A stretch of DNA of 64,000 nt from an uncultured Clostridia bacterium. GTDB lineage: Bacteria; Bacillota; Clostridia; Christensenellales; Pumilibacteraceae. The translations under genes were made by a program, and so were the position numbers. The stretch spans positions 1 to 64,000 of the forward strand of contig CAMWLQ010000004.1 in the NCBI GenBank assembly GCA_947175195.1, read 5' to 3'. Positions 1 through 64,000 of this stretch are shown one piece after another; position 1 is the first letter of the stretch; each line of letters opens with the position of its first letter. The notes below the pieces were generated by a model. That model did no database searches, was not told the DNA's origin, and saw only the letters and a program-made list of their open reading frames with translations.

Positions 1-276
1 CGATACTTGTTACACTATTCGGTATCTCTATACTCGTTAAACTACTGCAATTATAGAATGCACTGTCTCCGATACTTGTTACACTATTCGGTATCTCTAT
101 ACTCGTTAAACTACTGCAATTATAAAATGTACTATCACCGATACTTGCAACACCGTTAGGTATCTTTATGCTCGTTAAACTGCTGCAACCAAAGAATGCA
201 TCATGCCCGATACTCGCTACATTGTTACCTATCTTTACACTCGTTAAGTCGCTGCGACCGCTGAATGCAGAATTTG
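1..276. repeat. Four tandem 69-bp LRR-coding repeats
   Basis: Units start at 1, 70, 139 and 208, each beginning CGATAC on the plus strand. Units 1 and 2 differ at only a few bases near their ends, while units 3 and 4 are more diverged. Each unit encodes one 23-residue LRR_5 repeat on the minus strand, and the array continues off the left edge. Confidence 0.95.
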
Positions 277-526
277 AAATCATCGTAACGGGCTTACCTT
301 TATAATTGGACGGAATAACTATATCCGTGTCCATTTCAGCGCCGATTCCGTCAACGCGATAAGCTATTACATTCTGTTTATAATCTTTTATCGCAGAATA
401 CTGCAACCTTGATTCGCCGTTTTTATCATCACCGCCGCACGCCACAAGGCACACGGTGCACAAAACGGATATAATTATTGCGGAAATAACAAGCAATAGT
501 CTTTTTGTTCTAAACGCGTTTCCCAT
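1..526 (-). CDS. BspA-like leucine-rich-repeat lipoprotein, 3' end beyond window
   Basis: This gene is not in the ORF track because it runs off the left edge. The minus strand opens with an ATG at 526 behind a GGGAGGGGTGAAG-type ribosome site. It encodes a lipoprotein signal with lipobox LVAC followed by GG, then a linker of about 50 residues, then 23-residue repeats of the form ..LTSIxIPNSVTSIGDSAFYNCSS. These match the LRR_5/BspA-type family of surface leucine-rich repeats, which are often involved in adhesion. The last two visible repeats are almost identical in DNA, suggesting recent expansion. The C-terminus is outside the window, so any cell-wall or further domain is unknown. The family assignment is secure; the binding partner is not knowable from here. 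Confidence 0.9.
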   Translation of the reverse strand, partial: MGNAFRTKRLLLVISAIIISVLCTVCLVACGGDDKNGESRLQYSAIKDYKQNVIAYRVDGIGAEMDTDIVIPSNYKGKPVTMISNSAFSGRSDLTSVKIGNNVASIGHDAFFGCSSLTSIKIPNGVASIGDSTFYNCSSLTSIEIPNSVTSIGDSAFYNCSSLTSIEIPNSVTSI

Positions 527-600
527 TCTTCACCCCTCCCCAAAAAACAGAACATGTAACATCCATACAATACCAAACATTCACGTAAAAGTCAATAATA

Positions 601-646
601 TTTTTCAAAAAACAAGCATCCCCACTGCAAATAGTGAGGACGCTTG
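601..646 (-). terminator. Terminator of the hydrogenase operon
   Basis: An interrupted inverted repeat (CAAGC.TCC.CACT with AGTG.GGA.GCTTG, loop GCAAAT) is followed on the minus strand by a T-rich run. It lies between the hydrogenase stop and the lipoprotein start, both on the minus strand, so it should end the hydrogenase transcript. The stretch at 660-720 also holds a GC-rich CCCTCTCCCGCGGGGAGGG palindrome of unknown role. Confidence 0.75.
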
Positions 647-726
647 ACCTTATTATTTAATTCTTAATTCTTATAACCACACCCGCCCTACGGGCACCCT
701 CTCCCGCGGGGAGGGCTGAATATGGT

Positions 727-2472
727 TTAGTATCTATCGCGCTTTACGTACGTGGTGTGAAGCACCTCGTGCGCCTTGTGGCTGTTGGGCTCGCCAAAGT
801 ATTCCTTGTAAAGCGTTTTTACAATCGGGTTTTCGTGGCTCTTGCGGAGCACGTCCTTTTTGTCCTTTTTGTAAAGCACGCCTGCACGGGTCTTGGCTAC
901 GTCCACAAGATTGCGGGTTTGCGAATCGACAATGGGCTGACCGCCGCCGTTGACGCAACCGCCGGGGCAAGCCATAATCTCGATAAAGTGATACTTGCTC
1001 TTGCCCGCTTTGATCTCGTCCATAAGCTTACGGGCGTTGCCTAGTCCGCTTGCGACGGCAATGTTGATTTGCTTGCCGTTGAGCGTGACGGTGGCCTCTT
1101 TTATGCCCTTGGTGCCGCGAACGGCTTTGAAATCGATATTGTCGAGCGTCTTGCCCGTTGCAACCTCGGCAACAGTACGCAACGCCGCCTCCATAACGCC
1201 GCCGGTAGCGCCGAATATAAGACCTGCGGTACTGCCCTTTCCGATCGGGTTGTCAAACTCGGTCTTGGGATCGAGCTTGGCAAAGTTGATGCCGTAGTTC
1301 TTTATCATGCGCGCAAGCTCTCTTGTGGTGAGCGACGCGTCTATATCGGGCACGCCCGCCGCGCTTTGGTCATCACGGGTAAGCTCGAACTTTTTGGCAA
1401 TGCACGGCATAATCGTTACGACAGCCAAGTTTTTGGGATCGATACCCATCTTTTCGGCGTAGTACGTTTTCATGATAGCGCCGAACATTTGCTGCGGCGA
1501 TTTGCACGAGGAAAGATTGGGCAACAGCTCGGGATAGTTGTACTCTATAAACCTAATCCAGCCCGCGCTGCACGACGTAATCATAGGCATAACGGCTTTC
1601 GGGTTGTTGAGCCTGCCGAGGAACTCGGTGCCTTCTTCCATAATTGTCATGTCAGCCGCCATATCCACGTCGAACACCTTGTCAAAGCCGATAGCCTTGA
1701 GCGCGGCAACCATTTTGCCCTCGGTGTCCGTGCCGATGGGATAACCGAACTCCTCGCCGAGCGCGGCACGCACCGACGGCGCAGTACCGACAATGACGGT
1801 CTTGTTGGGATCGGCAAGCAGCTTTTCCACCTCGTCTACGCTGTCCTTTTCGCGCAAGGCGCCCGTGGGACAAACGTTAATGCACTGACCGCATGCTACG
1901 CACGGAACGTCGTTCAACGACTTGCCGAACGGGCTTGCAATCTTGGTGGCGAAACCGCGGTTGCCCGCGTCGATAACGCCTACCGTTTGCACCTTGTTAC
2001 ATACGGCGACGCAACGACGGCAAAGTATGCACTTGTTGTTGTCGCGTACAAGGTACGGAGTAGCGTCGTCCACGTTGTAATCGTTCATTTCGCCGTTATA
2101 CTTGGCATAATCGCAGCCGTATTCGGTGGCAAGGGTTTGCAGCTCGCACTTGCCACTACGCACACAGCTGAGGCATTCCTTGTGGTGGTTGCTGAGCATA
2201 AGCTCGAGCGTGATTTTGCGCGAGGCGCGTACCTTGGGCGTATTGGTGAACACTTCCATGCCCTCGGCGACAACGGTGGAGCACGCGGTCATGAGCTTGC
2301 GGTTGTTTTTGATTTCAACAACGCAAACACGGCAGCTGCTTTCGTTGCAAAGGTCTTTCATGTAGCACAGCGTGGGGATGTTAAAGCCCGCTTTGATTGC
2401 TGCGTCCAGTATGCGTGTGCCTTCCGGAACGGTTACGGGCACGCCGTTGACTTTTAAATTTACGTTTTTCAT
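727..2472 (-). CDS. hydA: [FeFe] hydrogenase catalytic subunit (HydA/HndD type)
   Basis: This 581-residue protein evolves or takes up H2 in the cytoplasm. Domains in order: an N-terminal [2Fe-2S] ferredoxin fold (Cys 36, 47, 50, 64), a His-ligated cluster (HHKECLSC..SGKC, about 96-109), two [4Fe-4S] motifs (Cys 148-158 and 191-201), then the H-cluster domain. The H-cluster signatures are TSCSAGW (Cys301), MPCIAKKFE (Cys357) and MACPGGCVNGGG (Cys502/506). L1 has Ala where Pro is usual. It lies 3' of NuoF-like and NuoE-like genes in one operon. That set is the layout of trimeric electron-bifurcating group A3 hydrogenases, which couple NADH and reduced ferredoxin to H2. Bifurcation itself is inferred from this organisation. 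Confidence 0.95.
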   Translation of the reverse strand: MKNVNLKVNGVPVTVPEGTRILDAAIKAGFNIPTLCYMKDLCNESSCRVCVVEIKNNRKLMTACSTVVAEGMEVFTNTPKVRASRKITLELMLSNHHKECLSCVRSGKCELQTLATEYGCDYAKYNGEMNDYNVDDATPYLVRDNNKCILCRRCVAVCNKVQTVGVIDAGNRGFATKIASPFGKSLNDVPCVACGQCINVCPTGALREKDSVDEVEKLLADPNKTVIVGTAPSVRAALGEEFGYPIGTDTEGKMVAALKAIGFDKVFDVDMAADMTIMEEGTEFLGRLNNPKAVMPMITSCSAGWIRFIEYNYPELLPNLSSCKSPQQMFGAIMKTYYAEKMGIDPKNLAVVTIMPCIAKKFELTRDDQSAAGVPDIDASLTTRELARMIKNYGINFAKLDPKTEFDNPIGKGSTAGLIFGATGGVMEAALRTVAEVATGKTLDNIDFKAVRGTKGIKEATVTLNGKQINIAVASGLGNARKLMDEIKAGKSKYHFIEIMACPGGCVNGGGQPIVDSQTRNLVDVAKTRAGVLYKKDKKDVLRKSHENPIVKTLYKEYFGEPNSHKAHEVLHTTYVKRDRY

Positions 2473-2501
2473 ATATATCTATTATCTCCTATTTCCCCAA
2501 A

Positions 2502-4373
2502 TTATTTGCTGATAGCGCCCTTAGGACACTTGGACGCGCACACGCCGCACTTAATGCACTTTTTGGGATCGATAGTGTGCGTTTGCTTGACAGTACCGGA
2601 AATAGCCTTAACGGGACAATTACGCGCGCAAATCGTGCAGCCTATGCACTTGTCGGGATCGACCTTGTAGCTGACAAGCGCTTTGCACACGCCTGCGGGA
2701 CATTTGCCGTTGCAGTGCGCCTCGTACTCGTCGCGGAAATAACGGAGCGTGGACAGCACGGGGTTGGGAGCGGTTTGACCGAGTCCGCACAGCGAGTTGT
2801 CTTTTATGTAGTAGCAAAGCTCTTCCATCTTGTCGAGATCCTCGAGCGTCGCCTCGCCTTTCGTGACCTTGTCGAGCATTTCCAAAAGGCGCTTGTTGCC
2901 GATACGGCAAGGCGTGCATTTTCCGCACGACTCGTCCACGGTGAATTCAAGGAAGAATTTGGCGATGTCGACCATACAGTTGTCCTCGTCCATGACGATA
3001 AGACCGCCGCTGCCCATCATCGAGCCGATAGCCATAAGGTTGTCGTAGTCGATGGGCGTGTCGATAAGCGAGGACGGAATGCAGCCGCCGGACGGACCGC
3101 CGGTTTGCGCGGCTTTGAACTTTTTGCCGTTGGGGCAGCCGCCGCCGATGTCCTCAACTATGGTGCGGAGCGTGGTGCCCATGGGAATTTCCACAAGACC
3201 GACGTTCTCAAGCTTTCCGCCGAGCGCGAACACCTTGGTGCCCTTGCTCTTTTCGGTGCCGACCGATGCAAACCAGTCCGCGCCGTTGAGTATGATTTGT
3301 GTAATGTTGCCGTAAGTTTCTACGTTGTTGATAAGCGTGGGCTTGCCGAACAAACCTTTGATCGCAGGGAACGGCGGGCGCTGACGGGGCTCGCCGCGCT
3401 TGCCTTCCGCGGAATTAAGCAAAGCCGTTTCCTCGCCGCATACGAACGCACCTGCGCCCAAACGCAGCTCAAGGTCGAACTTTTTGCCAAGACCCATAAC
3501 GTTGTTGCCGAGTATGCCGTACTCGCGCGCCTGAGCTATAGCAACCTCCAAACGGTGAACGGCTATCGGGTACTCGGCACGCACGTAAATAACGCCGTGC
3601 TCCGCACCTACCGCATAACCCGCAATCATCATCGCCTCGATAACCGCGTGAGGATCGCCTTCCAAAAGCGAACGGTCCATGAATGCGCCGGGGTCGCCCT
3701 CGTCGGCGTTGCAGGCTACGTACTTTTCGGTGCCCGGTGCGTCGTGAGTAAACTGCCATTTCATACCGGTGGAGAAACCCGCACCGCCACGGCCGCGCAA
3801 GCCGCTCTTTTTGATCTCGTCGATAACCTGCTGTTGCGTCATTGTGGTTACCGCTTTTTCGTAAGCCTTGTAACCGTCGGTAGCAAGGTATTCGTCAATG
3901 TTTTCGGGATCGATAACGCCGCAGTTGCGCAGCACTACGCGGCGCTGGCTACAGTAGAAATCGGTATCGTTAATGCTTTTAAGCTGACCGTGAATGTCCT
4001 TTTCGGCGTGCAGCAAGCGTTCTACGGGATTGCCTCCCACAATATGCTGCTCGACGATTTCCTTTGCGTCCTCGGGTTTTAAGTGTGTATAGAACGAACC
4101 GTCGGGATAAACAACCGCGATAGGACCCTTGGAGCAAAGTCCAAAGCAGCCCGTCATAATAACTTTAACTTCATCTTGAAGTCCGTGCTCTTTAAGCAAC
4201 GCAATAAAGTTATCGTGCAAGATTTTGCTGTTGCCCGACGTGCAGCCCGTACCGCCGCAAACAAGTATCGACTTACGCGGCTGACCCGCCGAAATCTTTG
4301 CACCTTCAGCGCGCTCGGTAATCATCGGTTTAAGACGATCGCGGATTTCCTGTAATTGCTGTAAAGTTTTCAT
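2502..4373 (-). CDS. hydB: NuoF-like flavoprotein subunit of bifurcating hydrogenase
   Basis: This 623-residue protein is the NADH/FMN diaphorase subunit. It has an N-terminal thioredoxin-like [2Fe-2S] domain (VCGGTGCTSG, then CFGLC), the Rossmann-like FMN/NADH region with GRGGAGFSTGMKW, the CGKCTPCRIG cluster motif, and a C-terminal 2x[4Fe-4S] ferredoxin domain (CIGCTICARNCP and CIKCGVCASKCP). The added ends distinguish HydB/HndC from NuoF of complex I. The gene is 29 bp upstream of hydA and 30 bp downstream of the NuoE-like gene, so the three are one transcript. The protein should pass electrons between NAD(H), ferredoxin and the catalytic subunit. Confidence 0.95.
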   Translation of the reverse strand: MKTLQQLQEIRDRLKPMITERAEGAKISAGQPRKSILVCGGTGCTSGNSKILHDNFIALLKEHGLQDEVKVIMTGCFGLCSKGPIAVVYPDGSFYTHLKPEDAKEIVEQHIVGGNPVERLLHAEKDIHGQLKSINDTDFYCSQRRVVLRNCGVIDPENIDEYLATDGYKAYEKAVTTMTQQQVIDEIKKSGLRGRGGAGFSTGMKWQFTHDAPGTEKYVACNADEGDPGAFMDRSLLEGDPHAVIEAMMIAGYAVGAEHGVIYVRAEYPIAVHRLEVAIAQAREYGILGNNVMGLGKKFDLELRLGAGAFVCGEETALLNSAEGKRGEPRQRPPFPAIKGLFGKPTLINNVETYGNITQIILNGADWFASVGTEKSKGTKVFALGGKLENVGLVEIPMGTTLRTIVEDIGGGCPNGKKFKAAQTGGPSGGCIPSSLIDTPIDYDNLMAIGSMMGSGGLIVMDEDNCMVDIAKFFLEFTVDESCGKCTPCRIGNKRLLEMLDKVTKGEATLEDLDKMEELCYYIKDNSLCGLGQTAPNPVLSTLRYFRDEYEAHCNGKCPAGVCKALVSYKVDPDKCIGCTICARNCPVKAISGTVKQTHTIDPKKCIKCGVCASKCPKGAISK

Positions 4374-4403
4374 AAACCTATGTAACTCCTTATTCCCTTA
4401 TCG

Positions 4404-4871
4404 TTAAGCCTCGTTATACTTAGCGAGGATTTCGTCCACGCTGTCTTCCGTGACCTTGCCGTAAACTTCGCCGTTGACGGTAAGCACAGGCGCCAAACCG
4501 CAGCAGCCTATGCAGCGCGTAGCCTCCAGCGTGAACCTGCCGTCGGACGTGGTATGCCCCGGCTCAACGCTCAAAAGCCTGCTGAACTTGTCTATAACGC
4601 CGCCGCTACCCTTAACGTAGCACGCCGTACCCAAGCACACGGCAATCTTGATTTGCCCCGGCTGCTCCAAACGGAACTGCGAATAGAACGTGGCTATTCC
4701 GTACACCGTTGCAAGCGGCACGCCGAAGTAATCGGCAATCTTGAGCTGGACTTCGAGCGGCAAATAGCCGTAAATGTCCTGCGCTTTTTGCATCGCCATC
4801 ATGACGGGACCGGGAACGTCTTTAAGACTTTCCAGCACCGCGGCGAACTGCATATCTTTCTCGTCGGTCAT
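4404..4871 (-). CDS. hydC: NuoE-like [2Fe-2S] subunit of bifurcating hydrogenase
   Basis: This 155-residue thioredoxin-fold [2Fe-2S] protein is the first gene of the hydrogenase operon. The cluster ligands are visible as CLGTAC and RCIGCCG, and the helical N-terminus (YGYLP, GVPLATVYGIATFYSQF) is typical of NuoE/HndA. It should form the electron-entry complex with the NuoF-like subunit. The length is normal for the family. The start has a GGAGC-like ribosome site (TAAAGGAGCATAA). A good sigma-A promoter lies about 95 bp upstream. Confidence 0.93.
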   Translation of the reverse strand: MTDEKDMQFAAVLESLKDVPGPVMMAMQKAQDIYGYLPLEVQLKIADYFGVPLATVYGIATFYSQFRLEQPGQIKIAVCLGTACYVKGSGGVIDKFSRLLSVEPGHTTSDGRFTLEATRCIGCCGLAPVLTVNGEVYGKVTEDSVDEILAKYNEA

Positions 4872-4967
4872 TATTTATGCTCCTTTAGTAGGTATTTAAC
4901 TGATTTTTCGGGCGAAGGTAATTTTTTGCATAATAGCAGGTGCGGACTCGCCCACCCGCACTGTTAA

Positions 4968-4996
4968 ATTATAGCATACACAAATTTTATTTTCAA
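4968..4996 (-). promoter_or_regulatory. Promoter of the hydCBA operon
   Basis: Read on the minus strand: TTGAAA, 17 bp, TATAAT. Between this and the first gene, the leader contains the inverted repeat GTGCGG...CCGCAC (about 4939-4963). It could be an operator or a leader stem-loop. No Rex-type site was recognised here. Confidence 0.75.
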
Positions 4997-5113
4997 GTAC
5001 TACAAGATAATTTTTGTCAAAGTTCGCCACTGCTAACCACATTATATTGTGCCGTAAGATTATAAACGCCCATGACAATCACTATTATATTCTCCTCGCT
5101 TTTATCGCAAAAC

Positions 5114-5148
5114 AAAACTACCGAGGCAATTTAATCCACGGTAGTTTT
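5114..5148 (-). terminator. Terminator downstream of small lipoprotein gene
   Basis: Hairpin with arms AAAACTACCG and CGGTAGTTTT and a 15-nt loop, just past the lipoprotein stop. The T-rich arm makes it usable on the minus strand. The rest of the 4872-5175 gap holds only the hydrogenase promoter and leader; no gene is seen. Confidence 0.7.
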
Positions 5149-5175
5149 AGAGTTATCGATTGTATTTAGTCCGAC

Positions 5176-5553
5176 CTAATTATTCGTTATCTCATTCACA
5201 ACGGCGTAGCCCTTCGGCGTGCTGCCCTTCTTTACAAGAGCGAACGTCATTCCGTTTTGGGTAGCTTTCCACATATTTCCGTCTTTGGTGAACTCCTGCG
5301 AATCGCCGTTATACGTGATAGTAAGAGTGTCGCCGCTGACCTTGTAAGTGCCGGACTGTTTGCCGTACGTTACCTTGCCGTCTTTGAGCTCCAACTCCCC
5401 TGCTTTCACGGCAACCTTTTGTCCGTCACTTTCAGACAAGCCGTACATGACGTACGTGCCCTCGTCGATGCTACCGCCGCAAGCGACAAGTCCGAGCACG
5501 CAAGCGCAAACCATTACAAGCGCGGTGATTAAAACCAAAAGTCTTTTTTTCAT
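5176..5553 (-). CDS. Small secreted lipoprotein
   Basis: The track ORF is longer, but the true start is the internal ATG at 5553, preceded by GGAGGAG, giving 125 residues starting MKKRLLVL. It has a hydrophobic signal and a lipobox (GLVAC followed by GG), so it should be lipid-anchored outside the membrane. The mature part is about 100 residues of beta-rich sequence with repeated G-T-Y patterns (EGTYVMYG, SGTYKVSG), like the lipocalin-like stress lipoproteins of clostridia. No catalytic motif is visible. The promoter contains a palindromic operator shared with the divergent Xre gene, so the gene is probably repressed by that protein. Confidence 0.85.
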   Translation of the reverse strand: MKKRLLVLITALVMVCACVLGLVACGGSIDEGTYVMYGLSESDGQKVAVKAGELELKDGKVTYGKQSGTYKVSGDTLTITYNGDSQEFTKDGNMWKATQNGMTFALVKKGSTPKGYAVVNEITNN

Positions 5554-5625
5554 TTTTCTCCTCCGTACATAAAAATTTTTTTGCACCATGTGAGAGAATT
5601 TAGCGCAAAACGAATGTACAATCAT

Positions 5626-5668
5626 ATTTTATCAAGTCTTATAAGACTTGTCAAGTCTTTTTTGACTT
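5626..5668. promoter_or_regulatory. Divergent promoter with twin 16-bp operators
   Basis: Two AAGTC-N6-GACTT inverted repeats lie at 5634-5649 and 5653-5668, spaced 19 bp centre to centre. The minus-strand lipoprotein promoter is TTGACA (5654-5649), 17 bp, TAAAAT (5631-5626). The first operator fills its spacer exactly and the second overlaps the -35. The xre gene on the other side has TATAAT at 5677-5682, only six bases before its ATG. This is the geometry of an autoregulating repressor. Confidence 0.8.
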
Positions 5669-5688
5669 AAAATATATATAATAAAAGT

Positions 5689-5889
5689 ATGAATTTCAGT
5701 GAAAGATTAAAAGAATTACGACATTCCAAAAATTTGAGCCAAATGGAGCTTGCGGACAAAACCGGCATAAGTCAATCCGCTATAGCAAAGTGGGAGCTTG
5801 ACAAAACCGAGCCCACCGCGTCCGCACTTATTACCATATCCAAATTTTTTGATGAGTCCGTAGATTATTTGCTCGGACTTAAAGATTAA
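5689..5889 (+). CDS. Xre/Cro-CI family regulator, 66 aa
   Basis: A single helix-turn-helix domain fills the protein (RLKELRHSKNLSQMELADKTG, then ISQSAIAKWELDKTEPTASALITISKF), as in minimal Cro/CI-type repressors. It is the only good candidate to bind the paired AAGTC-N6-GACTT operators just upstream, and so to control both itself and the divergent lipoprotein gene. The -10 TATAAT ends six bases before the ATG and there is no Shine-Dalgarno, so the mRNA is probably leaderless. A bidirectional terminator follows the stop. Confidence 0.9.
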   Translation: MNFSERLKELRHSKNLSQMELADKTGISQSAIAKWELDKTEPTASALITISKFFDESVDYLLGLKD

Positions 5890-5903
5890 ATTAACAACAA
5901 ACA

Positions 5904-5936
5904 AAAAGCGCGATGTCAAGTCTACATCGCGCTTTT
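5904..5936. terminator. Bidirectional terminator
   Basis: Perfect 13-bp stem AAAAGCGCGATGT / ACATCGCGCTTTT with loop CAAGTCT, between the convergent xre gene and the minus-strand membrane protein gene. It has A/T tails on both sides. Confidence 0.9.
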
Positions 5937-5947
5937 GTGTTATGTTA

Positions 5948-6952
5948 TCAATCCAACGGCTCGTAGTCGTCCTCAAGCTCGTCAAGCTGTTCGAGCTTAT
6001 CCTCGTCCATTATTGACGCAAGGCGCTTGCCTATTTTGCAAAACTTAATCTTATCGCCCGTTTCGTAATAGTCTTCCGTATATGCGGTGTACTCGTTTTC
6101 GTTTTCGGTAATCGTAACCTTGTACACTACCTTGTTTACCCTTACCGTTCGACTGCCCGTGCTCGAAGTACTCGATACCGTACACAATTTGACTACGCCG
6201 TCCAGCATCTCGCGGTTTTTGCGTTTGCGCGATCCCCAGCTCATCGATATTTTTTGCATTATTACGGTTATGAGTATAGCAAGCAGTATGGTGCCGCCGA
6301 ACAAGCAAAAGCACACTATTGCGCCTACTAAAATGCCCAAAAAGGCAAACACCATTATCATAAAGAAATCGGTAATCAAAAAGCCGAAAAACATCCAACC
6401 GAATACCTTTTGCTTAGCCGAAGAATTTTTGTACGCGTTTGACGTGTGCTGTGCTATATACTCAGCCTCTTTGATTTTGCTGTTGTAGCCGCGCGAGGTA
6501 TTTATATCGGCAAGCCGCTTGTACTCTTTTTCGCGCTCGCCGCCGCTTATGCTGTCCTCCCCGACTCCGACGTCTCTCGCTTGGCTCTCGCCGCCCACGA
6601 CGTCTTTCACCCGGTCATCGCCGTCGCCTATATCTTCCCACTCGTCGTCATCGTCATTTATATCTTCCCATTCGTCGTCATCGTCGGCAGCGGGATTTTC
6701 GCCGTCAACGTTGTTTATTGCATCGCTCGAAGTCGTCTTTTTATCGTCCGAAAGATCGACCTTGCCTGTCATCATCAGCACAAGTCCGACAACCACAAGA
6801 ACGAACATTGTTACAGGTATTCCAGCCGACAGCACCCAACCGCCAATGGAGGCAGCCGTTTGGTTGTCCGCAACGGAGCCGCCGATCAACAGTCCGATAC
6901 CGAGCACAATCGGCACAAACACTATCATACTCATTAAACGCAGTTTTTTCAT
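5948..6952 (-). CDS. Four-pass membrane protein with acidic linker, function unknown
   Basis: I place the start at the ATG at 6952 (MKKLRLMSM), not the upstream GTG of the track, giving 334 residues. Two N-terminal membrane segments (about 7-27 and 36-60) are followed by a very acidic linker with duplicated DDDDEWEDI, a basic/helical stretch, and two more membrane segments in the middle. The C-terminal part is beta-rich and resembles the soluble domain of DUF-type membrane proteins (VYKVTITENENEYTAY). I do not recognise the family. The promoter's -10 ends seven bases before this ATG and no ribosome site is present, so the transcript is probably leaderless. Confidence 0.75.
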   Translation of the reverse strand: MKKLRLMSMIVFVPIVLGIGLLIGGSVADNQTAASIGGWVLSAGIPVTMFVLVVVGLVLMMTGKVDLSDDKKTTSSDAINNVDGENPAADDDDEWEDINDDDDEWEDIGDGDDRVKDVVGGESQARDVGVGEDSISGGEREKEYKRLADINTSRGYNSKIKEAEYIAQHTSNAYKNSSAKQKVFGWMFFGFLITDFFMIMVFAFLGILVGAIVCFCLFGGTILLAILITVIMQKISMSWGSRKRKNREMLDGVVKLCTVSSTSSTGSRTVRVNKVVYKVTITENENEYTAYTEDYYETGDKIKFCKIGKRLASIMDEDKLEQLDELEDDYEPLD

Positions 6953-6959
6953 AAGCACT

Positions 6960-6988
6960 ATTATATAGTATTTTTATACAAATTGCAA
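6960..6988 (-). promoter_or_regulatory. Promoter of the four-pass membrane protein gene
   Basis: Minus-strand TTGCAA, 17 bp, TATAAT. The expected start of transcription coincides with or is within a base or two of the ATG at 6952, predicting a leaderless mRNA. Confidence 0.65.
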
Positions 6989-7021
6989 GGTAATGGTTTT
7001 AGTTCAATCAAGAATTCGGCA

Positions 7022-8404
7022 TTATGGGCGAATTTTCTTGTCTATTTGTTCGGCAGCATCCTTGCCCGCGCCCATTGCGAGTATGACAGTTGCCGCGCCC
7101 GTAACCGCGTCGCCGCCCGCATACACCATGTCGCGGGTTGTCTTGCCGTTTTCGTCGGTTATTATTCCGCCCCACTTTTGCACGTCTATGCCCGCCGTAG
7201 TGTTCTTTATAAGCGGATTAGGGCTCGTGCCGATTGCGGCTATAACGGTGTCCACCTCCAGCTCAAACTCGCTGTCAGGTATGGGAACGGGTCTACGCCT
7301 GCCCGACGCGTCGGGCTCGCCCAATTCCATTTTTTGACACAACAACGCGCGCACGTTTTTATGCTCGTCGCCCAGCACCTCCACAGGCGCGGTGAGCATC
7401 ATAAACTCAACGCCCTCCTCTTTGGCGTGCTCCACTTCTTCTTTTCGCGCGGGCAGCTCCGCCTCGCTGCGGCGGTACACAAGCACCACGCGCTCGGTGC
7501 CCATTCTGAGTGCGCAACGCGTAGCGTCCATAGCCACGTTGCCGCCGCCCACAACCGCCACAGCCTTGCTGTGCTTGATGGGAGTGTCGGAATCGGTGCG
7601 GTACGCCTTCATAAGATTGACGCGGGTAAGATACTCGTTGGCGGAATATACACCATTTAGGTCCTCGCCCTTTATCTTCATAAAGTTGGGAAGTCCCGCG
7701 CCGCTGCCTATAAACACCGCCTCGTAGCCGTCCTCGAACAGCTCGTCCACCAATAGCGTCCTGCCTATTACGGTATTGACCTCGAACTTAACGCCGCGCG
7801 CCTTTAGGTTCTCTATCTCGTCCGCCACTATCTTTTTGGGCAAGCGGAATTCGGGTATGCCGTACACCAAAACGCCGCCGGCGGTATGTAACGCCTCGAA
7901 CACCGTCACGTCATATCCGCGCGAGCTGAGCTCGCCAGCACAGCTGAGTCCCGCAGGACCCGACCCTACAACCGCCACTCTGTGACCGTTGCTTTGCGGC
8001 TTGTTTACGTTGCCCGATTTGTGAGCGTTGTGGTAGTCGGCTACAAACCGCTCCAGCCTACCGATTGCGACAGGCTCGCCGTTACGCCCACGCACGCACT
8101 TGCTTTCGCACTGCGTTTCCTGCGGGCACACCCTTCCGCACACGGCGGCAAGCGAGCTGGACTTGGCTATGACCTGATACGCGCCCTCGTAGTCGCCGCC
8201 CTTGATTTTTTGTATAAACGCGGGAATATCTATGCCGACGGGACAGCCGCCCTGACAGGGCTTGTTTTTGCAGTTTAAACAGCGTTCCGCCTCGTCCCGC
8301 GCCTGCTGTTCGGTGTAGCCCAACGCTACCTCGTCAAAGTTTTTTGCGCGCGCTTTGGGGTCTTGCACCGGCATTTCGTTTTTCGTTTTGGATAAGTTTG
8401 CCAT
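7022..8404 (-). CDS. nfnB: NfnB-type NADPH:ferredoxin transhydrogenase large subunit (GltD-like)
   Basis: This 460-residue protein belongs to the GltD/NfnB/SudA flavoprotein family. The N-terminal part has the twin-cluster Cys pattern (CLNCKNKPCQGGCPVGIDIP and CGRVCPQETQCE). It is followed by two Rossmann folds: FAD (VAVVGSGPAGLSCAGEL) and NADPH (VAVVGGGNVAMDATRCA). The neighbour 5 bp upstream is the small flavin/[2Fe-2S] subunit, so the pair is NfnAB. NfnAB reversibly couples NADH plus reduced ferredoxin to NADP+ by flavin bifurcation. A glutamate synthase small subunit would be the alternative name, but no large GltB subunit is present. It fits energetically with the hydrogenase nearby. Confidence 0.88.
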   Translation of the reverse strand: MANLSKTKNEMPVQDPKARAKNFDEVALGYTEQQARDEAERCLNCKNKPCQGGCPVGIDIPAFIQKIKGGDYEGAYQVIAKSSSLAAVCGRVCPQETQCESKCVRGRNGEPVAIGRLERFVADYHNAHKSGNVNKPQSNGHRVAVVGSGPAGLSCAGELSSRGYDVTVFEALHTAGGVLVYGIPEFRLPKKIVADEIENLKARGVKFEVNTVIGRTLLVDELFEDGYEAVFIGSGAGLPNFMKIKGEDLNGVYSANEYLTRVNLMKAYRTDSDTPIKHSKAVAVVGGGNVAMDATRCALRMGTERVVLVYRRSEAELPARKEEVEHAKEEGVEFMMLTAPVEVLGDEHKNVRALLCQKMELGEPDASGRRRPVPIPDSEFELEVDTVIAAIGTSPNPLIKNTTAGIDVQKWGGIITDENGKTTRDMVYAGGDAVTGAATVILAMGAGKDAAEQIDKKIRP

Positions 8405-8409
8405 ATTGA

Positions 8410-9249
8410 TTATTTCCCCGCTTTAAACAAATTGCATGCTTTGTCGTATGCGTGCCGCTCGAACTCGGCGTACATTTTGCCGCGCTCGATTGCCTCGTCA
8501 AAGTCCACCTTGTGCCCGTCGAAATCGGGACCGTCCACGCACGCAAATTTCATTTGCCCGCCGACTGTGAGCCTGCACCCGCCGCACATGCCCGTGCCGT
8601 CTATCATGATGGGATTCATGGACACGACGGTCTTTATGCCGTACTGCTCGGTGAGCTTGCACACAAACTTCATCATGACAAGCGGACCGATGGCTATAAC
8701 CTCGTCGTACTCGTTGCCTTGCTCGATAAGCGTTTTGAGCGCATCGGTGACAAGCCCCTTTTGCCCCGCCGAGCCGTCGTCGCTCATAAGCACAAGCTTA
8801 TCGGAAACCGCATCGAACTCGTCGCGCAAGATTACTAAATCCTTGTTGCGAAAACCGATTACCGAATGAACGGTCGCGCCGTTTTGGTGCAATGCCTTAG
8901 CCGTGGGGTACGCAATCGCGCAGCCCACACCGCCGCCGATAACCGCAACCTTTTTCAGCCCGTCAAGCTCGGTGGGATTGCCGAGCGGACCGACAAAATC
9001 GCAAATGCAATCGCCCGCATTAAGCATATTCAGCTTATGCGTAGTCGCGCCCACTATTTGGAAAATTATCGTCACCGTGCCTTTATCGCCGTCATAGTCG
9101 GCAATGGTCAAAGGAATACGCTCCCCGTTCTCGTCAACGCGCAGTATTATAAACATTCCCGCCCGCGCCTTTTTTGCGACGCGCGGCGCGTCTATGACCA
9201 TACGCGTAACGGTGGGATTAAGCGGTTGCTTTTCGAGTATCTTGTACAT
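8410..9249 (-). CDS. nfnA: NfnA-type NADH:ferredoxin transhydrogenase small subunit
   Basis: I take the internal ATG at 9249 (MYKILEKQPL), which sits behind GAGAGG, giving 279 residues. The protein has a ferredoxin-reductase-like FAD domain (RIPLTIADYD), an NAD domain (VAVIGGGVGCAIAYPTAKAL) and a C-terminal [2Fe-2S] site (MCGGCRLTVGG, then FACVDGPDF). This is the PyrK/SudB/NfnA family. Pairing with the GltD-like gene 5 bp downstream points to NfnA and not to the dihydroorotate dehydrogenase subunit PyrK, despite the pyrimidine genes elsewhere in the window. A clear promoter lies 20 bp upstream of the ATG. Confidence 0.88.
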   Translation of the reverse strand: MYKILEKQPLNPTVTRMVIDAPRVAKKARAGMFIILRVDENGERIPLTIADYDGDKGTVTIIFQIVGATTHKLNMLNAGDCICDFVGPLGNPTELDGLKKVAVIGGGVGCAIAYPTAKALHQNGATVHSVIGFRNKDLVILRDEFDAVSDKLVLMSDDGSAGQKGLVTDALKTLIEQGNEYDEVIAIGPLVMMKFVCKLTEQYGIKTVVSMNPIMIDGTGMCGGCRLTVGGQMKFACVDGPDFDGHKVDFDEAIERGKMYAEFERHAYDKACNLFKAGK

Positions 9250-9269
9250 TATTTTTTCCTCTCGTAAGT

Positions 9270-9298
9270 ATTGTACCACAAACAGTGCGCAATATCAA
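9270..9298 (-). promoter_or_regulatory. Promoter of nfnAB
   Basis: Minus-strand TTGATA, 17 bp, TACAAT, about 20 bases before the nfnA ATG. Confidence 0.7.
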
Positions 9299-9321
9299 GT
9301 ATTGCAGTATATTAGGTGTGA

Positions 9322-10035
9322 TTAATTGAGTGCGGAAATAGCGCCGACCACATACCGAACATGAACGTACCGAATGTACGACAGCACTGTTTGCGACTGC
9401 GGCAACTCGTATGCGTAAGAGAGTATTGCCGATTTCAGCTTGCTCGACTTTGCGTTTTCGGCTAAGCCGTGCAGCTTGTCTACCGCGCGCATCACCGCAT
9501 ACTCGGCGGCGGATTCCGTTATGTTGCCGCGCTCCAGCTCGGTAGCGGCGTCGGACACCGCGTCAAACCACTCGCCCGTCAGGTAGTCCAATACCGCTTT
9601 GTCCCCGCTCGCGTAATTGCCGCCGGGCAAGCCGAGCGAAAAATAAAACGAATCGGCATTGATAGTCACAAGCGTTTTAACGTCCGACTCGCGATTGTAC
9701 ACTGCGGCGATTATTCGGTACTTGCCGTCGTTGTATACGTAGCCCGCGCCGCCGCGGTCCATAGTGTTTTTGGCGGATACCAAGCTTTGCGTTTTGTCTT
9801 CCGTTTCCGCCGTGCAAAGAAAGTAATACGTTTTGGCATCGGCGGTTGCGGACGCGCCCACGCTCTTGTTGCCGTTGCGCGGCAAGAACACGACAAGCAA
9901 GCATATTGCCGCGGTCAAAAGCAACAGCACGGAAATGAGAATACCCGCCGACCGCCGTGCGCCGCCCCGCCTACGGCTCGAGCTCCTGCGCCCGCCGCGC
10001 TGTATTATGTATGCGTCGTGTTCACTGTATCTCAT
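9322..10035 (-). CDS. Single-pass membrane protein with basic cytoplasmic tail, unknown
   Basis: This 237-residue protein starts with an Arg-rich tail (GGRRSSSRRRGGARRS), then one membrane span (about 30-50, ILISVLLLLTAAICLLVVFL), then an outside domain of about 185 residues. The outside part has no motif I recognise, although a helical C-terminus (LERGNITESAAEYAVMRAVDKLHG) is evident. Basic tail plus single anchor is common in cell-envelope proteins of Bacillota. It is divergent from the DUF6062-type gene, with only 87 bp between them. Confidence 0.75.
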   Translation of the reverse strand: MRYSEHDAYIIQRGGRRSSSRRRGGARRSAGILISVLLLLTAAICLLVVFLPRNGNKSVGASATADAKTYYFLCTAETEDKTQSLVSAKNTMDRGGAGYVYNDGKYRIIAAVYNRESDVKTLVTINADSFYFSLGLPGGNYASGDKAVLDYLTGEWFDAVSDAATELERGNITESAAEYAVMRAVDKLHGLAENAKSSKLKSAILSYAYELPQSQTVLSYIRYVHVRYVVGAISALN

Positions 10036-10122
10036 ACTCTTGCCTTTTTCCGCACTTTGTGCTATACTCGATATAGCAAATTACGGATGCTCGTAATACT
10101 ATATTTTATTCTCGGGGAATAT

Positions 10123-10785
10123 ATGCAATACCAAATCCAGACAATGCCCATTTGGGACGCGTACAAAACGCACGACGGCTGTCCGCTGTGCGCAATCTTT
10201 GCCGACCGCGAAAAGCGGTTGGTCGGGCAATACCTTGCCGAAAACGTTATGGATCCCGATTTTCGTTCGACGTCCAACCGCATAGGGTTTTGCCCCGAAC
10301 ACATACGCCAAATGTACGCGGGACAAAACAAACTGGGACTGGCGCTGCAGTTGGAAACGCGCGCCGCGGAAATGGCAAAGCTGCTTAGCAAAGCACCTAC
10401 CGACAAAAAATCGGCAAAAAAGACGGCGGCTATGATAGAAGACCACCGCGGCTGTGTTATTTGCAACGCGCTGAAAGAGCCTATGGAACGGTACTACATG
10501 ACGATTGCGGCAATGTACGCCAACGAGAGCGAATTCCCCGAACTGTTCCGCGAGGCGCACCACTGCTTGGCGCACGCGGCTATGCTGTATGACGCGGCGG
10601 CATATGCGGGCAAGAGCGTAAAGGATTATCTATCCGCACTGACGGACGGAATAAAGCGCGACCTTAAGCGCACGGAAAGCGATATGCGCGCGTTTGCCGA
10701 TTGCTTTGATTTCCGCAACAACCAAAAGCCCGACGCGCAAGCCATTCCCCGCGCTATCGGCGTATTGATTACGGATAAGCTTTAA
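10123..10785 (+). CDS. DUF6062-type cysteine-motif protein
   Basis: The long track ORF is a shadow upstream; the real gene begins at the ATG at 10123 (MQYQIQTMPIWDAYK) behind GGGGAA, giving 220 residues. It has two Cys pairs, CPLC near the N-terminus and CVIC in the middle, with FCPEH and HHCLAHA histidines. That arrangement, the length and the IPIWDA-like opening match the DUF6062 family of Clostridia, whose role is not established. A metal-binding function is inferred from the Cys/His pattern. No partner gene is obvious; a small noncoding RNA follows. Confidence 0.75.
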   Translation: MQYQIQTMPIWDAYKTHDGCPLCAIFADREKRLVGQYLAENVMDPDFRSTSNRIGFCPEHIRQMYAGQNKLGLALQLETRAAEMAKLLSKAPTDKKSAKKTAAMIEDHRGCVICNALKEPMERYYMTIAAMYANESEFPELFREAHHCLAHAAMLYDAAAYAGKSVKDYLSALTDGIKRDLKRTESDMRAFADCFDFRNNQKPDAQAIPRAIGVLITDKL

Positions 10786-10883
10786 TACGCATACTCACCT
10801 ATTTTGCGGTCGCTTTACCACAAAACGACAGTAATGTCAATAGGTTTTACAAAAATATTGTTGTAAAAATTTTTCTATTACCA

Positions 10884-10912
10884 TTGATATTAATGCGCTG
10901 TACGTATATAAT
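10884..10912 (+). promoter_or_regulatory. Promoter of the 6S-like RNA
   Basis: TTGATA (10884-10889), 17-bp spacer, TATAAT (10907-10912). The predicted start is near 10919-10920, where the RNA's closing stem begins. Confidence 0.75.
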
Positions 10913-10919
10913 ATAGGTA

Positions 10920-11119
10920 CATCCTGCGGTGTACGAGATGACGCCTAATTTATAACCTCAACTATAAAAAGGGATGGCGGAGTATGCTTGTATTATGTCG
11001 GGCCTCAGTAATTTTACTTTATGTAAGCAGGGGAAGACAGACGACGGCATCAGCTAACCCACCTGCCATAAGGCGGGTTTGAATTCGGCTATATCTGCGG
11101 CACAAGCGGGATTTTTTTA
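10920..11119 (+). ncRNA. ssrS: Probable 6S RNA
   Basis: This is a 385-bp gap without ORFs that has its own strong promoter and ends in a GC stem with a seven-T run (11112-11118), giving a transcript of about 200 nt. The ends pair (ATCCTGC with GCGGGAT), and the interior has GACGCC/GGCGG-type arms around a weakly paired middle. Size, closing stem, internal open region and the C-TGCGG-containing 3' end resemble firmicute 6S RNAs, which sequester sigma-A RNA polymerase. I identify it by pattern, not by alignment. SRP RNA and tmRNA were considered, but their hallmarks are absent. Confidence 0.6.
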
Positions 11120-11137
11120 TTGCAGTGTGTTTATACG

Positions 11138-11167
11138 AAAGCCGCAATCAATGTTGCGGCTTTTTTT
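11138..11167. terminator. Bidirectional terminator
   Basis: Stem AAAGCCGCAA / TTGCGGCTTT with loop TCAATG, flanked by A and T runs. It lies between the 6S-like RNA (plus) and the DUF4241-TPR gene (minus), whose stop is four bases away. Confidence 0.88.
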
Positions 11168-11170
11168 GTT

Positions 11171-13261
11171 TTATTTGCGTATTTCTCTAATCCATGAACG
11201 ATGTGACGAATTTACTATAAAGCTCTCGGCTATTCGTATACGTTCCTCGGTGGTTGCGGCGGGGCTTATAAAGTTGTTTATATAGTATTCCAAAAACGAC
11301 AAAAAGTGTCTTTTGTCCCCTATCTTTTCCGCAGCGCGGATTTGCTGAGCTATCGCCTCGAACGGCAAGTGGTCGCCCTTGTACAGCGTATCCAAAACGC
11401 GCATGGAATGGACCACGTCGTCCGTTTTGTACAGGAATACCGCAAGCGTAAGCAAAAAGTCGTCGTCCGAGCCGAGATTGTAAACCTCGCGTTCGAGCGC
11501 CACGTTGCGAGCGCGGGATTTGGTTATATACATACCGTACCGTGCGGCGTTGTAATATGCGCTTTTTTTGCGCCTGAGCTTTTTTAACAGCGCGTTGCTG
11601 CGCTTGAACTCACCCGTCTTTGTGCCGACTATAGCGGCAAGCGCGGCGTACTTGTCGTCGTTTTTAATAGCCCGATATATGTGGTAATAGTTGCGCGCAC
11701 ATTCCGAAAAGTTGCCGAGCAGCAAGTGCGCCTCTCCGCAAACGCTATAACCGTATTCGTTGTCGGGTCGGAGCTTTTTGTATTCCTCCGCGTACCGCGC
11801 TACGGCGTAATACTCGTTGAGCAACGATTCTACGTCGATAAGCAAATACAGCGCGGGCATATACGCGTTGTCCAGCCCGTGCGCCTTTTCCGCAAACTCC
11901 CGCGCCATCCAAAGGTTGTGCGAATTGTATTCTATAAACGCGCGGTAGTACCAGTACTGCTCGTAGTTCTCCTTTGCGGGATGAGCGTTGAGCGCTTGCG
12001 CCGCCTTTTCGTAATCGCCCAGCTCTATATAACACGACGCCTCGTCAAACAGGTTTTCGTACAGTCCGAACTGCGTAGCAAGCAAGTTGTACGCCGCCGC
12101 CGCGTTCGCATATTCCATTACCGACACGCAGCACTCGGCATATTTCATGTGCGCGACGGGATCGTCGGGGCGCAAAGCACGCATGCGTTCTGCAATCTCC
12201 AACGCCTTATCCGAATGTTTTACCAGCAAGTACAGGTCGATAAGCCGCACAAACGCGCCCGCGTAGAACGTGTCCTTTACCTCAAGCGCGTCAAGCATCA
12301 GCTTGATTGCCGATTGGTGGTCGCTGCGTGCGCAAAATATTTCGGCGGCATTGTCGTACACCGACCAAGCCCGCGACAGCTCGCCGCGGTCGGTAACCGT
12401 CTTGCTACATTCCACCGCCGACAAATAGTCGCTAAGCGCGCGGTCTATATCGTTTGCGCAGTGATACGCATAACCGCGGCGCGAGTATGCGCGCAGCCGC
12501 TCGGCGTCGTCGGAGGAATTTTCTATAATCATCGTTTGGCGGGCTACGTTGTTTTCAAACTCCGACTTGCTCGGGTCGTACACGTACAGCTCGCCGTAGG
12601 TAGTTTCCACCTCGACGTCTATCGGGGTGTCATCACGCTTGCCATAATCAATCATGCCGAAGTCGGCGATTATAGCCGTGACCTTGCCGCCCTCGGTCAA
12701 ACCCGCATAGCAATTATACCTGCCGTCACCCCACCCCGCGGAAAACACCGCGTAACGCTTGCCGTACAGTTCTATAGCGGCATGGGTTTGTCCGTCAAGC
12801 ACAATCAGCCCCGCAAGCGGCGGCACCTCGTCCTTTACATGCGAACGGTACAGCTTATAACCCTGCTCGTCCGCAAAACAGCATACACCTGACGGTATGG
12901 GCGTACCGCCCGCGTCAGCGTCCGTCGCAAGCCGCGCAAGCGCGTCCTTGCTTATAAGCGGTTTCCATTCCGTCGCTTTTTCCTCGCCGAATCTAAGTCC
13001 CGCATACGCGACGCGTTCCCCGCCGTCCGTGGCGCAGCCGCAAAAAAACGGGAATGCGATAAGACCGCATTCCACGTCGAAGGGCGCATACTTGTGCGCG
13101 CCCGAATATCCGTCGAACATAACAATCTTGCCGCTGACCTGCATAAAATCGTATTCGGTGTACGACAGTTTAACGCCGCACGCGCTGTGCGCGGTTAAAA
13201 CCGTGCCGAAATCAATAGGCGCGGTTATACGGCTTTTGGGGATTTTGATTGTGATTTTCAC
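11171..13261 (-). CDS. DUF4241 domain fused to TPR repeats
   Basis: This 696-residue cytoplasmic protein has no signal peptide. Residues 1 to about 215 resemble DUF4241: an opening SGKIVMFDGYS segment, a GVCCFAD motif, and the hallmark SAGWGDGRYNCYAGL...IADFGM. DUF4241 proteins occur in polymorphic-toxin-immunity and uncharacterised settings. From about 230 to 640 the sequence is a run of TPR-like helix pairs (YSRRGYAYHCANDIDRALSDY, AAAYNLLATQFGLYEN, ASCYIELGDYEKAAQAL). The stop-side gene dapL overlaps its start by 4 bp, so the two are translationally coupled and on the same message. The function is unknown; a scaffold or sensor role is inference from the TPRs. Confidence 0.8.
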   Translation of the reverse strand: MKITIKIPKSRITAPIDFGTVLTAHSACGVKLSYTEYDFMQVSGKIVMFDGYSGAHKYAPFDVECGLIAFPFFCGCATDGGERVAYAGLRFGEEKATEWKPLISKDALARLATDADAGGTPIPSGVCCFADEQGYKLYRSHVKDEVPPLAGLIVLDGQTHAAIELYGKRYAVFSAGWGDGRYNCYAGLTEGGKVTAIIADFGMIDYGKRDDTPIDVEVETTYGELYVYDPSKSEFENNVARQTMIIENSSDDAERLRAYSRRGYAYHCANDIDRALSDYLSAVECSKTVTDRGELSRAWSVYDNAAEIFCARSDHQSAIKLMLDALEVKDTFYAGAFVRLIDLYLLVKHSDKALEIAERMRALRPDDPVAHMKYAECCVSVMEYANAAAAYNLLATQFGLYENLFDEASCYIELGDYEKAAQALNAHPAKENYEQYWYYRAFIEYNSHNLWMAREFAEKAHGLDNAYMPALYLLIDVESLLNEYYAVARYAEEYKKLRPDNEYGYSVCGEAHLLLGNFSECARNYYHIYRAIKNDDKYAALAAIVGTKTGEFKRSNALLKKLRRKKSAYYNAARYGMYITKSRARNVALEREVYNLGSDDDFLLTLAVFLYKTDDVVHSMRVLDTLYKGDHLPFEAIAQQIRAAEKIGDKRHFLSFLEYYINNFISPAATTEERIRIAESFIVNSSHRSWIREIRK

Positions 13262-14460
13262 TTGACGGGTTTAAATGCGAGTTTGTTACGCACCTCGGAG
13301 AACTCCTTCCAAAACACCTCAAACCGCTTTACAGCCTCCTCGGTGCGCTCCTTGGTGTTAAACGACGTCAGTCTTATCCAGCCGGCGCCGTTCTTGCCGA
13401 AACCGCTGCCCGGCGTGCAAACAAGCCGCGCCTTCTTAAGGAGATAGTCGAAAAACTCCCACGAATCGATGCCGCAGTAAAACCATATGTACGGCGCGTT
13501 TTTGCCGCCCGTGTATTCGATTTTAAGCTCGTCAAACTTTCTTGTAATGATTTTTGCATTGTTCTTGTAAGTTGCGACCATGCGCTTGCTGTCCTCGTAC
13601 CCGCCGCGCAGCATGCTCTCCGCCATGCGCTGAACAACGTACGACGTGCCGTTAAACTTGATAGCCTGACGGTGCAGCCACATACGGTTGAGCGGCAGGC
13701 TCATAGGTATAATCGTCCAGCCGCAGCGCACGCCGGTAAAGCCTGCCATTTTGGAGAACGAGCAAAACTCCACCGCGCAGTCGCGCGCGCCCACTACCTC
13801 GAATATGGACCGCGCTACGCCGTTGCCCTCAATGTATGCCTCGTAAGCCGCGTCGTACAGTATTATCGCCTTGTTTTCCAGCGCGTAGTCCACCCAAGCC
13901 TTTAACTGCTCCACCGTGTACGCAGCGCCCGTCGGGTTGTTGGGCGAACACAAATATATAATATCCGCTTTTACCTTTTTGGGCGGCATTGCCAAAAACC
14001 CGTTTTCGCGCGTCGCGTCGCAGTATACTATTTTGCGCCCGTCCAGCACGTTGGCGTCAACATACGCGGGGTACACGGGATCGGGTATCAACACAACGTT
14101 GTCCTCATCGAACAAGTCCAAAAAATTGCCTATGCCGTTTTTTGCGCCGTCGGTAACAAACACCTCATCGGCGTTAATGCTGACCTTGCGCATTTGATAG
14201 TAGTCGACGATCGCGTTTTTCAAAAACGGATAGCCGTCGTACGGACCGTAGCCGCGGAAACCTGCGGTAGTGCTAAGGTCTACGCCCGCCGCCTTGCACG
14301 CGTCCACTGCCTTGGACGACAGCGGCAGCGTAACGTCGCCTATGCCTAAGCTTATTACGTCCGAGCCTGGAAAATCGGAGTTGTACTTTTCCACACGCCG
14401 CGCCACCTCGGCGAACAAATAATTCTCTTTAAGGTTGTTAAAGTTTTTGTTGAGTTTCAT
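13258..14460 (-). CDS. dapL: LL-diaminopimelate aminotransferase
   Basis: This 400-residue fold-type I PLP aminotransferase has the DapL-specific opening (NYLFAEVARRVEKYN, ISLGIGDVTLPL, FRGYGPYDGYPFLKNAI), the CSPNNPTGAAY substrate loop and the PLP lysine in SFSKMAGFTGVRCGW. DapL converts tetrahydrodipicolinate and glutamate directly to LL-DAP. The next enzyme, DapF, is encoded 1.9 kb upstream on the same strand as part of the CarB fusion, so the operon carries consecutive steps of lysine and peptidoglycan precursor synthesis. The start has GAGGATAATGT upstream. It overlaps the DUF4241-TPR gene by 4 bp. Confidence 0.95.
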   Translation of the reverse strand: MKLNKNFNNLKENYLFAEVARRVEKYNSDFPGSDVISLGIGDVTLPLSSKAVDACKAAGVDLSTTAGFRGYGPYDGYPFLKNAIVDYYQMRKVSINADEVFVTDGAKNGIGNFLDLFDEDNVVLIPDPVYPAYVDANVLDGRKIVYCDATRENGFLAMPPKKVKADIIYLCSPNNPTGAAYTVEQLKAWVDYALENKAIILYDAAYEAYIEGNGVARSIFEVVGARDCAVEFCSFSKMAGFTGVRCGWTIIPMSLPLNRMWLHRQAIKFNGTSYVVQRMAESMLRGGYEDSKRMVATYKNNAKIITRKFDELKIEYTGGKNAPYIWFYCGIDSWEFFDYLLKKARLVCTPGSGFGKNGAGWIRLTSFNTKERTEEAVKRFEVFWKEFSEVRNKLAFKPVK

Positions 14461-14602
14461 ACATTATCCTCTTTTTTGATGTAAACGCGCAGTCGCGCGT
14501 CAGACGGGTAACAGTTGGCGAGGTGGCGACGGGCGCGTAGACCCACCTACGCAACCAAGCCGCCGAGCCAAACGTAGCCCGTATCACGCGATGAATGCGC
14601 GT
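14461..14602. other. GC-rich intergenic segment with inverted repeats
   Basis: This is the 142-bp gap between pyrG and dapL. AACGCGCA near 14480 is complementary to TGCGCGTT near 14597, so the segment could fold on itself. There is no T-run and no clear promoter, so I cannot say whether it terminates, processes or merely separates the two genes. Confidence 0.35.
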
Positions 14603-16222
14603 TTAGCCTTTGCGATTTTGTTTGTAAGTCTTAGCCGCCGCTATAAACTCGCGAAATATAGGCTGCGGCTTGGCGGGACGGGATTTGAATTCGGGATGAT
14701 ACTGCACGCCCAAGTGGAAAAGATTGTTTGTAATCTCCACCGCCTCGACAAGATTGCCGTCAGGCGATATTCCGCACAGCGTGAGCCCCGCGTTTACCAT
14801 ATCATCGCGCACGGTGTTGCTGAACTCGTAGCGGTGGCGGTGACGTTCCATTACAGACTGCACGCCTTCGCCGTAGCATTTTTCCAGCTTAGTGCCCGGC
14901 TGAATAACGCACTCGTATGCGCCGAGTCGCATTGTGCCGCCCGTGTTTTCGCAGCCGATTTGGTCTTCCATAATGTCTATGACCTTATGCTGGGACGCAG
15001 GATCGAACTCGCGCGAATTGGCGTCGGTAAGCCCGAGCATGTTGCGCGCATATTCTATAACTGCAATTTGCATACCCAAGCATATGCCGAAATACGGCTT
15101 GTTTTTCTCGCGGCAGTATTTGGCTGCGGTTATCATTCCTTCTATGCCGCGGTCGCCAAACCCGCCCGGGACGATTATACCGTCCGCAACGTCCAAATAG
15201 TCGGCAACGGTGGCGTCGGTAAGCTTTTCCGCGTCCACCCATTTAAGATCGATTTTTACGCCGTTGTGTATTCCGCCATGGGTCAGCGCCTCGGCAACCG
15301 ACAAATACGCGTCGTACATTTGCACGTACTTGCCTACAAGCACGATTGTTACGCTGCCACTGCGCGACTTTGCCATTTCCACCATGGCGCGCCAATCGTC
15401 CAGCTGCGGCGCGTTGTCTGGAAGATCGAGCTCGCGCGCAACTATATCGCCTATTCCGCTGTCCAAAAGCTGCAGCGGCACTTCGTAAAGCAAATCGGCG
15501 TCGCGGTTTTCTATTACGCAGTCGGGCTCGACGTTGCAGGACAACGCCAGCCTTTCTTTAAGCTTTTTATCAATCGGCTTGCTCGTGCGCAGCACAACGA
15601 TATTGGGCGAAATGCCAAGCGACCGCAAAGTCTTTACCGAGTGCTGCGTGGGCTTGGTTTTAACCTCGCCGCTCGAGGTAATGGTGGGTGCAAGCGTTAC
15701 GTGAACAAACAAGCAGTTCTCCCTGCCCACGTCGTTGCTGACCTGCCTTATAGCCTCGATAAACGGAAGGCTTTCTATATCGCCTACTGTGCCGCCTATT
15801 TCCGTTATTACAACGTCGGCGTCAATCTTTTTGCCCACCGAATAAATAAACTTTTTGATTTGGTTGGTTACGTGCGGGATTACCTGAACGGTTTCGCCGT
15901 TGTACACGCCGTCACGCTCGTTTTGCAAAACAGTGCTGTACACCTTGCCCGTAGTGAGATTGGAAAACTTGTTGAGATTTTCGTCAATAAACCGCTCGTA
16001 ATGTCCGAGGTCGAGATCGGTTTCCGCACCGTCCTCCGTAACGAACACCTCGCCGTGCTGATACGGACTCATAGTCCCGGGGTCCACGTTAATATACGGA
16101 TCGAGCTTTTGCGCTATCACCTTTAAACCCTTGGATTTGAGTATCAATCCAAGGCTTGCCGCAGTTATGCCCTTCCCCAGTCCGGACACCACACCGCCCG
16201 TGACAAAAATATACTTTTCCAT
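14603..16222 (-). CDS. pyrG: CTP synthase, canonical copy
   Basis: At 539 residues this is the normal length. The N-terminal amidoligase domain has the P-loop [34 protein letters not shown] for Mg-ATP, and the UTP site GEVKTKPTQ. The C-terminal class I glutaminase has the nucleophile in GICLGMQ (Cys381), the oxyanion PGGFGDRG, and HPE near the end. It makes CTP from UTP, ATP and glutamine. It follows the carA and carB-dapF genes by 94 bp, placing it in a pyrimidine/arginine cluster. A second, altered paralogue is at 60759-62333. Confidence 0.97.
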
Positions 16223-16246
16223 TGCTTTCTCCGATTGTATTTATGC

Positions 16247-16273
16247 TAATTCCGAATTCGGAATTCGGAATTA
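16247..16273. repeat. Short tandem palindrome TTCCGAATTCGGAA
   Basis: The gap between carB-dapF and pyrG contains overlapping TTCCGAATTCGGAA palindromes. A related form (TTAATTCCGAATTCCGAATTA) occurs at about 51588-51604 beside the rubredoxin gene, so it is probably a dispersed intergenic repeat. Confidence 0.6.
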
Positions 16274-16316
16274 ATGAAATAAAATTTTTCCTCAATTACT
16301 ATCACTTATCTCGTAT

Positions 16317-19300
16317 CTACAGCCGCACCGTGCCACGGAAAACCTCGCACGCCTCGCCCGTCAAGTACACCGCCTCGTCGGTGTAGCGAATGATAAGCTC
16401 GCCGCCGGGCAGGCGCACCGATATGTCGGTGTCCTTGTCGCACTTGCCGTTTAGCACCGCCGCAACAGCCGCCGCACATGCGCCGCTGCCGCACGCCATA
16501 GTTTCGCCCGTGCCGCGCTCGTATACGCGCAGCTTGAGGTGCGTCCTGTCTATAACCTGCATAAACCCAACGTTGACGCCCTCGGGGAACAGCGACGTGT
16601 TTTGACCTATCGCTATGCCAATGCCCTGCACGTCGAAGTTTTGCACGTCGGGCACTATTAATGTGCAGTGCGGATTGCCCATAGACGTACACGTAATATT
16701 GAACTTGCCGAGCGGCGTTTCTATCTCCCTGTCGATAATCTTATCGCCGGACAAACGCACGGGAACGGATTTTGGATCGAGCTTTACCGCGCCCATATCG
16801 ACCTTGACCGAATTGACCTTGCCGTCGCGCGCGAACAGCTTGAGCTTTTTTACACCCGACAGCGTGTCAACCGTAATGTCCAGCTTGTCGGTCTTGCCGT
16901 TGTCGTAAAGGTACTTGCCCACGCAGCGTATGCCGTTGCCGCACATTTTGCCCTCCGAGCCGTCGGAGTTGAACATGCGCATTTTGGCGTCGCACGTGTC
17001 GGACGGATAGATGAATATAACGCCGTCGCCGCCCACACTGAAATGCCTGTCCGAAAGATTTACCGCGACCGATTCCATATTGTTTATGGGCTTGGTCAGG
17101 CAGTCGACGTAAATATAGTCGTTGCCGCAGCCGTGCATCTTTACAAAGTTGAGCCGCTGGCGCTCGGTGCGCATATCGTTTATATCCACCAGCTCGGTGT
17201 TGTACTGGCTGTAACGGCTCTTTAACGCACGCGCCAAGGCGTTTGCCGTGTCGATAGCGGTAAGACACGGTATGCCGCGCGTGACCGCCCTGCAACGCAG
17301 GCGCACGTCGTCGTGCGTGGGAATCCTGCCGCGCGTGGAGGTGGAAACAAGGTAATCTATCTTGCCCGAATTAAGCAGCGACATTGTGTTTTCGCGCGAC
17401 GATTCGCTCAGCTTGTCCACTATCGTGACGGTCATACCCGAACGGCTTATCACCTCCGCAGTGCCCGCCGTGGCGTACAAATCAAAGCCCAGCTCGTAAT
17501 AGTTTTTGGCGACGCCCACGATTTCCGCCTTGTCGGAATCGCGCACGGTCATAAGTATGCCGCCGCGGCGTTTCATCTTGTAGTTTGCCGCAACAAGCCC
17601 CTTGTACAGCGCCTCGTCCAGCGTTTTGCCAATGCCGAGCACCTCGCCCGTAGATTTCATTTCGGGACCCAAATGCGTGTCGAGGTCGGTAAGCTTTTCA
17701 AACGAGAATATAGGCACCTTTACCGCAACGTACGGCGCGGACGGATAAAGCCCCGTGCCGTAGCCCAGCTTTTTGAGCTTTTTGCCCACCATACATTCGG
17801 TGGCGAGCTTTATCATAGGCACGCCAGTCACCTTGGATATGTACGGAATGGTACGCGACGAACGCGGATTGACCTCTATTACGTAAATCTTGCCGTCGCT
17901 TATTATGTACTGAATGTTGACAAGCCCCTTGGTGTTTAGCGCCGTTGCGAGCTTGCGCGTGTATTCGATTATTTCTTCCTTGTTCTTGTCGGAAATGTTT
18001 TGCGACGGGTACACAGCAATCGAATCGCCGCTGTGTATGCCCGCGCGCTCTATATGCTCCATTATTCCGGGGATGAGAATATCCTCGCCGTCGCAAATGG
18101 CGTCCACCTCGATTTCCGTACCCATAACGTATTTGTCGATAAGCACTACGTTGTCGGGATTGCCGTCGAGGATTATTTTCATGTATTCCTTTACGTCGTC
18201 GTCCGAAAAGGCAATAATCATGTTTTGCCCACCCAAAACGTACGACGGACGGAGTAGCACGGGATAGCCGAGCGCATTACCCGCCGCCAGCGCCTGTTCG
18301 GTAGTCTTGACGGTATGACCCTGCGGGCGCGCTATGCCGAGCTGTTCGAGCAATGCGTCAAACCGCTCTCTGTCCTCCGCCGCGTCAATCGCGTCGGCAG
18401 GCGTGCCTAAAATCCGCACACCCTTTTCGGATAAATGCTTGGTCAGCTTGATAGCCGTTTGTCCGCCGAACGCCACCACCACGCCGTAAGGGCGCTCGGT
18501 TGCGATAACGTTGTCCACGTCCTCGTCTGTGAGCGGCTCAAAGTACAGCCTGTCCGCAGTGTCGAAATCGGTGGAAACCGTTTCGGGATTGTTGTTGACT
18601 ATTGCTACGTCGTAGCCGAGCTCCTTAAGCTCCCACACGCAATGCACGGACGCATAATCGAACTCTATGCCCTGACCTATACGGATAGGTCCCGATCCGA
18701 AAACTATAACGCGCTTGGCATTGCTCTTGCGTTCCTCGATAAACTCCTTTGCCTCGTTTTCGTCGTCGTAGGTGGAATAGAAATACGGCGTTTCAGCCTT
18801 AAACTCCGCGGCACATGTATCTACCGTTTTGAACACCGCGCGACGGTGCATAGGCAATTCATTGCCCGTTATCTCTTTCAGCGCGCTGTCGGGATAGCCC
18901 ATACGCTTGCCCAGCATATATTCCTTTTTGGTTATTTGCCTGTTTGCTATACTGCGCTCAAAGTCGACAAGATTTTGAATCTTGCACAAAAACCACTTGT
19001 CGATTTTGGTTATATCGGAAATTTTGTCAATGCCTATACCGCGCTTGAGTGCCTCGTATATTATGAACAAACGGTAGTCGGTTGCGGGCATCAGTTTATC
19101 TAAAATTTGCTCGTCGGTCATTGCGGCATAGTGCGCGTTGCTGAGCGTGGTTTGCCCTATCGCGCCGCGTACAGCCTTTAAAAGCCCCGCCTCGAAGGAC
19201 GGCGCAATAGCCATAACCTCGCCCGTAGCCTTCATTTGCGTGCCTAACGTGCGCTTGGCGTACACAAACTTGTCGAACGGCCACTTGGGCAGCTTGACCA

Positions 19301-20360
19301 CGCAGTAGTCTATTGCAGGCTCGAAACATGCGCACGTCTTGCCCGTAACGGCGTTTTGTATTTCGTCAAGCGTATAGCCGAGCGCGATTAGCGTAGCCAC
19401 CTTTGCAATGGGGTATCCCGTCGCCTTAGATGCAAGCGCCGACGAACGCGACACTCTGGGGTTGACCTCTATAACGGCGTATTCGCCCGTCGTGGGATGT
19501 AGCGCGAATTGGCAGTTGCACCCGCCTTCTATTTGCAAGTGCGTAATAATGTCGAGCGCGGCTGTGCGCAGCATTTGATAGTCCTTGTCGGACAGCGTCA
19601 TTGTGGGCGCAACCACTATGCTGTCGCCCGTGTGTATGCCTACGGGGTCGAAGTTTTCCATAGAGCAAACGGTAATGACGTTGCCCACGCGGTCGCGCAT
19701 GACCTCGAACTCTATTTCCTTCCAGCCGTAAATGCTCTTTTCTATAAGCGTTTGATGTATGGGCGAGAGCTCCAGCCCGCCGCGCGCTATCTCTCTAAGC
19801 TCCTTTTCGTTTTCGGCAATGCCGCCGCCCGCGCCACCAAGCGTGAAAGCGGGACGGACAATAACGGGATAACCTATGCTGTTTGCAAACGCGACCGCCG
19901 CGTCCACGTCGGTAACAACGTCGGACGGAACGCACGGCTGATTTATTTCCAGCATCGACTGCTTGAACAGCTCTCTGTCCTCGGCGCGGTCGATAGTGTC
20001 AGGCTTAACGCCGAGTAGGCGCACGCCGTGCTCGCGCAAGAAACCCGATTTGGCAAGCTCCATGGACAGCGTAAGACCTGTTTGACCGCCTAGCCCCGGC
20101 AAGATACTGTCCGGCTTTTCCTTGAGAATAATGCGCTCCAAGGTGGGAATGGTGAGCGGCTCTATGTAAATGGAATCAGCCATTGCCTTGTCGGTCATTA
20201 TCGTCGCGGGGTTGGAATTGACAAGAACAACCTCTATCTTGCGGCTTTTAAGCGTGCGGCACGCCTGCGTACCAGCATAGTCGAACTCCGCTGCCTGTCC
20301 TATAGTAATAGGTCCCGATCCTATGACCAAAACCTTTTTAATGCTTTTATCTCTCGGCAT
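16317..20360 (-). CDS. carB-dapF: Carbamoyl-phosphate synthase large chain fused to diaminopimelate epimerase
   Basis: One uninterrupted frame encodes 1347 residues. Residues 1 to about 1060 are a complete CarB: two ATP-grasp halves (VLVIGSGPITIGQAAEFDY and VIVFGSGPIRIGQGIEFDY) and the C-terminal allosteric domain ending in ELVDIND. From about 1069 to the end is a complete DapF of about 279 residues with both catalytic cysteines (MCGNGIRC and ACGSGACA). Met1063 could be an internal start, but it lacks a good ribosome site. CarB makes carbamoyl phosphate with CarA; DapF turns LL-DAP to meso-DAP, matching the DapL downstream. The start overlaps carA by 14 bp. I do not know this fusion from other organisms. 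Confidence 0.93.
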   Translation of the reverse strand: MPRDKSIKKVLVIGSGPITIGQAAEFDYAGTQACRTLKSRKIEVVLVNSNPATIMTDKAMADSIYIEPLTIPTLERIILKEKPDSILPGLGGQTGLTLSMELAKSGFLREHGVRLLGVKPDTIDRAEDRELFKQSMLEINQPCVPSDVVTDVDAAVAFANSIGYPVIVRPAFTLGGAGGGIAENEKELREIARGGLELSPIHQTLIEKSIYGWKEIEFEVMRDRVGNVITVCSMENFDPVGIHTGDSIVVAPTMTLSDKDYQMLRTAALDIITHLQIEGGCNCQFALHPTTGEYAVIEVNPRVSRSSALASKATGYPIAKVATLIALGYTLDEIQNAVTGKTCACFEPAIDYCVVKLPKWPFDKFVYAKRTLGTQMKATGEVMAIAPSFEAGLLKAVRGAIGQTTLSNAHYAAMTDEQILDKLMPATDYRLFIIYEALKRGIGIDKISDITKIDKWFLCKIQNLVDFERSIANRQITKKEYMLGKRMGYPDSALKEITGNELPMHRRAVFKTVDTCAAEFKAETPYFYSTYDDENEAKEFIEERKSNAKRVIVFGSGPIRIGQGIEFDYASVHCVWELKELGYDVAIVNNNPETVSTDFDTADRLYFEPLTDEDVDNVIATERPYGVVVAFGGQTAIKLTKHLSEKGVRILGTPADAIDAAEDRERFDALLEQLGIARPQGHTVKTTEQALAAGNALGYPVLLRPSYVLGGQNMIIAFSDDDVKEYMKIILDGNPDNVVLIDKYVMGTEIEVDAICDGEDILIPGIMEHIERAGIHSGDSIAVYPSQNISDKNKEEIIEYTRKLATALNTKGLVNIQYIISDGKIYVIEVNPRSSRTIPYISKVTGVPMIKLATECMVGKKLKKLGYGTGLYPSAPYVAVKVPIFSFEKLTDLDTHLGPEMKSTGEVLGIGKTLDEALYKGLVAANYKMKRRGGILMTVRDSDKAEIVGVAKNYYELGFDLYATAGTAEVISRSGMTVTIVDKLSESSRENTMSLLNSGKIDYLVSTSTRGRIPTHDDVRLRCRAVTRGIPCLTAIDTANALARALKSRYSQYNTELVDINDMRTERQRLNFVKMHGCGNDYIYVDCLTKPINNMESVAVNLSDRHFSVGGDGVIFIYPSDTCDAKMRMFNSDGSEGKMCGNGIRCVGKYLYDNGKTDKLDITVDTLSGVKKLKLFARDGKVNSVKVDMGAVKLDPKSVPVRLSGDKIIDREIETPLGKFNITCTSMGNPHCTLIVPDVQNFDVQGIGIAIGQNTSLFPEGVNVGFMQVIDRTHLKLRVYERGTGETMACGSGACAAAVAAVLNGKCDKDTDISVRLPGGELIIRYTDEAVYLTGEACEVFRGTVRL

Positions 20361-21438
20361 GGTTTTCCTCCATAAGCTTTACAAACCGATCGAACAAAAA
20401 CTCGGTGTCCTTGGGACCGCCGCAAGCCTCGGGGTGGAACTGCACGGAAAACGCGGGAGCGCACTTGTAGTCTATGCCCTCCACCGTTTTGTCGTTGGCG
20501 TTTATAAACCGCACCTCGGCTATATCCCCGTTCACGCTGTCAGCCTTGACCGCGTAGCCGTGGTTTTGGCTGGTCACGTACGTTTTGCCGCTGACCAAAT
20601 CCTTTACGGGCTGATTGGCGCCGCGGTGACCGTATTTCAGCTTTGTGGTAGTAGCGCCGTAGCTGAGCGCAAGCAGCTGGTGTCCCAGGCATATCCCGAA
20701 CGTGGGAATCTTATATGCGTTGAGTTTTTTGAGTTCTTCGATTATAGCAATATTATCCGCAGGGTCGCCGCCGCCGTTAGACAGCATTATACCATCGGGC
20801 TTGTAGCCAAGCGCCTGCTCGGCTGTCGTATTGTACGGCACGCGCAAAACGCTGCAGCCGTACTTGACGAGCATGCGCTCTATGTTCTTTTTTGCGCCGA
20901 AATCATACAGCACCACGCGGTACTTGTGCGCGTCGTCTATAGGGTTGACCTCGGTTGCCGCCGCGCACGACGTATGTTCGACCGCGGACTTGACCTTGTA
21001 CTTTTTAAGCATTGCCAGCTTTTGCGGCAAGTCCTTTATGCTGTCGGTTATCATTGCGTTCATAACGCCCTGACTGCGTATCTTTCTTGTAAGCGCGCGC
21101 GTATCGACGCCCGCAATGCCCACTATATTGTTCTTTTTGAGGTATTCGTTAAGCTCGCTCTCCTTGCGGAAATTGCTGCCCACCTCGCACAGCTCGCGCA
21201 CGACGTAGCCTGTAAGGTACGGCTTGTCGCTTTCGGCGTCCGTTTCTATCGCGCCGTAGTTGCCTATCATCGGAAAGGTTTGCGTAATTATTTGACCGTA
21301 ATAGCTGGGATCGGTTATGGAAAGCAAGTAGCCGCACATTGCGGTGGTGAACACCGCCTCGCCTACAACGGTGCCGTCGGCGCCAATCGCCGTGCCTGTA
21401 TACACCGTGCCGTCTTTCAAAATCAAGTATCTATCCAT
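20347..21438 (-). CDS. carA: Carbamoyl-phosphate synthase small (glutaminase) chain
   Basis: This 363-residue protein is the normal length. The N-terminal CarA domain opens DRYLILKDGTVYTGTAIG, and the C-terminal class I glutaminase has the nucleophile in FGICLGHQLLALSYGA and QFHPEACGGP near the end. It supplies ammonia to CarB. The 3' end overlaps carB by 14 bp, so translation is probably coupled. An ANTAR regulator and glnA precede it on the same strand, tying carbamoyl phosphate synthesis to glutamine supply. Confidence 0.97.
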   Translation of the reverse strand: MDRYLILKDGTVYTGTAIGADGTVVGEAVFTTAMCGYLLSITDPSYYGQIITQTFPMIGNYGAIETDAESDKPYLTGYVVRELCEVGSNFRKESELNEYLKKNNIVGIAGVDTRALTRKIRSQGVMNAMITDSIKDLPQKLAMLKKYKVKSAVEHTSCAAATEVNPIDDAHKYRVVLYDFGAKKNIERMLVKYGCSVLRVPYNTTAEQALGYKPDGIMLSNGGGDPADNIAIIEELKKLNAYKIPTFGICLGHQLLALSYGATTTKLKYGHRGANQPVKDLVSGKTYVTSQNHGYAVKADSVNGDIAEVRFINANDKTVEGIDYKCAPAFSVQFHPEACGGPKDTEFLFDRFVKLMEENHAER

Positions 21439-21483
21439 TTTTACCTCTTATCGTTGAACAACCGCCATAGCGACGAAAATACG

Positions 21484-22050
21484 TCAGTTTGTTTCGTAAG
21501 TACTAAGTATTTCCATTGCTACCTTGCGGCGCGTTGCACGCATTTCCATTGCGCGTTTTTCTATATACTTGTGCGCCTGCTCCTCGGAAAGCCCGAGCGT
21601 GCGCATAAGCGCAATCTTTGCGCGGTTGACGTACTTTGCGTCCTCCAGCTTGGACGTGAGCTCTTCGTTTTTGGCTTTTAACATACGCACGCGCGCGTTG
21701 GAAACAAGAATCAACCGCACCGATTCCAAAAGCTCGGACTTGGTTATTGGCAGCGACATTGTTATTATGCCGCAGGTGTTAAGCTCCTCCTCGATTTGTT
21801 CGGTGCTTATGCTGTTGCCTATATATATTCCGCCGCAGTCATTGGCGTCGGCTATCGCGACGGCAAGCTCGTTGCCCTGCTCGTCGATAAGCCCGCTGTA
21901 AATGACAAAAAGATCGAAAGGACGGCAGAGTGACGCGCGCCGCGCTTCCGCGGCAGTCGAGCAAACCACGCAATTAATCTTTTCGTGGTGTAACACGTCC
22001 GTCAACGCGTGTTGGCGGGATGGTGTGCTTGCGACTATCAGTGCGTCCAA
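21484..22050 (-). CDS. ANTAR-domain RNA-binding antiterminator
   Basis: This 188-residue protein has a divergent receiver-like N-terminal domain (about 1-115, MDALIVASTPSRQHALTDVL) without an obvious phospho-acceptor pair. A coiled-coil follows, then a C-terminal ANTAR three-helix domain (about 125-185, AKYVNRAKIALMRTLGLSEE...AMEMRATRRKVAMEIL). ANTAR proteins bind paired RNA hairpins to prevent termination. It starts with TTG at 22050 behind a perfect AGGAGG. Genes for a glnA-type enzyme (upstream) and carA (downstream) flank it. The leader of this run contains a terminator (24976-25010), a plausible target; that link is inference. Confidence 0.88.
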   Translation of the reverse strand: MDALIVASTPSRQHALTDVLHHEKINCVVCSTAAEARRASLCRPFDLFVIYSGLIDEQGNELAVAIADANDCGGIYIGNSISTEQIEEELNTCGIITMSLPITKSELLESVRLILVSNARVRMLKAKNEELTSKLEDAKYVNRAKIALMRTLGLSEEQAHKYIEKRAMEMRATRRKVAMEILSTYETN

Positions 22051-22103
22051 AATGCCTCCTTGTGTATTTTATCTTGTACAAGTTTTATCTTGCGTAATTT
22101 GAA

Positions 22104-23306
22104 TTATATATCCGCATGGAATTCAAACAGTTCCCAATCGGTCTTTAACGCCTGCTCGGCGACCGCACGGCGCTTGATAGAGCCCAAAACGTCGTCGAAC
22201 ACGCCGGGGATATACTTGCGCAGCCATTCGCTCTTTTCCGCAAAGTCCAACGACCTGTCTATGGAGCTGAACATGCAGTCGGTGTACTCGCGCTCCTTGC
22301 GCAAAGTGTACTTGTTTTCTATGCCCTCTCTACCCGCCGCGAATATAAGCGCAAGCACGGTAAAGATATTGCATGTGGAGTCGGGCGTGCGTAGCATGAT
22401 GTCATTGTTATCAAAAATACGCATTGCCGAGCCGCGGTCGGCGCTGTACGCGATTTGGAATCCCGAACGTAACCGCCGATAGCTGTTTTGCGTAGGGTTG
22501 GCAAAGCACGATATTTCGCGGTATCTTCTAAGCACGCCCTCCGCAAACGCCTTAGACGCGGCGTCCGAATTCTTGCCGTTGAGTGTTATTGTCAAATGCA
22601 GTCCGCTGCCCGGCTGGCTGCCGACAGGGCGCGGCATAAACGACGCATAAGTGCCGTTTATCGCGCACACGTTTTTGACCGCGGTCTTGAACATTATAAA
22701 GTTGCGTGCCGCCGACGTGGGATCGGCGCTTTCAAAGTCCACCTCGTTTTGTCCCCAACCGCGTTCGTGATGGGACGAAATAGGTTTCAGTCCCATGTCC
22801 TCCAAGCTGACAATAACGTCGCGCCTGAGATTTTCGCACTTGTCAAACGGTGAGCACGCGCAGTAATCGGCGTTGTCGAACGGGACGAGATTGTTGCCTA
22901 CGTCGTCCTTGAACACGTAAAACTCGCACTCCGTAGCCACCTTTGCCTGATAACCGAGCGCGGACAGCTTGTCCACCTCGTTTTGCAACAGCGCCATCGG
23001 ATCGCATACAAACGGCGTACCGTCGGGATTGGCTATGCGGCAAAACACGCTGACCACTCTACCCGCGTGCGGACGCCACGGCAGCACCGAAAGCAATGAG
23101 CCGACGGGGACTATCTTTAAGTCCTTGCCGCCGACGCCTGTGATTGCGCCGCTGTCTATTGCCACGCCGTTTTCAAACGCGTCCTCAAGCTGCGACGACA
23201 ATACCGAAATATTGCGCTGTCTGCCGAGCAAATCGCAAAACGTAAGCTTGACAAACTTAACCTCGTTTTCCATAACGTATTCGAATAAATCCGTTTTCGA
23301 ATTCAT
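22104..23306 (-). CDS. glnA: Glutamine synthetase, short divergent form
   Basis: I take the ATG at 23306 (MNSKTDLFEYV) behind GGGAGGGG, giving 400 residues, shorter than the usual 440-470 of GSI. Family motifs are recognisable: VKFVKLTFCDLLGRQRN, ECEFYVF, HHERGWGQNEVDFE, PGSGLHLTITL, NSYRRLRSGFQIAYSADRGSAMRI and LRTPDSTCN. In the GSGxHxH motif the second His is Thr here, and the regions around the usual adenylylation loop are absent. The enzyme would make glutamine from glutamate, ammonia and ATP, but a narrower or different gamma-glutamyl ligase role is possible. It lies between pgm and the ANTAR gene on one strand. Confidence 0.82.
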   Translation of the reverse strand: MNSKTDLFEYVMENEVKFVKLTFCDLLGRQRNISVLSSQLEDAFENGVAIDSGAITGVGGKDLKIVPVGSLLSVLPWRPHAGRVVSVFCRIANPDGTPFVCDPMALLQNEVDKLSALGYQAKVATECEFYVFKDDVGNNLVPFDNADYCACSPFDKCENLRRDVIVSLEDMGLKPISSHHERGWGQNEVDFESADPTSAARNFIMFKTAVKNVCAINGTYASFMPRPVGSQPGSGLHLTITLNGKNSDAASKAFAEGVLRRYREISCFANPTQNSYRRLRSGFQIAYSADRGSAMRIFDNNDIMLRTPDSTCNIFTVLALIFAAGREGIENKYTLRKEREYTDCMFSSIDRSLDFAEKSEWLRKYIPGVFDDVLGSIKRRAVAEQALKTDWELFEFHADI

Positions 23307-23326
23307 AACCCCTCCCTTTGTGGGCA

Positions 23327-24955
23327 TTACATAAACTTTTTGGCTTGGTTGAGTATCTTTTCGATACGCTGTTCCCCGCCCGTTGCGGCGGTAATATACA
23401 CCTTGATAAGCGGCTCTGTGCCCGACGGACGGATAATCAGCTTGCTCCCGTCCTCTGCCTTGAACGACAGTACGTTCGATTTGGGCAAATCATATTCCGT
23501 TTGCGACATATAGTCAATCGCCTTTACTACGGGCGAGCCGTCAATATCTTTGGGCGGATTGTTTCTTATTTCCCCAAGCACTTCGCTCATCTTTTGCGCG
23601 CCCGAAATACCTTCGTAGGTAAACGATACCGTGCGGTGGAAATACTTGCCGTACTGCGCAAAAATGCCGTCCAGCACGTCGCCCAACGTTTTGCCCTCGG
23701 CTTTGTAGTCCGCAGCCATTTCCGCGACGAGCATGCTCGCAAGCACGGCGTCCTTGTCGCGCACGTACGTGCCCGAAAGATAGCCGCAGCTTTCTTCGTA
23801 CCCGAACACAAACCTATCGCCCGAGCCCGACTGCTCGAGCTTTTTGATGACCTCGCCTATATACTTAAAGCCTGTAAGCACCTCGCGCACCTCGGCGCCG
23901 TAATGCTCGGCGACGCGCGCAGCAAGGTCGGTGGTAACTATTGTCTTGACAACCACGGGATTTTCGGGCAGCGCTTTTGCGTGCGAAAAAATATAATCTA
24001 TAAGCAGTACGCCCATCTCATTGCCCGAAATCAGCCTATACTCGCCGTCGCTTTGCCTTACCGCCGCGCCCAGTCTGTCCGCGTCGGGATCGGTGCCGAT
24101 AACAACGTCGGCGTTAGTCTTTTTAGCGAGCGCCACGGCAAACTGCAATGCCTCCGCCTTTTCGGGATTGGGATACGGCGTTGTGGGGAAATTGCCGTCG
24201 GGCTGCGCCTGCTCGGCAACGATTTGAACGTTTTTAAACCCGCGCTCACGGAACAACTGCGGCATAATGTATGCGCCCGTGCCGTTAAGCGGCGTATATA
24301 CTATTGAAACGTCGCGGCGTTCGCCCACCGACCGCGCGTACACGCTGTCCAAATACTCGCGCGTCACGTCGGCATACACGATATTGCCCGCTTTTAATGC
24401 GGTATCGAAATCAGCCGCTTTCACGTCGAAAATACTTACCTTTTGAATATACGAAAAAATGTCCGCCGCCGCGGCGTCGGTGACTTGGCAGCCGTCCGAG
24501 CCGTAAACCTTGTAGCCGTTGAACTTGGCGGGATTGTGGCTGGCGGTTATCATTATGCCCGCGTCACAGCCGTAATGCCTGACCATAAAGGAAAGGTACG
24601 GCGTGGGTTGTAGAGTTTCCGTTATGTACGCCTTGACGCCGTTTTGCGCAAGCACGGCAGCGGCATGGCGCGCAAACTCGGTTGAACAGTTGCGCGAATC
24701 GTAGCTTATAGCGACAGTAGCACCCTTTTTGCGCGACAAAAGATAGTCCGCAAGACCTTGCGTAACACTGCCGATGGTATAAATGTTAAGCCGATTTGTG
24801 CCTGCGCCCAAAATGCCGCGCAAGCCCGCCGTGCCGAACTCCAAATCCTTGTAAAAAGCCTCCTTTTTACTGTCCGCGTCCATAGCCTCAAGCTCGGCGC
24901 GGTACTCTTTGGCTCGGCTAAGCCACTCGCTATACTTTACTTCGATTACGTCCAT
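23327..24955 (-). CDS. pgcA: Phosphoglucomutase/phosphomannomutase (alpha-PGM family)
   Basis: At 542 residues it has the length of bacilliform PgcA-type enzymes. Visible motifs are the phosphoserine loop TASHNPAKFNGYKVY, the metal loop GTDPDADRLG, the sugar loop GYEESCGY and the phosphate-binding RPSGTEPLIKVY at the C-terminus. It interconverts glucose 1- and 6-phosphate. It is the first gene of the run, with GGAAGGAG before the ATG and a leader carrying a terminator-like hairpin. The glnA start lies 20 bp past its stop. Confidence 0.95.
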   Translation of the reverse strand: MDVIEVKYSEWLSRAKEYRAELEAMDADSKKEAFYKDLEFGTAGLRGILGAGTNRLNIYTIGSVTQGLADYLLSRKKGATVAISYDSRNCSTEFARHAAAVLAQNGVKAYITETLQPTPYLSFMVRHYGCDAGIMITASHNPAKFNGYKVYGSDGCQVTDAAAADIFSYIQKVSIFDVKAADFDTALKAGNIVYADVTREYLDSVYARSVGERRDVSIVYTPLNGTGAYIMPQLFRERGFKNVQIVAEQAQPDGNFPTTPYPNPEKAEALQFAVALAKKTNADVVIGTDPDADRLGAAVRQSDGEYRLISGNEMGVLLIDYIFSHAKALPENPVVVKTIVTTDLAARVAEHYGAEVREVLTGFKYIGEVIKKLEQSGSGDRFVFGYEESCGYLSGTYVRDKDAVLASMLVAEMAADYKAEGKTLGDVLDGIFAQYGKYFHRTVSFTYEGISGAQKMSEVLGEIRNNPPKDIDGSPVVKAIDYMSQTEYDLPKSNVLSFKAEDGSKLIIRPSGTEPLIKVYITAATGGEQRIEKILNQAKKFM

Positions 24956-24975
24956 AAAAGCTCCTTCCCGTTTTT

Positions 24976-25010
24976 AAAAAAGAGAAATGTATAACATATA
25001 TACACTTCTC
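24976..25010 (-). terminator. Attenuator-type hairpin in the pgm-glnA leader
   Basis: Read on the minus strand, a 12-bp stem (GAGAAGTGTATA / TATACATTTCTC, one G-U pair, loop TATGT) is followed at once by TTTTTT. It lies inside the roughly 88-nt leader, after the predicted start near 25043 and before the ribosome site. A terminator in that place suggests conditional read-through. The ANTAR antiterminator encoded in the same run is the natural suspect. Confidence 0.75.
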
Positions 25011-25049
25011 CTTGTGAATTTACTATCGCGGTAAGTTTCCATCAAAGTA

Positions 25050-25078
25050 ATTCTATCAAATTTTGCGCTATATGTCAA
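25050..25078 (-). promoter_or_regulatory. Promoter of the pgm-glnA-ANTAR run
   Basis: Minus-strand TTGACA, 17 bp, TAGAAT, predicting transcription from about 25043. Confidence 0.8.
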
Positions 25079-25079
25079 G

Positions 25080-25422
25080 CAATTATAATATAGAATGAAT
25101 GCGGAATTACGGACGGCTCTTACGCGCCTTAATTAAATTATATGAGGCACGAACGAAGTGAGTAATCCATAATTATTAAATTTTATCTCTTAATTTTTAT
25201 CTCTTATCTTAAATAAATTCAGTATAATACTCCAGAGTTCTTTTTCCACCTCCTGGCTCGCACGGACGCGCTATTCCGCAGCAAGCCGCGGTGTATTATC
25301 CCAAATTTGTCGTCGTCGGCAGCCGAATGCTGCGCGATGCTTTGCTTACGTACTCACTTCAATAGAAAATGCAACAAAAGCAAATCAATCTTGATTGCGC
25401 AAGCGGGCAAATTTACTCCTCG
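25080..25422. other. Intergenic region without a recognisable gene
   Basis: The stretch has an AT-rich part with a CACGAACGAAGTG-type palindrome near 25146 and a GC-rich part (about 25255-25340). The GC-rich part contains, on the minus strand, CAGGAGGTGG followed by a 19-codon ORF (GTG start). Neither a protein family nor an RNA family is recognised. A relic or small RNA is possible. Confidence 0.4.
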
Positions 25423-25460
25423 AATAACAAAACCCACCGCTAAGGGTGGGTTTTGTTATT
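25423..25460 (-). terminator. Terminator of the giant surface protein gene
   Basis: Perfect 16-bp stem AATAACAAAACCCACC / GGTGGGTTTTGTTATT with loop GCTAAG, immediately after the stop codon on the minus strand. Confidence 0.92.
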
Positions 25461-25462
25461 GC

Positions 25463-28400
25463 TTAGAAGTTGTCGGGATCAAATCCGTCGTTGCTCGGCG
25501 GGGTTTGCGGCCGCGCGTTGGGCGCCGATCCCGGAATGTTGTTTATCGTGGGTTGCTGCGGAGGCGGAGTGCCCGTTCCTGCGTTGAGCTGCAAGCTATT
25601 AGGCTGAGGTGCGGTCGAGCCGCCGCCGAGCATCATGCCCGGGTTGACCATGCCCTGCTGCGTAGGAGGCAAGTAGCCGAACGACTGATACTGAACACCG
25701 GACGAAAGACGCATCATCTCCTGTTCGAGCTCGGTTTCGGATTCGAGCAGCGCCTCGATCTCTCTGCGCATCTTGCGCTTTTTGTGAACTACCACGATTA
25801 TTACGATGAGCAGGATTATGAACAGCAGCGCGCCGCCTACGATAATCCAGAACCACATCCAGTTAGCCTCGATGAGCGACATGGTGTCCTCCCACCAAGA
25901 CAGCTCGGGTGCGTCCGTACATTCGACGGTAATGTCGTAGGTATAGCTCCTGCCCGAAAGGTCGACGAGGGTGACGGTTATTACCGATTCGCCGCGACGG
26001 TTGAACTTGAGCATAATGTACGATTGACCGCCTTCCTCGATAGGATCTACCGAGCGCACTGCCTCTACCTTGACGGACTGCGAGGACTTGACTGGAGTAA
26101 TAAACGTCATTACGTCCTCGGCGTCGTAATCCACAAACCAGTCGGTGGGTCTGATCTTGATAGTGCGCTTTTCCTTATCGTCGAGCTGACTTACGGTGTA
26201 GCGGTAGGACGAGGTGTCGTTTTTGAGCTGCGGCTTGTGGTTGGCAACAACGTTGATGGGCAGTATGCGCTCGCGCGTAAGCTCGCCCGTGCTGAACGTT
26301 ACCGTAACCTGCGTATTGACGCTTTCCGTCTTGGCGTAGATGCGCCAGTTGCCGGAAGGATCTTCGTCGGGAGATACGATGGTAAGGTAATTATTGCCGC
26401 CCACCTCTTTTATGTCGGAGATTTCGTAACCCTTGGCGTTGTCCTCGCCCAACAGGTCTTTGGCAAGAACGGTGCGCGTTACGCCGTAGACCATGTCCTT
26501 TTCTTCGAGGATTTCGTCTACGTCGTCGAGCGGGTTGGCAATCGTGATGAACAGCGTGAGCCTGAGCTCTTCACCGTCCAAAATGTCTGCCATCAAGCCG
26601 TCTTCATAGCCTTTATCCCAAATCCTGAGCGTGACCTTTTGTACGCCGTAAATGCCCCTAAGCGGTTCGATACGGAACTTTTGGTGCGCGGCGTCGCCCT
26701 CTACCCAGTTGACCATACACGCCGTGTCAACGGTAATTACCATTTCGGTTTCGCCCGTTTCCTCGTTGGTCGATTCACCCATCAAATTGGGTCCGTACAT
26801 ATCGGGACGGTTGGCCGCCGAATCGTCGTCGCTGGTGTAAACTATAATGTCGTCTACATAGGTGTATGTGGGAGAGCGGTTTGCATTGTTTGCCGACGCG
26901 GGATCGAAGTTGTCGCCGTTGGCGTCGGTGATAAAGTCGAGAATGTTGAATTCCACGTACGCGGCAGCCACCTGCTCGTCGGTAGCGGCGGCGCCTACGC
27001 CCATAACCGTAAGCTCGGTTTTTGCGCCCGGCTTGACGGTGGGAGCGATGTTACCAACGGTAAGGCGGATAGTGAGCACGCTTGTTGCCGACCCGATATA
27101 AGAGTCGCGGAACATAACGTTGCACACAGCCACTGCACCGCGCGAGGTGGATGTACAAGTGAACGTGATGTACGACAGCGTGGAAACCTTGTAGTGGTTG
27201 GTAGCCGACTGGTACGTCACTCTAAACGCACTCTCATCACCCGCACGTATAGTGGAAAGCGTGCTGCCGTCCCTGCTCATAAGGCTGTTTTCGCTGCCGG
27301 TATTGAGCATGACGTATGCGTCCATGTCTATATCCGCGTCGTCGATAATGTCGGATAAAAGCACGCTGCACGCTTTGTCCTTGGCAAGCGTAATGTTCAT
27401 CACGTAGCCGCTTTCGTCGTCGTGCGTCAAGGTGTAGCCGAGCCGCTCGGAATCGAGGCTCTTGAAGTCTTTGTTGCAATCGCCGCAATGAGCCGTGCGC
27501 TCGTTGGTCTGACGCACGTTATCGCTCTTGCCGCAATACGGGCATCTACTGACTATGCCGGTTTGCGCAATTTCGGGACGATCGTTGCAAACGTAGACCA
27601 TGATCTTGGTAACGGTAACTCTGTTCCTGTCGTTTTTGGTAACGCCTGCAACGTTGTTCACGGCGTCAACGGCATAGATGGAAACCTCTATTTGCGTGGG
27701 CTTATTTTCAAGTCCGTTTGCGGGAGGCTGACCTGTCGTAACGTTACGGTTAATCCTGATGGTAAGCTTTTGGTTGTCGCCCTCGCCGTTGCAGCCAATG
27801 CTGAGTACGGGATCGTTGGAGGTGTTGCCCGTTTCGTTAGGCACGGAGTACGAGTAGTCGATGTATTTGATTATTTCTTTGCCGCCGTCTTCCTTGGACA
27901 AATTGATCATATCGTAGTCGTAGTAAAGACCGTGATACATATTCTCCAAATTGTACAGATCCCACGTGAGCGAATCGCCCTTAGAGCCGGTAAAGCTGAG
28001 GAAATCGGAATCGCGCAGGTCTTGCGAGCCTTGTTCCATGGGATAGCCGGCATTAAGCGACGAGCTTGTAGTTGCCATAAGCTTGGAGTTGGCGACCGAC
28101 ACGTCTATTTGCGAGCCCTTGCCCGCCATAGTGCTGACGCCGTCGTCATAGCGCTTTTTGACCACCACGTACAGCGGGATGGACGAAATGCTTGTTCCCG
28201 AACGAACAGTTGCGGCAGTCGGCGTGAACAGCAAGGACTTGCCGTCGGCGGACGCAGTTACGTCAAAGTATTTTTGAACGTATCTCGCCTCTTCGTCGCT
28301 GTTATTAAAGGATTCGGACGAGCCGCTGCGGCTGTAAAGCAGGATGTTGCTGCCGTTTGCGTTGTACATAACGGTGTTCATCGCACCCGATTCACTCTGT

Positions 28401-31400
28401 CTGAGCAGTACGTAAACCTCTACGTTGTACGCAGCGGAAGGTGCGGTTACGTCGGTATCCTTAAACAGCTTAGCGCCGTTATTTTCGACTATGGCAATCT
28501 CTTGAGGCTCACCCTTGTTGACTTCCGCGTCGATATACTCCGCATAGCTCATTATGCTAACAGGCAACGAGCTGCTGGCAGCCACAACCGTGGTGACCTC
28601 GGCGGGTAAGATTTTTACCTTGATGTAAACAGTGTCGGACACGGCGCCGTGAGCATCCTTTACGCGGAAACTTACGGTTGCGCGCTGTTCGCCCTGCTTG
28701 TTGATAAAGTCGGTAGCGGTGATGGTGATTTGATTGTTCTTGTTAGCGTCTTGAGTAACTGCAGCAGTAACAACGGCGTTTTCGCCGGGGTTTTGTATGC
28801 TGAACTTGCTGCCGCCCATGTCGGAGTATACGTCAAGCGCCGCAGCGTCGCCGCTGTCTATGTCGGTCATCAATCCGCTGTTGCCGCCGAGATAAATCGA
28901 CTTGGATTCGCCGTACGAAAGCGCAATGGCATACGTGTTGTCGGTTTCGCGCGTGACGCCGGCAGGCAAGCCTGTGGTCTTTGCCGTAGGCGCGGACGAA
29001 ATAACGTTGACTCTAACAGCAACCTCGACCGTGGCTCCCTTGCCGTCCTGCAGCGTGACTCTGATTACGGTGCTTACAACACCCGAGGCGCTAACAGCCA
29101 AGCGCAAGTGACCTTGCTGACGACCGTTGCCGTAATCCTCGGTATTTACCGACAGCTCTCTGGTTACCGTAACGCGTCCGTTGACGTCGTTGGGAACGTC
29201 TACCTTGACAATGCGGAGCGTGGTGGGCGCGTCGTCCGAGCCGAGTACAAGGCTATTGCCGGTGTACGATTCGGTGCCGTATCTGGACGTGAAGAACATA
29301 AAGCTGTCGCTCATTTCCTTGGCGGTGAGCTCGGTAAGCGTCGTTTCGGAAGAGTACGGGAATTTGTATCTTGTTCCCACCTCGGTGTACGACGTAAAGC
29401 CGCTTTGCGCGTCTTTCGAGAACTGGGTGGAATCGGACGCGTACAAATAGAATGTTTCGCCCGTCTTCATGGAAACGTCTATCGCGTTTGTCGCGCCGAA
29501 CGTATCGGTATTTGCAGTAGGCGCGTCGTTGTTATATTCGCACGAGAACACAATACGGACAGCCGAGTTGTTGGAATCCATAAACGTGTAGCCGAGCTCT
29601 CGAGTATCCTTAAACGCGCACTTTGCTTTGAATATAAGCGTCGTATGAGGCAACGCAATGTAGCTGCCCGTGCCGCCTACGAAAATATCGAAAGGCAAAT
29701 CCGCGTTTGTGGAGGAGTACATAAGACGGGTAAGGTCTACGTAGCTGTCGGCAGCAGGCATGACCAAGTAGTCTCTAATGTACTTCTCTTCCGTGTCCAA
29801 ACTCGTCCAAGCATTGTCCAATACCGTAGCATAGCTGGTGCCGGCAAGCACAATGTCGTCGTCCTTCAACAGCGACGTCACGTCAACGTAGTACGTAGAG
29901 CTTGTGGACAAATTGACCGTGTATTTGGGCACATTCGTGTTCTTATACCCGTCGGGCAAGCTGGCGGAGCCGTTATAACGGAAAGTGCCAGTTACCGCGT
30001 CGGTATTGACCTTGGTTTCGTCGTTCTGAATATATACTCTTATAATTGCCGCATAGCAGTAGCCTTCGGTAAATGCGGAGCCCTTATATTCGTCGTAGAA
30101 CAACACGCGGAAAGGATAGTATACGCCGCCGTTGGCATCTCTTACCAAGTGATACTTATTGTAGTATGCGGTTTTTTCCGCATCGGACATGTTTGCGGTG
30201 ACTGCGGCAAAGTTGGGCGTGGTCTTTGCTTTGGGTATAAACTGCAAAGACTCGGACGAGCCCGATGCCGGCGATACGTCAAAGAACATGCTGTAATCGG
30301 GGTTGGGATTGTAGGTATACGGATTGACGTTTCCTTCACCTTCCTGATCGGTAACCTTATCATCCGTTGCGACGCCGTAGTAGTTCCTTATGGCGTCACC
30401 CTCGGTGCCCAAAAGATGATCGACTTCAGCCCTTGTAAGTCCGCCCTGCACAGTCGACGGCAGGTAGAACTTCATTGTATCTTCTTTGTCGGGGTCGTTG
30501 TAGTAAATTACGCCCTTATCGCCCGTTCCTGCATCCGCCAATGTGCCCGCCTCGTTATACTTATTAACAAGCGTCATTGTGGAAACATAGTTGTTGGTAT
30601 TGTCGGAGGCGTCGCCCGTGTTGCCGATTGTCATAACAACGCGTTGGCTGACGTAATTGTTCGAGCCGTCGTCGGCTTTATTCTCGTTAAAGTTATAGTA
30701 CTTAACAAGCGGTTCGTAATCGAACAGTTTGATTTCAACGTCGACCATTTCGACTGCGCTTTCGGTTTCGATGTCGATTGTTTTAAGCGCAATAGTGAGC
30801 TTTAACAAGCCGGGTGCGCGTTTGCCGCCCGCTTTTTTGTTAATTTCAAAACCGTATTTATCCTCACGGTAATTTATATCTTCGAAAGGCGCAGCTCCGC
30901 CGTCGGCGTTGGTAAGCTTAAACCGTTGATTGTTTACGTACTTGGACGCGAAATTGACGGAAGGACCGGCAACGTATTTGACCGTAATGTACGGGTTGTC
31001 TGTTACGGGATAGGTGTTGACGCCGTCAGACAACGTCATATTCTTGTAGATAAGCGCCAAATTAGCGTTGCTGTTGCCCCATGAGGCGTAATCCTTATCC
31101 AAAAGCTCATTGCCGCCCGAAAGCGTGTTGCCCGCACCCGCGTTTGCAAACGTTACGTGCGTGCCATTCTCCGTATTGCTGCCTACGCCCTTAGGTAACG
31201 CAATAAAGCTCATAGGAACTCTGACCGCGTCATTAGTAGACGAATACTGAATCTCTATGGGTGCATAGCTGAACTTGTTGGTCGATTGCTGATAGCGCTT
31301 GGAGGTGAGATAAGTGCTTGTTACACCGTTTACCACCTGCTCGTAAGTGCGCTCGAAATACCTGTATTTGAACTCGTCTTTGAACTTGACGTGACCCAAA

Positions 31401-34400
31401 ATTTCTTGTCTGGTTTGGGCGCCTGAGATAGTCAAAGAGCTCGCGGCATTATACTGTGCGATTGCAGTTGTTTCGCTTTCGTCAAAGTCAGCCGAAGTTA
31501 CAACGCTTTGGTCGACCAAATATTGCGCGGGCTTGGTGCCGTCCGATTCCTTGACAAGAATCTTGGATTCGGCGTTGCCGTCGGTACGGTAATACGTGTG
31601 CATTGCAAGTATACCGGGTTGTCTGTAGTTGTAATAGAAATTGAGCAGCTTGCGATCGGAGGTATGCGCAACGGTGCTGAGCTGAGCTTTGTCGGGCGCA
31701 GTGTACAGCAGCTTGCCGTGGTGACTGTCCTTGACCGATAAGGCGAACTGAATTTCACGCCTTGTGCCTTGCTCATGAGTGTCGGTTATCTCTATCGCCC
31801 AGTATTCGCAATCGCGTATATCGGCGGTTGTCGCATACTCTTTGAATTCGTTGCCGTCCTTGTAGAAGAATCGAATGGTTACGTTTACGTAAGCGTCGTC
31901 GCCTGCCGAATTGACGTACATGGGCGTGTACAGCACAGCCGCATTCTTGTATGCCTCTTGCGTAAAGTCGTCCGCCGTAATATCCTTGTAGCTTGCGACA
32001 CTTCCGTCGCCGTTGAATACCCTATTCTCGTACTTGGATACCAAGTCGGAACGACCGGAAAACTCCGAGGGATTGAGTATAACGCGCTGTTTGGCGTCGT
32101 AATCGTCAAACAAATATACTTTGTTGTTTTCGGGAATGGATATAGGCGAATTGGTGTTGGATATTAACGATCCCTCGTACAGCTCCTTGCTGTTGAACAA
32201 GTACCGCGGTTGCAGTATTTCGGAGCTGACCTCGTAGCCTATAAGCCATTGATATTTTTCCTGCGTTTGCGCAGTCGCCTCCGTTTTAAGCAGGCTGTCG
32301 CCTACAAAAATGGGTGCGGTGTTGACTACGTTGATAAGCAAGTGAAGGGTAGCCTCTTGCGGCTGAGCTCTATAGCCGTCGCGCATGAGGAACTCTACGT
32401 AAATGGGCAAGTTGAACAGCTCGGTGGACGACAAGCCCGTCAAGCGAATGACGTCCGCGCCTGCCTTGGTGCCGCTGCCCTTGGTTATTACCGCCGATAC
32501 GTATTCGGACAAATTGACGCTCGCGTTGGAATTATCCGCGTCACAGCCATGATACGAACCGTTCTCGTAGTACAAATGTGTGTAATAGTTATTGCCGTCC
32601 TTGGCGACAATGCGCACGCTCTCCGAATCGAACGTAGGTATATCGCCGTCCTTATCGCTGGAAATCTCCTCGGTAGTAAACTCGCGCACATTAGGCGTAA
32701 TCGACGTAGAGGACGCGTCGGGATATGCCGAAAGGTTGTAATAGTCGTTTAAGTCGGGATTGAGCGTAGGTGCGGCGTTGAGTACCGTTACGGTAAACAT
32801 GCAGTTGATCGTTTCCGTACCGTCGGTTATGGTAAAGTGCAGCTGCACTATTGCCGAGGTAGTACGCGATACGCCCGTGATTTTTATAGCGGGAATGGCG
32901 TAGGATGTAGTGGTGCCGTTGGCATTTTTTACAATGCTGTAATCACTTACGCTGACGTTGATATAGTTGCTGTACTGCGCATCGTACGCCGTTATTGCCG
33001 CACGGTTGGCAAAGTCGAGCTTTTGCGCCGACACAGCCGACTTGGTCTTTTGCGACGCGGTAGTCGCAGGCGCGGAAGTGTGCGCCACGCTGTAGGTCTT
33101 TAGTATGTGAGTGGATGCAAGAGTGCCGAAACCTGCGTCCATCGGGTTGGAGTTGAACGTTCCGCTCGCGTTGATTTTGTCGGAGCTGGGATCGATGTCA
33201 AAGTCGTACGCAAAGTCGTACGGGGTGATTTGCACCTCGTCCATAACCTCGATAGTGTAATTGACAACCTTGCCGCCGAGGTTGGCGTTTTGGGCATATT
33301 CGCCGTACGGTGTTTTTCCCAACTCCTTGTTGGCGGTAAGCGCATTAATCTTGTGCGTACCGTCGTCGGGATCGAGTCGAGCCGATACGGCACGGTTTTC
33401 CACCTTTACGCAAATGCTGATAGTGGCTGCCTTATCGTGCGTATCTTTTACGTTTACTCTAAACTGATAGTACTCCCCGTTTGTGGAACGCTTGGCGGTA
33501 ACAGCCAAACCGTTAAACGAGCAAAGAGTATTGCTTTCTTTTGTAATACCGTATGTGGACAAAGCGCTGTCCGGTATCATCTTGAATACCGACCGAGCCG
33601 CGTACAGCTTGACGGTGCGAACGCTGAAGAACGTGCCCGTTTCGGTGTCGCCGTTGTCCAATATCGCGCTATCGCCGCCGTTGATGAACACAAAGTCGTT
33701 TAAGCCTCTCGCGCGCTCGAATGTTTCACCCGTCGCGGCGGCATACATAAATCCGTCCCTATCCAAAGCAAACGGTATCGCGTGACCCACGTTGTCCAAA
33801 TCTTGGGTCGTTTTGCCTATGCCCTGCAGCGTACCCGCAGTATCGACATAGCTTATGGGCGTAAAATACGCGGTTTGACCGTCGCCGCCGTTGGTTGCGG
33901 AAACGTTGGTAAATCCGAGCGAAACATTGGCGAACGTCGCGGGCTCGGTGGGCGTTTGCGACGTGACCTCTATCGCAATGGGGAACCAAATACCGGTATC
34001 AGCCGTGTCCGAAGGATCGACCACGCGGACGAGTATGTAGAAATGTCCTTTTCTCGTAACCCTGTTGCCGCTGGAATCCCTATACTGGTTTTGGGTAGCC
34101 GAACGACCGGTAAATTCTATCGTTTGGCTGTTTACGTAACGATACGTAACGTTTGCCGTTGACGCGGCATTGCTGCCGTTTGCCGCTATGGACGCCGTGT
34201 TAAAGTACGTAGGCGTAGTGCCCTCGCCCGTGGTTGCGCTATTGCTTGCGACCGAGGTCTTGCCTGCGTAGTTACTGCCCACGTTGGTTGCAAGCGGTAC
34301 GGCTATATTGGACGTATCGACCTGAATATATTCGTTGGTAGGAACTTTGAGGTCGTTGGTGCCCTGCGCAAAGGTCGCCCTCAAACCATTGGCACTGCCC

Positions 34401-36424
34401 GTAGTGATAGTGCCGCCGTCGTCCATGTCGTAAAGGAAACTCTTAAGGCTGATTTGTGCCGTCGCACCGGGAGCTACTGTAACAAGCGGCTCGGCAAGCT
34501 TGGTAGCAAGCGCGTTGGTCGAGCCGAAATACGGACGGGTGTTGGAAATTTGGAACACCACATATACCGTATTTACGGTATTACCCACCGCCGCCTTGGA
34601 TGCTGTTTCACTGGATTGCGCGGTGATTTGCAGTACCACGAACGGCGCACCCGAAGGACGGGTACCCGTAGGCTTAATGGTAAGCGTGGAATACAAGCCT
34701 GTTGCGTACGTAGTGTCGGCGGTCAACGACGCGGTGTAATACGCCGACGCATTTACTGACGACAACGTGTTGTTCGAATTAACAACGTAACTACCTACAA
34801 CCGCAGTGCTCTTGAACGCCACTTTATCGTAAGCGGTGTCGGCGTCACTGTAGAATTCCGAGGCACTTAAGGTAATGCCCGCAGTGTCCGTAGGCGAAAT
34901 GGGCTTGGGAATGAATATTGTAGTCAAGTTCTTGCCGTAAGGATTGTAAATCTTTCCGTCGGAATAGCTTGATACAAAGTTGTTTGCATTCTTTTCGGCA
35001 GCCGTTTGGTAATTGGACGTACCGAACTTATACTTGCCGTTGACGTTGCTTGCGCCCTTTACGGTAAGGTTTTGGTTGGTTACGGGAATAGTGAACATGG
35101 CAACGCCCACGCCGCGCGAGGTTGTGCTGCCGAAAGCGTCGCGCACCTTGGTGTACAGCGTAAACTTGCCGTCCGCCTGACCGTCCACGCCCGCACGCGG
35201 CAGTTTGGTTATTGCCGTAATGTTCAACGTGTTTCTTGTAGTGGCTGTGCCGCCGCTCCAGTTATACGTCATGTACGAGCTGGCGTTTACGGTGCACGCC
35301 GAGTTGAGATACAAGCCTGCATTGTTTGCGGGTGCTGTGTCGTAGTTGCTGGACGTACCCGCCGTGAAATATACGTTGTTGATATTACCGCCGCTGATAT
35401 TGGCATAGTCGTTATCTTTGGCAAGCGTAGACGCAGCAATGGAAATGCCTACGCTGGTGCCACGCACTTTTGACGTGGGATAGTTGTAGTTTTGAGATAC
35501 GGGGGCTTGGTTGATGCTGACCGCAGTTACCCTTACCCTGCCGTTGCCCGACGCACCGGAATTGCCCAAAGCGTTGCTTATTTGGGTAAATCCGCTGCCT
35601 ACGTAGTTGGAGCCGCTATAGCTGCTACGAGGGTCGTCGCCGTGTCTGACAGCGCCGCCGTAATAACCGCCGCCGCCGCCACCCTCGTCGTTGGGGTAGC
35701 TTGAAACGTGTCTGGACGAATCTGCACTACCGCCTTGATAAATGGCGTTTGCACTGTGCGCTTGCGTATAGGTAGTGGTATTACCGCCGCCGCCGCCCGC
35801 AGCTACGAGTACGCGAGTATTATAGCTGGACGCGGTTGTAGCCGTGCCTGCCGTCGTGCGTATGTCGGTAGCACCGCCGCCGCCCGAGCCCGCAGTGCCT
35901 ATACCGTTACCGCCGCCGTTATAGCCGCCGTAACGCCACGTTGTGCCGCCGTCTATGCTGCCCGTGCCGCCTGCGCCGGTGCCGCCGCAGTATATGTAAT
36001 ACGTCTTTGCCGCAGTAAGAGTGATTTGAGCCGCAACGTAACCGCCGTAGCCGCCGTTGGCAGTACCCGTGTTTGCACTTGTGCTGCCGCTGTAACCGCC
36101 GCGCGCGCCCCACAGCTCGAACTTCCATGTTCCGCGCGGGAAGGTAACGGAATAATAGCCGCCGTTGTATGTATAATCAACGTAGTTGCCGTTTGTAAAC
36201 GTACCGTTAGTGATATACGTTTGTATGGTAGTTCCCGTTAGGTTGGTGTAGTTCGCCGAAGTCGATACTTCCGCCGAATCCGCACTGTCCACACTCACCT
36301 TTTTGGACGAGTCCAAGGTAAGTGCGCACGTAACGGCTACCGCAAGCGCGGTTATGACCGTTGCAAGCAGCAACAGTACGCGCCGCCCTATCTTGATTCT
36401 GTTTTCACTCGTATGATTGTTCAT
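25463..36424 (-). CDS. Giant 3653-residue surface protein, Gly-rich and Ig/cadherin-like
   Basis: The N-terminus is a membrane/signal segment (about 16-37). A glycine-rich domain of roughly residues 85-260 (FELWGARGGYSG, YYIYCGGTGAGG, VLVAAGGGGG, GGGGGGYYGGA) resembles the ALK/LTK-type glycine-rich domain. About 3200 residues of beta-sandwich repeats follow, many with D-x-D/ND calcium-type signatures and VxVxNxAPT linkers typical of cadherin or Ig-like adhesins. One membrane span at about 3523-3545 precedes a basic, then Q/P/G-rich cytoplasmic tail. Near residue 2960 is an odd zinc-ribbon-like insert (CPYCG, then CGDC). The layout is of a wall-spanning adhesin, with the tail inside. Ligand unknown. 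Confidence 0.88.
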   Translation of the reverse strand: MNNHTSENRIKIGRRVLLLLATVITALAVAVTCALTLDSSKKVSVDSADSAEVSTSANYTNLTGTTIQTYITNGTFTNGNYVDYTYNGGYYSVTFPRGTWKFELWGARGGYSGSTSANTGTANGGYGGYVAAQITLTAAKTYYIYCGGTGAGGTGSIDGGTTWRYGGYNGGGNGIGTAGSGGGGATDIRTTAGTATTASSYNTRVLVAAGGGGGNTTTYTQAHSANAIYQGGSADSSRHVSSYPNDEGGGGGGYYGGAVRHGDDPRSSYSGSNYVGSGFTQISNALGNSGASGNGRVRVTAVSINQAPVSQNYNYPTSKVRGTSVGISIAASTLAKDNDYANISGGNINNVYFTAGTSSNYDTAPANNAGLYLNSACTVNASSYMTYNWSGGTATTRNTLNITAITKLPRAGVDGQADGKFTLYTKVRDAFGSTTSRGVGVAMFTIPVTNQNLTVKGASNVNGKYKFGTSNYQTAAEKNANNFVSSYSDGKIYNPYGKNLTTIFIPKPISPTDTAGITLSASEFYSDADTAYDKVAFKSTAVVGSYVVNSNNTLSSVNASAYYTASLTADTTYATGLYSTLTIKPTGTRPSGAPFVVLQITAQSSETASKAAVGNTVNTVYVVFQISNTRPYFGSTNALATKLAEPLVTVAPGATAQISLKSFLYDMDDGGTITTGSANGLRATFAQGTNDLKVPTNEYIQVDTSNIAVPLATNVGSNYAGKTSVASNSATTGEGTTPTYFNTASIAANGSNAASTANVTYRYVNSQTIEFTGRSATQNQYRDSSGNRVTRKGHFYILVRVVDPSDTADTGIWFPIAIEVTSQTPTEPATFANVSLGFTNVSATNGGDGQTAYFTPISYVDTAGTLQGIGKTTQDLDNVGHAIPFALDRDGFMYAAATGETFERARGLNDFVFINGGDSAILDNGDTETGTFFSVRTVKLYAARSVFKMIPDSALSTYGITKESNTLCSFNGLAVTAKRSTNGEYYQFRVNVKDTHDKAATISICVKVENRAVSARLDPDDGTHKINALTANKELGKTPYGEYAQNANLGGKVVNYTIEVMDEVQITPYDFAYDFDIDPSSDKINASGTFNSNPMDAGFGTLASTHILKTYSVAHTSAPATTASQKTKSAVSAQKLDFANRAAITAYDAQYSNYINVSVSDYSIVKNANGTTTSYAIPAIKITGVSRTTSAIVQLHFTITDGTETINCMFTVTVLNAAPTLNPDLNDYYNLSAYPDASSTSITPNVREFTTEEISSDKDGDIPTFDSESVRIVAKDGNNYYTHLYYENGSYHGCDADNSNASVNLSEYVSAVITKGSGTKAGADVIRLTGLSSTELFNLPIYVEFLMRDGYRAQPQEATLHLLINVVNTAPIFVGDSLLKTEATAQTQEKYQWLIGYEVSSEILQPRYLFNSKELYEGSLISNTNSPISIPENNKVYLFDDYDAKQRVILNPSEFSGRSDLVSKYENRVFNGDGSVASYKDITADDFTQEAYKNAAVLYTPMYVNSAGDDAYVNVTIRFFYKDGNEFKEYATTADIRDCEYWAIEITDTHEQGTRREIQFALSVKDSHHGKLLYTAPDKAQLSTVAHTSDRKLLNFYYNYRQPGILAMHTYYRTDGNAESKILVKESDGTKPAQYLVDQSVVTSADFDESETTAIAQYNAASSLTISGAQTRQEILGHVKFKDEFKYRYFERTYEQVVNGVTSTYLTSKRYQQSTNKFSYAPIEIQYSSTNDAVRVPMSFIALPKGVGSNTENGTHVTFANAGAGNTLSGGNELLDKDYASWGNSNANLALIYKNMTLSDGVNTYPVTDNPYITVKYVAGPSVNFASKYVNNQRFKLTNADGGAAPFEDINYREDKYGFEINKKAGGKRAPGLLKLTIALKTIDIETESAVEMVDVEIKLFDYEPLVKYYNFNENKADDGSNNYVSQRVVMTIGNTGDASDNTNNYVSTMTLVNKYNEAGTLADAGTGDKGVIYYNDPDKEDTMKFYLPSTVQGGLTRAEVDHLLGTEGDAIRNYYGVATDDKVTDQEGEGNVNPYTYNPNPDYSMFFDVSPASGSSESLQFIPKAKTTPNFAAVTANMSDAEKTAYYNKYHLVRDANGGVYYPFRVLFYDEYKGSAFTEGYCYAAIIRVYIQNDETKVNTDAVTGTFRYNGSASLPDGYKNTNVPKYTVNLSTSSTYYVDVTSLLKDDDIVLAGTSYATVLDNAWTSLDTEEKYIRDYLVMPAADSYVDLTRLMYSSTNADLPFDIFVGGTGSYIALPHTTLIFKAKCAFKDTRELGYTFMDSNNSAVRIVFSCEYNNDAPTANTDTFGATNAIDVSMKTGETFYLYASDSTQFSKDAQSGFTSYTEVGTRYKFPYSSETTLTELTAKEMSDSFMFFTSRYGTESYTGNSLVLGSDDAPTTLRIVKVDVPNDVNGRVTVTRELSVNTEDYGNGRQQGHLRLAVSASGVVSTVIRVTLQDGKGATVEVAVRVNVISSAPTAKTTGLPAGVTRETDNTYAIALSYGESKSIYLGGNSGLMTDIDSGDAAALDVYSDMGGSKFSIQNPGENAVVTAAVTQDANKNNQITITATDFINKQGEQRATVSFRVKDAHGAVSDTVYIKVKILPAEVTTVVAASSSLPVSIMSYAEYIDAEVNKGEPQEIAIVENNGAKLFKDTDVTAPSAAYNVEVYVLLRQSESGAMNTVMYNANGSNILLYSRSGSSESFNNSDEEARYVQKYFDVTASADGKSLLFTPTAATVRSGTSISSIPLYVVVKKRYDDGVSTMAGKGSQIDVSVANSKLMATTSSSLNAGYPMEQGSQDLRDSDFLSFTGSKGDSLTWDLYNLENMYHGLYYDYDMINLSKEDGGKEIIKYIDYSYSVPNETGNTSNDPVLSIGCNGEGDNQKLTIRINRNVTTGQPPANGLENKPTQIEVSIYAVDAVNNVAGVTKNDRNRVTVTKIMVYVCNDRPEIAQTGIVSRCPYCGKSDNVRQTNERTAHCGDCNKDFKSLDSERLGYTLTHDDESGYVMNITLAKDKACSVLLSDIIDDADIDMDAYVMLNTGSENSLMSRDGSTLSTIRAGDESAFRVTYQSATNHYKVSTLSYITFTCTSTSRGAVAVCNVMFRDSYIGSATSVLTIRLTVGNIAPTVKPGAKTELTVMGVGAAATDEQVAAAYVEFNILDFITDANGDNFDPASANNANRSPTYTYVDDIIVYTSDDDSAANRPDMYGPNLMGESTNEETGETEMVITVDTACMVNWVEGDAAHQKFRIEPLRGIYGVQKVTLRIWDKGYEDGLMADILDGEELRLTLFITIANPLDDVDEILEEKDMVYGVTRTVLAKDLLGEDNAKGYEISDIKEVGGNNYLTIVSPDEDPSGNWRIYAKTESVNTQVTVTFSTGELTRERILPINVVANHKPQLKNDTSSYRYTVSQLDDKEKRTIKIRPTDWFVDYDAEDVMTFITPVKSSQSVKVEAVRSVDPIEEGGQSYIMLKFNRRGESVITVTLVDLSGRSYTYDITVECTDAPELSWWEDTMSLIEANWMWFWIIVGGALLFIILLIVIIVVVHKKRKMRREIEALLESETELEQEMMRLSSGVQYQSFGYLPPTQQGMVNPGMMLGGGSTAPQPNSLQLNAGTGTPPPQQPTINNIPGSAPNARPQTPPSNDGFDPDNF

Positions 36425-36461
36425 ACTTCTACCTCTCTGGTATTGACGTTGAGTTGATTTT

Positions 36462-36531
36462 TTGTTAACAATTTGTTCACAATTTTATATATATACAGCT
36501 AAATGTTAACATATTGTTCATATTTTGTCAA
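36462..36531 (-). promoter_or_regulatory. Promoter of the giant gene with TTGTTAACAA-type repeats
   Basis: Minus-strand TTGACA (36531-36526), 17 bp, TAACAT (36508-36503). Palindromic or near-palindromic sites TTGTTAACAA (36462-36471), TTGTTCACAA (36473-36482) and ATGTTAACAT (36503-36512, over the -10) share a core, and a half-site TTGTTCAT lies at 36514. They look like a repressor's operator cluster. The clostridial Rex site is TTGTTAA-N4-TTAACAA; here the arms abut, so Rex is not supported. Confidence 0.6.
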
Positions 36532-36550
36532 TACTTTTTGAGGTTTTTGA

Positions 36551-36568
36551 CGATAAATATTAGAACTT
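36551..36568. repeat. Left copy of 18-bp direct repeat (attL candidate)
   Basis: CGATAAATATTAGAACTT is identical to 51212-51229. It sits 20 bp upstream of the giant gene's -35, so the insertion left that promoter whole. The sequences beyond the repeat differ on both sides. Confidence 0.8.
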
Positions 36569-36635
36569 GTATTTCCCTATAATTATTGATAGGTCGTAAT
36601 CTTTCCTTTTCTTCCTTTGTTTTACGGCTCGCTGT

Positions 36636-36655
36636 GGGTGACGGCTTAGTCACCC
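36636..36655 (+). terminator. Short hairpin near the left end of the element
   Basis: Perfect stem GGGTGAC / GTCACCC with loop GGCTTA, followed by CCTCTTT. It lies before the first element gene and could block transcription entering from the left, or be a phage structural hairpin. Confidence 0.4.
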
Positions 36656-36721
36656 CCTCTTTGTGCAATAGCCGTTAGGCTTTGTAAATATTATTTTATG
36701 GCGTAAGCCAAAGGAGCAATT

Positions 36722-37042
36722 ATGCAAGTACAGCTTTTTAAGAAAGTCGGTAAGTATACCGACAAGAACGACGGAAAGGAAAAAACCTTTACCAACTTCT
36801 ACGTCAAGTGCGGCGATTCGCTTATACCTGTGGAAGTTTGCTACTTTCCGCAAGACAAATTCGACGGGCGCGACCCGAATTATAACGGTCGCAAGCAAGT
36901 AATGTCGGCGTTTGCCGTAACCCTTCCCGATAAGCCCGACGGCGGCAGTTCGGCACAAGCAACACCGTCGCAAGGCAAACCGCCTGTTCCCGACCAACCG
37001 CAACCTGTGGACGATACCGAAAGCGCGTTAAGTGGATTTTAA
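36722..37042 (+). CDS. ssDNA-binding (OB-fold-like) protein candidate
   Basis: This 106-residue protein starts behind AAAGGAG. The first 70 residues are a basic/aromatic beta-rich stretch (VQLFKKVGKYTDKNDGKEKTF, TNFYVKCGDSLIPVEVCYFP). The last 35 are a Pro/Gln/Gly-rich linker ending in an acidic tip with a terminal Phe (VDDTESALSGF). Small OB-folds with a flexible linker and acidic tip ending in Phe are typical of single-stranded DNA-binding proteins. Position immediately before the origin and Rep is where inoviruses and rolling-circle plasmids carry theirs. The family was not confirmed by alignment. Confidence 0.6.
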   Translation: MQVQLFKKVGKYTDKNDGKEKTFTNFYVKCGDSLIPVEVCYFPQDKFDGRDPNYNGRKQVMSAFAVTLPDKPDGGSSAQATPSQGKPPVPDQPQPVDDTESALSGF

Positions 37043-37069
37043 GCTATAAAAGCTAATAAATCAAAAATA

Positions 37070-37252
37070 ACGTGTAAAACGTGTAAAACTCATATAGGCG
37101 ACAATCGCGAAAAGTACATTAACACGGCAAATATCCCCTTTTACGCTGAAAAACAGCACGTTACGCGCACCGCTTGGGGCTTGTCCAAGCGGTGCGAAAA
37201 AACGTGTAAAACGTGTAAAAAAGCGTGTAAAACTCCGTGTAAAACGTGTAAC
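37070..37252 (+). other. Replication origin candidate: iterons and 12-bp hairpin
   Basis: Directly repeated 9-mers ACGTGTAAA occur at 37070 and 37079, then 37202, 37211, 37223 (GCGTGTAAA), 37235 (CCGTGTAAA) and 37244 (ACGTGTAAC). Between the two clusters is a perfect hairpin at 37166-37196 (stem CGCACCGCTTGG / CCAAGCGGTGCG, loop GGCTTGT). Repeats plus a hairpin with a short single-stranded loop just before rep are the layout of a rolling-circle double-strand origin. The nick site is probably in the loop; that is inference. Confidence 0.72.
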
Positions 37253-37276
37253 ATTCGTAAATCGAGAGGTTAAATA

Positions 37277-37609
37277 ATGAAATTACGTCAATGTCATATT
37301 GTTATCGATAAAAATAGATTGAGTGTCGATATTAAATCGATTTTCGATAACTACGATATTATCAAAAAATGTGCATACATATTGCACTATCATAACGATA
37401 TTTCGCCGCACTATCATATATGCTTGCATTTCGGGGGCGCGTCGGTCGATATTCAACAGGTCGCAAAGTGGTTTTGCCTCGCATATAAAGACGAGCAAGG
37501 CAACGAGCATGACGGTACACAGTTTATTAACAAAATCAAAGGTCGTTGGACTGATACGTTATTATATCTCGTTCGCGGTATGGATTATGTAACAATGTGC
37601 GTTCGATAA
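37277..37609 (+). CDS. Truncated Rep paralogue (HUH domain only)
   Basis: This 110-residue protein starts behind CGAGAGG and matches the first 100 residues of the next gene. It keeps the metal-binding HxH in PHYHICLHF and the catalytic-type Tyr region (LLYLVRG instead of LLYLTHG), then ends with an unrelated tail of about ten residues. No helicase domain follows. The first half is only about half identical in protein to the full Rep, whereas the second half is nearly identical in DNA, so the copies look mosaic. It could be a decaying duplicate or a regulator that competes for the iterons. The leader sequence before it is duplicated too. Confidence 0.75.
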   Translation: MKLRQCHIVIDKNRLSVDIKSIFDNYDIIKKCAYILHYHNDISPHYHICLHFGGASVDIQQVAKWFCLAYKDEQGNEHDGTQFINKIKGRWTDTLLYLVRGMDYVTMCVR

Positions 37610-37649
37610 TTTAAAAGCGTGTAACGTTCGTAAGTCGAGAGGTTAAACA

Positions 37650-38807
37650 ATGAATTTACGACAATGCGAAATCGTTACCGACGTAGATAAGTTAAACGTA
37701 GACCTGCAAGCAACCTTTATGAAATATAGCACCATTAAAAAATGGGCTTACATAGTACACGACAAAGACGATACCCGTCCGCATTATCATATATGCTTGC
37801 ACTTCGGGGGCGCGTCGGTCGATATTCAACAGGTTGCAAAGTGGTTTTGCCTCGGCTATAAAGACGAACAAGGCAACGAGCATGACGGTACGCAGTTCAT
37901 AAACAAGATAAAAGGTCGTTGGACTGACGTATTGCTATATCTTACTCACGGTAACGAGAGCCAAAAAAACAAACACCAATATTCAGTTTCCGAGGTTACG
38001 GCGAATTTTGATTTTGAAACCGAAATTGAAAGCGCAAAAATTCTCGGTGACTTTGAGCATTATTCATACGCTCAACAACTGCAATATGTCAACAGCTTGC
38101 CGACGGCGGAAAAAGTCAAAGCGTTTTCGCAACTTCGCAAGCTATGGGAGTTACAATGTCAAGTTTTAACTTTGAATACGGATAGAAGTATACAGGTCGT
38201 TTTTATAACAGGTAAAGGCGGCACAGGTAAAACGTATTACGGCAAAAAGCTGTTAACAAGCTTAGGCTATGATTTTTGTATCTCGTCCGCCTCAAATGAC
38301 CCCTTTCAAGACTATTTAGGTCAAAAGGGCATAATCCTTGACGATATGCGCGATTATGCGTTCCCATTTGAGGATTTATTAAAAACGTTAGATAATAATA
38401 CTTCTTCGTCGGTAAAAAGCCGATTTGCAAATAAGGTTTTTAACGGCGAAATGATAATTATAACCTCGTCGGTGCCGCTTGTCTATTGGTTTAAAGGCAA
38501 GGACAATCACGGTAACTATTACAGTCTATCCGCCGAGGATTTAATACAACTTTACCGCCGAATATCCTGTTATGTCGTTATGACCGACAAAGATATATCG
38601 GTATATTCCGAGGGTGTTGACGAACTCGGCAAGCCGAAAGGACGTGCAAGGGTGTTCAAAAACGAGCTTGTAGGCATCAAAGCGGAACAAAAGCCAAAGG
38701 TCGATTTTACGGCAATGTTTGGAAAAATTTGCGCCGATGCCGACAATGCGAGTTTTGATCAACCGACACTCATTCCCGTCGACAACCCCGACGAACTCCC
38801 CTTTTAA
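37650..38807 (+). CDS. rep: Rolling-circle replication initiator: HUH endonuclease plus S3H helicase
   Basis: This 385-residue protein has an N-terminal Rep_2/pMV158-like HUH domain with His45-x-His47 in HYHICLHF and the nicking Tyr97 in LLYLTH. A superfamily 3 helicase follows: Walker A GKGGTGKT (188-195), Walker B IILDD (231-232) and motif C MIIITSS (about 268-274). This endonuclease-helicase pairing is that of CRESS-type Reps found on some bacterial plasmids and related to eukaryotic ssDNA virus Reps. It should bind the iterons upstream, nick the hairpin loop and unwind. The start is behind CGAGAGG, 40 bp after the truncated copy. Confidence 0.92.
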   Translation: MNLRQCEIVTDVDKLNVDLQATFMKYSTIKKWAYIVHDKDDTRPHYHICLHFGGASVDIQQVAKWFCLGYKDEQGNEHDGTQFINKIKGRWTDVLLYLTHGNESQKNKHQYSVSEVTANFDFETEIESAKILGDFEHYSYAQQLQYVNSLPTAEKVKAFSQLRKLWELQCQVLTLNTDRSIQVVFITGKGGTGKTYYGKKLLTSLGYDFCISSASNDPFQDYLGQKGIILDDMRDYAFPFEDLLKTLDNNTSSSVKSRFANKVFNGEMIIITSSVPLVYWFKGKDNHGNYYSLSAEDLIQLYRRISCYVVMTDKDISVYSEGVDELGKPKGRARVFKNELVGIKAEQKPKVDFTAMFGKICADADNASFDQPTLIPVDNPDELPF

Positions 38808-38831
38808 ATATATTATTCGAGGTATAAAAGT

Positions 38832-39068
38832 ATGATTGGAAAAAAGGACAAGCCTGCTATTTCTTTCGACGATAAAATGCGTGCGGCAAAATATGACTGC
38901 ATACACAAAGCGTTAAAAGAAATTTTGTCAACGGAAGTGAAAATCACAAATCCAACGACAAATAAAGAGGAAGTAAATTTCGCACAAACAGTTAGCGTAA
39001 TAAAGACACGCGCGCGGCTTGCGCTTGAATTTGTAACTACTCTTGATAAGAATAGCGACGACAACTAA
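38832..39068 (+). CDS. Small conserved-looking protein, 78 aa
   Basis: The protein is charged and helical (DDKMRAAKYDCIHKALKEILS, TVSVIKTRARLALEFVTTLDK) with no signal or membrane segment. It follows rep by 24 bp with a GAGGTATAA-type ribosome site that is shared with the next gene. I do not recognise the family. Its place after Rep suggests a replication or regulatory helper. Confidence 0.65.
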   Translation: MIGKKDKPAISFDDKMRAAKYDCIHKALKEILSTEVKITNPTTNKEEVNFAQTVSVIKTRARLALEFVTTLDKNSDDN

Positions 39069-39120
39069 ATCTTTCGCGGCGGCGATAAAACGTAAAAAAT
39101 AAAAAGCGAGGTATAAACCC

Positions 39121-39372
39121 ATGGCAAAGCACGTCACAACTAAATCCGGTAAGAAAATTACCCTACTCAATCCTGCGGAAAAAGGTCGTAAGTTTGCGGC
39201 GGAACTTAAAAGAAATGTTCATGCTACTAACGACCATAAAATCAAGCGCGACGATAACGGCAAAGAAATCCCTTTGACCGACACGCAAAAGGCGTGGCGT
39301 TCGGGCTATTTGGCGGCGCGTAAAGATAACGCAAATTGCCATAAGGCAAAACAACGTTCTTCCAAAAAATAA
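39121..39372 (+). CDS. Small basic protein, 83 aa
   Basis: The protein is rich in Lys and Arg (VTTKSGKKITLLNPAEKGRKFAAEL, then KAWRSGYLAARKDNANCHKAK) and lacks membrane segments. The GCGAGGTATAA before the ATG matches that of the gene upstream. Its basic character suggests nucleic-acid binding. The family is not recognised. Confidence 0.65.
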   Translation: MAKHVTTKSGKKITLLNPAEKGRKFAAELKRNVHATNDHKIKRDDNGKEIPLTDTQKAWRSGYLAARKDNANCHKAKQRSSKK

Positions 39373-39456
39373 ATAACTACGGGCGGCAAAGAAAATCATT
39401 ATAGTTACGGCGGCTGTATTGCTTACGTCCGTGGCTGGGTAAATTGGCGGTGAAAT

Positions 39457-41436
39457 ATGACAAAAACAAAGAAAATTATAATTATCCTACTGTGCGTTTT
39501 GCTTATCGGCGCGGCGGCTGGCGGTATTGTAGGGCTTATTAAAACGAAAAGTGACAAATCCCCTACTACAACTACCAAATGTACGGAACATGTCGAAGTC
39601 ATAGACAAAGGCAAAGCCGCGACGTGCAGGGCAACGGGTTTAACCGACGGAAAACATTGTTCTAAGTGCGGCATTGTTACAGTCAAGCGCACGGTTATTC
39701 CTGTTATAGACCATAATTATGTTTATGGCTCTTGCGTTATGTGCGGCAAAGAAAATCCAAATATGCTGTTAGATGAAGATGCATATTATCTTGTCGGCTC
39801 TATGAACGATTGGGTGTGGACTTCCGATATGTATAAGTTTACGCCTGTCGCTACTAACTTAGCTAATGTTACGTCGCAGTATAAGTTGACTATATCGCTT
39901 GACGCGCTTACGCAAGTTAAGATTTGGAAAGGCAATAATGATTGGTCGTTTAACAACTTTGAATCCGATTGGGAATACGCATTGCGCGGCGATAATCTTA
40001 CTATAATGGAAAGCGGCACGTATAATTTTTATCTTAAATTTTACATAGATAACGGCAGTTCGGTGTATGTCGAGCAAGTCAATAAGGCTGATAATTCGGG
40101 TATTGCACCCTATAACGACAAAAGCGAATTCGCGGAGGCGTATGCTTCCGCTAATTCGCTTTTAGCTGTTCCGCTGTCTACGGATAGGATTGATACTATT
40201 TCGCGTGTTATGGAAAGCTACGAATATACTAATAACTCCGGTCCTTGGGGTTATTCCGAAAAAGCATTTAAACAGTATGACGGTTTTAAGCTTAGCGTTA
40301 CATTTCCATTTGACCCTTATACTGATTTTGAAACTGACCCCGATAAAATGGGTAATGACGGTCTTTTGTTTTCAGCACAAGCGCGTGATGATACCGACGG
40401 TAGCATGAACGAAGCTATATTTTTTGGCTTTAAAAATTATAATACGAGCGGCGTTTATGGTTATGCGACGTGGGGACGGTATAACGGTTGGGGTCAAGAG
40501 TATGAAATAACGCTTGATATGTCCATTGGAATGTCGATTGAAAATAATTATCCGAATGAACTTGGTTTTTACTTGACGGAAAATGAATTGCGCTTTGTGT
40601 TTGCTGTCTATGGCAATAAGGCGGAAAAAGTCTTTTTGTCGGACAGCGCGGAATATACTGCCTTTTATAATCTCATTGTTTCACATAAGTTGACAGCGGA
40701 TTTTAACAATTCTCATGAGTGTTTAGAATTGTATAATATTTATCCCTTAACTGACCCTGCCGCAAAGGACGGTCATACTTTTGTTGGTTGGTATTACGAC
40801 AGTGCTTTAACTCGTCCGTATGACGGACAACCCATAGACAAGTACGCTACGATTTATCCGAAGTACGAAATAAACCGTTATACGGTAACATTTAATTCTA
40901 ACTGCGAAACCAAAGTAGACCGTCAAATAGTGGATTGGGGTACTTCGGTCAATCTTGTTACTCCTGCCATTAAGGGCTATACGCTATTAGGTTGGTATTT
41001 GTCGGACGGTACGCAATATACTAATCAACCTATAACGGAAAATACTTTATTGTCCGCACGTTGGGAAGAAACTGTATGCACCATAACATTTTTCGTTGAT
41101 GACGAAATTTACTATACCGAACAAGTAAAATATGGTGCGCCCTTATCTACTGTTGTCGATAAAGCTGCTTTAATCAATTTGCAGGTAATGTCGATTTATA
41201 AGTCCGATAATACGCCGATTGTAAACGACGTTAGCGAAATGGCAGTGTTGGACGATTTCAATGTAGTAGCCGTTGAAATGTACGGCGTGGAAAAGGTAAA
41301 GAATACAGCTAAAAATAATGTCGTGCCGATTATTTGCGGCGTTGTCGGCGGCGTTGCTTTGATTGCGCTTGTAGCGATCGTTTGCAAATGCGTTATACGC
41401 AGTGGCAAAAGCGTTAAGCGCAAAAAACATATATAA
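39457..41436 (+). CDS. Surface protein with CBM-like domain and InlB-type repeats; attachment-protein candidate
   Basis: This 659-residue protein has an N-terminal membrane segment (about 7-27) and a Cys-pair module (HCSKCG, SCVMCG, about 55-100). Next come a carbohydrate-binding-like beta domain opening YLVGSMNDWVWT (about 108-210) and a long middle region with FGFKNYNTSGVYGYATWGRY. Two Listeria-Bacteroides/InlB B-type repeats follow (TFVGWYYDSALTRPYDGQP, YTLLGWYLSDGTQYTNQP), then a C-terminal membrane span (about 625-648) and a basic tail. Anchor at the C-terminus plus sugar-binding-like outer domain is the plan of a phage pIII-type attachment protein, or of a host-modifying adhesin. The start is behind GGCGGTGAAAT. 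Confidence 0.72.
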   Translation: MTKTKKIIIILLCVLLIGAAAGGIVGLIKTKSDKSPTTTTKCTEHVEVIDKGKAATCRATGLTDGKHCSKCGIVTVKRTVIPVIDHNYVYGSCVMCGKENPNMLLDEDAYYLVGSMNDWVWTSDMYKFTPVATNLANVTSQYKLTISLDALTQVKIWKGNNDWSFNNFESDWEYALRGDNLTIMESGTYNFYLKFYIDNGSSVYVEQVNKADNSGIAPYNDKSEFAEAYASANSLLAVPLSTDRIDTISRVMESYEYTNNSGPWGYSEKAFKQYDGFKLSVTFPFDPYTDFETDPDKMGNDGLLFSAQARDDTDGSMNEAIFFGFKNYNTSGVYGYATWGRYNGWGQEYEITLDMSIGMSIENNYPNELGFYLTENELRFVFAVYGNKAEKVFLSDSAEYTAFYNLIVSHKLTADFNNSHECLELYNIYPLTDPAAKDGHTFVGWYYDSALTRPYDGQPIDKYATIYPKYEINRYTVTFNSNCETKVDRQIVDWGTSVNLVTPAIKGYTLLGWYLSDGTQYTNQPITENTLLSARWEETVCTITFFVDDEIYYTEQVKYGAPLSTVVDKAALINLQVMSIYKSDNTPIVNDVSEMAVLDDFNVVAVEMYGVEKVKNTAKNNVVPIICGVVGGVALIALVAIVCKCVIRSGKSVKRKKHI

Positions 41437-41450
41437 GGCGGTGGTTGATT

Positions 41451-41999
41451 ATGGCAAAATCGAGTAAAACAATATCCACCGTTATTTCGGTTGTGTTTGT
41501 CGTGCTTATTGTGGCTTTGTTAGTCGGCGTTATCTTTACTGTTCGCGGCGTAACTGAAAACGGTCAACGCAATTTCTATGTTCAATATGGCAATGAAAAA
41601 GTCGGTGCGTTAAAAAAGGACATTAAGCTTGAAACCGGCTCGGCGCATGTTTTTTACTGCGGCACGGTAACGGGTCAATCGGTGGACTATGACGTAGAAA
41701 TATACGTCAATACGGATAACTTTGACAACTTCGATTTTGAAGTCGATAGTCGATATAAAAACTTCAAGAAAGAATTATCAACGTATGATTGTTCGGCTTT
41801 ATTCGGGGTTGTTAAAAACGATACGTGTTTTTTTGTTAGTATGCCGTCCGAATTGACTATGTATGCGATTATTCAGTCTAAATATGACGATTCTACGGTT
41901 ACGGGTATTCCCGATTGCGAATTATCTAAACCTAATAGTTTTATTCTTTCTATAACGGATAGAGTGGAAAAAACAACAACTCAAATATACTTTTGTTAA
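41451..41999 (+). CDS. Single-pass secreted/membrane protein, 182 aa
   Basis: I use the ATG at 41451 (MAKSSKTIS) behind AAGGCGGTGG. One N-terminal membrane segment (about 10-32, STVISVVFVVLIVALLVGVIF) leads to an outside domain of 150 residues with four cysteines. No family is recognised. The stop is 11 bases before the next ATG, so the gene is part of a chain of element genes for envelope proteins. It may be a minor structural component or secretion partner. Confidence 0.7.
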   Translation: MAKSSKTISTVISVVFVVLIVALLVGVIFTVRGVTENGQRNFYVQYGNEKVGALKKDIKLETGSAHVFYCGTVTGQSVDYDVEIYVNTDNFDNFDFEVDSRYKNFKKELSTYDCSALFGVVKNDTCFFVSMPSELTMYAIIQSKYDDSTVTGIPDCELSKPNSFILSITDRVEKTTTQIYFC

Positions 42000-42010
42000 G
42001 TTGGTGGACT

Positions 42011-44068
42011 ATGGAAAAACAACAAACAATTTTAAATAAAATACTTCTTATCGTGCTTGTTAGCATTATAGCAGTAATGACCGCTATAAGCGGTATATTT
42101 ACACGTTCCGTATATGCCGATACGGATATTGACGTAGTGGCGGCTTTTGAAAAGCAGGACGCTATGGTTGATTTGCAAAATTCGACAATCGGCGGCAATG
42201 CTTTTAATATTGACGATTATCCTTATCGTGCCGACGGTAAACCGCAAATTATTTCATTTGTCGAATTTGGGTATTCTTTGTATGCGGATAAGCAGTCCGA
42301 TTTTGGGCTTTACGTTTACGTTTATAATCCGCAGGATAAAGCAATCGACACAAATACCGAGCGCAATCGTATACAGTTTACATACGGGAATAATGCCGCA
42401 TACTTAAAGCCTACGCTTAAATTTTTAAATTATTCTAAACAAGTCGGTTACGAAGGGCGTTTTTATAAATTCCGTATCATGCTTACATATGATGAGCGCG
42501 AACAGCTTTTAAATAACGTTGCAAAGCATGGTCGTGTGTATCAAATAATTGGTATTGAGTTGTCTTATAAGGGCGTTGTCACTGATTATAAGCACGCGCA
42601 AACTTATACGTACAGCGGTTACGCCAAAGGGTACGGCTCGGAACTTGCCGAAACCGATACCCTATCTTGCGTTGTTGACGGCTTTGATACAGTTGTTGAA
42701 CTTGACGTAAAGCATAGTGAATATCGCCAAAAGGGTGATTATTATTACGGTGAACAGTCGCAACTTAACAGCGTGTATTTTCGTGTCCCTAATAGGTTTT
42801 TTGAAGATTACGGTGTATTATCCGAAATAGATTGCGAGTGGTGGGAATATTTTACAAAGCCCATGTTGGTTGTAGAGAATAAAAACCGTGGTACTGCAAG
42901 CGCGATAAATTCTCTATACGGTAGAAACACAAGGGAACTGCCTACGGATAATTACTATGTCTTTATGGCGTTTTGGGATAATCTCAAATCGGGTTGGTTT
43001 GGAAGTAAAACGGAACAGGATTTTCTTTGGACTTCTAATTACAATTACTATGGAAAGAATTATCATTTTGATTTTCTTTGGGCGGCTGACGTTCCTGCGT
43101 TAACGAAACATGATGATTGGGGCGGATTTGCGGCGGCTTTCACGGTAGATAGTTTGAAAGACTTTTACGTAAGCGGTGAAACAGTCCAAAAGAAACTTCT
43201 TGAACATAGCGAGAAGTTAGGCGGCGAAAAAGTGCGAGATAGATATAGCAAGGCGTTGTTTGAAGATTATGTCCAAGACGGTTACGATATGGGTTACAAT
43301 CGCAAACCTATTAAGGCTGACGATAAAATGACTTTGTTTGTTAACCACATGAAAACTCAATCTATGTGGCAAAAAATCTTTGGCAGTGATTATGCCGTCA
43401 CGACTGACTATTTTGATATGGACGCTATTATAACGATTGACGGTGACGATTTAAAAGGCACGAATAGCGAAATAGCGAATGAATTGTGCATAAATGCACG
43501 TGACGTCGATAGCTTAAAGGCTGAATACGCAAAGGCTGAATTACTTGATGAAACCGTTGTCCTTTTTCGGTTTAGTACAACAAAATATTTTGCTTGTAAG
43601 GGTGCTTATTCGTCCTGTAAGAAAGCGGATATTAACAGTGGTACGTCGGACGGCGAAATACTTATAAATGACTGTTATTATCGTTGGAAAGATAGTAATT
43701 GGAACTGCGAAATTGTTCAGGAAACTGTATATCTTGATTTTGATATAATTTCGCTTACATATACAAATGATGACGTGGAAACTGTTATTCCTGTTGTATC
43801 TTCCCCTATTGACATTTTCGGCGGATTAGACCCGTCGCTCGACGATCCGCGCGAAAATGGCAATGGTGACAATTTACTTTTAAAGATACTTCAAGCGATA
43901 TTGATTATTCTTGTTGTAATTCTTTTGGTATGGATTTTAGCGGCTACGGGGTTGTTACCTACTGTTATACACGGCATTATTTGGGTCGTGTGTTTGCCGT
44001 TCCGTTTGATTAAAGCGACCGTTGACGGCGTGAAAAAATCCGTCGATAAAAATAAAAAGGGAAAGTAA
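42011..44068 (+). CDS. Large two-anchor envelope protein, 685 aa, unknown
   Basis: The start is the ATG at 42011 (MEKQQTILNK) behind AAGTTGGTGG. A signal or anchor (about 8-30) ending in SVYADTD suggests cleavage after ADA-like residues. About 580 residues of Tyr/Asn/Trp-rich outside sequence follow, then a long hydrophobic C-terminus with one or two spans (LLLKILQAILIILVVILLVWIL, then LLPTVIHGIIWVVCLPF) and a basic tail (KKSVDKNKKGK). Such tails fit the membrane-anchored, assembly-releasing end of phage minor coat proteins. No homologous domain recognised. A 49-codon membrane peptide gene follows at once. Confidence 0.7.
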   Translation: MEKQQTILNKILLIVLVSIIAVMTAISGIFTRSVYADTDIDVVAAFEKQDAMVDLQNSTIGGNAFNIDDYPYRADGKPQIISFVEFGYSLYADKQSDFGLYVYVYNPQDKAIDTNTERNRIQFTYGNNAAYLKPTLKFLNYSKQVGYEGRFYKFRIMLTYDEREQLLNNVAKHGRVYQIIGIELSYKGVVTDYKHAQTYTYSGYAKGYGSELAETDTLSCVVDGFDTVVELDVKHSEYRQKGDYYYGEQSQLNSVYFRVPNRFFEDYGVLSEIDCEWWEYFTKPMLVVENKNRGTASAINSLYGRNTRELPTDNYYVFMAFWDNLKSGWFGSKTEQDFLWTSNYNYYGKNYHFDFLWAADVPALTKHDDWGGFAAAFTVDSLKDFYVSGETVQKKLLEHSEKLGGEKVRDRYSKALFEDYVQDGYDMGYNRKPIKADDKMTLFVNHMKTQSMWQKIFGSDYAVTTDYFDMDAIITIDGDDLKGTNSEIANELCINARDVDSLKAEYAKAELLDETVVLFRFSTTKYFACKGAYSSCKKADINSGTSDGEILINDCYYRWKDSNWNCEIVQETVYLDFDIISLTYTNDDVETVIPVVSSPIDIFGGLDPSLDDPRENGNGDNLLLKILQAILIILVVILLVWILAATGLLPTVIHGIIWVVCLPFRLIKATVDGVKKSVDKNKKGK

Positions 44069-44069
44069 A

Positions 44070-44219
44070 ATGCAAAACAAAAATAGTAAATTAAATAAAG
44101 TCGTTAAAGGTACAGGCATAGCCGTTAAGGTTGTGCTTGTACTCTTAGGCTTAGCTACGGCGGCGTTTTTCGCTTGGATTGCCTATTCTCTTTATACATT
44201 GTTGTTGGGGGCATTGTAA
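44070..44219 (+). CDS. 49-residue membrane peptide; major coat protein candidate
   Basis: Too short for the ORF track. An ATG at 44070, behind GGGAAAG, encodes MQNKNSKLNKVVKGTGIAVK and then a hydrophobic helix (VVLVLLGLATAAFFAWIAYSLYTLLL) and stops one base before the next ATG. Size, single helix and Ala/Gly/aromatic-rich span are like inovirus coat or pVII/pIX-type peptides, although its basic end is N-terminal and the usual acidic surface end is missing. The next gene starts two bases after the stop. No other peptide in the element fits better. Confidence 0.6.
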   Translation: MQNKNSKLNKVVKGTGIAVKVVLVLLGLATAAFFAWIAYSLYTLLLGAL

Positions 44220-44220
44220 T

Positions 44221-44883
44221 ATGTTTGGAAAAAAGAATAATAATCGTGGCGGTAATCGACCGCATTTCCATTGTTCAAGCAAACAGCAAGAAAAGGCTAT
44301 TAAAGCTAATTATTGGCGGCGTAGTGGCAAGGCGCAAACACCGCAACAATCACAACCAAAAGCAAAACAAAATGTGGGCGAACAAGCTAATAAGGCTGTT
44401 GCGGCGCGTCCTGCTTTTAAATTGCCGTTACAAGACGGTGGGCATTGTTGGAATATTTATAAAGTATCAAATAAGATACTTAACGGTAAACAAGATAATG
44501 ACGTTCATGGCGGTTTAGTATTAGCCGAGGAAAACGATAATGTTATACTCGTTGAAGTTACGCATAGTCCAAAGCATACTAAACGTAATAATATTCCGAT
44601 AAAAAATAAAGTAAGTACCGATAAAAAGAAAGACCCACAAACAGGCGAAGAACTTGACGAATTGCAAGAAAGTTATTTGCGCCGAAAACTTGTTGTTTCT
44701 ATTGAAACAAAAAATGGCGTTGAAGGTATTAATGTTCGTGCTTTAAATAATCAAATGAATGATTTGCAATTTACTGACGAGGAAAAAGAAGAAATATTAA
44801 ATAAATTAAGTCATTTATCTACTGCGGAAAGTCAATACATACTCTTTAAAAAATTAGCGACAAAGAAAAATACCGACACTTGA
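44221..44883 (+). CDS. Basic/hydrophilic protein, 220 aa, unknown
   Basis: I take the ATG at 44221 (MFGKKNNNRGG). The first 70 residues are basic, Gln/Asn/Lys-rich and likely unstructured. The rest is a compact alpha/beta stretch with GHCWNIYKVSNKILNGKQD, HGGLVLAEENDNVILVEVTHS and a charged C-terminal helix. I do not recognise the family. The stop codon lies in the loop of a hairpin that may end this transcript. It is tightly linked to the coat-like peptide gene, so a virion, assembly or DNA-packaging role is possible. Confidence 0.65.
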   Translation: MFGKKNNNRGGNRPHFHCSSKQQEKAIKANYWRRSGKAQTPQQSQPKAKQNVGEQANKAVAARPAFKLPLQDGGHCWNIYKVSNKILNGKQDNDVHGGLVLAEENDNVILVEVTHSPKHTKRNNIPIKNKVSTDKKKDPQTGEELDELQESYLRRKLVVSIETKNGVEGINVRALNNQMNDLQFTDEEKEEILNKLSHLSTAESQYILFKKLATKKNTDT

Positions 44884-44894
44884 TGTCGGTATTT
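44868..44894 (+). terminator. Hairpin overlapping the stop of the 220-aa gene
   Basis: Perfect 11-bp stem AAATACCGACA / TGTCGGTATTT with loop CTTGA, which includes the stop codon. The T-tail is short. The following 190 bp before the next gene hold no ORF that I can support, only an AT-rich stretch before 45084. Confidence 0.55.
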
Positions 44895-45083
44895 AGCAAG
44901 GTCTACCTGCAAATTATTGCTGCTGACCGCCGTTCTTAAAGGTCGAGTAATTTAAGATGCCTTTGCCGTTTACACACCCCTCGTAAAGGAACGTCAACCA
45001 TTAAATATATTATACAGTAACATATAAAAAAAATCAAGCGTTTTACGCAAATAAAAAATTCATCTTAAATAAGGAATTATATT

Positions 45084-45242
45084 ATGCAAAAGACACAAAA
45101 GACGTTTAGTCCGCTCGATTGTAGCCTATGCAAATGCTATGACTGCAAGTATCGAGCAAAGTTTGAACAGCTTTACAGTGTCGGGTTTAAGATACCTATT
45201 AAGGACTGCATCCGGCTACAAAAACAACGAGGTAAACGATAA
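45084..45242 (+). CDS. Cysteine-rich peptide, 52 aa
   Basis: Missed by the track. An ATG behind AAGGAATTAT encodes 52 residues with a dense motif CSLCKCYDCKYR, one more Cys near the end and a basic tail (KQRGKR). The spacing C-x2-C-x-C-x2-C suggests a small zinc-binding module. The TAA stop shares an A with the ATG of the next ORF, and that gene overlaps the Zot-like gene, so three genes form a translationally linked chain. Confidence 0.6.
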   Translation: MQKTQKTFSPLDCSLCKCYDCKYRAKFEQLYSVGFKIPIKDCIRLQKQRGKR

Positions 45243-45334
45243 TGAAAACTTGGAAAAAGCTTTTATATGTTGCTCTCGGTATAACAATTTTAATAGTAAT
45301 AGGATATTTTATTTATACGGCGGTACAGCTATGA
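45242..45334 (+). CDS. 30-residue membrane peptide
   Basis: Missed by the track. It encodes MKTWKKLLYVALGITILIVI and ends GYFIYTAVQL: a short basic start and one membrane helix. The start overlaps the preceding stop (TAATG) and its stop overlaps the Zot-like start (ATGA). The tight overlaps argue that it is real. Minor virion tip peptides of inoviruses (pVII/pIX) are of this size and lie in such chains; the role is inference. Confidence 0.55.
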   Translation: MKTWKKLLYVALGITILIVIGYFIYTAVQL

Positions 45335-47511
45335 CAAATGCCAAAAGGCTTAAAATTATAAATCACTTTATATGTATGGCAATAACGCTCGGCATATTGT
45401 TGTTGGGCGTTTTCGTGTTCTCTAATGCTCTCGGTAGACTTATCGAGAGTATTAGAGATCTCGGCTATTCTATTGGATATTTCTTTGCCGAGCTGTTTGG
45501 CATCGAGCATACAATAACACCGACCGTCAATGAGTTTGCTAAAATTCCGTTCTTTGATTTTTCCATATCGAGCGACACACCGTCTACTTCCCTGCCCGAT
45601 ACATGGTCGGGCTTTCAATCCTCATGGGGCGCATATTGGCGGCTGTGGGCTACGGCCGACAATTTTACAGGTTATATCAGTTTTCTCGGTGATATTTTAT
45701 TTTATGTGTGCATGGCGGTTTTAGTAATAATGCCGTTTGCGCTGTTGCTGTATTTATATCTTGGTCGGTATACTAAGCAACAAAACAACGACTATGATAT
45801 AGATAGTAAACCGCTCCGCGCGTTTAAATGGTTGACTGCACATACATATATACCGATACGCAATTTTATATATCAGCTTGTAGATTTCGTTAAAGAACAT
45901 AAGCGGTATTATGGTATATGGATATTTTTATTATTGTTGTACGCTAATGTATTTACCATAGTTATTGAGTTTATAGCGTTCTATTTTTACTTCGTTATCT
46001 CGTTCGATTTAAGCGGTATCTATCGGCAAGTATACAAACTGTTTGTTGACCTCGCCGTGCCGTTCTCGGTCATTCCTGTATGGCTTTGGGTTATAATAGC
46101 GTATTTGATATTAAGCTATATAAGCAAAAAAATAGCGTATAATCGGCTGTATCATAATGAGCTTATGAACCGTGGATTTATTAACGAGCGCGGCGTTGTT
46201 ACAATCGTTTACGGCGCAATGGGCGTTGGTAAAACCACGCAAATAACGGATATGGCACTTTCTACGGAAATACAATTTCGTGACACAGCGTTTGAAATAA
46301 TCCTTGAAACGGATATGCAATTCCCATACTTTCCGTGGTGCAACCTTGAAAACGAATTAAAATGCGCTTTGAATTACCACGTTGTTTATGATATTCATTC
46401 GTGCCGCCGTTGGGTACGAAAAAAGGCTAAGCGTTGGAAAAAGTACCGTTGCCGACAAAAGATATTCGACTATGACTATGAGCGTTACGGACTTCAATAT
46501 GATGATAAATTAAAACTTATTGATATTTGGTCGGCAATCGAGGACTATGCCTGTGCGTATCTCATTTATACCGTACAATCGTCTTTGCTTATTTCCAACT
46601 ATTCTATTCGCTCCGATAATCTTATGTCGGACTTGGGTAACTTCCCTTTGTGGAATACGGATTTTTTCAAGCGCGACAGTCGGCTTATTGACAGCTATTC
46701 GCGGCACGCGCATATACTTGATTTTGATATGTTGCGGCTCGGCAAGCAAATGCTAAAAGATAATCCTAATAGAAACGCATTAGGCTTTGGCGTTTACATA
46801 GTAAGCGAAATAGACAAAGAACGCAAAAACACGCCTGAATTAAAAGACAAGAAAATCGACGCGACGGCTGACGATTGCAACCAAAAAAACGATTTATTCA
46901 ATATCTTACTCAAAATGATACGTCACGCTTGCGTGGTTGCAAACAAGGTGTTTGTAAAGGTCTTTGCCGATTTGCAACGACCTTCAAGCTTAGGCGCGGA
47001 CGCGCTTGAATTGGGCGAAGTTGTTGACATAGTAAGCGCAGGCGATATGTTCCCGACACTCCCCTTTTTCTCGCCGTTTTGGCTGTTCGATTTACTGTTC
47101 AGCTTTTTAAAATCTAAGTTTGATAATTTTTATATAAGCTATCGTTATGTTCGCGCCGACAATACTTTATTGCTTTATTTATTCAAAAGCATTACCGCAA
47201 AGCTAACGCATTACCACGACGGTATGTATAATCTTTTCGGTAGCCAAACCCTCGCGCTCCAAGTAGAACGAGGATCGCGCGAGGGTGAATTTATGTCGCG
47301 GAAGTATTACCGTATGCCGAAAAAGATTTATAGCAAACGGTACGCAACGGATTGTTTGTCGGGTATCTTTGAAAATCGTGCGGCGGCGAATTATGTCGGT
47401 ATTGACGATTTAGCGGAATATGCCGATATTATGGCAACGCCTGTTGAGCTTGCTGCTCAAAATTCGCACTTCCAAAAAGAAATCAAAACTCTCAATTCGG
47501 CTGATGCGTAA
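45331..47511 (+). CDS. Zot/pI-like membrane ATPase, filamentous phage morphogenesis candidate
   Basis: The track ORF is longer; the start that overlaps the preceding stop (ATGA at 45331, MTNAKRLKI) gives 726 residues. Four or so membrane spans fill the first 270 residues, then a P-loop ATPase follows: Walker A VYGAMGVGKTTQ (295-302), a Walker B-like GFGVYIVSEID with charge at the end, and KVFVKVFADLQRPSSLGADALEL. These are the hallmarks of the FtsK-HerA-related Zot/pI family that extrudes filamentous phage. Unusual is the order: canonical pI has the ATPase first and one span after it. A terminator follows. Confidence 0.7.
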   Translation: MTNAKRLKIINHFICMAITLGILLLGVFVFSNALGRLIESIRDLGYSIGYFFAELFGIEHTITPTVNEFAKIPFFDFSISSDTPSTSLPDTWSGFQSSWGAYWRLWATADNFTGYISFLGDILFYVCMAVLVIMPFALLLYLYLGRYTKQQNNDYDIDSKPLRAFKWLTAHTYIPIRNFIYQLVDFVKEHKRYYGIWIFLLLLYANVFTIVIEFIAFYFYFVISFDLSGIYRQVYKLFVDLAVPFSVIPVWLWVIIAYLILSYISKKIAYNRLYHNELMNRGFINERGVVTIVYGAMGVGKTTQITDMALSTEIQFRDTAFEIILETDMQFPYFPWCNLENELKCALNYHVVYDIHSCRRWVRKKAKRWKKYRCRQKIFDYDYERYGLQYDDKLKLIDIWSAIEDYACAYLIYTVQSSLLISNYSIRSDNLMSDLGNFPLWNTDFFKRDSRLIDSYSRHAHILDFDMLRLGKQMLKDNPNRNALGFGVYIVSEIDKERKNTPELKDKKIDATADDCNQKNDLFNILLKMIRHACVVANKVFVKVFADLQRPSSLGADALELGEVVDIVSAGDMFPTLPFFSPFWLFDLLFSFLKSKFDNFYISYRYVRADNTLLLYLFKSITAKLTHYHDGMYNLFGSQTLALQVERGSREGEFMSRKYYRMPKKIYSKRYATDCLSGIFENRAAANYVGIDDLAEYADIMATPVELAAQNSHFQKEIKTLNSADA

Positions 47512-47656
47512 CCCGAAAATGGTTAGGGTTTTCGGAAAGTGGTCGAGCGGCATGGGATTTGTTATAGGTCGAATGGTCTATAACATACTCTTGCCGCGAA
47601 GTAGGGATTGCGTGGAACGCGCTCCGGCTTGGGCTTTGGGCGTGGTTGGGCAAGCA

Positions 47657-47684
47657 AAAAGGACGGTCTATTGACCGTCCTTTT
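47657..47684. terminator. Bidirectional terminator between Zot-like gene and minus-strand operon
   Basis: Perfect 12-bp stem AAAAGGACGGTC / GACCGTCCTTTT with loop TATT. It separates two convergent transcription units. The 145 bp before it also hold GTTATAG...CTATAAC. Confidence 0.92.
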
Positions 47685-47689
47685 ATTTT

Positions 47690-47884
47690 TCAAACAGTGT
47701 AATATTTTTTGCCTATCGCTTTTGCCATTGCTTTACCGTATTGGTCTATTTTCTTTGAAATAAAATCGTGTTCTTTTTCGGTAAAGCACTCAAATAAATC
47801 TTCCGTATCAAGGTCGTAGTAGGCTCTTGCGATTGCGTGTAACAAAATTTCTTTTGCTTTTTCGTTCATTTCTTTTTTTGTCAT
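47690..47884 (-). CDS. Small helical protein, 64 aa
   Basis: I take the internal ATG at 47884 (MTKKEMNEKAKEIL) behind GGAGGATAAA. The protein is charged and helical (YDLDTEDLFECFTEKEHDFISKKIDQYGKAMAKAIG), with no membrane segment. It is the last gene of the minus-strand operon and probably a regulator or accessory factor; the family is not recognised. Confidence 0.65.
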   Translation of the reverse strand: MTKKEMNEKAKEILLHAIARAYYDLDTEDLFECFTEKEHDFISKKIDQYGKAMAKAIGKKYYTV

Positions 47885-47923
47885 TTTATCCTCCGCCCGT
47901 TTTGCCGATAGCACAGCAGTTTT

Positions 47924-48388
47924 TTATTTATCTATGTTGTTTTTGGCTATTGCCCGTGGGTACTGTTTTTTTAGTTCCTTGTATCGCTTAATTGCGATAT
48001 GTCGTTCTTTGCCTTTGTAATCCTCGTCAATAATCTTTTCAAATGGTTGACCGCCTTTTTTATAGCCTTTGAATACGCACACGGAATAGTATATTTTGTT
48101 GTGGTAGTAGTCTACACGGCGTAATAGCTGTATGTGTATGTCGTAAATGATTTGCGCCTCTCGCATTTGGTTATACAGTGTATACAGTTCGTCGCGGTAG
48201 CTTTTCATGTCCTCTATAAGTTGCTCGGCGGTTTGTATAATGCGCTGTGCGCTTTTGTCGCTTTCGGCTATCCGTTCGAGCGTGTCGAGCTTTTCGGGGT
48301 TCCATATTCCCCCGATAAAATACATATCGGGGGTTATGTACTCCGTTCGCCCATAATGCTTGAATTTATCTATTAGATTGCTTGTCAT
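47924..48388 (-). CDS. Unknown soluble protein, 154 aa
   Basis: The track ORF begins too early; the ATG at 48388 (MTSNLIDKFKHYGR) has GAAAGGAGTGCAAGAGCA before it, as does the first gene of the operon. The middle is a long coiled-coil-like helix (about 45-95, RIAESDKSAQRIIQTAEQL). The C-terminus is basic (YKELKKQYPRAIAKN). I do not recognise it. The same ribosome site design in two genes of the operon suggests balanced expression. Confidence 0.65.
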   Translation of the reverse strand: MTSNLIDKFKHYGRTEYITPDMYFIGGIWNPEKLDTLERIAESDKSAQRIIQTAEQLIEDMKSYRDELYTLYNQMREAQIIYDIHIQLLRRVDYYHNKIYYSVCVFKGYKKGGQPFEKIIDEDYKGKERHIAIKRYKELKKQYPRAIAKNNIDK

Positions 48389-48420
48389 TGCTCTTGCACT
48401 CCTTTCGGTATCGTAGGCGG

Positions 48421-48900
48421 CTATACAGCCGCCTGCAATCGCCTTTTCTCTTCTTCCTTGATTATTTCCGAGCCGTGCAAGCGGCGGATTTCGTCGAGTG
48501 TCAAGCGGTATTTGTTGTTTTTCGGGTCTTGCGCCCATGCCCATGCTTTTTTGCTACTGCACCAAAAAAAGCCGAGTTCTTTAAGCTGTTGGCGGTAGGC
48601 GTACGCGCCGAATACCCATAACCACTTGCCGCAAAGTTCTATTGTACAATCAAATGTAATGATAGCATCTATAATTTTGCGGAAATCGTCGGGCGCGTTC
48701 GCCGCCTGTTCTTTGGTGTACTGCTTGCCGTCCGCCGTTTCGTGTATGTTCTTTACACGTTCAAAAATTATATCGTATTCCGCGTTGATGGCTTGCATGT
48801 CCTCTACATTGCCGCCCCTGTCGGGGTGATGCTTAAAGGCAAGCGTTTTGTATTGGCGTTTTAATTCGTCTACGGTGTTTACATTGTTAAAATACTTCAT
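48421..48900 (-). CDS. J-domain (DnaJ-like) protein, 159 aa
   Basis: The N-terminal J-domain is clear: VDELKRQYKTLAFKHHPDRGG with the HPD motif, followed by the IxxAY-like AINAEYDIIFERV helix. The rest has aromatic residues (KWLWVFGAYAYRQQLKELGF) and no Gly/Phe or zinc-finger region, as in small phage and plasmid J proteins. It would recruit a host Hsp70, perhaps for Rep remodelling; that role is inference. Start behind AGAGGAGTATATC. Confidence 0.88.
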   Translation of the reverse strand: MKYFNNVNTVDELKRQYKTLAFKHHPDRGGNVEDMQAINAEYDIIFERVKNIHETADGKQYTKEQAANAPDDFRKIIDAIITFDCTIELCGKWLWVFGAYAYRQQLKELGFFWCSSKKAWAWAQDPKNNKYRLTLDEIRRLHGSEIIKEEEKRRLQAAV

Positions 48901-48926
48901 GATATACTCCTCTTTGATATTGTTCT

Positions 48927-49109
48927 TTATTTTGTCTTGATTGTGATAATTTCCGCGCGTGTTATTTCGCTTTGCGCGTATTCCTTGTCTATATTAGCAA
49001 GTGCCTTTTGCGCGGCTTTTCGCGTGTTATACACTTCGGAGAACGTGCGCGATATGTTCCCGTTAAAGCTGTTGCGTGTGATTTCGTAAATAAGCTTATA
49101 CTTTGTCAT
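48927..49109 (-). CDS. Small basic protein, 60 aa, first gene of minus-strand operon
   Basis: I use the ATG at 49109 (MTKYKLIYEITRNS), which has the same GAAAGGAGCAAGAACA leader as the 154-aa gene. The sequence alternates beta strand and helix (YKLIYEITR, NTRKAAQKALANIDK, ITRAEIITIKTK), as in small DNA-binding or Arc/RHH-like folds, but no family is certain. It is the first gene after a strong promoter with a palindrome downstream of the start site. Confidence 0.65.
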   Translation of the reverse strand: MTKYKLIYEITRNSFNGNISRTFSEVYNTRKAAQKALANIDKEYAQSEITRAEIITIKTK

Positions 49110-49131
49110 TGTTCTTGCTCCTTTCATTGAT

Positions 49132-49186
49132 AGGTTGTCAACCTTGATTACCCTTATATTATATATGATTTTTCTAATAATGTCAA
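49132..49186 (-). promoter_or_regulatory. Promoter and operator-like palindrome of the minus-strand operon
   Basis: Minus-strand TTGACA (49186-49181), 17 bp, TATAAT (49163-49158). The palindrome AGGTTGTCAACCT (49132-49144) lies just after the expected start. The divergent HTH gene is the likely binding protein. Confidence 0.75.
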
Positions 49187-49246
49187 GTAAAATCATATAC
49201 TTTTTCTAAAAAATATTATATTTTTCATATATTTATTTGAAAATGC

Positions 49247-49276
49247 TTGACATTATAAGATATTTAATGTTAAAAT
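49247..49276 (+). promoter_or_regulatory. Promoter of the divergent HTH gene
   Basis: TTGACA (49247-49252), 17-18 bp, TTAAAAT. This places transcription from about 49283 and excludes the upstream ATG of the track ORF as the start. Confidence 0.6.
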
Positions 49277-49314
49277 GGGCGTACTTTATAAAGGAAGGTG
49301 TACGACCAAAGGCA

Positions 49315-49527
49315 ATGATAAATTTAACTGAAAAATTGCGTATAGCAATGATAAAACAAGAAGTAAATCAAACGACATTAGCGACGAGAACAGGTCAAAA
49401 ACAATCTAATCTTTCACAAAAGTTTATAACTAATAACTTTAAATTATCCGAGTATGCAAAACTTGTCGAGGCTCTCGGCTGTACCCTTGAAATAAATATT
49501 GTCTTACCAAGTGGCGAAAAGGTATAG
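49315..49527 (+). CDS. Xre-like helix-turn-helix regulator, 70 aa
   Basis: The track ORF starts upstream of its own promoter; the ATG at 49315 (MINLTEKLRIAMIKQ) gives 70 residues. An HTH is visible (EVNQTTLATRTGQKQSNLSQK) with the usual hydrophobic core (YAKLVEALGCTLEINIVL). It faces the minus-strand operon across 205 bp that hold both promoters and a palindrome. In a provirus this is the position of the lysogeny-type switch repressor. Confidence 0.8.
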   Translation: MINLTEKLRIAMIKQEVNQTTLATRTGQKQSNLSQKFITNNFKLSEYAKLVEALGCTLEINIVLPSGEKV

Positions 49528-49557
49528 AACAGCCACGCATTAAGACCAACCGACAAC

Positions 49558-49850
49558 GGTCTATCCTTTTAGATTGCAAGAGGCAAAGAAACAGCCAAAC
49601 CACCGACCAAGCAAGCATACGCTTTGCCGCGGTATAATGACAAGTCCGAAAGCGACCACAAAGGTCTATCCTTTTGAGTTGCTTTCGGCAACCCGAAAGG
49701 ACTGCGGCAAATGCGATTTGTCAAGCACACCGTGGAATAAATTTTTATGCCGCGAAAGGTGCTTGACAAATTGCAAGTATGCGAGATTAGAACGGTCAAG
49801 TTTGACGGTAGGACGTGGGCGACCGCAAGCGAGTTAGCGCGGCGCCCACG
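49558..49850. other. Noncoding hairpin region: packaging or single-strand origin candidate
   Basis: This 430-bp gap (49528-49957) has no supported ORF but has order. The 13-mer GGTCTATCCTTTT occurs at 49558 and 49663. The 17-nt arms TGCGATTTGTCAAGCAC (49712-49728) and GTGCTTGACAAATTGCA (49759-49775) pair with one mismatch over a 30-nt loop. A GC hairpin at 49814-49850 has arms CGTGGGCG-A-CCGC and GCGGCGCCCACG. Filamentous phages use such a hairpin to start packaging, and rolling-circle plasmids use them to prime the second strand. Confidence 0.6.
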
Positions 49851-49957
49851 CTCCGCAAACTCTATCCGATTGGCTCAGCAAAACAAGCCGTCCGTGTTTG
49901 ATACATTCAAGCATGGGCGGTTTTTTACGCGGTTACGCAAATAAGGACATAATTGCC

Positions 49958-51010
49958 ATGAAACTAAAAGGAACAAAAAATTTAACCTACACACAACGCC
50001 TACAAATAGAACAATGCTTTAATGCAGGATTAACAAGACAAGCCATAGCCGATAAGCTTGGAATAGGCATAGCTACCGTCTACCGCGAATTACGCCGCGG
50101 CAAATATGAGCATAAAGTAAAAAGTTATTATGATTGTATCGGTGAGCCGATATATAAAACCGAAACACGGTATAGCCCCGAACTTGCTCAATCTAAATAC
50201 GAAATCAACAAAACAAGCCACGGGCCACAACTCAAAATCGGCAACGATTTTGAGTTTGTCCGCTACGTGGAAAAGCGCATAATAAAAGACCATATATCCC
50301 CTTGCGCGGTATGCGGCGAAATAAAACGCAATAAGCTATTTAAAACAACTATTAGCAAAACAACAATGTATCGGTATATCGAAATGGGTATATTTATGAA
50401 TATAACTATGTCACATTTACCTGTTGGATTGCGAAAAAAGCAATACCGCAAGGTAAAAGAAAAACGTCCACCTCGCGGCACAAGTATAGAAAAACGTCCA
50501 AAAGAAATAGCCGAGCGGAATACGTTCGGGCACTGGGAAATGGATTGTGTTGTTGGAAAGCAAGAAACAAAAAGTGTTTTGCTTGTTCTCACTGAAAGAT
50601 TAACGCGCTACGAACTTATATTTAAAATGCCAAATAAAAAAGCTGAAAGCGTTGTTAAATGCCTAAATAAATTAGAATATAAATACGGTAAGGATTTCCG
50701 TAAAATATTCAAAAGTATAACGGTAGATAACGGTACGGAGTTTAGCGATTTCAACGGTATAGAGCGGTCAATATATAAAGGCAAGCGTGTAGACGTTTAT
50801 TATTGTCACCCCTATTCTTCGTGTGAACGTGGGAGCAATGAGCGGATCAACCGCGATATACGCCGTCTACTGCCGAAAGGTACAAACTTTACGCCGTGTA
50901 CCGACGAGGAAATACAAGCTGTACAAGATTGGGTAAACGATTATCCACGCGCTATATTCGGCTATGAAAGTGCGGCGGTAAAGTTTGCCGAGCAGTTAGC
51001 GGCGATATAA
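49958..51010 (+). CDS. IS30-family DDE transposase
   Basis: I use the ATG at 49958 (MKLKGTKNLTYTQRLQIE), giving 350 residues. An N-terminal HTH (FNAGLTRQAIADKLGIGIATVYRELRRG) precedes an rve-type DDE core with all three acidic residues visible: D in HWEMDCVVG, D in TVDNGTEF and E in SCERGSNERINR. The length is typical of IS30. No flanking inverted repeats close to the gene are obvious, so I cannot delimit an insertion sequence. Because IS30-type transposases occur in spiroplasma plectroviruses, it may serve this provirus, or just be an inserted IS. Confidence 0.92.
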   Translation: MKLKGTKNLTYTQRLQIEQCFNAGLTRQAIADKLGIGIATVYRELRRGKYEHKVKSYYDCIGEPIYKTETRYSPELAQSKYEINKTSHGPQLKIGNDFEFVRYVEKRIIKDHISPCAVCGEIKRNKLFKTTISKTTMYRYIEMGIFMNITMSHLPVGLRKKQYRKVKEKRPPRGTSIEKRPKEIAERNTFGHWEMDCVVGKQETKSVLLVLTERLTRYELIFKMPNKKAESVVKCLNKLEYKYGKDFRKIFKSITVDNGTEFSDFNGIERSIYKGKRVDVYYCHPYSSCERGSNERINRDIRRLLPKGTNFTPCTDEEIQAVQDWVNDYPRAIFGYESAAVKFAEQLAAI

Positions 51011-51098
51011 TCGCGTGTTCCGCTCCGGCACGGTAAGCGTAAAAATACGCTTGCCTATTTTGTCATATTCTTAATTCTCTATTCCCTGTATTAAGCGC

Positions 51099-51130
51099 AT
51101 ACAATCCCCTTGCTCGCAAGGGGATTGTAT
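51099..51130 (+). terminator. Terminator after the transposase
   Basis: Perfect 14-bp stem ATACAATCCCCTTG / CAAGGGGATTGTAT with loop CTCG and a TTGTTTT tail, 90 bp past the transposase stop and 80 bp inside the right repeat. Confidence 0.8.
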
Positions 51131-51211
51131 TTGTTTTCAGTCTTTAATAGATTGTATTATATCACAGTTTTAAAATTTTTTTAATAAATTATCAAAACCT
51201 ACTTGACAATT

Positions 51212-51229
51212 CGATAAATATTAGAACTT
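51212..51229. repeat. Right copy of 18-bp direct repeat (attR candidate)
   Basis: Identical to 36551-36568. It lies 57 bp before the -35 of the tRNA-Leu promoter. The host sequence therefore seems to be the junction between the giant gene promoter and the tRNA. Confidence 0.8.
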
Positions 51230-51286
51230 TAATATAATATTTTCTCTTATAAGGCAATGTTCGTATAATATTTGTGCTCAACTTGC

Positions 51287-51315
51287 TTGACTTACCTTCC
51301 GATATATTGTATAAT
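51287..51315 (+). promoter_or_regulatory. Promoter of tRNA-Leu
   Basis: TTGACT, 17 bp, TATAAT, with the tRNA starting 18 bp after the -10. It lies outside the element. Confidence 0.8.
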
Positions 51316-51332
51316 TCCAGTGTAATACGTGC

Positions 51333-51417
51333 GCGGGGGTGGCGAAATTGGCAGACGCGCAGGTCTCAGAAGCCTGTGGGTAACTCCGTACGAGTTCAAG
51401 TCTCGTCCTCCGCACCA
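51333..51417 (+). tRNA. tRNA-Leu (CAG)
   Basis: The 85-nt gene has acceptor GCGGGGG paired with CCTCCGC (one G-U), a D-arm with TGGC, an anticodon stem CAGGT/GCCTG around loop CTCAGAA (anticodon CAG at 51367-51369), a long variable arm and a T-arm with GTTCAAG. The CCA end is encoded. The extra arm and anticodon make it a leucine tRNA reading CUG. A terminator follows. Confidence 0.97.
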
Positions 51418-51420
51418 AAC

Positions 51421-51455
51421 AAAAATCGGCAATGCTGTGTTCATTGCCGATTTTT
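51421..51455 (+). terminator. Terminator of tRNA-Leu
   Basis: Stem AAAAATCGGCAATG / CATTGCCGATTTTT with loop CTGTGTT. Confidence 0.92.
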
Positions 51456-51474
51456 GTTTCTTCACTATTATATA

Positions 51475-51579
51475 AAAGGTTGAGATTCCTCGCGTTGCTC
51501 GGAATGACAAAAGTAGTTTTAGCTACTGAACTAATTTCTTTTGTCATACTGAGCGCAGCGAAGTATCTCAACCTCTTTT
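51475..51579. repeat. Imperfect palindromic intergenic repeat
   Basis: The arm AAAGGTTGAGATTCCTCGCG, read on through GTTGCTCGGAATGACAAAAG, is the near-reverse complement of CTTTTGTCATACTGAGCGCA, read on to GCGAAGTATCTCAACC. The pair encloses an inner TAGTTTTAGCTACTGAACTA palindrome. It is about 105 bp and could be a REP- or MITE-type element. Only one copy is in this window. Confidence 0.75.
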
Positions 51580-51607
51580 TAATTCTTAATTCCGAATTCC
51601 GAATTAT

Positions 51608-52243
51608 CTATATTTCTTCAAACAAGTCCTTACCCACGCCGCATATGGGACAAAGGTAATCGTCGGGGACCTCGTCACCCTCGTATACGTAGCCGCATAT
51701 GGTGCAACGGTATTTTTTGCCGCTTTGCTGTTTTTCCGTTTGCTGTTCCTCAACGTACGTGGGTGCGGTCTTGGGCGCGCCGCCCTTGATCACCTTGTGA
51801 TAGTAGTCGTACGTCATAGGCGTTTTGCTGCCGAAGGTATCCGCCGCGACCAGCTTGCCCAAAAACACGGTGTGCGTGGGCGTTTCCATTTGGTCTATCA
51901 CATCGCAAACGATATATCCGCAGCTGTCGCTCAGCACGGGCAGGCGCGACTGCACCGAATAGTCCACGCCCTCGAACTTGTCCACTTCCCTGCCCGACTT
52001 AAAGCCGAACATGCCGATCAGCTTAGGGTCGGAGCTTTCGGCAAGCACGGATATTGCAAACTTGCCTATATCCCTTATGCACGCGTTGGTAAAGTTGTCG
52101 CGGTTAATGCTGACCGCAAACGTGGCGGGCTCGGCGGTCACTTGCATTATGCTGTTGGCTACGCAGCCGACGGGACGACCCTCCGACCAAGTGGTGACGA
52201 TATACACGCCGTACGACAGTTTTGTTATAATGTTATTGTTCAT
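51608..52243 (-). CDS. hrb: High-molecular-weight rubredoxin (flavin reductase fused to rubredoxin)
   Basis: I take the ATG at 52243 ([15 protein letters not shown]) behind AAGGAG, giving 211 residues. Residues 1 to about 155 are a flavin-reductase domain ([42 protein letters not shown]). The C-terminus is a rubredoxin with [10 protein letters not shown] and CPICGVG. Such Hrb proteins pass electrons from NAD(P)H to flavodiiron proteins for O2 or NO removal in anaerobes. No such partner is in the window. Confidence 0.92.
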
Positions 52244-52267
52244 AATTGATTTCTCCTTTTCTTTTAT

Positions 52268-52296
52268 ATTATATATATTGTGTGTCAACTTGTAAA
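52268..52296 (-). promoter_or_regulatory. Promoter of hrb
   Basis: Minus-strand TTTACA, 17 bp, TATAAT, about 25 bases before the ATG. Confidence 0.65.
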
Positions 52297-52316
52297 GTCA
52301 TATCACCTTCTTTTCA

Positions 52317-52345
52317 TTGACTTTTTTTACAAAATGCGGTACAAT
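52317..52345 (+). promoter_or_regulatory. Promoter of the dehydratase activase homologue
   Basis: TTGACT, 17 bp, TACAAT, predicting a start near 52352. This is downstream of the track ORF's start and of a second Met codon (52349), so it decides the start at 52385. Confidence 0.75.
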
Positions 52346-52384
52346 TATATGCGTAAAATATTGTATTTTGTAGGGTTATCGACA

Positions 52385-55300
52385 ATGTATAGAATAGGAT
52401 TAGACATAGGATCTACCACAATAAAAACAGCCGTGTTGGACGACAACGGAACGCTTGTCAGGTCCAACTATCAACGGCACAATTCGGACGTTCGCGCGAC
52501 AATGTACGGCGAGCTGAAAGAGCTGTTAAAGCTATACGACCGGTTCACCATTACGGTGACAGGCTCGGGCGGCATTTCGGTGTCCGAATGGCTGGGGATC
52601 CCGTTTGTGCAAGAGGTCATAGCGGGCGTTGAGGCAATTAAGCGGCTTATACCCGAAACGGACGTTGCAATCGAGCTGGGCGGCGAGGACGCAAAGATAA
52701 CATATCTCGGCGACAGCCTTGACCAGCGCATGAACGGCACGTGCGCGGGCGGAACGGGCGCGTTTATCGACCAAATGGCGGTGCTGTTGAACACCGACGC
52801 GTCGGGACTTAACGAGCTTGCCAAGTCCGCAACCATCATCTACCCTATCGCGTCGCGGTGCGGCGTATTTGCCAAATCGGATATTCAGCCGCTCATCAAC
52901 GACGGCGCGCAAAAGTCGGACATTGCCGCGTCCGTATTCCAGTCGGTCGTCAACCAAACCATATCGGGCTTGGCATGCGGCAAGCCCATTCGCGGCAACG
53001 TGGCGTTCCTCGGCGGACCTTTGCACTTTTTGAGCGAGCTGGGCGCTCGATTTGTCGCCACCATTCGCCCGACCAAAGCGATATTCCCCGAAAACTCGCA
53101 GGTGTTTAACGCAATCGGCGCGGCGTACAAGTCGGACAAGGTTTTTACAGCCGCCGAGCTTTCCAAAAAACTCGAACAGGTCAAGGACATAGCGGAAAGC
53201 GAGGTCACTCGCCTCGACCCGCTGTTTAAGGACAAGCACGAGCTTACCGATTTCCGCTTACGGCACAGCAAGGTGTCCATTCCGTTTGCCGACATAAAGG
53301 CGCACAAGGGCGCGACATTCCTCGGCATTGACGCCGGCTCTACCACCACCAAGGTTGCGCTAATCGACTCCGACGGCGGGCTTTTATATTCCTGGTACGG
53401 CTCCAACTCGGGCGATCCGCTCGCATCCGTTACCGAAATAATCAAGCAAATTTACGACATACTCCCCGATGACGCATACATAGGCTACGGCACTATCACC
53501 GGCTACGGCGAAAGCCTGATAAAAACGGCGCTCAACCTCGACAACGGGGAAATCGAAACAATGGCGCACCTTACCGCATCGCAAACCATTCTTCCGGGAG
53601 TGGACTTTTTGCTCGACATCGGCGGTCAGGACATGAAATGCCTGCGTATAAAGGACGGCGTAATCACCGACATACTGCTAAACGAGGCGTGTTCGTCGGG
53701 CTGCGGCAGCTTTATAGAAACGTTTGCGCGCGCTATCGGCATGAACGCCGAACGGTTTGCCAAAGTCGGTTTGGACTCCGCCGCGCCAGTCGATCTCGGA
53801 TCGCGCTGCACGGTGTTTATGAACTCGCGCGTCAAGCAGGCGCAAAAGGAAGGCGCGTCCGTCGCGGATATTTCCGCAGGTCTCGCCTATTCGGTTGTCA
53901 AAAACGCACTGTTCAAGGTTATCAAGCTGCGCGACGCCGCCGAAATGGGCGAAAAGATTATCGTTCAGGGCGGTACGTTCCTTAACGAATCGGTACTGCG
54001 CGCGTTCGAGCTGGTGTCGGGGCGCGAGGTAGTCCGCCCCAATCAGGCGGGACTTATGGGCGCTTACGGCGCGGCGCTTATCAGCCGCAACAACTACACA
54101 GGCGGCAAAAGCACAATCAAGACCAAAGCCGAGCTGGACAAGTTCCGCGTAATCAAGTCGTCGCGGCGTTGCGAAAAATGCGGCAACCACTGCCTGCTCA
54201 CCGTTTCCGAATTCGACGACGGCAGGACGTTCATTTCCAACAACCGTTGCGAACGCGGCGGCAACGCGCCCGAAAAGACTGTGGAAAAGCTGCCCAATCT
54301 TTTCGACGAAAAATACAAGCGGCTTTTTGCATACTACCGTCCACTGCCCGAGGACAAAGCGCCGCGCGGCGTGGTCGGCATTCCGCGCGTGCTTAATATT
54401 TACGAAAACTATCCGTTTTGGTTTACATTCTTTACCGAACTCGGCTACTCCGTCAAGTTGTCCCCGCGCTCCTCGCGCGACGTGTATTCGCGCGGCATAG
54501 AAACGATGCCGTCCGAATCGGTGTGCTACCCCGCGAAGATAGCGCACGGGCACATTCAGTCACTTATCGACGCGGGCGTAAAATTCATATTCTACCCCTG
54601 CCTGCCGTACGAGCGCAAAGAGGACGAAAAAGCGGACAATCACTATAACTGTCCAGTCGTCGGCTCGTACCCCGAGGTTATTCGGCTTAATATGCGCGAC
54701 GAGTTCAAGGCGAATGACGTCAAGTTTGCAGCGCCATTCCTGCCCATTGCAACGCCCGCGCGCATGACGGCAAGGCTCAAGCAGGAGTTCCCCGAAATTT
54801 CGGGACGGCAAATCGCCCGCGCGGTAAAAAAGGCGTACATAGAACAAACCGAATTCAACGATTGGTCGCGTAGGCGCGGCGAGGAAATAGTCAAGCTTAT
54901 CGACGAGAACGGCGGACACGGCATTGTGCTTGCGGGACGCCCTTACCACCTCGATCCCGAAATCAACCACGGCGTGCCGCAAATGATAAATTCCTACGGC
55001 TTTGCCGTACTAACCGAGGACAGCGTGGCGCACCTACACAAAGCGCCCCGCCCGCTGCGCGTGGTCGACCAGTGGACGTACCATTCGCGGCTGTACAGCG
55101 CGGCAAACTTTGTGCGCACGCGCAACAACATAGACCTTGTTCAGCTTAATTCGTTCGGGTGCGGACTGGATGCCGTCACCACCGACCAAGTGCAGGAGCT
55201 GCTCGAGGCGGCAAACAAGGTGTACACCCTGCTCAAAATAGACGAGGTGTCCAACCTCGGCGCGGCGCGCATACGCATACGCTCGCTTATGGCGGTAATC

Positions 55301-56650
55301 AAGGACAGGCAGGTCAAAGCCATTCATGCCCAAACCCCGCCGCCGCAAACGGAGCGCGTACTGTTCACCAAAGATATGCGCGAAAACTATACCATTCTCG
55401 CGCCGCAAATTTCGCCCTACCACCTCAACCTCGTCCAGCCTGCAATGCGGGCACGCGGCTACAACGTGGAAGTGCTACCCGATGAAAAAGCGTCGGTCGC
55501 TACTGGTCTTAAGTACGTAAACAACGACGCGTGCTACCCTACCATTATCGTCGTCGGGCAAATAATGAGCGCACTGCTTTCCGGCAAGTACGACCTTGAC
55601 CGTACCGCCGTCATTATGACGCAAACGGGCGGTGGCTGCCGTGCTACCAACTACATAGCGCTCATACGCCGCGCGCTTAAAAGCGCGGGCATGCCGCAAA
55701 TCCCCGTCGTATCGCTTTCGGCGCAGGGCTTGGAGAAAAACCCCGGATTCAAAATCGGACTGAAAGAACTTATCCCGCTTGTAAACGCACTGATATACGG
55801 CGACCTGCTTATGCGCTGTTTGTACCGAGTAAGACCGTATGAGAGTAACAGCGGCGAAACGTGGAATACATACCAAAAATGGGACAAGATTTTGCAGGAC
55901 GAATTTTTACTCGGCAACGTTCCCGTCAAAAAGTACAGCAAGCAAATAGTAGACGACTTTAGCGCCATTCCCGTGCGCGACATCGTCAAGCCGAGAGTCG
56001 GCATTGTCGGCGAGATTTTGGTCAAGTTCCACCCGCTCGCCAACAACTACGTTGTAGATCTTGTGGAGCGCGAGGGCGGCGAGGCCGTTTGTCCCGACCT
56101 ACTCGATTTCTTTATGTATTCGTCATACGACAGCACAATCAAGTACGATTTGTTGGACGGCAAATATTCGAGCAAGTTTGTATCGGATATTGCAATAGCG
56201 TTTCTCGAGCATTTGCGCAAGCCGATGATAGACGCCTTGCGCGGCACCAAGTTCGGCGCGCCCACGCATATAAAGAAACTTGCCGAAAGCGCAAAGGCAG
56301 TCACCTCGCTCGGCACAATGGTTGGCGAGGGCTGGTTCTTGACCGCGGAGATGTTGGAGCTTATCCACGAGGGTGCGCCTAACATAATTTGCATGCAGCC
56401 GTTTGCATGCCTGCCCAACCACGTCACAGGCAAGGGCGTCATGAAGGAGCTTAAACGCCGCTATCCCCAAGCGAACATTGTCGCGGTGGACTACGACCCC
56501 GGCGCAAGCGAGGTCAACCAAGTAAACCGCATTAAGCTGATGATGTCCGTCGCGCACGAAAACGTGAACAAAGCGGATATTAACGGCTTTGGTCATAAGG
56601 ACGAAACACAGCCTATGGACGAGGCGGCCGCCGTCGACGATGACGATTAA
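52385..56650 (+). CDS. Giant acyl-CoA dehydratase activase-like protein, 1421 aa
   Basis: The start is the ATG at 52385 ([19 protein letters not shown]). There are two ASKHA ATPase domains of HgdC/BcrA type, the second beginning [20 protein letters not shown]. Both carry cluster-ligand regions ([13 protein letters not shown] and [19 protein letters not shown]). A DUF2229-type middle follows ([21 protein letters not shown]), then a C-terminal HgdB-like half ([35 protein letters not shown]). This YjiL/BcrAD-type four-part architecture is common in Clostridia; whether it activates a dehydratase or another radical-type enzyme is not known. No dehydratase gene is adjacent. purA follows by 45 bp. 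Confidence 0.88.
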
Positions 56651-56695
56651 AAACAGCTAACTATTCCATATAATACAATTTCGGAGGTTAGAATT

Positions 56696-57967
56696 ATGAA
56701 CACGATAGCGCTTATAGGAGCACAGTGGGGCGACGAGGGCAAGGGCAAGTATATAGACATTCTTGCAAGCTCGGCGGACTATGTGGTACGCGCGACGGGC
56801 GGCAGCAACGCGGGACACACCGTTGTGCGCGGCGACAAAGCGTACAAGCTGCACCTTATCCCCAGCGGCATACTCTACCCCGACACAGTCAATATTATCG
56901 GCAACGGCGTTGTGCTCGACCCCCAAATGGTATTGGCGGAAATGGATGAGCTTGCCGCAATGGGCGTTAAGTTCGATAACCTTTTGATCGACCTTCGTGC
57001 GCATATCGTCCTGCCCTATCACAAGGAGTTTGACGAGCTGGCGGAAATCGCCAAGGGCGTAAACGCAATCGGCACGACCAAGCGCGGCATAGGTCCGTGC
57101 TACGCCGACAAGTGCGACCGCATAGGTATTCGGCTTGTCGACCTTTTGGACGAAAACACTTTTGCGCAAAAGCTCAAGCAAAACCTGCAGCTTAAAAACA
57201 AAATCATCACCGCGGTTTACGGCGGCAAGCCGCTCGACTACGACGAAATATATACCGAATACTGCGGCTATGCTAAACGGCTACAGCCCTTTGCGCGGGA
57301 CACAGGCGCGTTGCTCTACGACGCGGTCAAAGCGGATAAGCGCGTGGTATTCGAGGGCGCGCAGGGCACGCTGTTGGATTTGGACAGCGGCACCTACCCG
57401 TTTGTCACCAGCTCCCACCCTATAACGGGCGGGTTTTGCGCGGGCGCGGGCGTCGGACCAACCGCAATCAAGGAATGTTTGGGCATAGCCAAATCGTACA
57501 CCACGCGCGTGGGCGCAGGTCCGTTCCCCACCGAGCTCGACGACGAAGTGGGCAATCACCTGCGTGACGTCGGACACGAGTACGGCGTTACCACCGGCAG
57601 GGCGCGGCGGTGCGGCTGGCTGGACACAGTTATACTGCGGCTTGCCGTGCGCATAAACGGTTTGACCGCGCTTGCCATAAACAAGCTCGACCCGCTTACC
57701 GGACTTAAAACAATCAAAGTGGCAGTCGGCTACGAATTGAACGGAAAAATCCTAAAGGATTTCCCAGCCGATATAAGCATACTCGAAAGGTGCACGCCGA
57801 TATACGAGGAGTTCGAGGGCTGGACGGAGGACATAACGGCTTGCCGCAGGTTTGAGGATCTGCCCAAAGCGGCGCAAAGGTATGTGCTCGCTATAGAAAA
57901 GTTAGTCGACTGCCCCGTCACAATGATAGGTGTCGGACCTGACAAAGAACAAAATATTGTAAGGTAA
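56696..57967 (+). CDS. purA: Adenylosuccinate synthetase
   Basis: At 423 residues the length is normal. The opening GAQWGDEGKGKYIDILA is the PurA nucleotide site, with GGSNAGHTV, GTTKRGIGPCY (IMP-binding), TRVGAGPFPTEL and GRARRCGWLD also visible. It joins IMP and aspartate with GTP on the way to AMP. The start is behind GGAGG. The next gene begins one base after its stop. Confidence 0.97.
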   Translation: MNTIALIGAQWGDEGKGKYIDILASSADYVVRATGGSNAGHTVVRGDKAYKLHLIPSGILYPDTVNIIGNGVVLDPQMVLAEMDELAAMGVKFDNLLIDLRAHIVLPYHKEFDELAEIAKGVNAIGTTKRGIGPCYADKCDRIGIRLVDLLDENTFAQKLKQNLQLKNKIITAVYGGKPLDYDEIYTEYCGYAKRLQPFARDTGALLYDAVKADKRVVFEGAQGTLLDLDSGTYPFVTSSHPITGGFCAGAGVGPTAIKECLGIAKSYTTRVGAGPFPTELDDEVGNHLRDVGHEYGVTTGRARRCGWLDTVILRLAVRINGLTALAINKLDPLTGLKTIKVAVGYELNGKILKDFPADISILERCTPIYEEFEGWTEDITACRRFEDLPKAAQRYVLAIEKLVDCPVTMIGVGPDKEQNIVR

Positions 57968-57968
57968 T

Positions 57969-59717
57969 ATGAAAAAGAAAAATAATCAAAATTTGCTCGT
58001 GCGGTTTGCAAGGTACTACAAGCCGCACAAAACGTTGTTTATTATAGATATGTTATGCGCCTTTACCATATCGGCGTTCAACCTTGTATACCCGTATATC
58101 ACCAAGGAAATAATAAACAACTACGTACCGAATAAGCTTATTACCATGCTGCTCGGCGCTGCAGGGTTTTTGCTGGGCTTTTACATAATCAAGGCGGGGC
58201 TAAATTACTTTTTGACCTGTTGGGGACATATAGTCGGCGTGCGTATTCAGTCCGATATGCGGCGCGAGCTGTTTATTCATCTCGAAAAGCTGCCCTTCTC
58301 CTACTTTGACAACAACAAGACGGGCGTAATTATGAGTCGCATGACCAACGACCTGTTTCAGGTTTCCGAGCTTGCGCACCACGGTCCCGAGGACGTGTTT
58401 TTGTCGCTGATTACGCTTATAGGCGCATTTATAATGCTTGCGTTGATGAACGTTTATCTCGCGCTTATCGTGTTTGCGTTCATACCGTTTTTTGCGCTAT
58501 TCCTAATCCTTGTCCGCAAAAATATGAAAAAGGTGTATGCCGAAACACGCGTTGCACAGGGCGAGGTAAACGCCGATATAGAAAGCGCGATTTCGGGTAT
58601 GCGCGTATCGCGCGCGTACACCGCAAGCGAGCACGAGCTGCAAAAGTTCGACAATGGCAACGACCGTTTTGTTCAAAGCCGTTACAGGCAGTTCAAGCTG
58701 CTCGGCAAGTTCCACTCGACAATGACCTTCTTTATGGACTTTTTGTACTTTGCGGTACTGCTGGCGGGCGGACTGTTCTTTTACTACGGAATAATCGACG
58801 TGGGCGACTTTACGGCGTTTGTGCTGTACATATCCACGCTGATTACGCCAATACGCACGCTCGTCACTATTTACGACCAAATCCAAGAGGGAGCGACGGG
58901 CTTTAAACGGTTTTGCGACATAATGGACGAGCCGACCGAAATCGAAAGCGATACTGCGCTTTGTCCCGATAAGCTTAACGGCGATATAGAATTTTGTAAC
59001 GTCACGTTCGGGTACAGCGAGGGCGACGAATCTACCAAGGTAATCAAAGACTTTTCGCTCAAGATTCCCGCGGGCAAGACCGTCGCGCTTGTCGGTCCGT
59101 CGGGCGGCGGCAAAACCACGCTGTGCCACCTTATCCCCCGCTTTTACGAGATTGACAGCGGCTCGATAACGGTGGACGGCTACGACGTAAAACAGCTGGC
59201 GCGCAGCTACTTGCGCAAGAACATAGGCATAGTGCAGCAGGACGTGTTTTTGTTTAACGGCACGGTCAAGGAAAATATCGCCTACGGCGACTTTACCGCA
59301 AGCGACGATATGATTATAGCGGCGGCAAAGCGCGCCAACATTCACGACTATATTATGAGCCTGCCAAACGGCTACGACACCGAGGTCGGTGAACGCGGCG
59401 TAAAGCTGTCGGGCGGACAAAAACAGCGCATATCCATTGCGCGCGCGTTCCTTAAAAACCCGCCCATACTCATACTGGACGAGGCTACATCAGCACTGGA
59501 CAACGCCACCGAAATGCTTATTCAATCGGCGCTTGAGGAGCTGCAAGGCGGCAGGACGACCCTTGTCGTGGCGCACCGCCTTTCCACTATAAAGAACGCC
59601 GACGAGATTATTGTAATAACCTCTAACGGCGTGGAGGAGCGCGGCAATCACAACCAACTCATCGCCCAAAACGGCATATACAAAGAATTGTACGACTACC
59701 AGTTTAAAAATCTTTAA
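57969..59717 (+). CDS. ABC-type exporter, fused membrane and ATPase domains
   Basis: This 582-residue half transporter has six membrane segments in its first 300 residues (FIIDMLCAFTISAFNLVYPY to VGDFTAFVLYISTLITPIRTL) and a nucleotide-binding domain: Walker A VGPSGGGKTT, Q-loop IGIVQQDVFLFNGTVKENI, signature LSGGQKQRISIARAF, Walker B ILILDEATSALD. The type is MsbA/LmrA-like. It would work as a dimer, exporting lipids or drugs; the substrate is not predictable. The start is one base after purA, so the genes are cotranslated. Confidence 0.92.
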   Translation: MKKKNNQNLLVRFARYYKPHKTLFIIDMLCAFTISAFNLVYPYITKEIINNYVPNKLITMLLGAAGFLLGFYIIKAGLNYFLTCWGHIVGVRIQSDMRRELFIHLEKLPFSYFDNNKTGVIMSRMTNDLFQVSELAHHGPEDVFLSLITLIGAFIMLALMNVYLALIVFAFIPFFALFLILVRKNMKKVYAETRVAQGEVNADIESAISGMRVSRAYTASEHELQKFDNGNDRFVQSRYRQFKLLGKFHSTMTFFMDFLYFAVLLAGGLFFYYGIIDVGDFTAFVLYISTLITPIRTLVTIYDQIQEGATGFKRFCDIMDEPTEIESDTALCPDKLNGDIEFCNVTFGYSEGDESTKVIKDFSLKIPAGKTVALVGPSGGGKTTLCHLIPRFYEIDSGSITVDGYDVKQLARSYLRKNIGIVQQDVFLFNGTVKENIAYGDFTASDDMIIAAAKRANIHDYIMSLPNGYDTEVGERGVKLSGGQKQRISIARAFLKNPPILILDEATSALDNATEMLIQSALEELQGGRTTLVVAHRLSTIKNADEIIVITSNGVEERGNHNQLIAQNGIYKELYDYQFKNL

Positions 59718-59736
59718 AATGTATTTAATACTAAAT

Positions 59737-59772
59737 AAAAAGCGCACCGACTTAGTTAGACGGTGCGCTTTT
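59737..59772. terminator. Bidirectional terminator
   Basis: Stem AAAAAGCGCACCG / CGGTGCGCTTTT with loop ACTTAGTTAGA, between convergent ABC exporter and SLOG gene. Confidence 0.92.
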
Positions 59773-59781
59773 ATCGTTTCT

Positions 59782-60309
59782 TTATCTAAATTTTTCATAC
59801 ACTTTTCTTATATAAGCGATTATTTCACTTTGTGTCATGCCATAAAAAGGATTATATTCTTCTTGCCATAGGTTTACAATTTTCAATCCCTTTTCTTTGG
59901 CATAACACAAAGCTTTTTTTGCCCCACTGATACAATGTTTTTCATCTACATAACAAATAAGAGTATCACATTCGTCAATCATTTGCCTATTGCTCATGCT
60001 AATCCGCCGCTTGAAGTGAACATCCTCAATATCGTACATAACTGTTTTTATATCGGAATATGGCACAACATCCCATTCATCATATTTATCTAATGCATGT
60101 AAGCTTGTCAATACTACTTCTACATCTAAATTTGCATACTCTTTTCGTAACTGCTTGCAAACCAAAAGCGCAAGAGTATCAAACTGTCCGTGCGTACCCA
60201 TGATAAACGAGCTACACCCATACCTTATTTCGGTTTTAATAGCCCCTATGAGCCGCTCATCAAGATTATCAACAAAAATTTTTCTATGTCCTACGAAAGC
60301 CGTTTTCAC
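59782..60309 (-). CDS. SLOG-fold protein (YpsA/DUF1273-like), 175 aa
   Basis: The track start is upstream of the promoter; the likely start is GTG at 60309 (VKTAFVGHRKIF), six bases after GGGAG. The opening VGHR, the SSFIMGTHGQFDTLALLVCKQ stretch and the YVDEKHCISGAKKALCYAKEKG end match the SLOG superfamily of nucleotide or ligand-binding proteins. Such proteins act in nucleotide sensing and in several defence or stress systems. It faces an Xre regulator across three operator-like sites, so its expression is probably tightly repressed. Confidence 0.75.
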   Translation of the reverse strand: MKTAFVGHRKIFVDNLDERLIGAIKTEIRYGCSSFIMGTHGQFDTLALLVCKQLRKEYANLDVEVVLTSLHALDKYDEWDVVPYSDIKTVMYDIEDVHFKRRISMSNRQMIDECDTLICYVDEKHCISGAKKALCYAKEKGLKIVNLWQEEYNPFYGMTQSEIIAYIRKVYEKFR

Positions 60310-60326
60310 AATCAACTCCCTATAAG

Positions 60327-60441
60327 GGTGTAAATACAACCTTAGTATAACATAACACATTAAATTTTACAAGTGCTTAGGGTTGTAAATATGTCCCTAT
60401 GTTTATAATTATGTTTGGTAAAATATAGTTGTAAAAACAAC
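60327..60441. promoter_or_regulatory. Divergent control region with three GTTGTAAA-type operators
   Basis: Sites GGTGTAAATACAACC (60327-60341), GGTTGTAAATATGTCC (60381-60396) and GTTGTAAAAACAAC (60428-60441) share an inverted GTTGT-N4-ACAAC plan. The minus-strand promoter is TTGTAA (60372-60367), 17 bp, TATACT (60349-60344), and the first site covers its start point. The Xre gene follows the third site by 13 bp. Confidence 0.7.
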
Positions 60442-60454
60442 CATAGAGGAATAC

Positions 60455-60697
60455 ATGAAATTAAGTACGGCAGTTGCATTGCGAATAAGCAATATCTTAC
60501 GGGAAAGGAATATGTCGCAGTACCGTTTGGAAAAGAATATTGCTATGCCGCACAACACAATGAAAACTCTTATGAGCGAAAGGAACAACGGCGTCAATCT
60601 CAAAACCGTAATGCAAATAATTCGCGGCTTGGATATGACTACGGCACAATTTTTTGATGACCCGCTGTTTGAAAATCCCGATTTGGAAATAGAATAA
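60455..60697 (+). CDS. Xre/Cro-CI family regulator, 80 aa
   Basis: The ATG follows AGAGGAATAC. The HTH is evident (ISNILRERNMSQYRLEKNIAMP, then NTMKTLMSERNNGVNLKTVMQIIRGL). The short acidic C-terminus (FFDDPLFENPDLEIE) is common in small Cro-like regulators. It should bind the three operator-like sites between it and the SLOG gene. Confidence 0.9.
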   Translation: MKLSTAVALRISNILRERNMSQYRLEKNIAMPHNTMKTLMSERNNGVNLKTVMQIIRGLDMTTAQFFDDPLFENPDLEIE

Positions 60698-60710
60698 TTT
60701 AAGCACACAA

Positions 60711-60744
60711 AAAGCGCACTGGTTTGATTATGCCAGTGCGCTTT
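60711..60744. terminator. Bidirectional terminator
   Basis: Stem AAAGCGCACTGG / CCAGTGCGCTTT with loop TTTGATTATG, between the convergent Xre and second pyrG genes. Confidence 0.9.
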
Positions 60745-60758
60745 ATTATACGTATTTA

Positions 60759-62333
60759 TTAACCGTTTTGCAGGCTGATGACCTTGATGAACTCGGCGAA
60801 CAGCGGATGCGTGTTGAGCAATCTCGAACGGTATTCGGGATGGAAAATCGTGCCGATAAAGAATTTGTTGGTGGGTATCTCGAACGCCTCGGGAACGCCC
60901 GTCGGCGAGTGTGCCGAAAATACCAAGCCGTTCCTTAAGAAAAGCTGTTCGTAAGTTCCCGCAATGTCAAACCTATGGCGGTGACGCTCGGCAGCCATTT
61001 GAGTGCCGTAAATCTTGCTCAAATACGTGCCCGGGGTTATCATTGTGGGGAATGCGCCTTTTTTGAGCATTGGCGGCTCTACGCTTGCCACCACGCTGTA
61101 CGGCGTGTCAGGCGTAAATTCCTGCGAGTCCGCACCCGTCATCGCGCACACGTTGCGTGCAAACTCTATTATGCCCGCCTGCGCGCCCAGTCCTATCATA
61201 AGGCAAGGAATGTCGTTTTCGCGCGCGTACTTTGCCGCAGCTATCTTGCCGTCGAACCCGCGCACGCCAAACCCGGGCGCTATTACTATTCCGTTATACC
61301 CGTCCAGCACGCTCGGATTGTTTTGCACGTCCGCGCTGTAAACAAGCGTAATATCCACAGCCTCGCCACGCAGCAGTCCCGCCGTGGTAATCGCGTCGGT
61401 TATAGACTGGTACGCCGTGGCTTTTTCCACGTACTTGCCCACGACCGCCACCTTGATGCGGTTTTGCGCGTTGCTCACTTCCTGCGCCTTGTTGCACATA
61501 TCCGTCCATGCGCCGAGCTGCGGATCACGCTCTTCCAGTTTGAGCTTTCTTAGCGCGACGCCCTCAAAGCCCTGTTCGTGCAGCTTGAGCGGCACTTGAT
61601 AAATATTATCGGTGGTTACGCTCTCTATTATGCCGCTCTTGTCCACGTTGCAAAACTGTGAAATCTTCTTTTTTGCGCCGTCGTCAAGCGGCAAATCACT
61701 GCGGCACACTATTATATCGGGCTGAATACCTATGTTTTGCAGCTCCTTGACCGAGTTTTGCGTCGGCTTGGTTTTGTGTTCGCCGCTCATCTCGATAATA
61801 GGCACGTACGTAATATGTATATACACCGCGTTGCCCTTGCCCAGCTCGCCGCGGCATTGGCGTATAGCCTCCAGGTACGGGTGGTTTTCTATATCGCCTA
61901 CCACACCGCCTATCTCGCACACCACCACGTCAGTTTCGGGACGGTTGAGCGTGTACAGCGTGCGCTTAATCTCGTCGGTAATGTGCGGCACGACCTGCAC
62001 GGACTCGCCGTCATACGCGCCCTCGCGCTCCCTGCGTATTACTGCGGAATAAATTTTGCCGCTGGTGATGTTGCTGTTTTCGGTAAGGTTTTGATCCAAA
62101 AACCGCTCGTAGTGACCGAGCACCAAATCGCCCTCGCCGCCGTCGTCGGTGACAAACACTTCGCCGTGCTGATACGGACTCAAGTACAGCGAATCCACGT
62201 TAAAGTACGGGTCGAACTTGATAATATCGACCGAATAGCCCTGCGCCTTGATTAGCATTGCCATGCTTGCCGCCGTTATTCCCTTGCCTAAGCCCGACAC
62301 CACACCGCCGGTAACAAAAATATATTTAGACAT
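60759..62333 (-). CDS. CTP synthase paralogue lacking the glutaminase nucleophile
   Basis: This 524-residue protein aligns throughout with the canonical PyrG at 14603. P-loop [15 protein letters not shown] and UTP site GEHKTKPTQ are intact, and HPE is kept in FHPEYRSR. But where PyrG has GICLGMQ, this has MIGLGAQ: Gly381 replaces the catalytic Cys381. The oxyanion segment PGGFGDRG is APGFGVRG, and the second Asp in the TDLDLGH motif is Val. It can hardly hydrolyse glutamine, so it either uses free ammonia, works as a subunit, or has taken another role. It is 26 bp downstream of the AT-hook/HEPN gene, which suggests one operon. Confidence 0.93.
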   Translation of the reverse strand: MSKYIFVTGGVVSGLGKGITAASMAMLIKAQGYSVDIIKFDPYFNVDSLYLSPYQHGEVFVTDDGGEGDLVLGHYERFLDQNLTENSNITSGKIYSAVIRREREGAYDGESVQVVPHITDEIKRTLYTLNRPETDVVVCEIGGVVGDIENHPYLEAIRQCRGELGKGNAVYIHITYVPIIEMSGEHKTKPTQNSVKELQNIGIQPDIIVCRSDLPLDDGAKKKISQFCNVDKSGIIESVTTDNIYQVPLKLHEQGFEGVALRKLKLEERDPQLGAWTDMCNKAQEVSNAQNRIKVAVVGKYVEKATAYQSITDAITTAGLLRGEAVDITLVYSADVQNNPSVLDGYNGIVIAPGFGVRGFDGKIAAAKYARENDIPCLMIGLGAQAGIIEFARNVCAMTGADSQEFTPDTPYSVVASVEPPMLKKGAFPTMITPGTYLSKIYGTQMAAERHRHRFDIAGTYEQLFLRNGLVFSAHSPTGVPEAFEIPTNKFFIGTIFHPEYRSRLLNTHPLFAEFIKVISLQNG

Positions 62334-62359
62334 AATAGTTAAGCGTAACGCTTGTCCTC

Positions 62360-64000
62360 CTACTTGTTTGACGAAGATTGTTTGTTGATATTATAATTGA
62401 TCTCTTTAAGCTTTTTCGCGTTGTATTCCACAACGTCCAGCAAATGCTCGAATATCTTTTGCGCCGTGGCGCGTTCGGGGATAGAGCGCGAAACGTTGCT
62501 GTCCGTGTTGTCCGAGTGCGCAAAAAAGTTGCGCTGCGCAAAGTATTCCGAATATAACGCCACCAGCACCTCGGGGTAAATTACGCTCTTCATGCGCTGG
62601 GTATAGCCGCTTTTTAGAATGTACTTGCCGCTGTCGTCCTTGTCGAACGCCTGACCTATCATCTTGACCTTGATGCCCTCGGCGCACTGAAGGTCGAATA
62701 CAAACCGCTCCAGCCCCCTAAACGCAGGCACCAGCAACACCGAGTAATCGGACAAATGCAGTGAGCTTTGCGAAAAGTCATGTATGCCGTAAGAAAAGTC
62801 AATGCGCGATTGCTCGGACAAATAATCGTATGCCGTGGGCAGGCGCTTTTTCAGCTTGTTTTGTACGTCCGAAACCTTTTTGCCACCGCCCGATTCCTCT
62901 ACATAGTTTTCGAGCGCCGACGAATAGTCGCTGTAATTGCTGACCTGCGACATGACCTCGCCGAACAAATTGCTGCGCTTGCCTTGCAGCTGGAGCGTCA
63001 TGCGCTTTGTCGCGTACCTGAGCAGCACCCTTTGACCTGCGGCGTCCGATACGGTGTAATTCTTTACCTCTTGCACCGTGCCGGCAAACTCCGTTTCGCC
63101 TGACGCCACAGTCTTGCCGTATGACTTTAATCTATTAAGCGCCCCGTCCAGCGCGTCAAACGGAAAGTTCTTTACCGAATATCCGTTTTTGTATTCGGGC
63201 GTGGGCACTATGTCCGCCGTTATTTCCTCTTTTTTTGCCTTGGGCGGTCTACCGCGCTTACGCTTTTCGGTCGGTTGCTGCGACGCCTGCTGGGTAGGCT
63301 GCTGTGCAACGGCTTTGGGCGGCCTGCCACGCTTGCGCTTTTCCGTCGGCGCTTGCTCGGCTTGCTGCGGTTGTTGCTGCGGCCTTGTATTGATTTTAAA
63401 CAACGTGCCGTCGTCCTTACCCGAATCCTCCGAGCCGAATGATATTCGAGGCGAATCCGTGCGCGAACGATGACCTATCGATATAGCCAAGCCGCCCGAA
63501 TCGGAACGCTTGTCCATGCGCGGGCTTTGCGAATACTCATACGTGCGCACCGATTGCGGCGCTGTTTGAACGCGCGTGCCGTTAAACGGCGCATTTGCGT
63601 TTTGCTGCGCGCCGTTGAACTGCGGGCCTTGCTGCTCCAACCGCGTTTCGCCGTATGACGGCAACGTGCGTTTTTTTATTATTTGCGGCGGATATATAAT
63701 GCCCCCGCCGTTGACGTCCGACTGCTCCCGAACAGGCGCTTTTTTCTTTATAGTTTGCGGCGGGTAAATTTCATCGGTGGAAATTTCCGCGCCCTTGGAC
63801 GAAACAAACAGCGTGGGTACGGGCGCGAACTCAGTTCTACGCCGTATGCTGTCGGGCGAAACAAACAGCTTTGCGCGCGTAGAGCCGTCGTTTGACTGCT
63901 TTACGATAACCTTTTGCGTCGGCTGAGTGCCCTGTGCCGGCACGGAGGAACGCTTGATCGACTTACCCGTAGGCGCGTACAAGTCCAGCAATCCTTGCGC
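62360..64000 (-). CDS. AT-hook protein with RnlA-like HEPN C-terminus, 5' end beyond window
   Basis: The frame is open to the window edge (546 residues seen), so the TTG start in the track is not the true start. The first 215 residues are low in structure, with a repeated IYPPQxIKK motif. Two AT-hooks (KRKRGRPPKA, about 217-226 and 243-252) follow. The last 290 residues resemble RnlA/LsoA-type toxins: a DBD-like part (LLVPAFRGLERFVFDLQCAEG) and a HEPN-like end with RNFFAH (Arg487-x4-His492). HEPN sites cut RNA. No antitoxin is recognised beside it, and the second PyrG follows at once. The toxin reading is a pattern match, not an alignment. Confidence 0.65.
   Translation of the reverse strand, partial: AQGLLDLYAPTGKSIKRSSVPAQGTQPTQKVIVKQSNDGSTRAKLFVSPDSIRRRTEFAPVPTLFVSSKGAEISTDEIYPPQTIKKKAPVREQSDVNGGGIIYPPQIIKKRTLPSYGETRLEQQGPQFNGAQQNANAPFNGTRVQTAPQSVRTYEYSQSPRMDKRSDSGGLAISIGHRSRTDSPRISFGSEDSGKDDGTLFKINTRPQQQPQQAEQAPTEKRKRGRPPKAVAQQPTQQASQQPTEKRKRGRPPKAKKEEITADIVPTPEYKNGYSVKNFPFDALDGALNRLKSYGKTVASGETEFAGTVQEVKNYTVSDAAGQRVLLRYATKRMTLQLQGKRSNLFGEVMSQVSNYSDYSSALENYVEESGGGKKVSDVQNKLKKRLPTAYDYLSEQSRIDFSYGIHDFSQSSLHLSDYSVLLVPAFRGLERFVFDLQCAEGIKVKMIGQAFDKDDSGKYILKSGYTQRMKSVIYPEVLVALYSEYFAQRNFFAHSDNTDSNVSRSIPERATAQKIFEHLLDVVEYNAKKLKEINYNINKQSSSNK

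Follow-up and report, generated by a model that had tools for sequence, protein, structure and literature searches.

The described ANTAR target consists of two hexaloop hairpins with A at loop position 1 (A1) and G at loop position 4 (G4), the second of which overlaps a terminator (PMC3369931). One hexaloop suffices for binding and is, in the EutV structure paper, the smallest ANTAR target, and the same paper reports that both hairpins are needed for preventing termination (PMC8934654). SELEX with NasR revealed a preference for a closing C:G pair (PMC7496416), and predicted ANTAR RNAs precede genes for glutamate and glutamine synthesis, e.g., in Desulfotomaculum (PMC3369931). Here we analyzed a 64,000-nucleotide stretch of DNA (the window) from a 1.78 Mb genome of Anaerocaecibacter (Pumilibacteraceae), a genus that includes the named Anaerocaecibacter muris (strain CLA-AA-M11). 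Like the eutP/EutV, nasF/NasR, and amiE/AmiR dual-hexaloop attenuators (PMC3369931, PMC8934654, PMC7496416), a locus in this window combines an ANTAR protein, a leader terminator, and nitrogen genes. The kinds of genes match those found with the ANTAR RNAs predicted at glutamate and glutamine genes, as does the notion of a nitrogen regulon; unlike those RNAs, which have dual hairpins (PMC3369931), the sites found here are single hairpins.

The pgm operon and its leader

The locus is a run of five genes on the minus strand, in the order pgm, glnA, ANTAR, carA, and carB-dapF fusion, headed by a promoter and a leader with the following features:

25050..25078, minus strand: promoter, with -35 TTGACA at 25078-25073, a 17-nt spacer, -10 TAGAAT at 25055-25050, and an extended TG
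24956..25043, minus strand: leader RNA, 88 nt up to the pgm ATG at 24955, start predicted at about 25043
25040..25042, minus strand: AUG where the transcript is predicted to begin, conserved in 20/20 genus leaders, downstream frame not kept
25008..25013, minus strand: AAGGAG at the base of the terminator 5' arm, in the same register as the ANTAR hexaloops (A1, G4) of relatives, here within the octaloop CAC[AAGGAGAA]GUG only
24982..25010, minus strand: terminator stem-loop GAGAAGUGUA...UACAUUUCUC, frozen in sequence, keeping the non-Watson-Crick 25005 G opposite 24987 U
24976..24981, minus strand: terminator U-run (U6), from sequence reading
24961..24966, minus strand: pgm ribosome binding site AAGGAG, from direct reading
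23327..24955, minus strand: pgm, phosphoglucomutase/phosphomannomutase, 542 aa (Pfam PGM_PMM I-IV)
22104..23327, minus strand: glnA-type glutamine synthetase, 407 aa (Pfam Gln-synt_C and Gln-synt_N); the true start may be an ATG near 23306
21484..22050, minus strand: ANTAR protein, 188 aa, with a receiver-like N-terminal region (Pfam ANTAR, 51.8 bits, cut-off 27.3)
20347..21438, minus strand: carA, from domain search
16317..20360, minus strand: carB-dapF fusion, 1347 aa, from domain search and family comparison

The first-pass annotation had placed an ANTAR gene third in this run, after glnA, and the Pfam match bears this out; it is the only ANTAR gene in the genome. Relatives of the protein occur in 49 of the 74 genomes of the family, including all 20 of the genus, and within the genus the order pgm-glnA-ANTAR is maintained wherever the contig is long enough. 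NitR of Clostridium saccharobutylicum is encoded by an ANTAR-type gene adjoining glnA; relative to that arrangement, the operon here also has pgm, carA, and carB-dapF, and in most relatives it includes purF. This purF lies between ANTAR and carA and is absent there (21438-21484 in the window) from the window and its nearest relatives, as judged from one locus that was read and from gap length in the remaining loci. In nearly all family genomes for which the retrieved sequence extends to dapF, the CarB and DapF matches abut in one frame; dapF is separate in genome G062, and in certain further families of the order it directly follows ANTAR. The gene immediately preceding the operon, on the same strand, encodes a surface-type protein (3653 aa, 25463-36424, minus strand) and has its own terminator-like repeat, and a similar protein end precedes the operon in G009 and in the contig of locus L118. 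The window also contains a 6S RNA (10918-11116, plus strand; Rfam RF00013, 54.4 bits) and a tRNA (51333-51414).

The same annotation had described an 88-nt leader with a terminator between promoter and ribosome binding site. This description holds: the predicted promoter, TTGACA-17-TAGAAT, scores 11/12 in a promoter scan, the leader folds at -21.5 kcal/mol compared with -12.3 +/- 2.8 for shuffled sequences (z -3.25; 2 of 200 shuffles were equally good), and the arrangement recurs in 19 further leaders (see below). The hairpin, AAGGAGAAGUGUAUAUAUGUUAUACAUUUCUCUUUUUU at 25013..24976 on the minus strand, has 15 bp in the minimum free energy structure. By direct reading, a T-run follows it on the minus strand only, and since the plus strand has none behind the hairpin, we consider it a one-way terminator. 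A simple terminator scan of the window did not list this hairpin, because its stem is rich in A+U. The leader of the putative target gene thus contains, by sequence, a predicted intrinsic terminator, as an ANTAR-controlled attenuator would.

Conservation of the leader in Anaerocaecibacter

Promoter, hairpin, and U-run were found together in 19 further leaders, coming from 18 Anaerocaecibacter genomes and one stray contig, and TTGACA with a TAxAAT-like box is present in every leader of the genus (in L044, L118, and L108 by direct reading). In all 20 leaders, the window's included, the stem GAGAAGUGUA...UACAUUUCUC, or a close variant, encloses a free loop and stands before pgm wherever the locus was read, and the 5' arm GAGAAGUG is identical throughout. 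The 14 pairs show no compensatory change among 17 aligned leaders, so the stem is conserved as sequence itself. Its sixth position is never a Watson-Crick pair in the leaders read, being G/U except for G/G in G018 and apparently in G009, a leader with a loop insertion of more than 100 nt. We rejected a DNA operator as an explanation, given that the spacing between the stem arms varies by several bases; the frozen arm, the free loop, and this variable spacing argue that the constraint acts on RNA sequence rather than on a DNA operator with fixed phasing.

No convincing further copy of the leader was found in the window's genome or outside the genus. A covariance model built on it gave one convincing match per matching genome of the genus, the one extra match being a pgm-linked contig in G004, and outside the genus weak matches without a convincing copy, among them one in G070 that was rejected for its unrelated context. 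The exact pattern matched once in the window's own genome. Searched against 84,980 genomes, it hit 14 records that belong to the genus or resemble it and three unrelated ones, and among the 396 genomes of the order it hit none beyond the genus. The three contigs matched outside the genus were rejected as leader copies, as the matches are terminator-like repeats that lie within unrelated genes or behind them. At the level of sequence, conservation across the genus therefore supports attenuation ahead of the ANTAR-encoding operon.

Probable ANTAR sites at glutamine synthetase genes and a possible one in the pgm leader

Hexaloop attenuators were found elsewhere in the family, in the leaders of GSIII genes, and the window's genome has one too:

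L162 3100-3240 (contig C1 of the window's genome, near 197113), minus strand: GSIII leader; one ANTAR-type hexaloop attenuator close to the promoter, on a 2-bp stem

In this leader the hairpin AC[AAAGAC]GU lies directly at the predicted transcript start. As in the eutP, nasF, and amiE systems, the family's GSIII hexaloop has A1, G4, and a closing C:G pair and overlaps the 5' arm of the terminator, so that most of these leaders have a recognizable counterpart of the P2 hairpin of those systems. Unlike in those systems, there is only one hairpin, with its loop 5-18 nt past the predicted start: a P1 hairpin is absent from 25 of 25 tabulated leaders, which have no room for a second hairpin. In 30 distinct sites, picked by eye from leaders with predicted starts, the closing C:G pair and G4 were found in 30/30 and A1 in 28/30, with G in place of A1 in two members of the window's genus, G002 and G010. 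At the second pair, 24 sites have G-C and 6 have A-U, never a mismatch; regularity is lower in the outer pairs, and the covariation score of the whole stem was reached by 11 of 500 shuffles, a moderate control. The more altered loops of G004, G006, and G008 were omitted from the alignment. Several members of the window's genus, the window's genome included, have a stem of just 2 bp, as does G068; of the several GSIII copies in G067, one was examined.

The occurrence of this attenuator follows that of the ANTAR gene. Outside the genus, a GSIII attenuator was found in 20 of 21 genomes with ANTAR and in 0 of 10 without (Fisher 2.5e-7, uncorrected for relatedness; G012 and G019 unresolved), and the contrast is seen also within genera, in g7 (7 with, 2 without) and g12 (1 and 1). 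Moreover, five glnA-ANTAR operons from other genera and families of the order (G062, G055, G105, G110, and G120) have a promoter followed by a single AAAGGC hexaloop that overlaps a terminator; in a sample of 20 glnA-ANTAR loci of the order, most others lacked a hexaloop attenuator immediately before glnA. This match between ANTAR and GSIII attenuators, together with the AAAGGC sites, supports the view that the family's ANTAR proteins act on leader attenuators, and single-hexaloop ANTAR attenuation in Pumilibacteraceae is well supported by these comparisons. Other hairpins were noted near glnA. The glnA leaders of genus g8 (L053-L058) share GCGUCYGUC...GACGGACGC followed by RYRUUUUAUG, with no Rfam match, and in genus g7 (L069-L071) a conserved terminator-like hairpin, AAAAGUCACC..GGUGAUUUUUU, lies between pgm and glnA.

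The pgm leader of the window, unlike the eutP, nasF, and amiE systems, lacks the P2 stem as well. No hexaloop match was found in it, in agreement with the earlier failure to find the usual twin hairpins, and no pairs close the AAGGAG at the base of the terminator 5' arm as a six-base loop. Dual hexaloop matches occurred in 1 of 17 genus pgm leaders, compared with 0.2 in shuffles, and an A..G.. hexaloop closed by 3 bp in 6 of 17, about chance level (shuffles 3.5 +/- 1.5). The bases in register with the relatives' hexaloops read AANGAG in many genus members, with G4 in all, and only G005 has a hexaloop stem in this register; the window's closest relatives form a 3-bp stem with an 8-nt loop, CAC[AANGAGAA]GUG. 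Terminators often have A-rich bases facing their U-run, so AANGAG by itself is a weak indication of an ANTAR site. In the window's own genome, a looser hexaloop-plus-terminator pattern did not outperform its control.

The protein was compared with EutV by hand mapping (EutV numbering). Among the contact residues, K143, K149, E160, M172, and R175 are kept, K147 is R, Y164 is H, and R142, R168, N173, and R177 differ. Relatives that have canonical hexaloops share the H and E positions, and a genus-specific change of contact residues was rejected, the key residues being the same in other genera. The contact residues thus do not decide the question of the pgm leader, since most of them are shared with relatives whose hexaloops are canonical. 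In the alignment, the receiver-like domain has Y, N, C, or another residue where, by analogy, the phospho-acceptor Asp is expected. As this Asp is apparently missing, phosphorylation is unlikely to be the signal; from the constant glnA-ANTAR neighbourhood one may guess at a contact with glutamine synthetase.

A model for the pgm leader and its alternatives

The pgm leader may be a transcription attenuator located just downstream of the promoter of the pgm-glnA-ANTAR-carA-carB/dapF operon. By default, RNA polymerase would halt at the hairpin and U-run; upon a demand for nitrogen, presumably linked to glutamine, a factor binding the 5' arm would hold the hairpin open. The most likely candidate is the operon's own ANTAR protein, without a second copy in the genome. 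In this family the protein very likely works through leaders with a single hexaloop near the promoter, as the GSIII comparison supports, and at pgm it would recognize a diverged site around CACAAGGAGAAGUG. We give this reading of the leader about even weight. Direct autoregulation of the operon by its ANTAR protein is likewise plausible, at about the same level, because of the position, the architecture, and the frozen 5' arm. Of the autoregulated antitermination put forward in the first-pass annotation, the conserved attenuator and the match between the family's ANTAR and GSIII attenuators speak in its favor, and the lack of a conserved ANTAR hexaloop hairpin in the pgm leader speaks against it. 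Of its further proposal, a coupling of carbon storage with glutamine and carbamoyl phosphate genes, the carbon-storage part amounts to operon membership only.

The lack of such a hairpin in the pgm leader would also fit an ANTAR protein that antiterminates GSIII, and perhaps other genes, through the single hexaloop and not its own operon, with the pgm attenuator being constitutive or regulated otherwise: the closing C:G pair and G4 are kept at GSIII and the pair-and-loop combination is not kept in the pgm leader. We regard this as possible yet rather unlikely, as a plain terminator needs no freezing of the kind seen in the pgm stem of nearly all members, and the predicted terminators in the DNA just upstream of the leader do vary between members where the scan found any. 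A further alternative is a switch made of RNA only, either a riboswitch or an antiterminator that the 5' leader would form with the 5' arm, or else some new RNA-binding protein; the 5' end of the G009 leader can pair with the 5' arm (-13.2 kcal/mol). Over 20 leaders, however, the pairing of leader start and arm sums to -68, compared with -72.7 +/- 8.2 for shuffles, and an antiterminator of this type was rejected as no stronger than chance. RNAalifold found no conserved structure upstream of the terminator in genus pgm leaders. Only about 30 poorly conserved nucleotides precede the stem, and the leader matches no known riboswitch family, with no Rfam match close to cut-off, which makes this explanation improbable.

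Translation could also set termination, through the presence near the hairpin of ribosomes that start at the 5' AUG of a leaderless short frame. All 20 leaders have an AUG at predicted +1/+2, and two bases further on an A is conserved as well, amid variable flanks. The frame behind it is not kept, however: once the ATGA overlap is removed, in-frame stops number 8 in frame 0 and 8 in frame 1 (21 in frame 2), the peptides range from 3 to 54 codons, the distance from AUG to stem falls in all three frames, and Gln codons are few or none. A leader peptide from this AUG, for which no conserved frame with codons of the sensed amino acid was found, was consequently rejected, and we consider the explanation very improbable. 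Another candidate peptide, MLYISLF, which has its own ribosome binding site inside the window's hairpin, was rejected because its start codon is not kept in relatives.

Returning to control by the operon's own ANTAR protein, we tentatively propose, at somewhat less than even confidence, that in Pumilibacteraceae and relatives ANTAR proteins would control glutamine synthetase genes by a single hexaloop near the transcript start, without the recruiting P1 hairpin regarded as necessary for antitermination, and the Anaerocaecibacter operon by a diverged, stem-less site. The family offers natural leaders with one hairpin at the transcript start that track the ANTAR gene, which makes the two-hairpin requirement directly testable, and in the window the leader is a conserved point at which glutamine synthetase, carbamoyl phosphate synthesis, and the ANTAR gene itself would be controlled.
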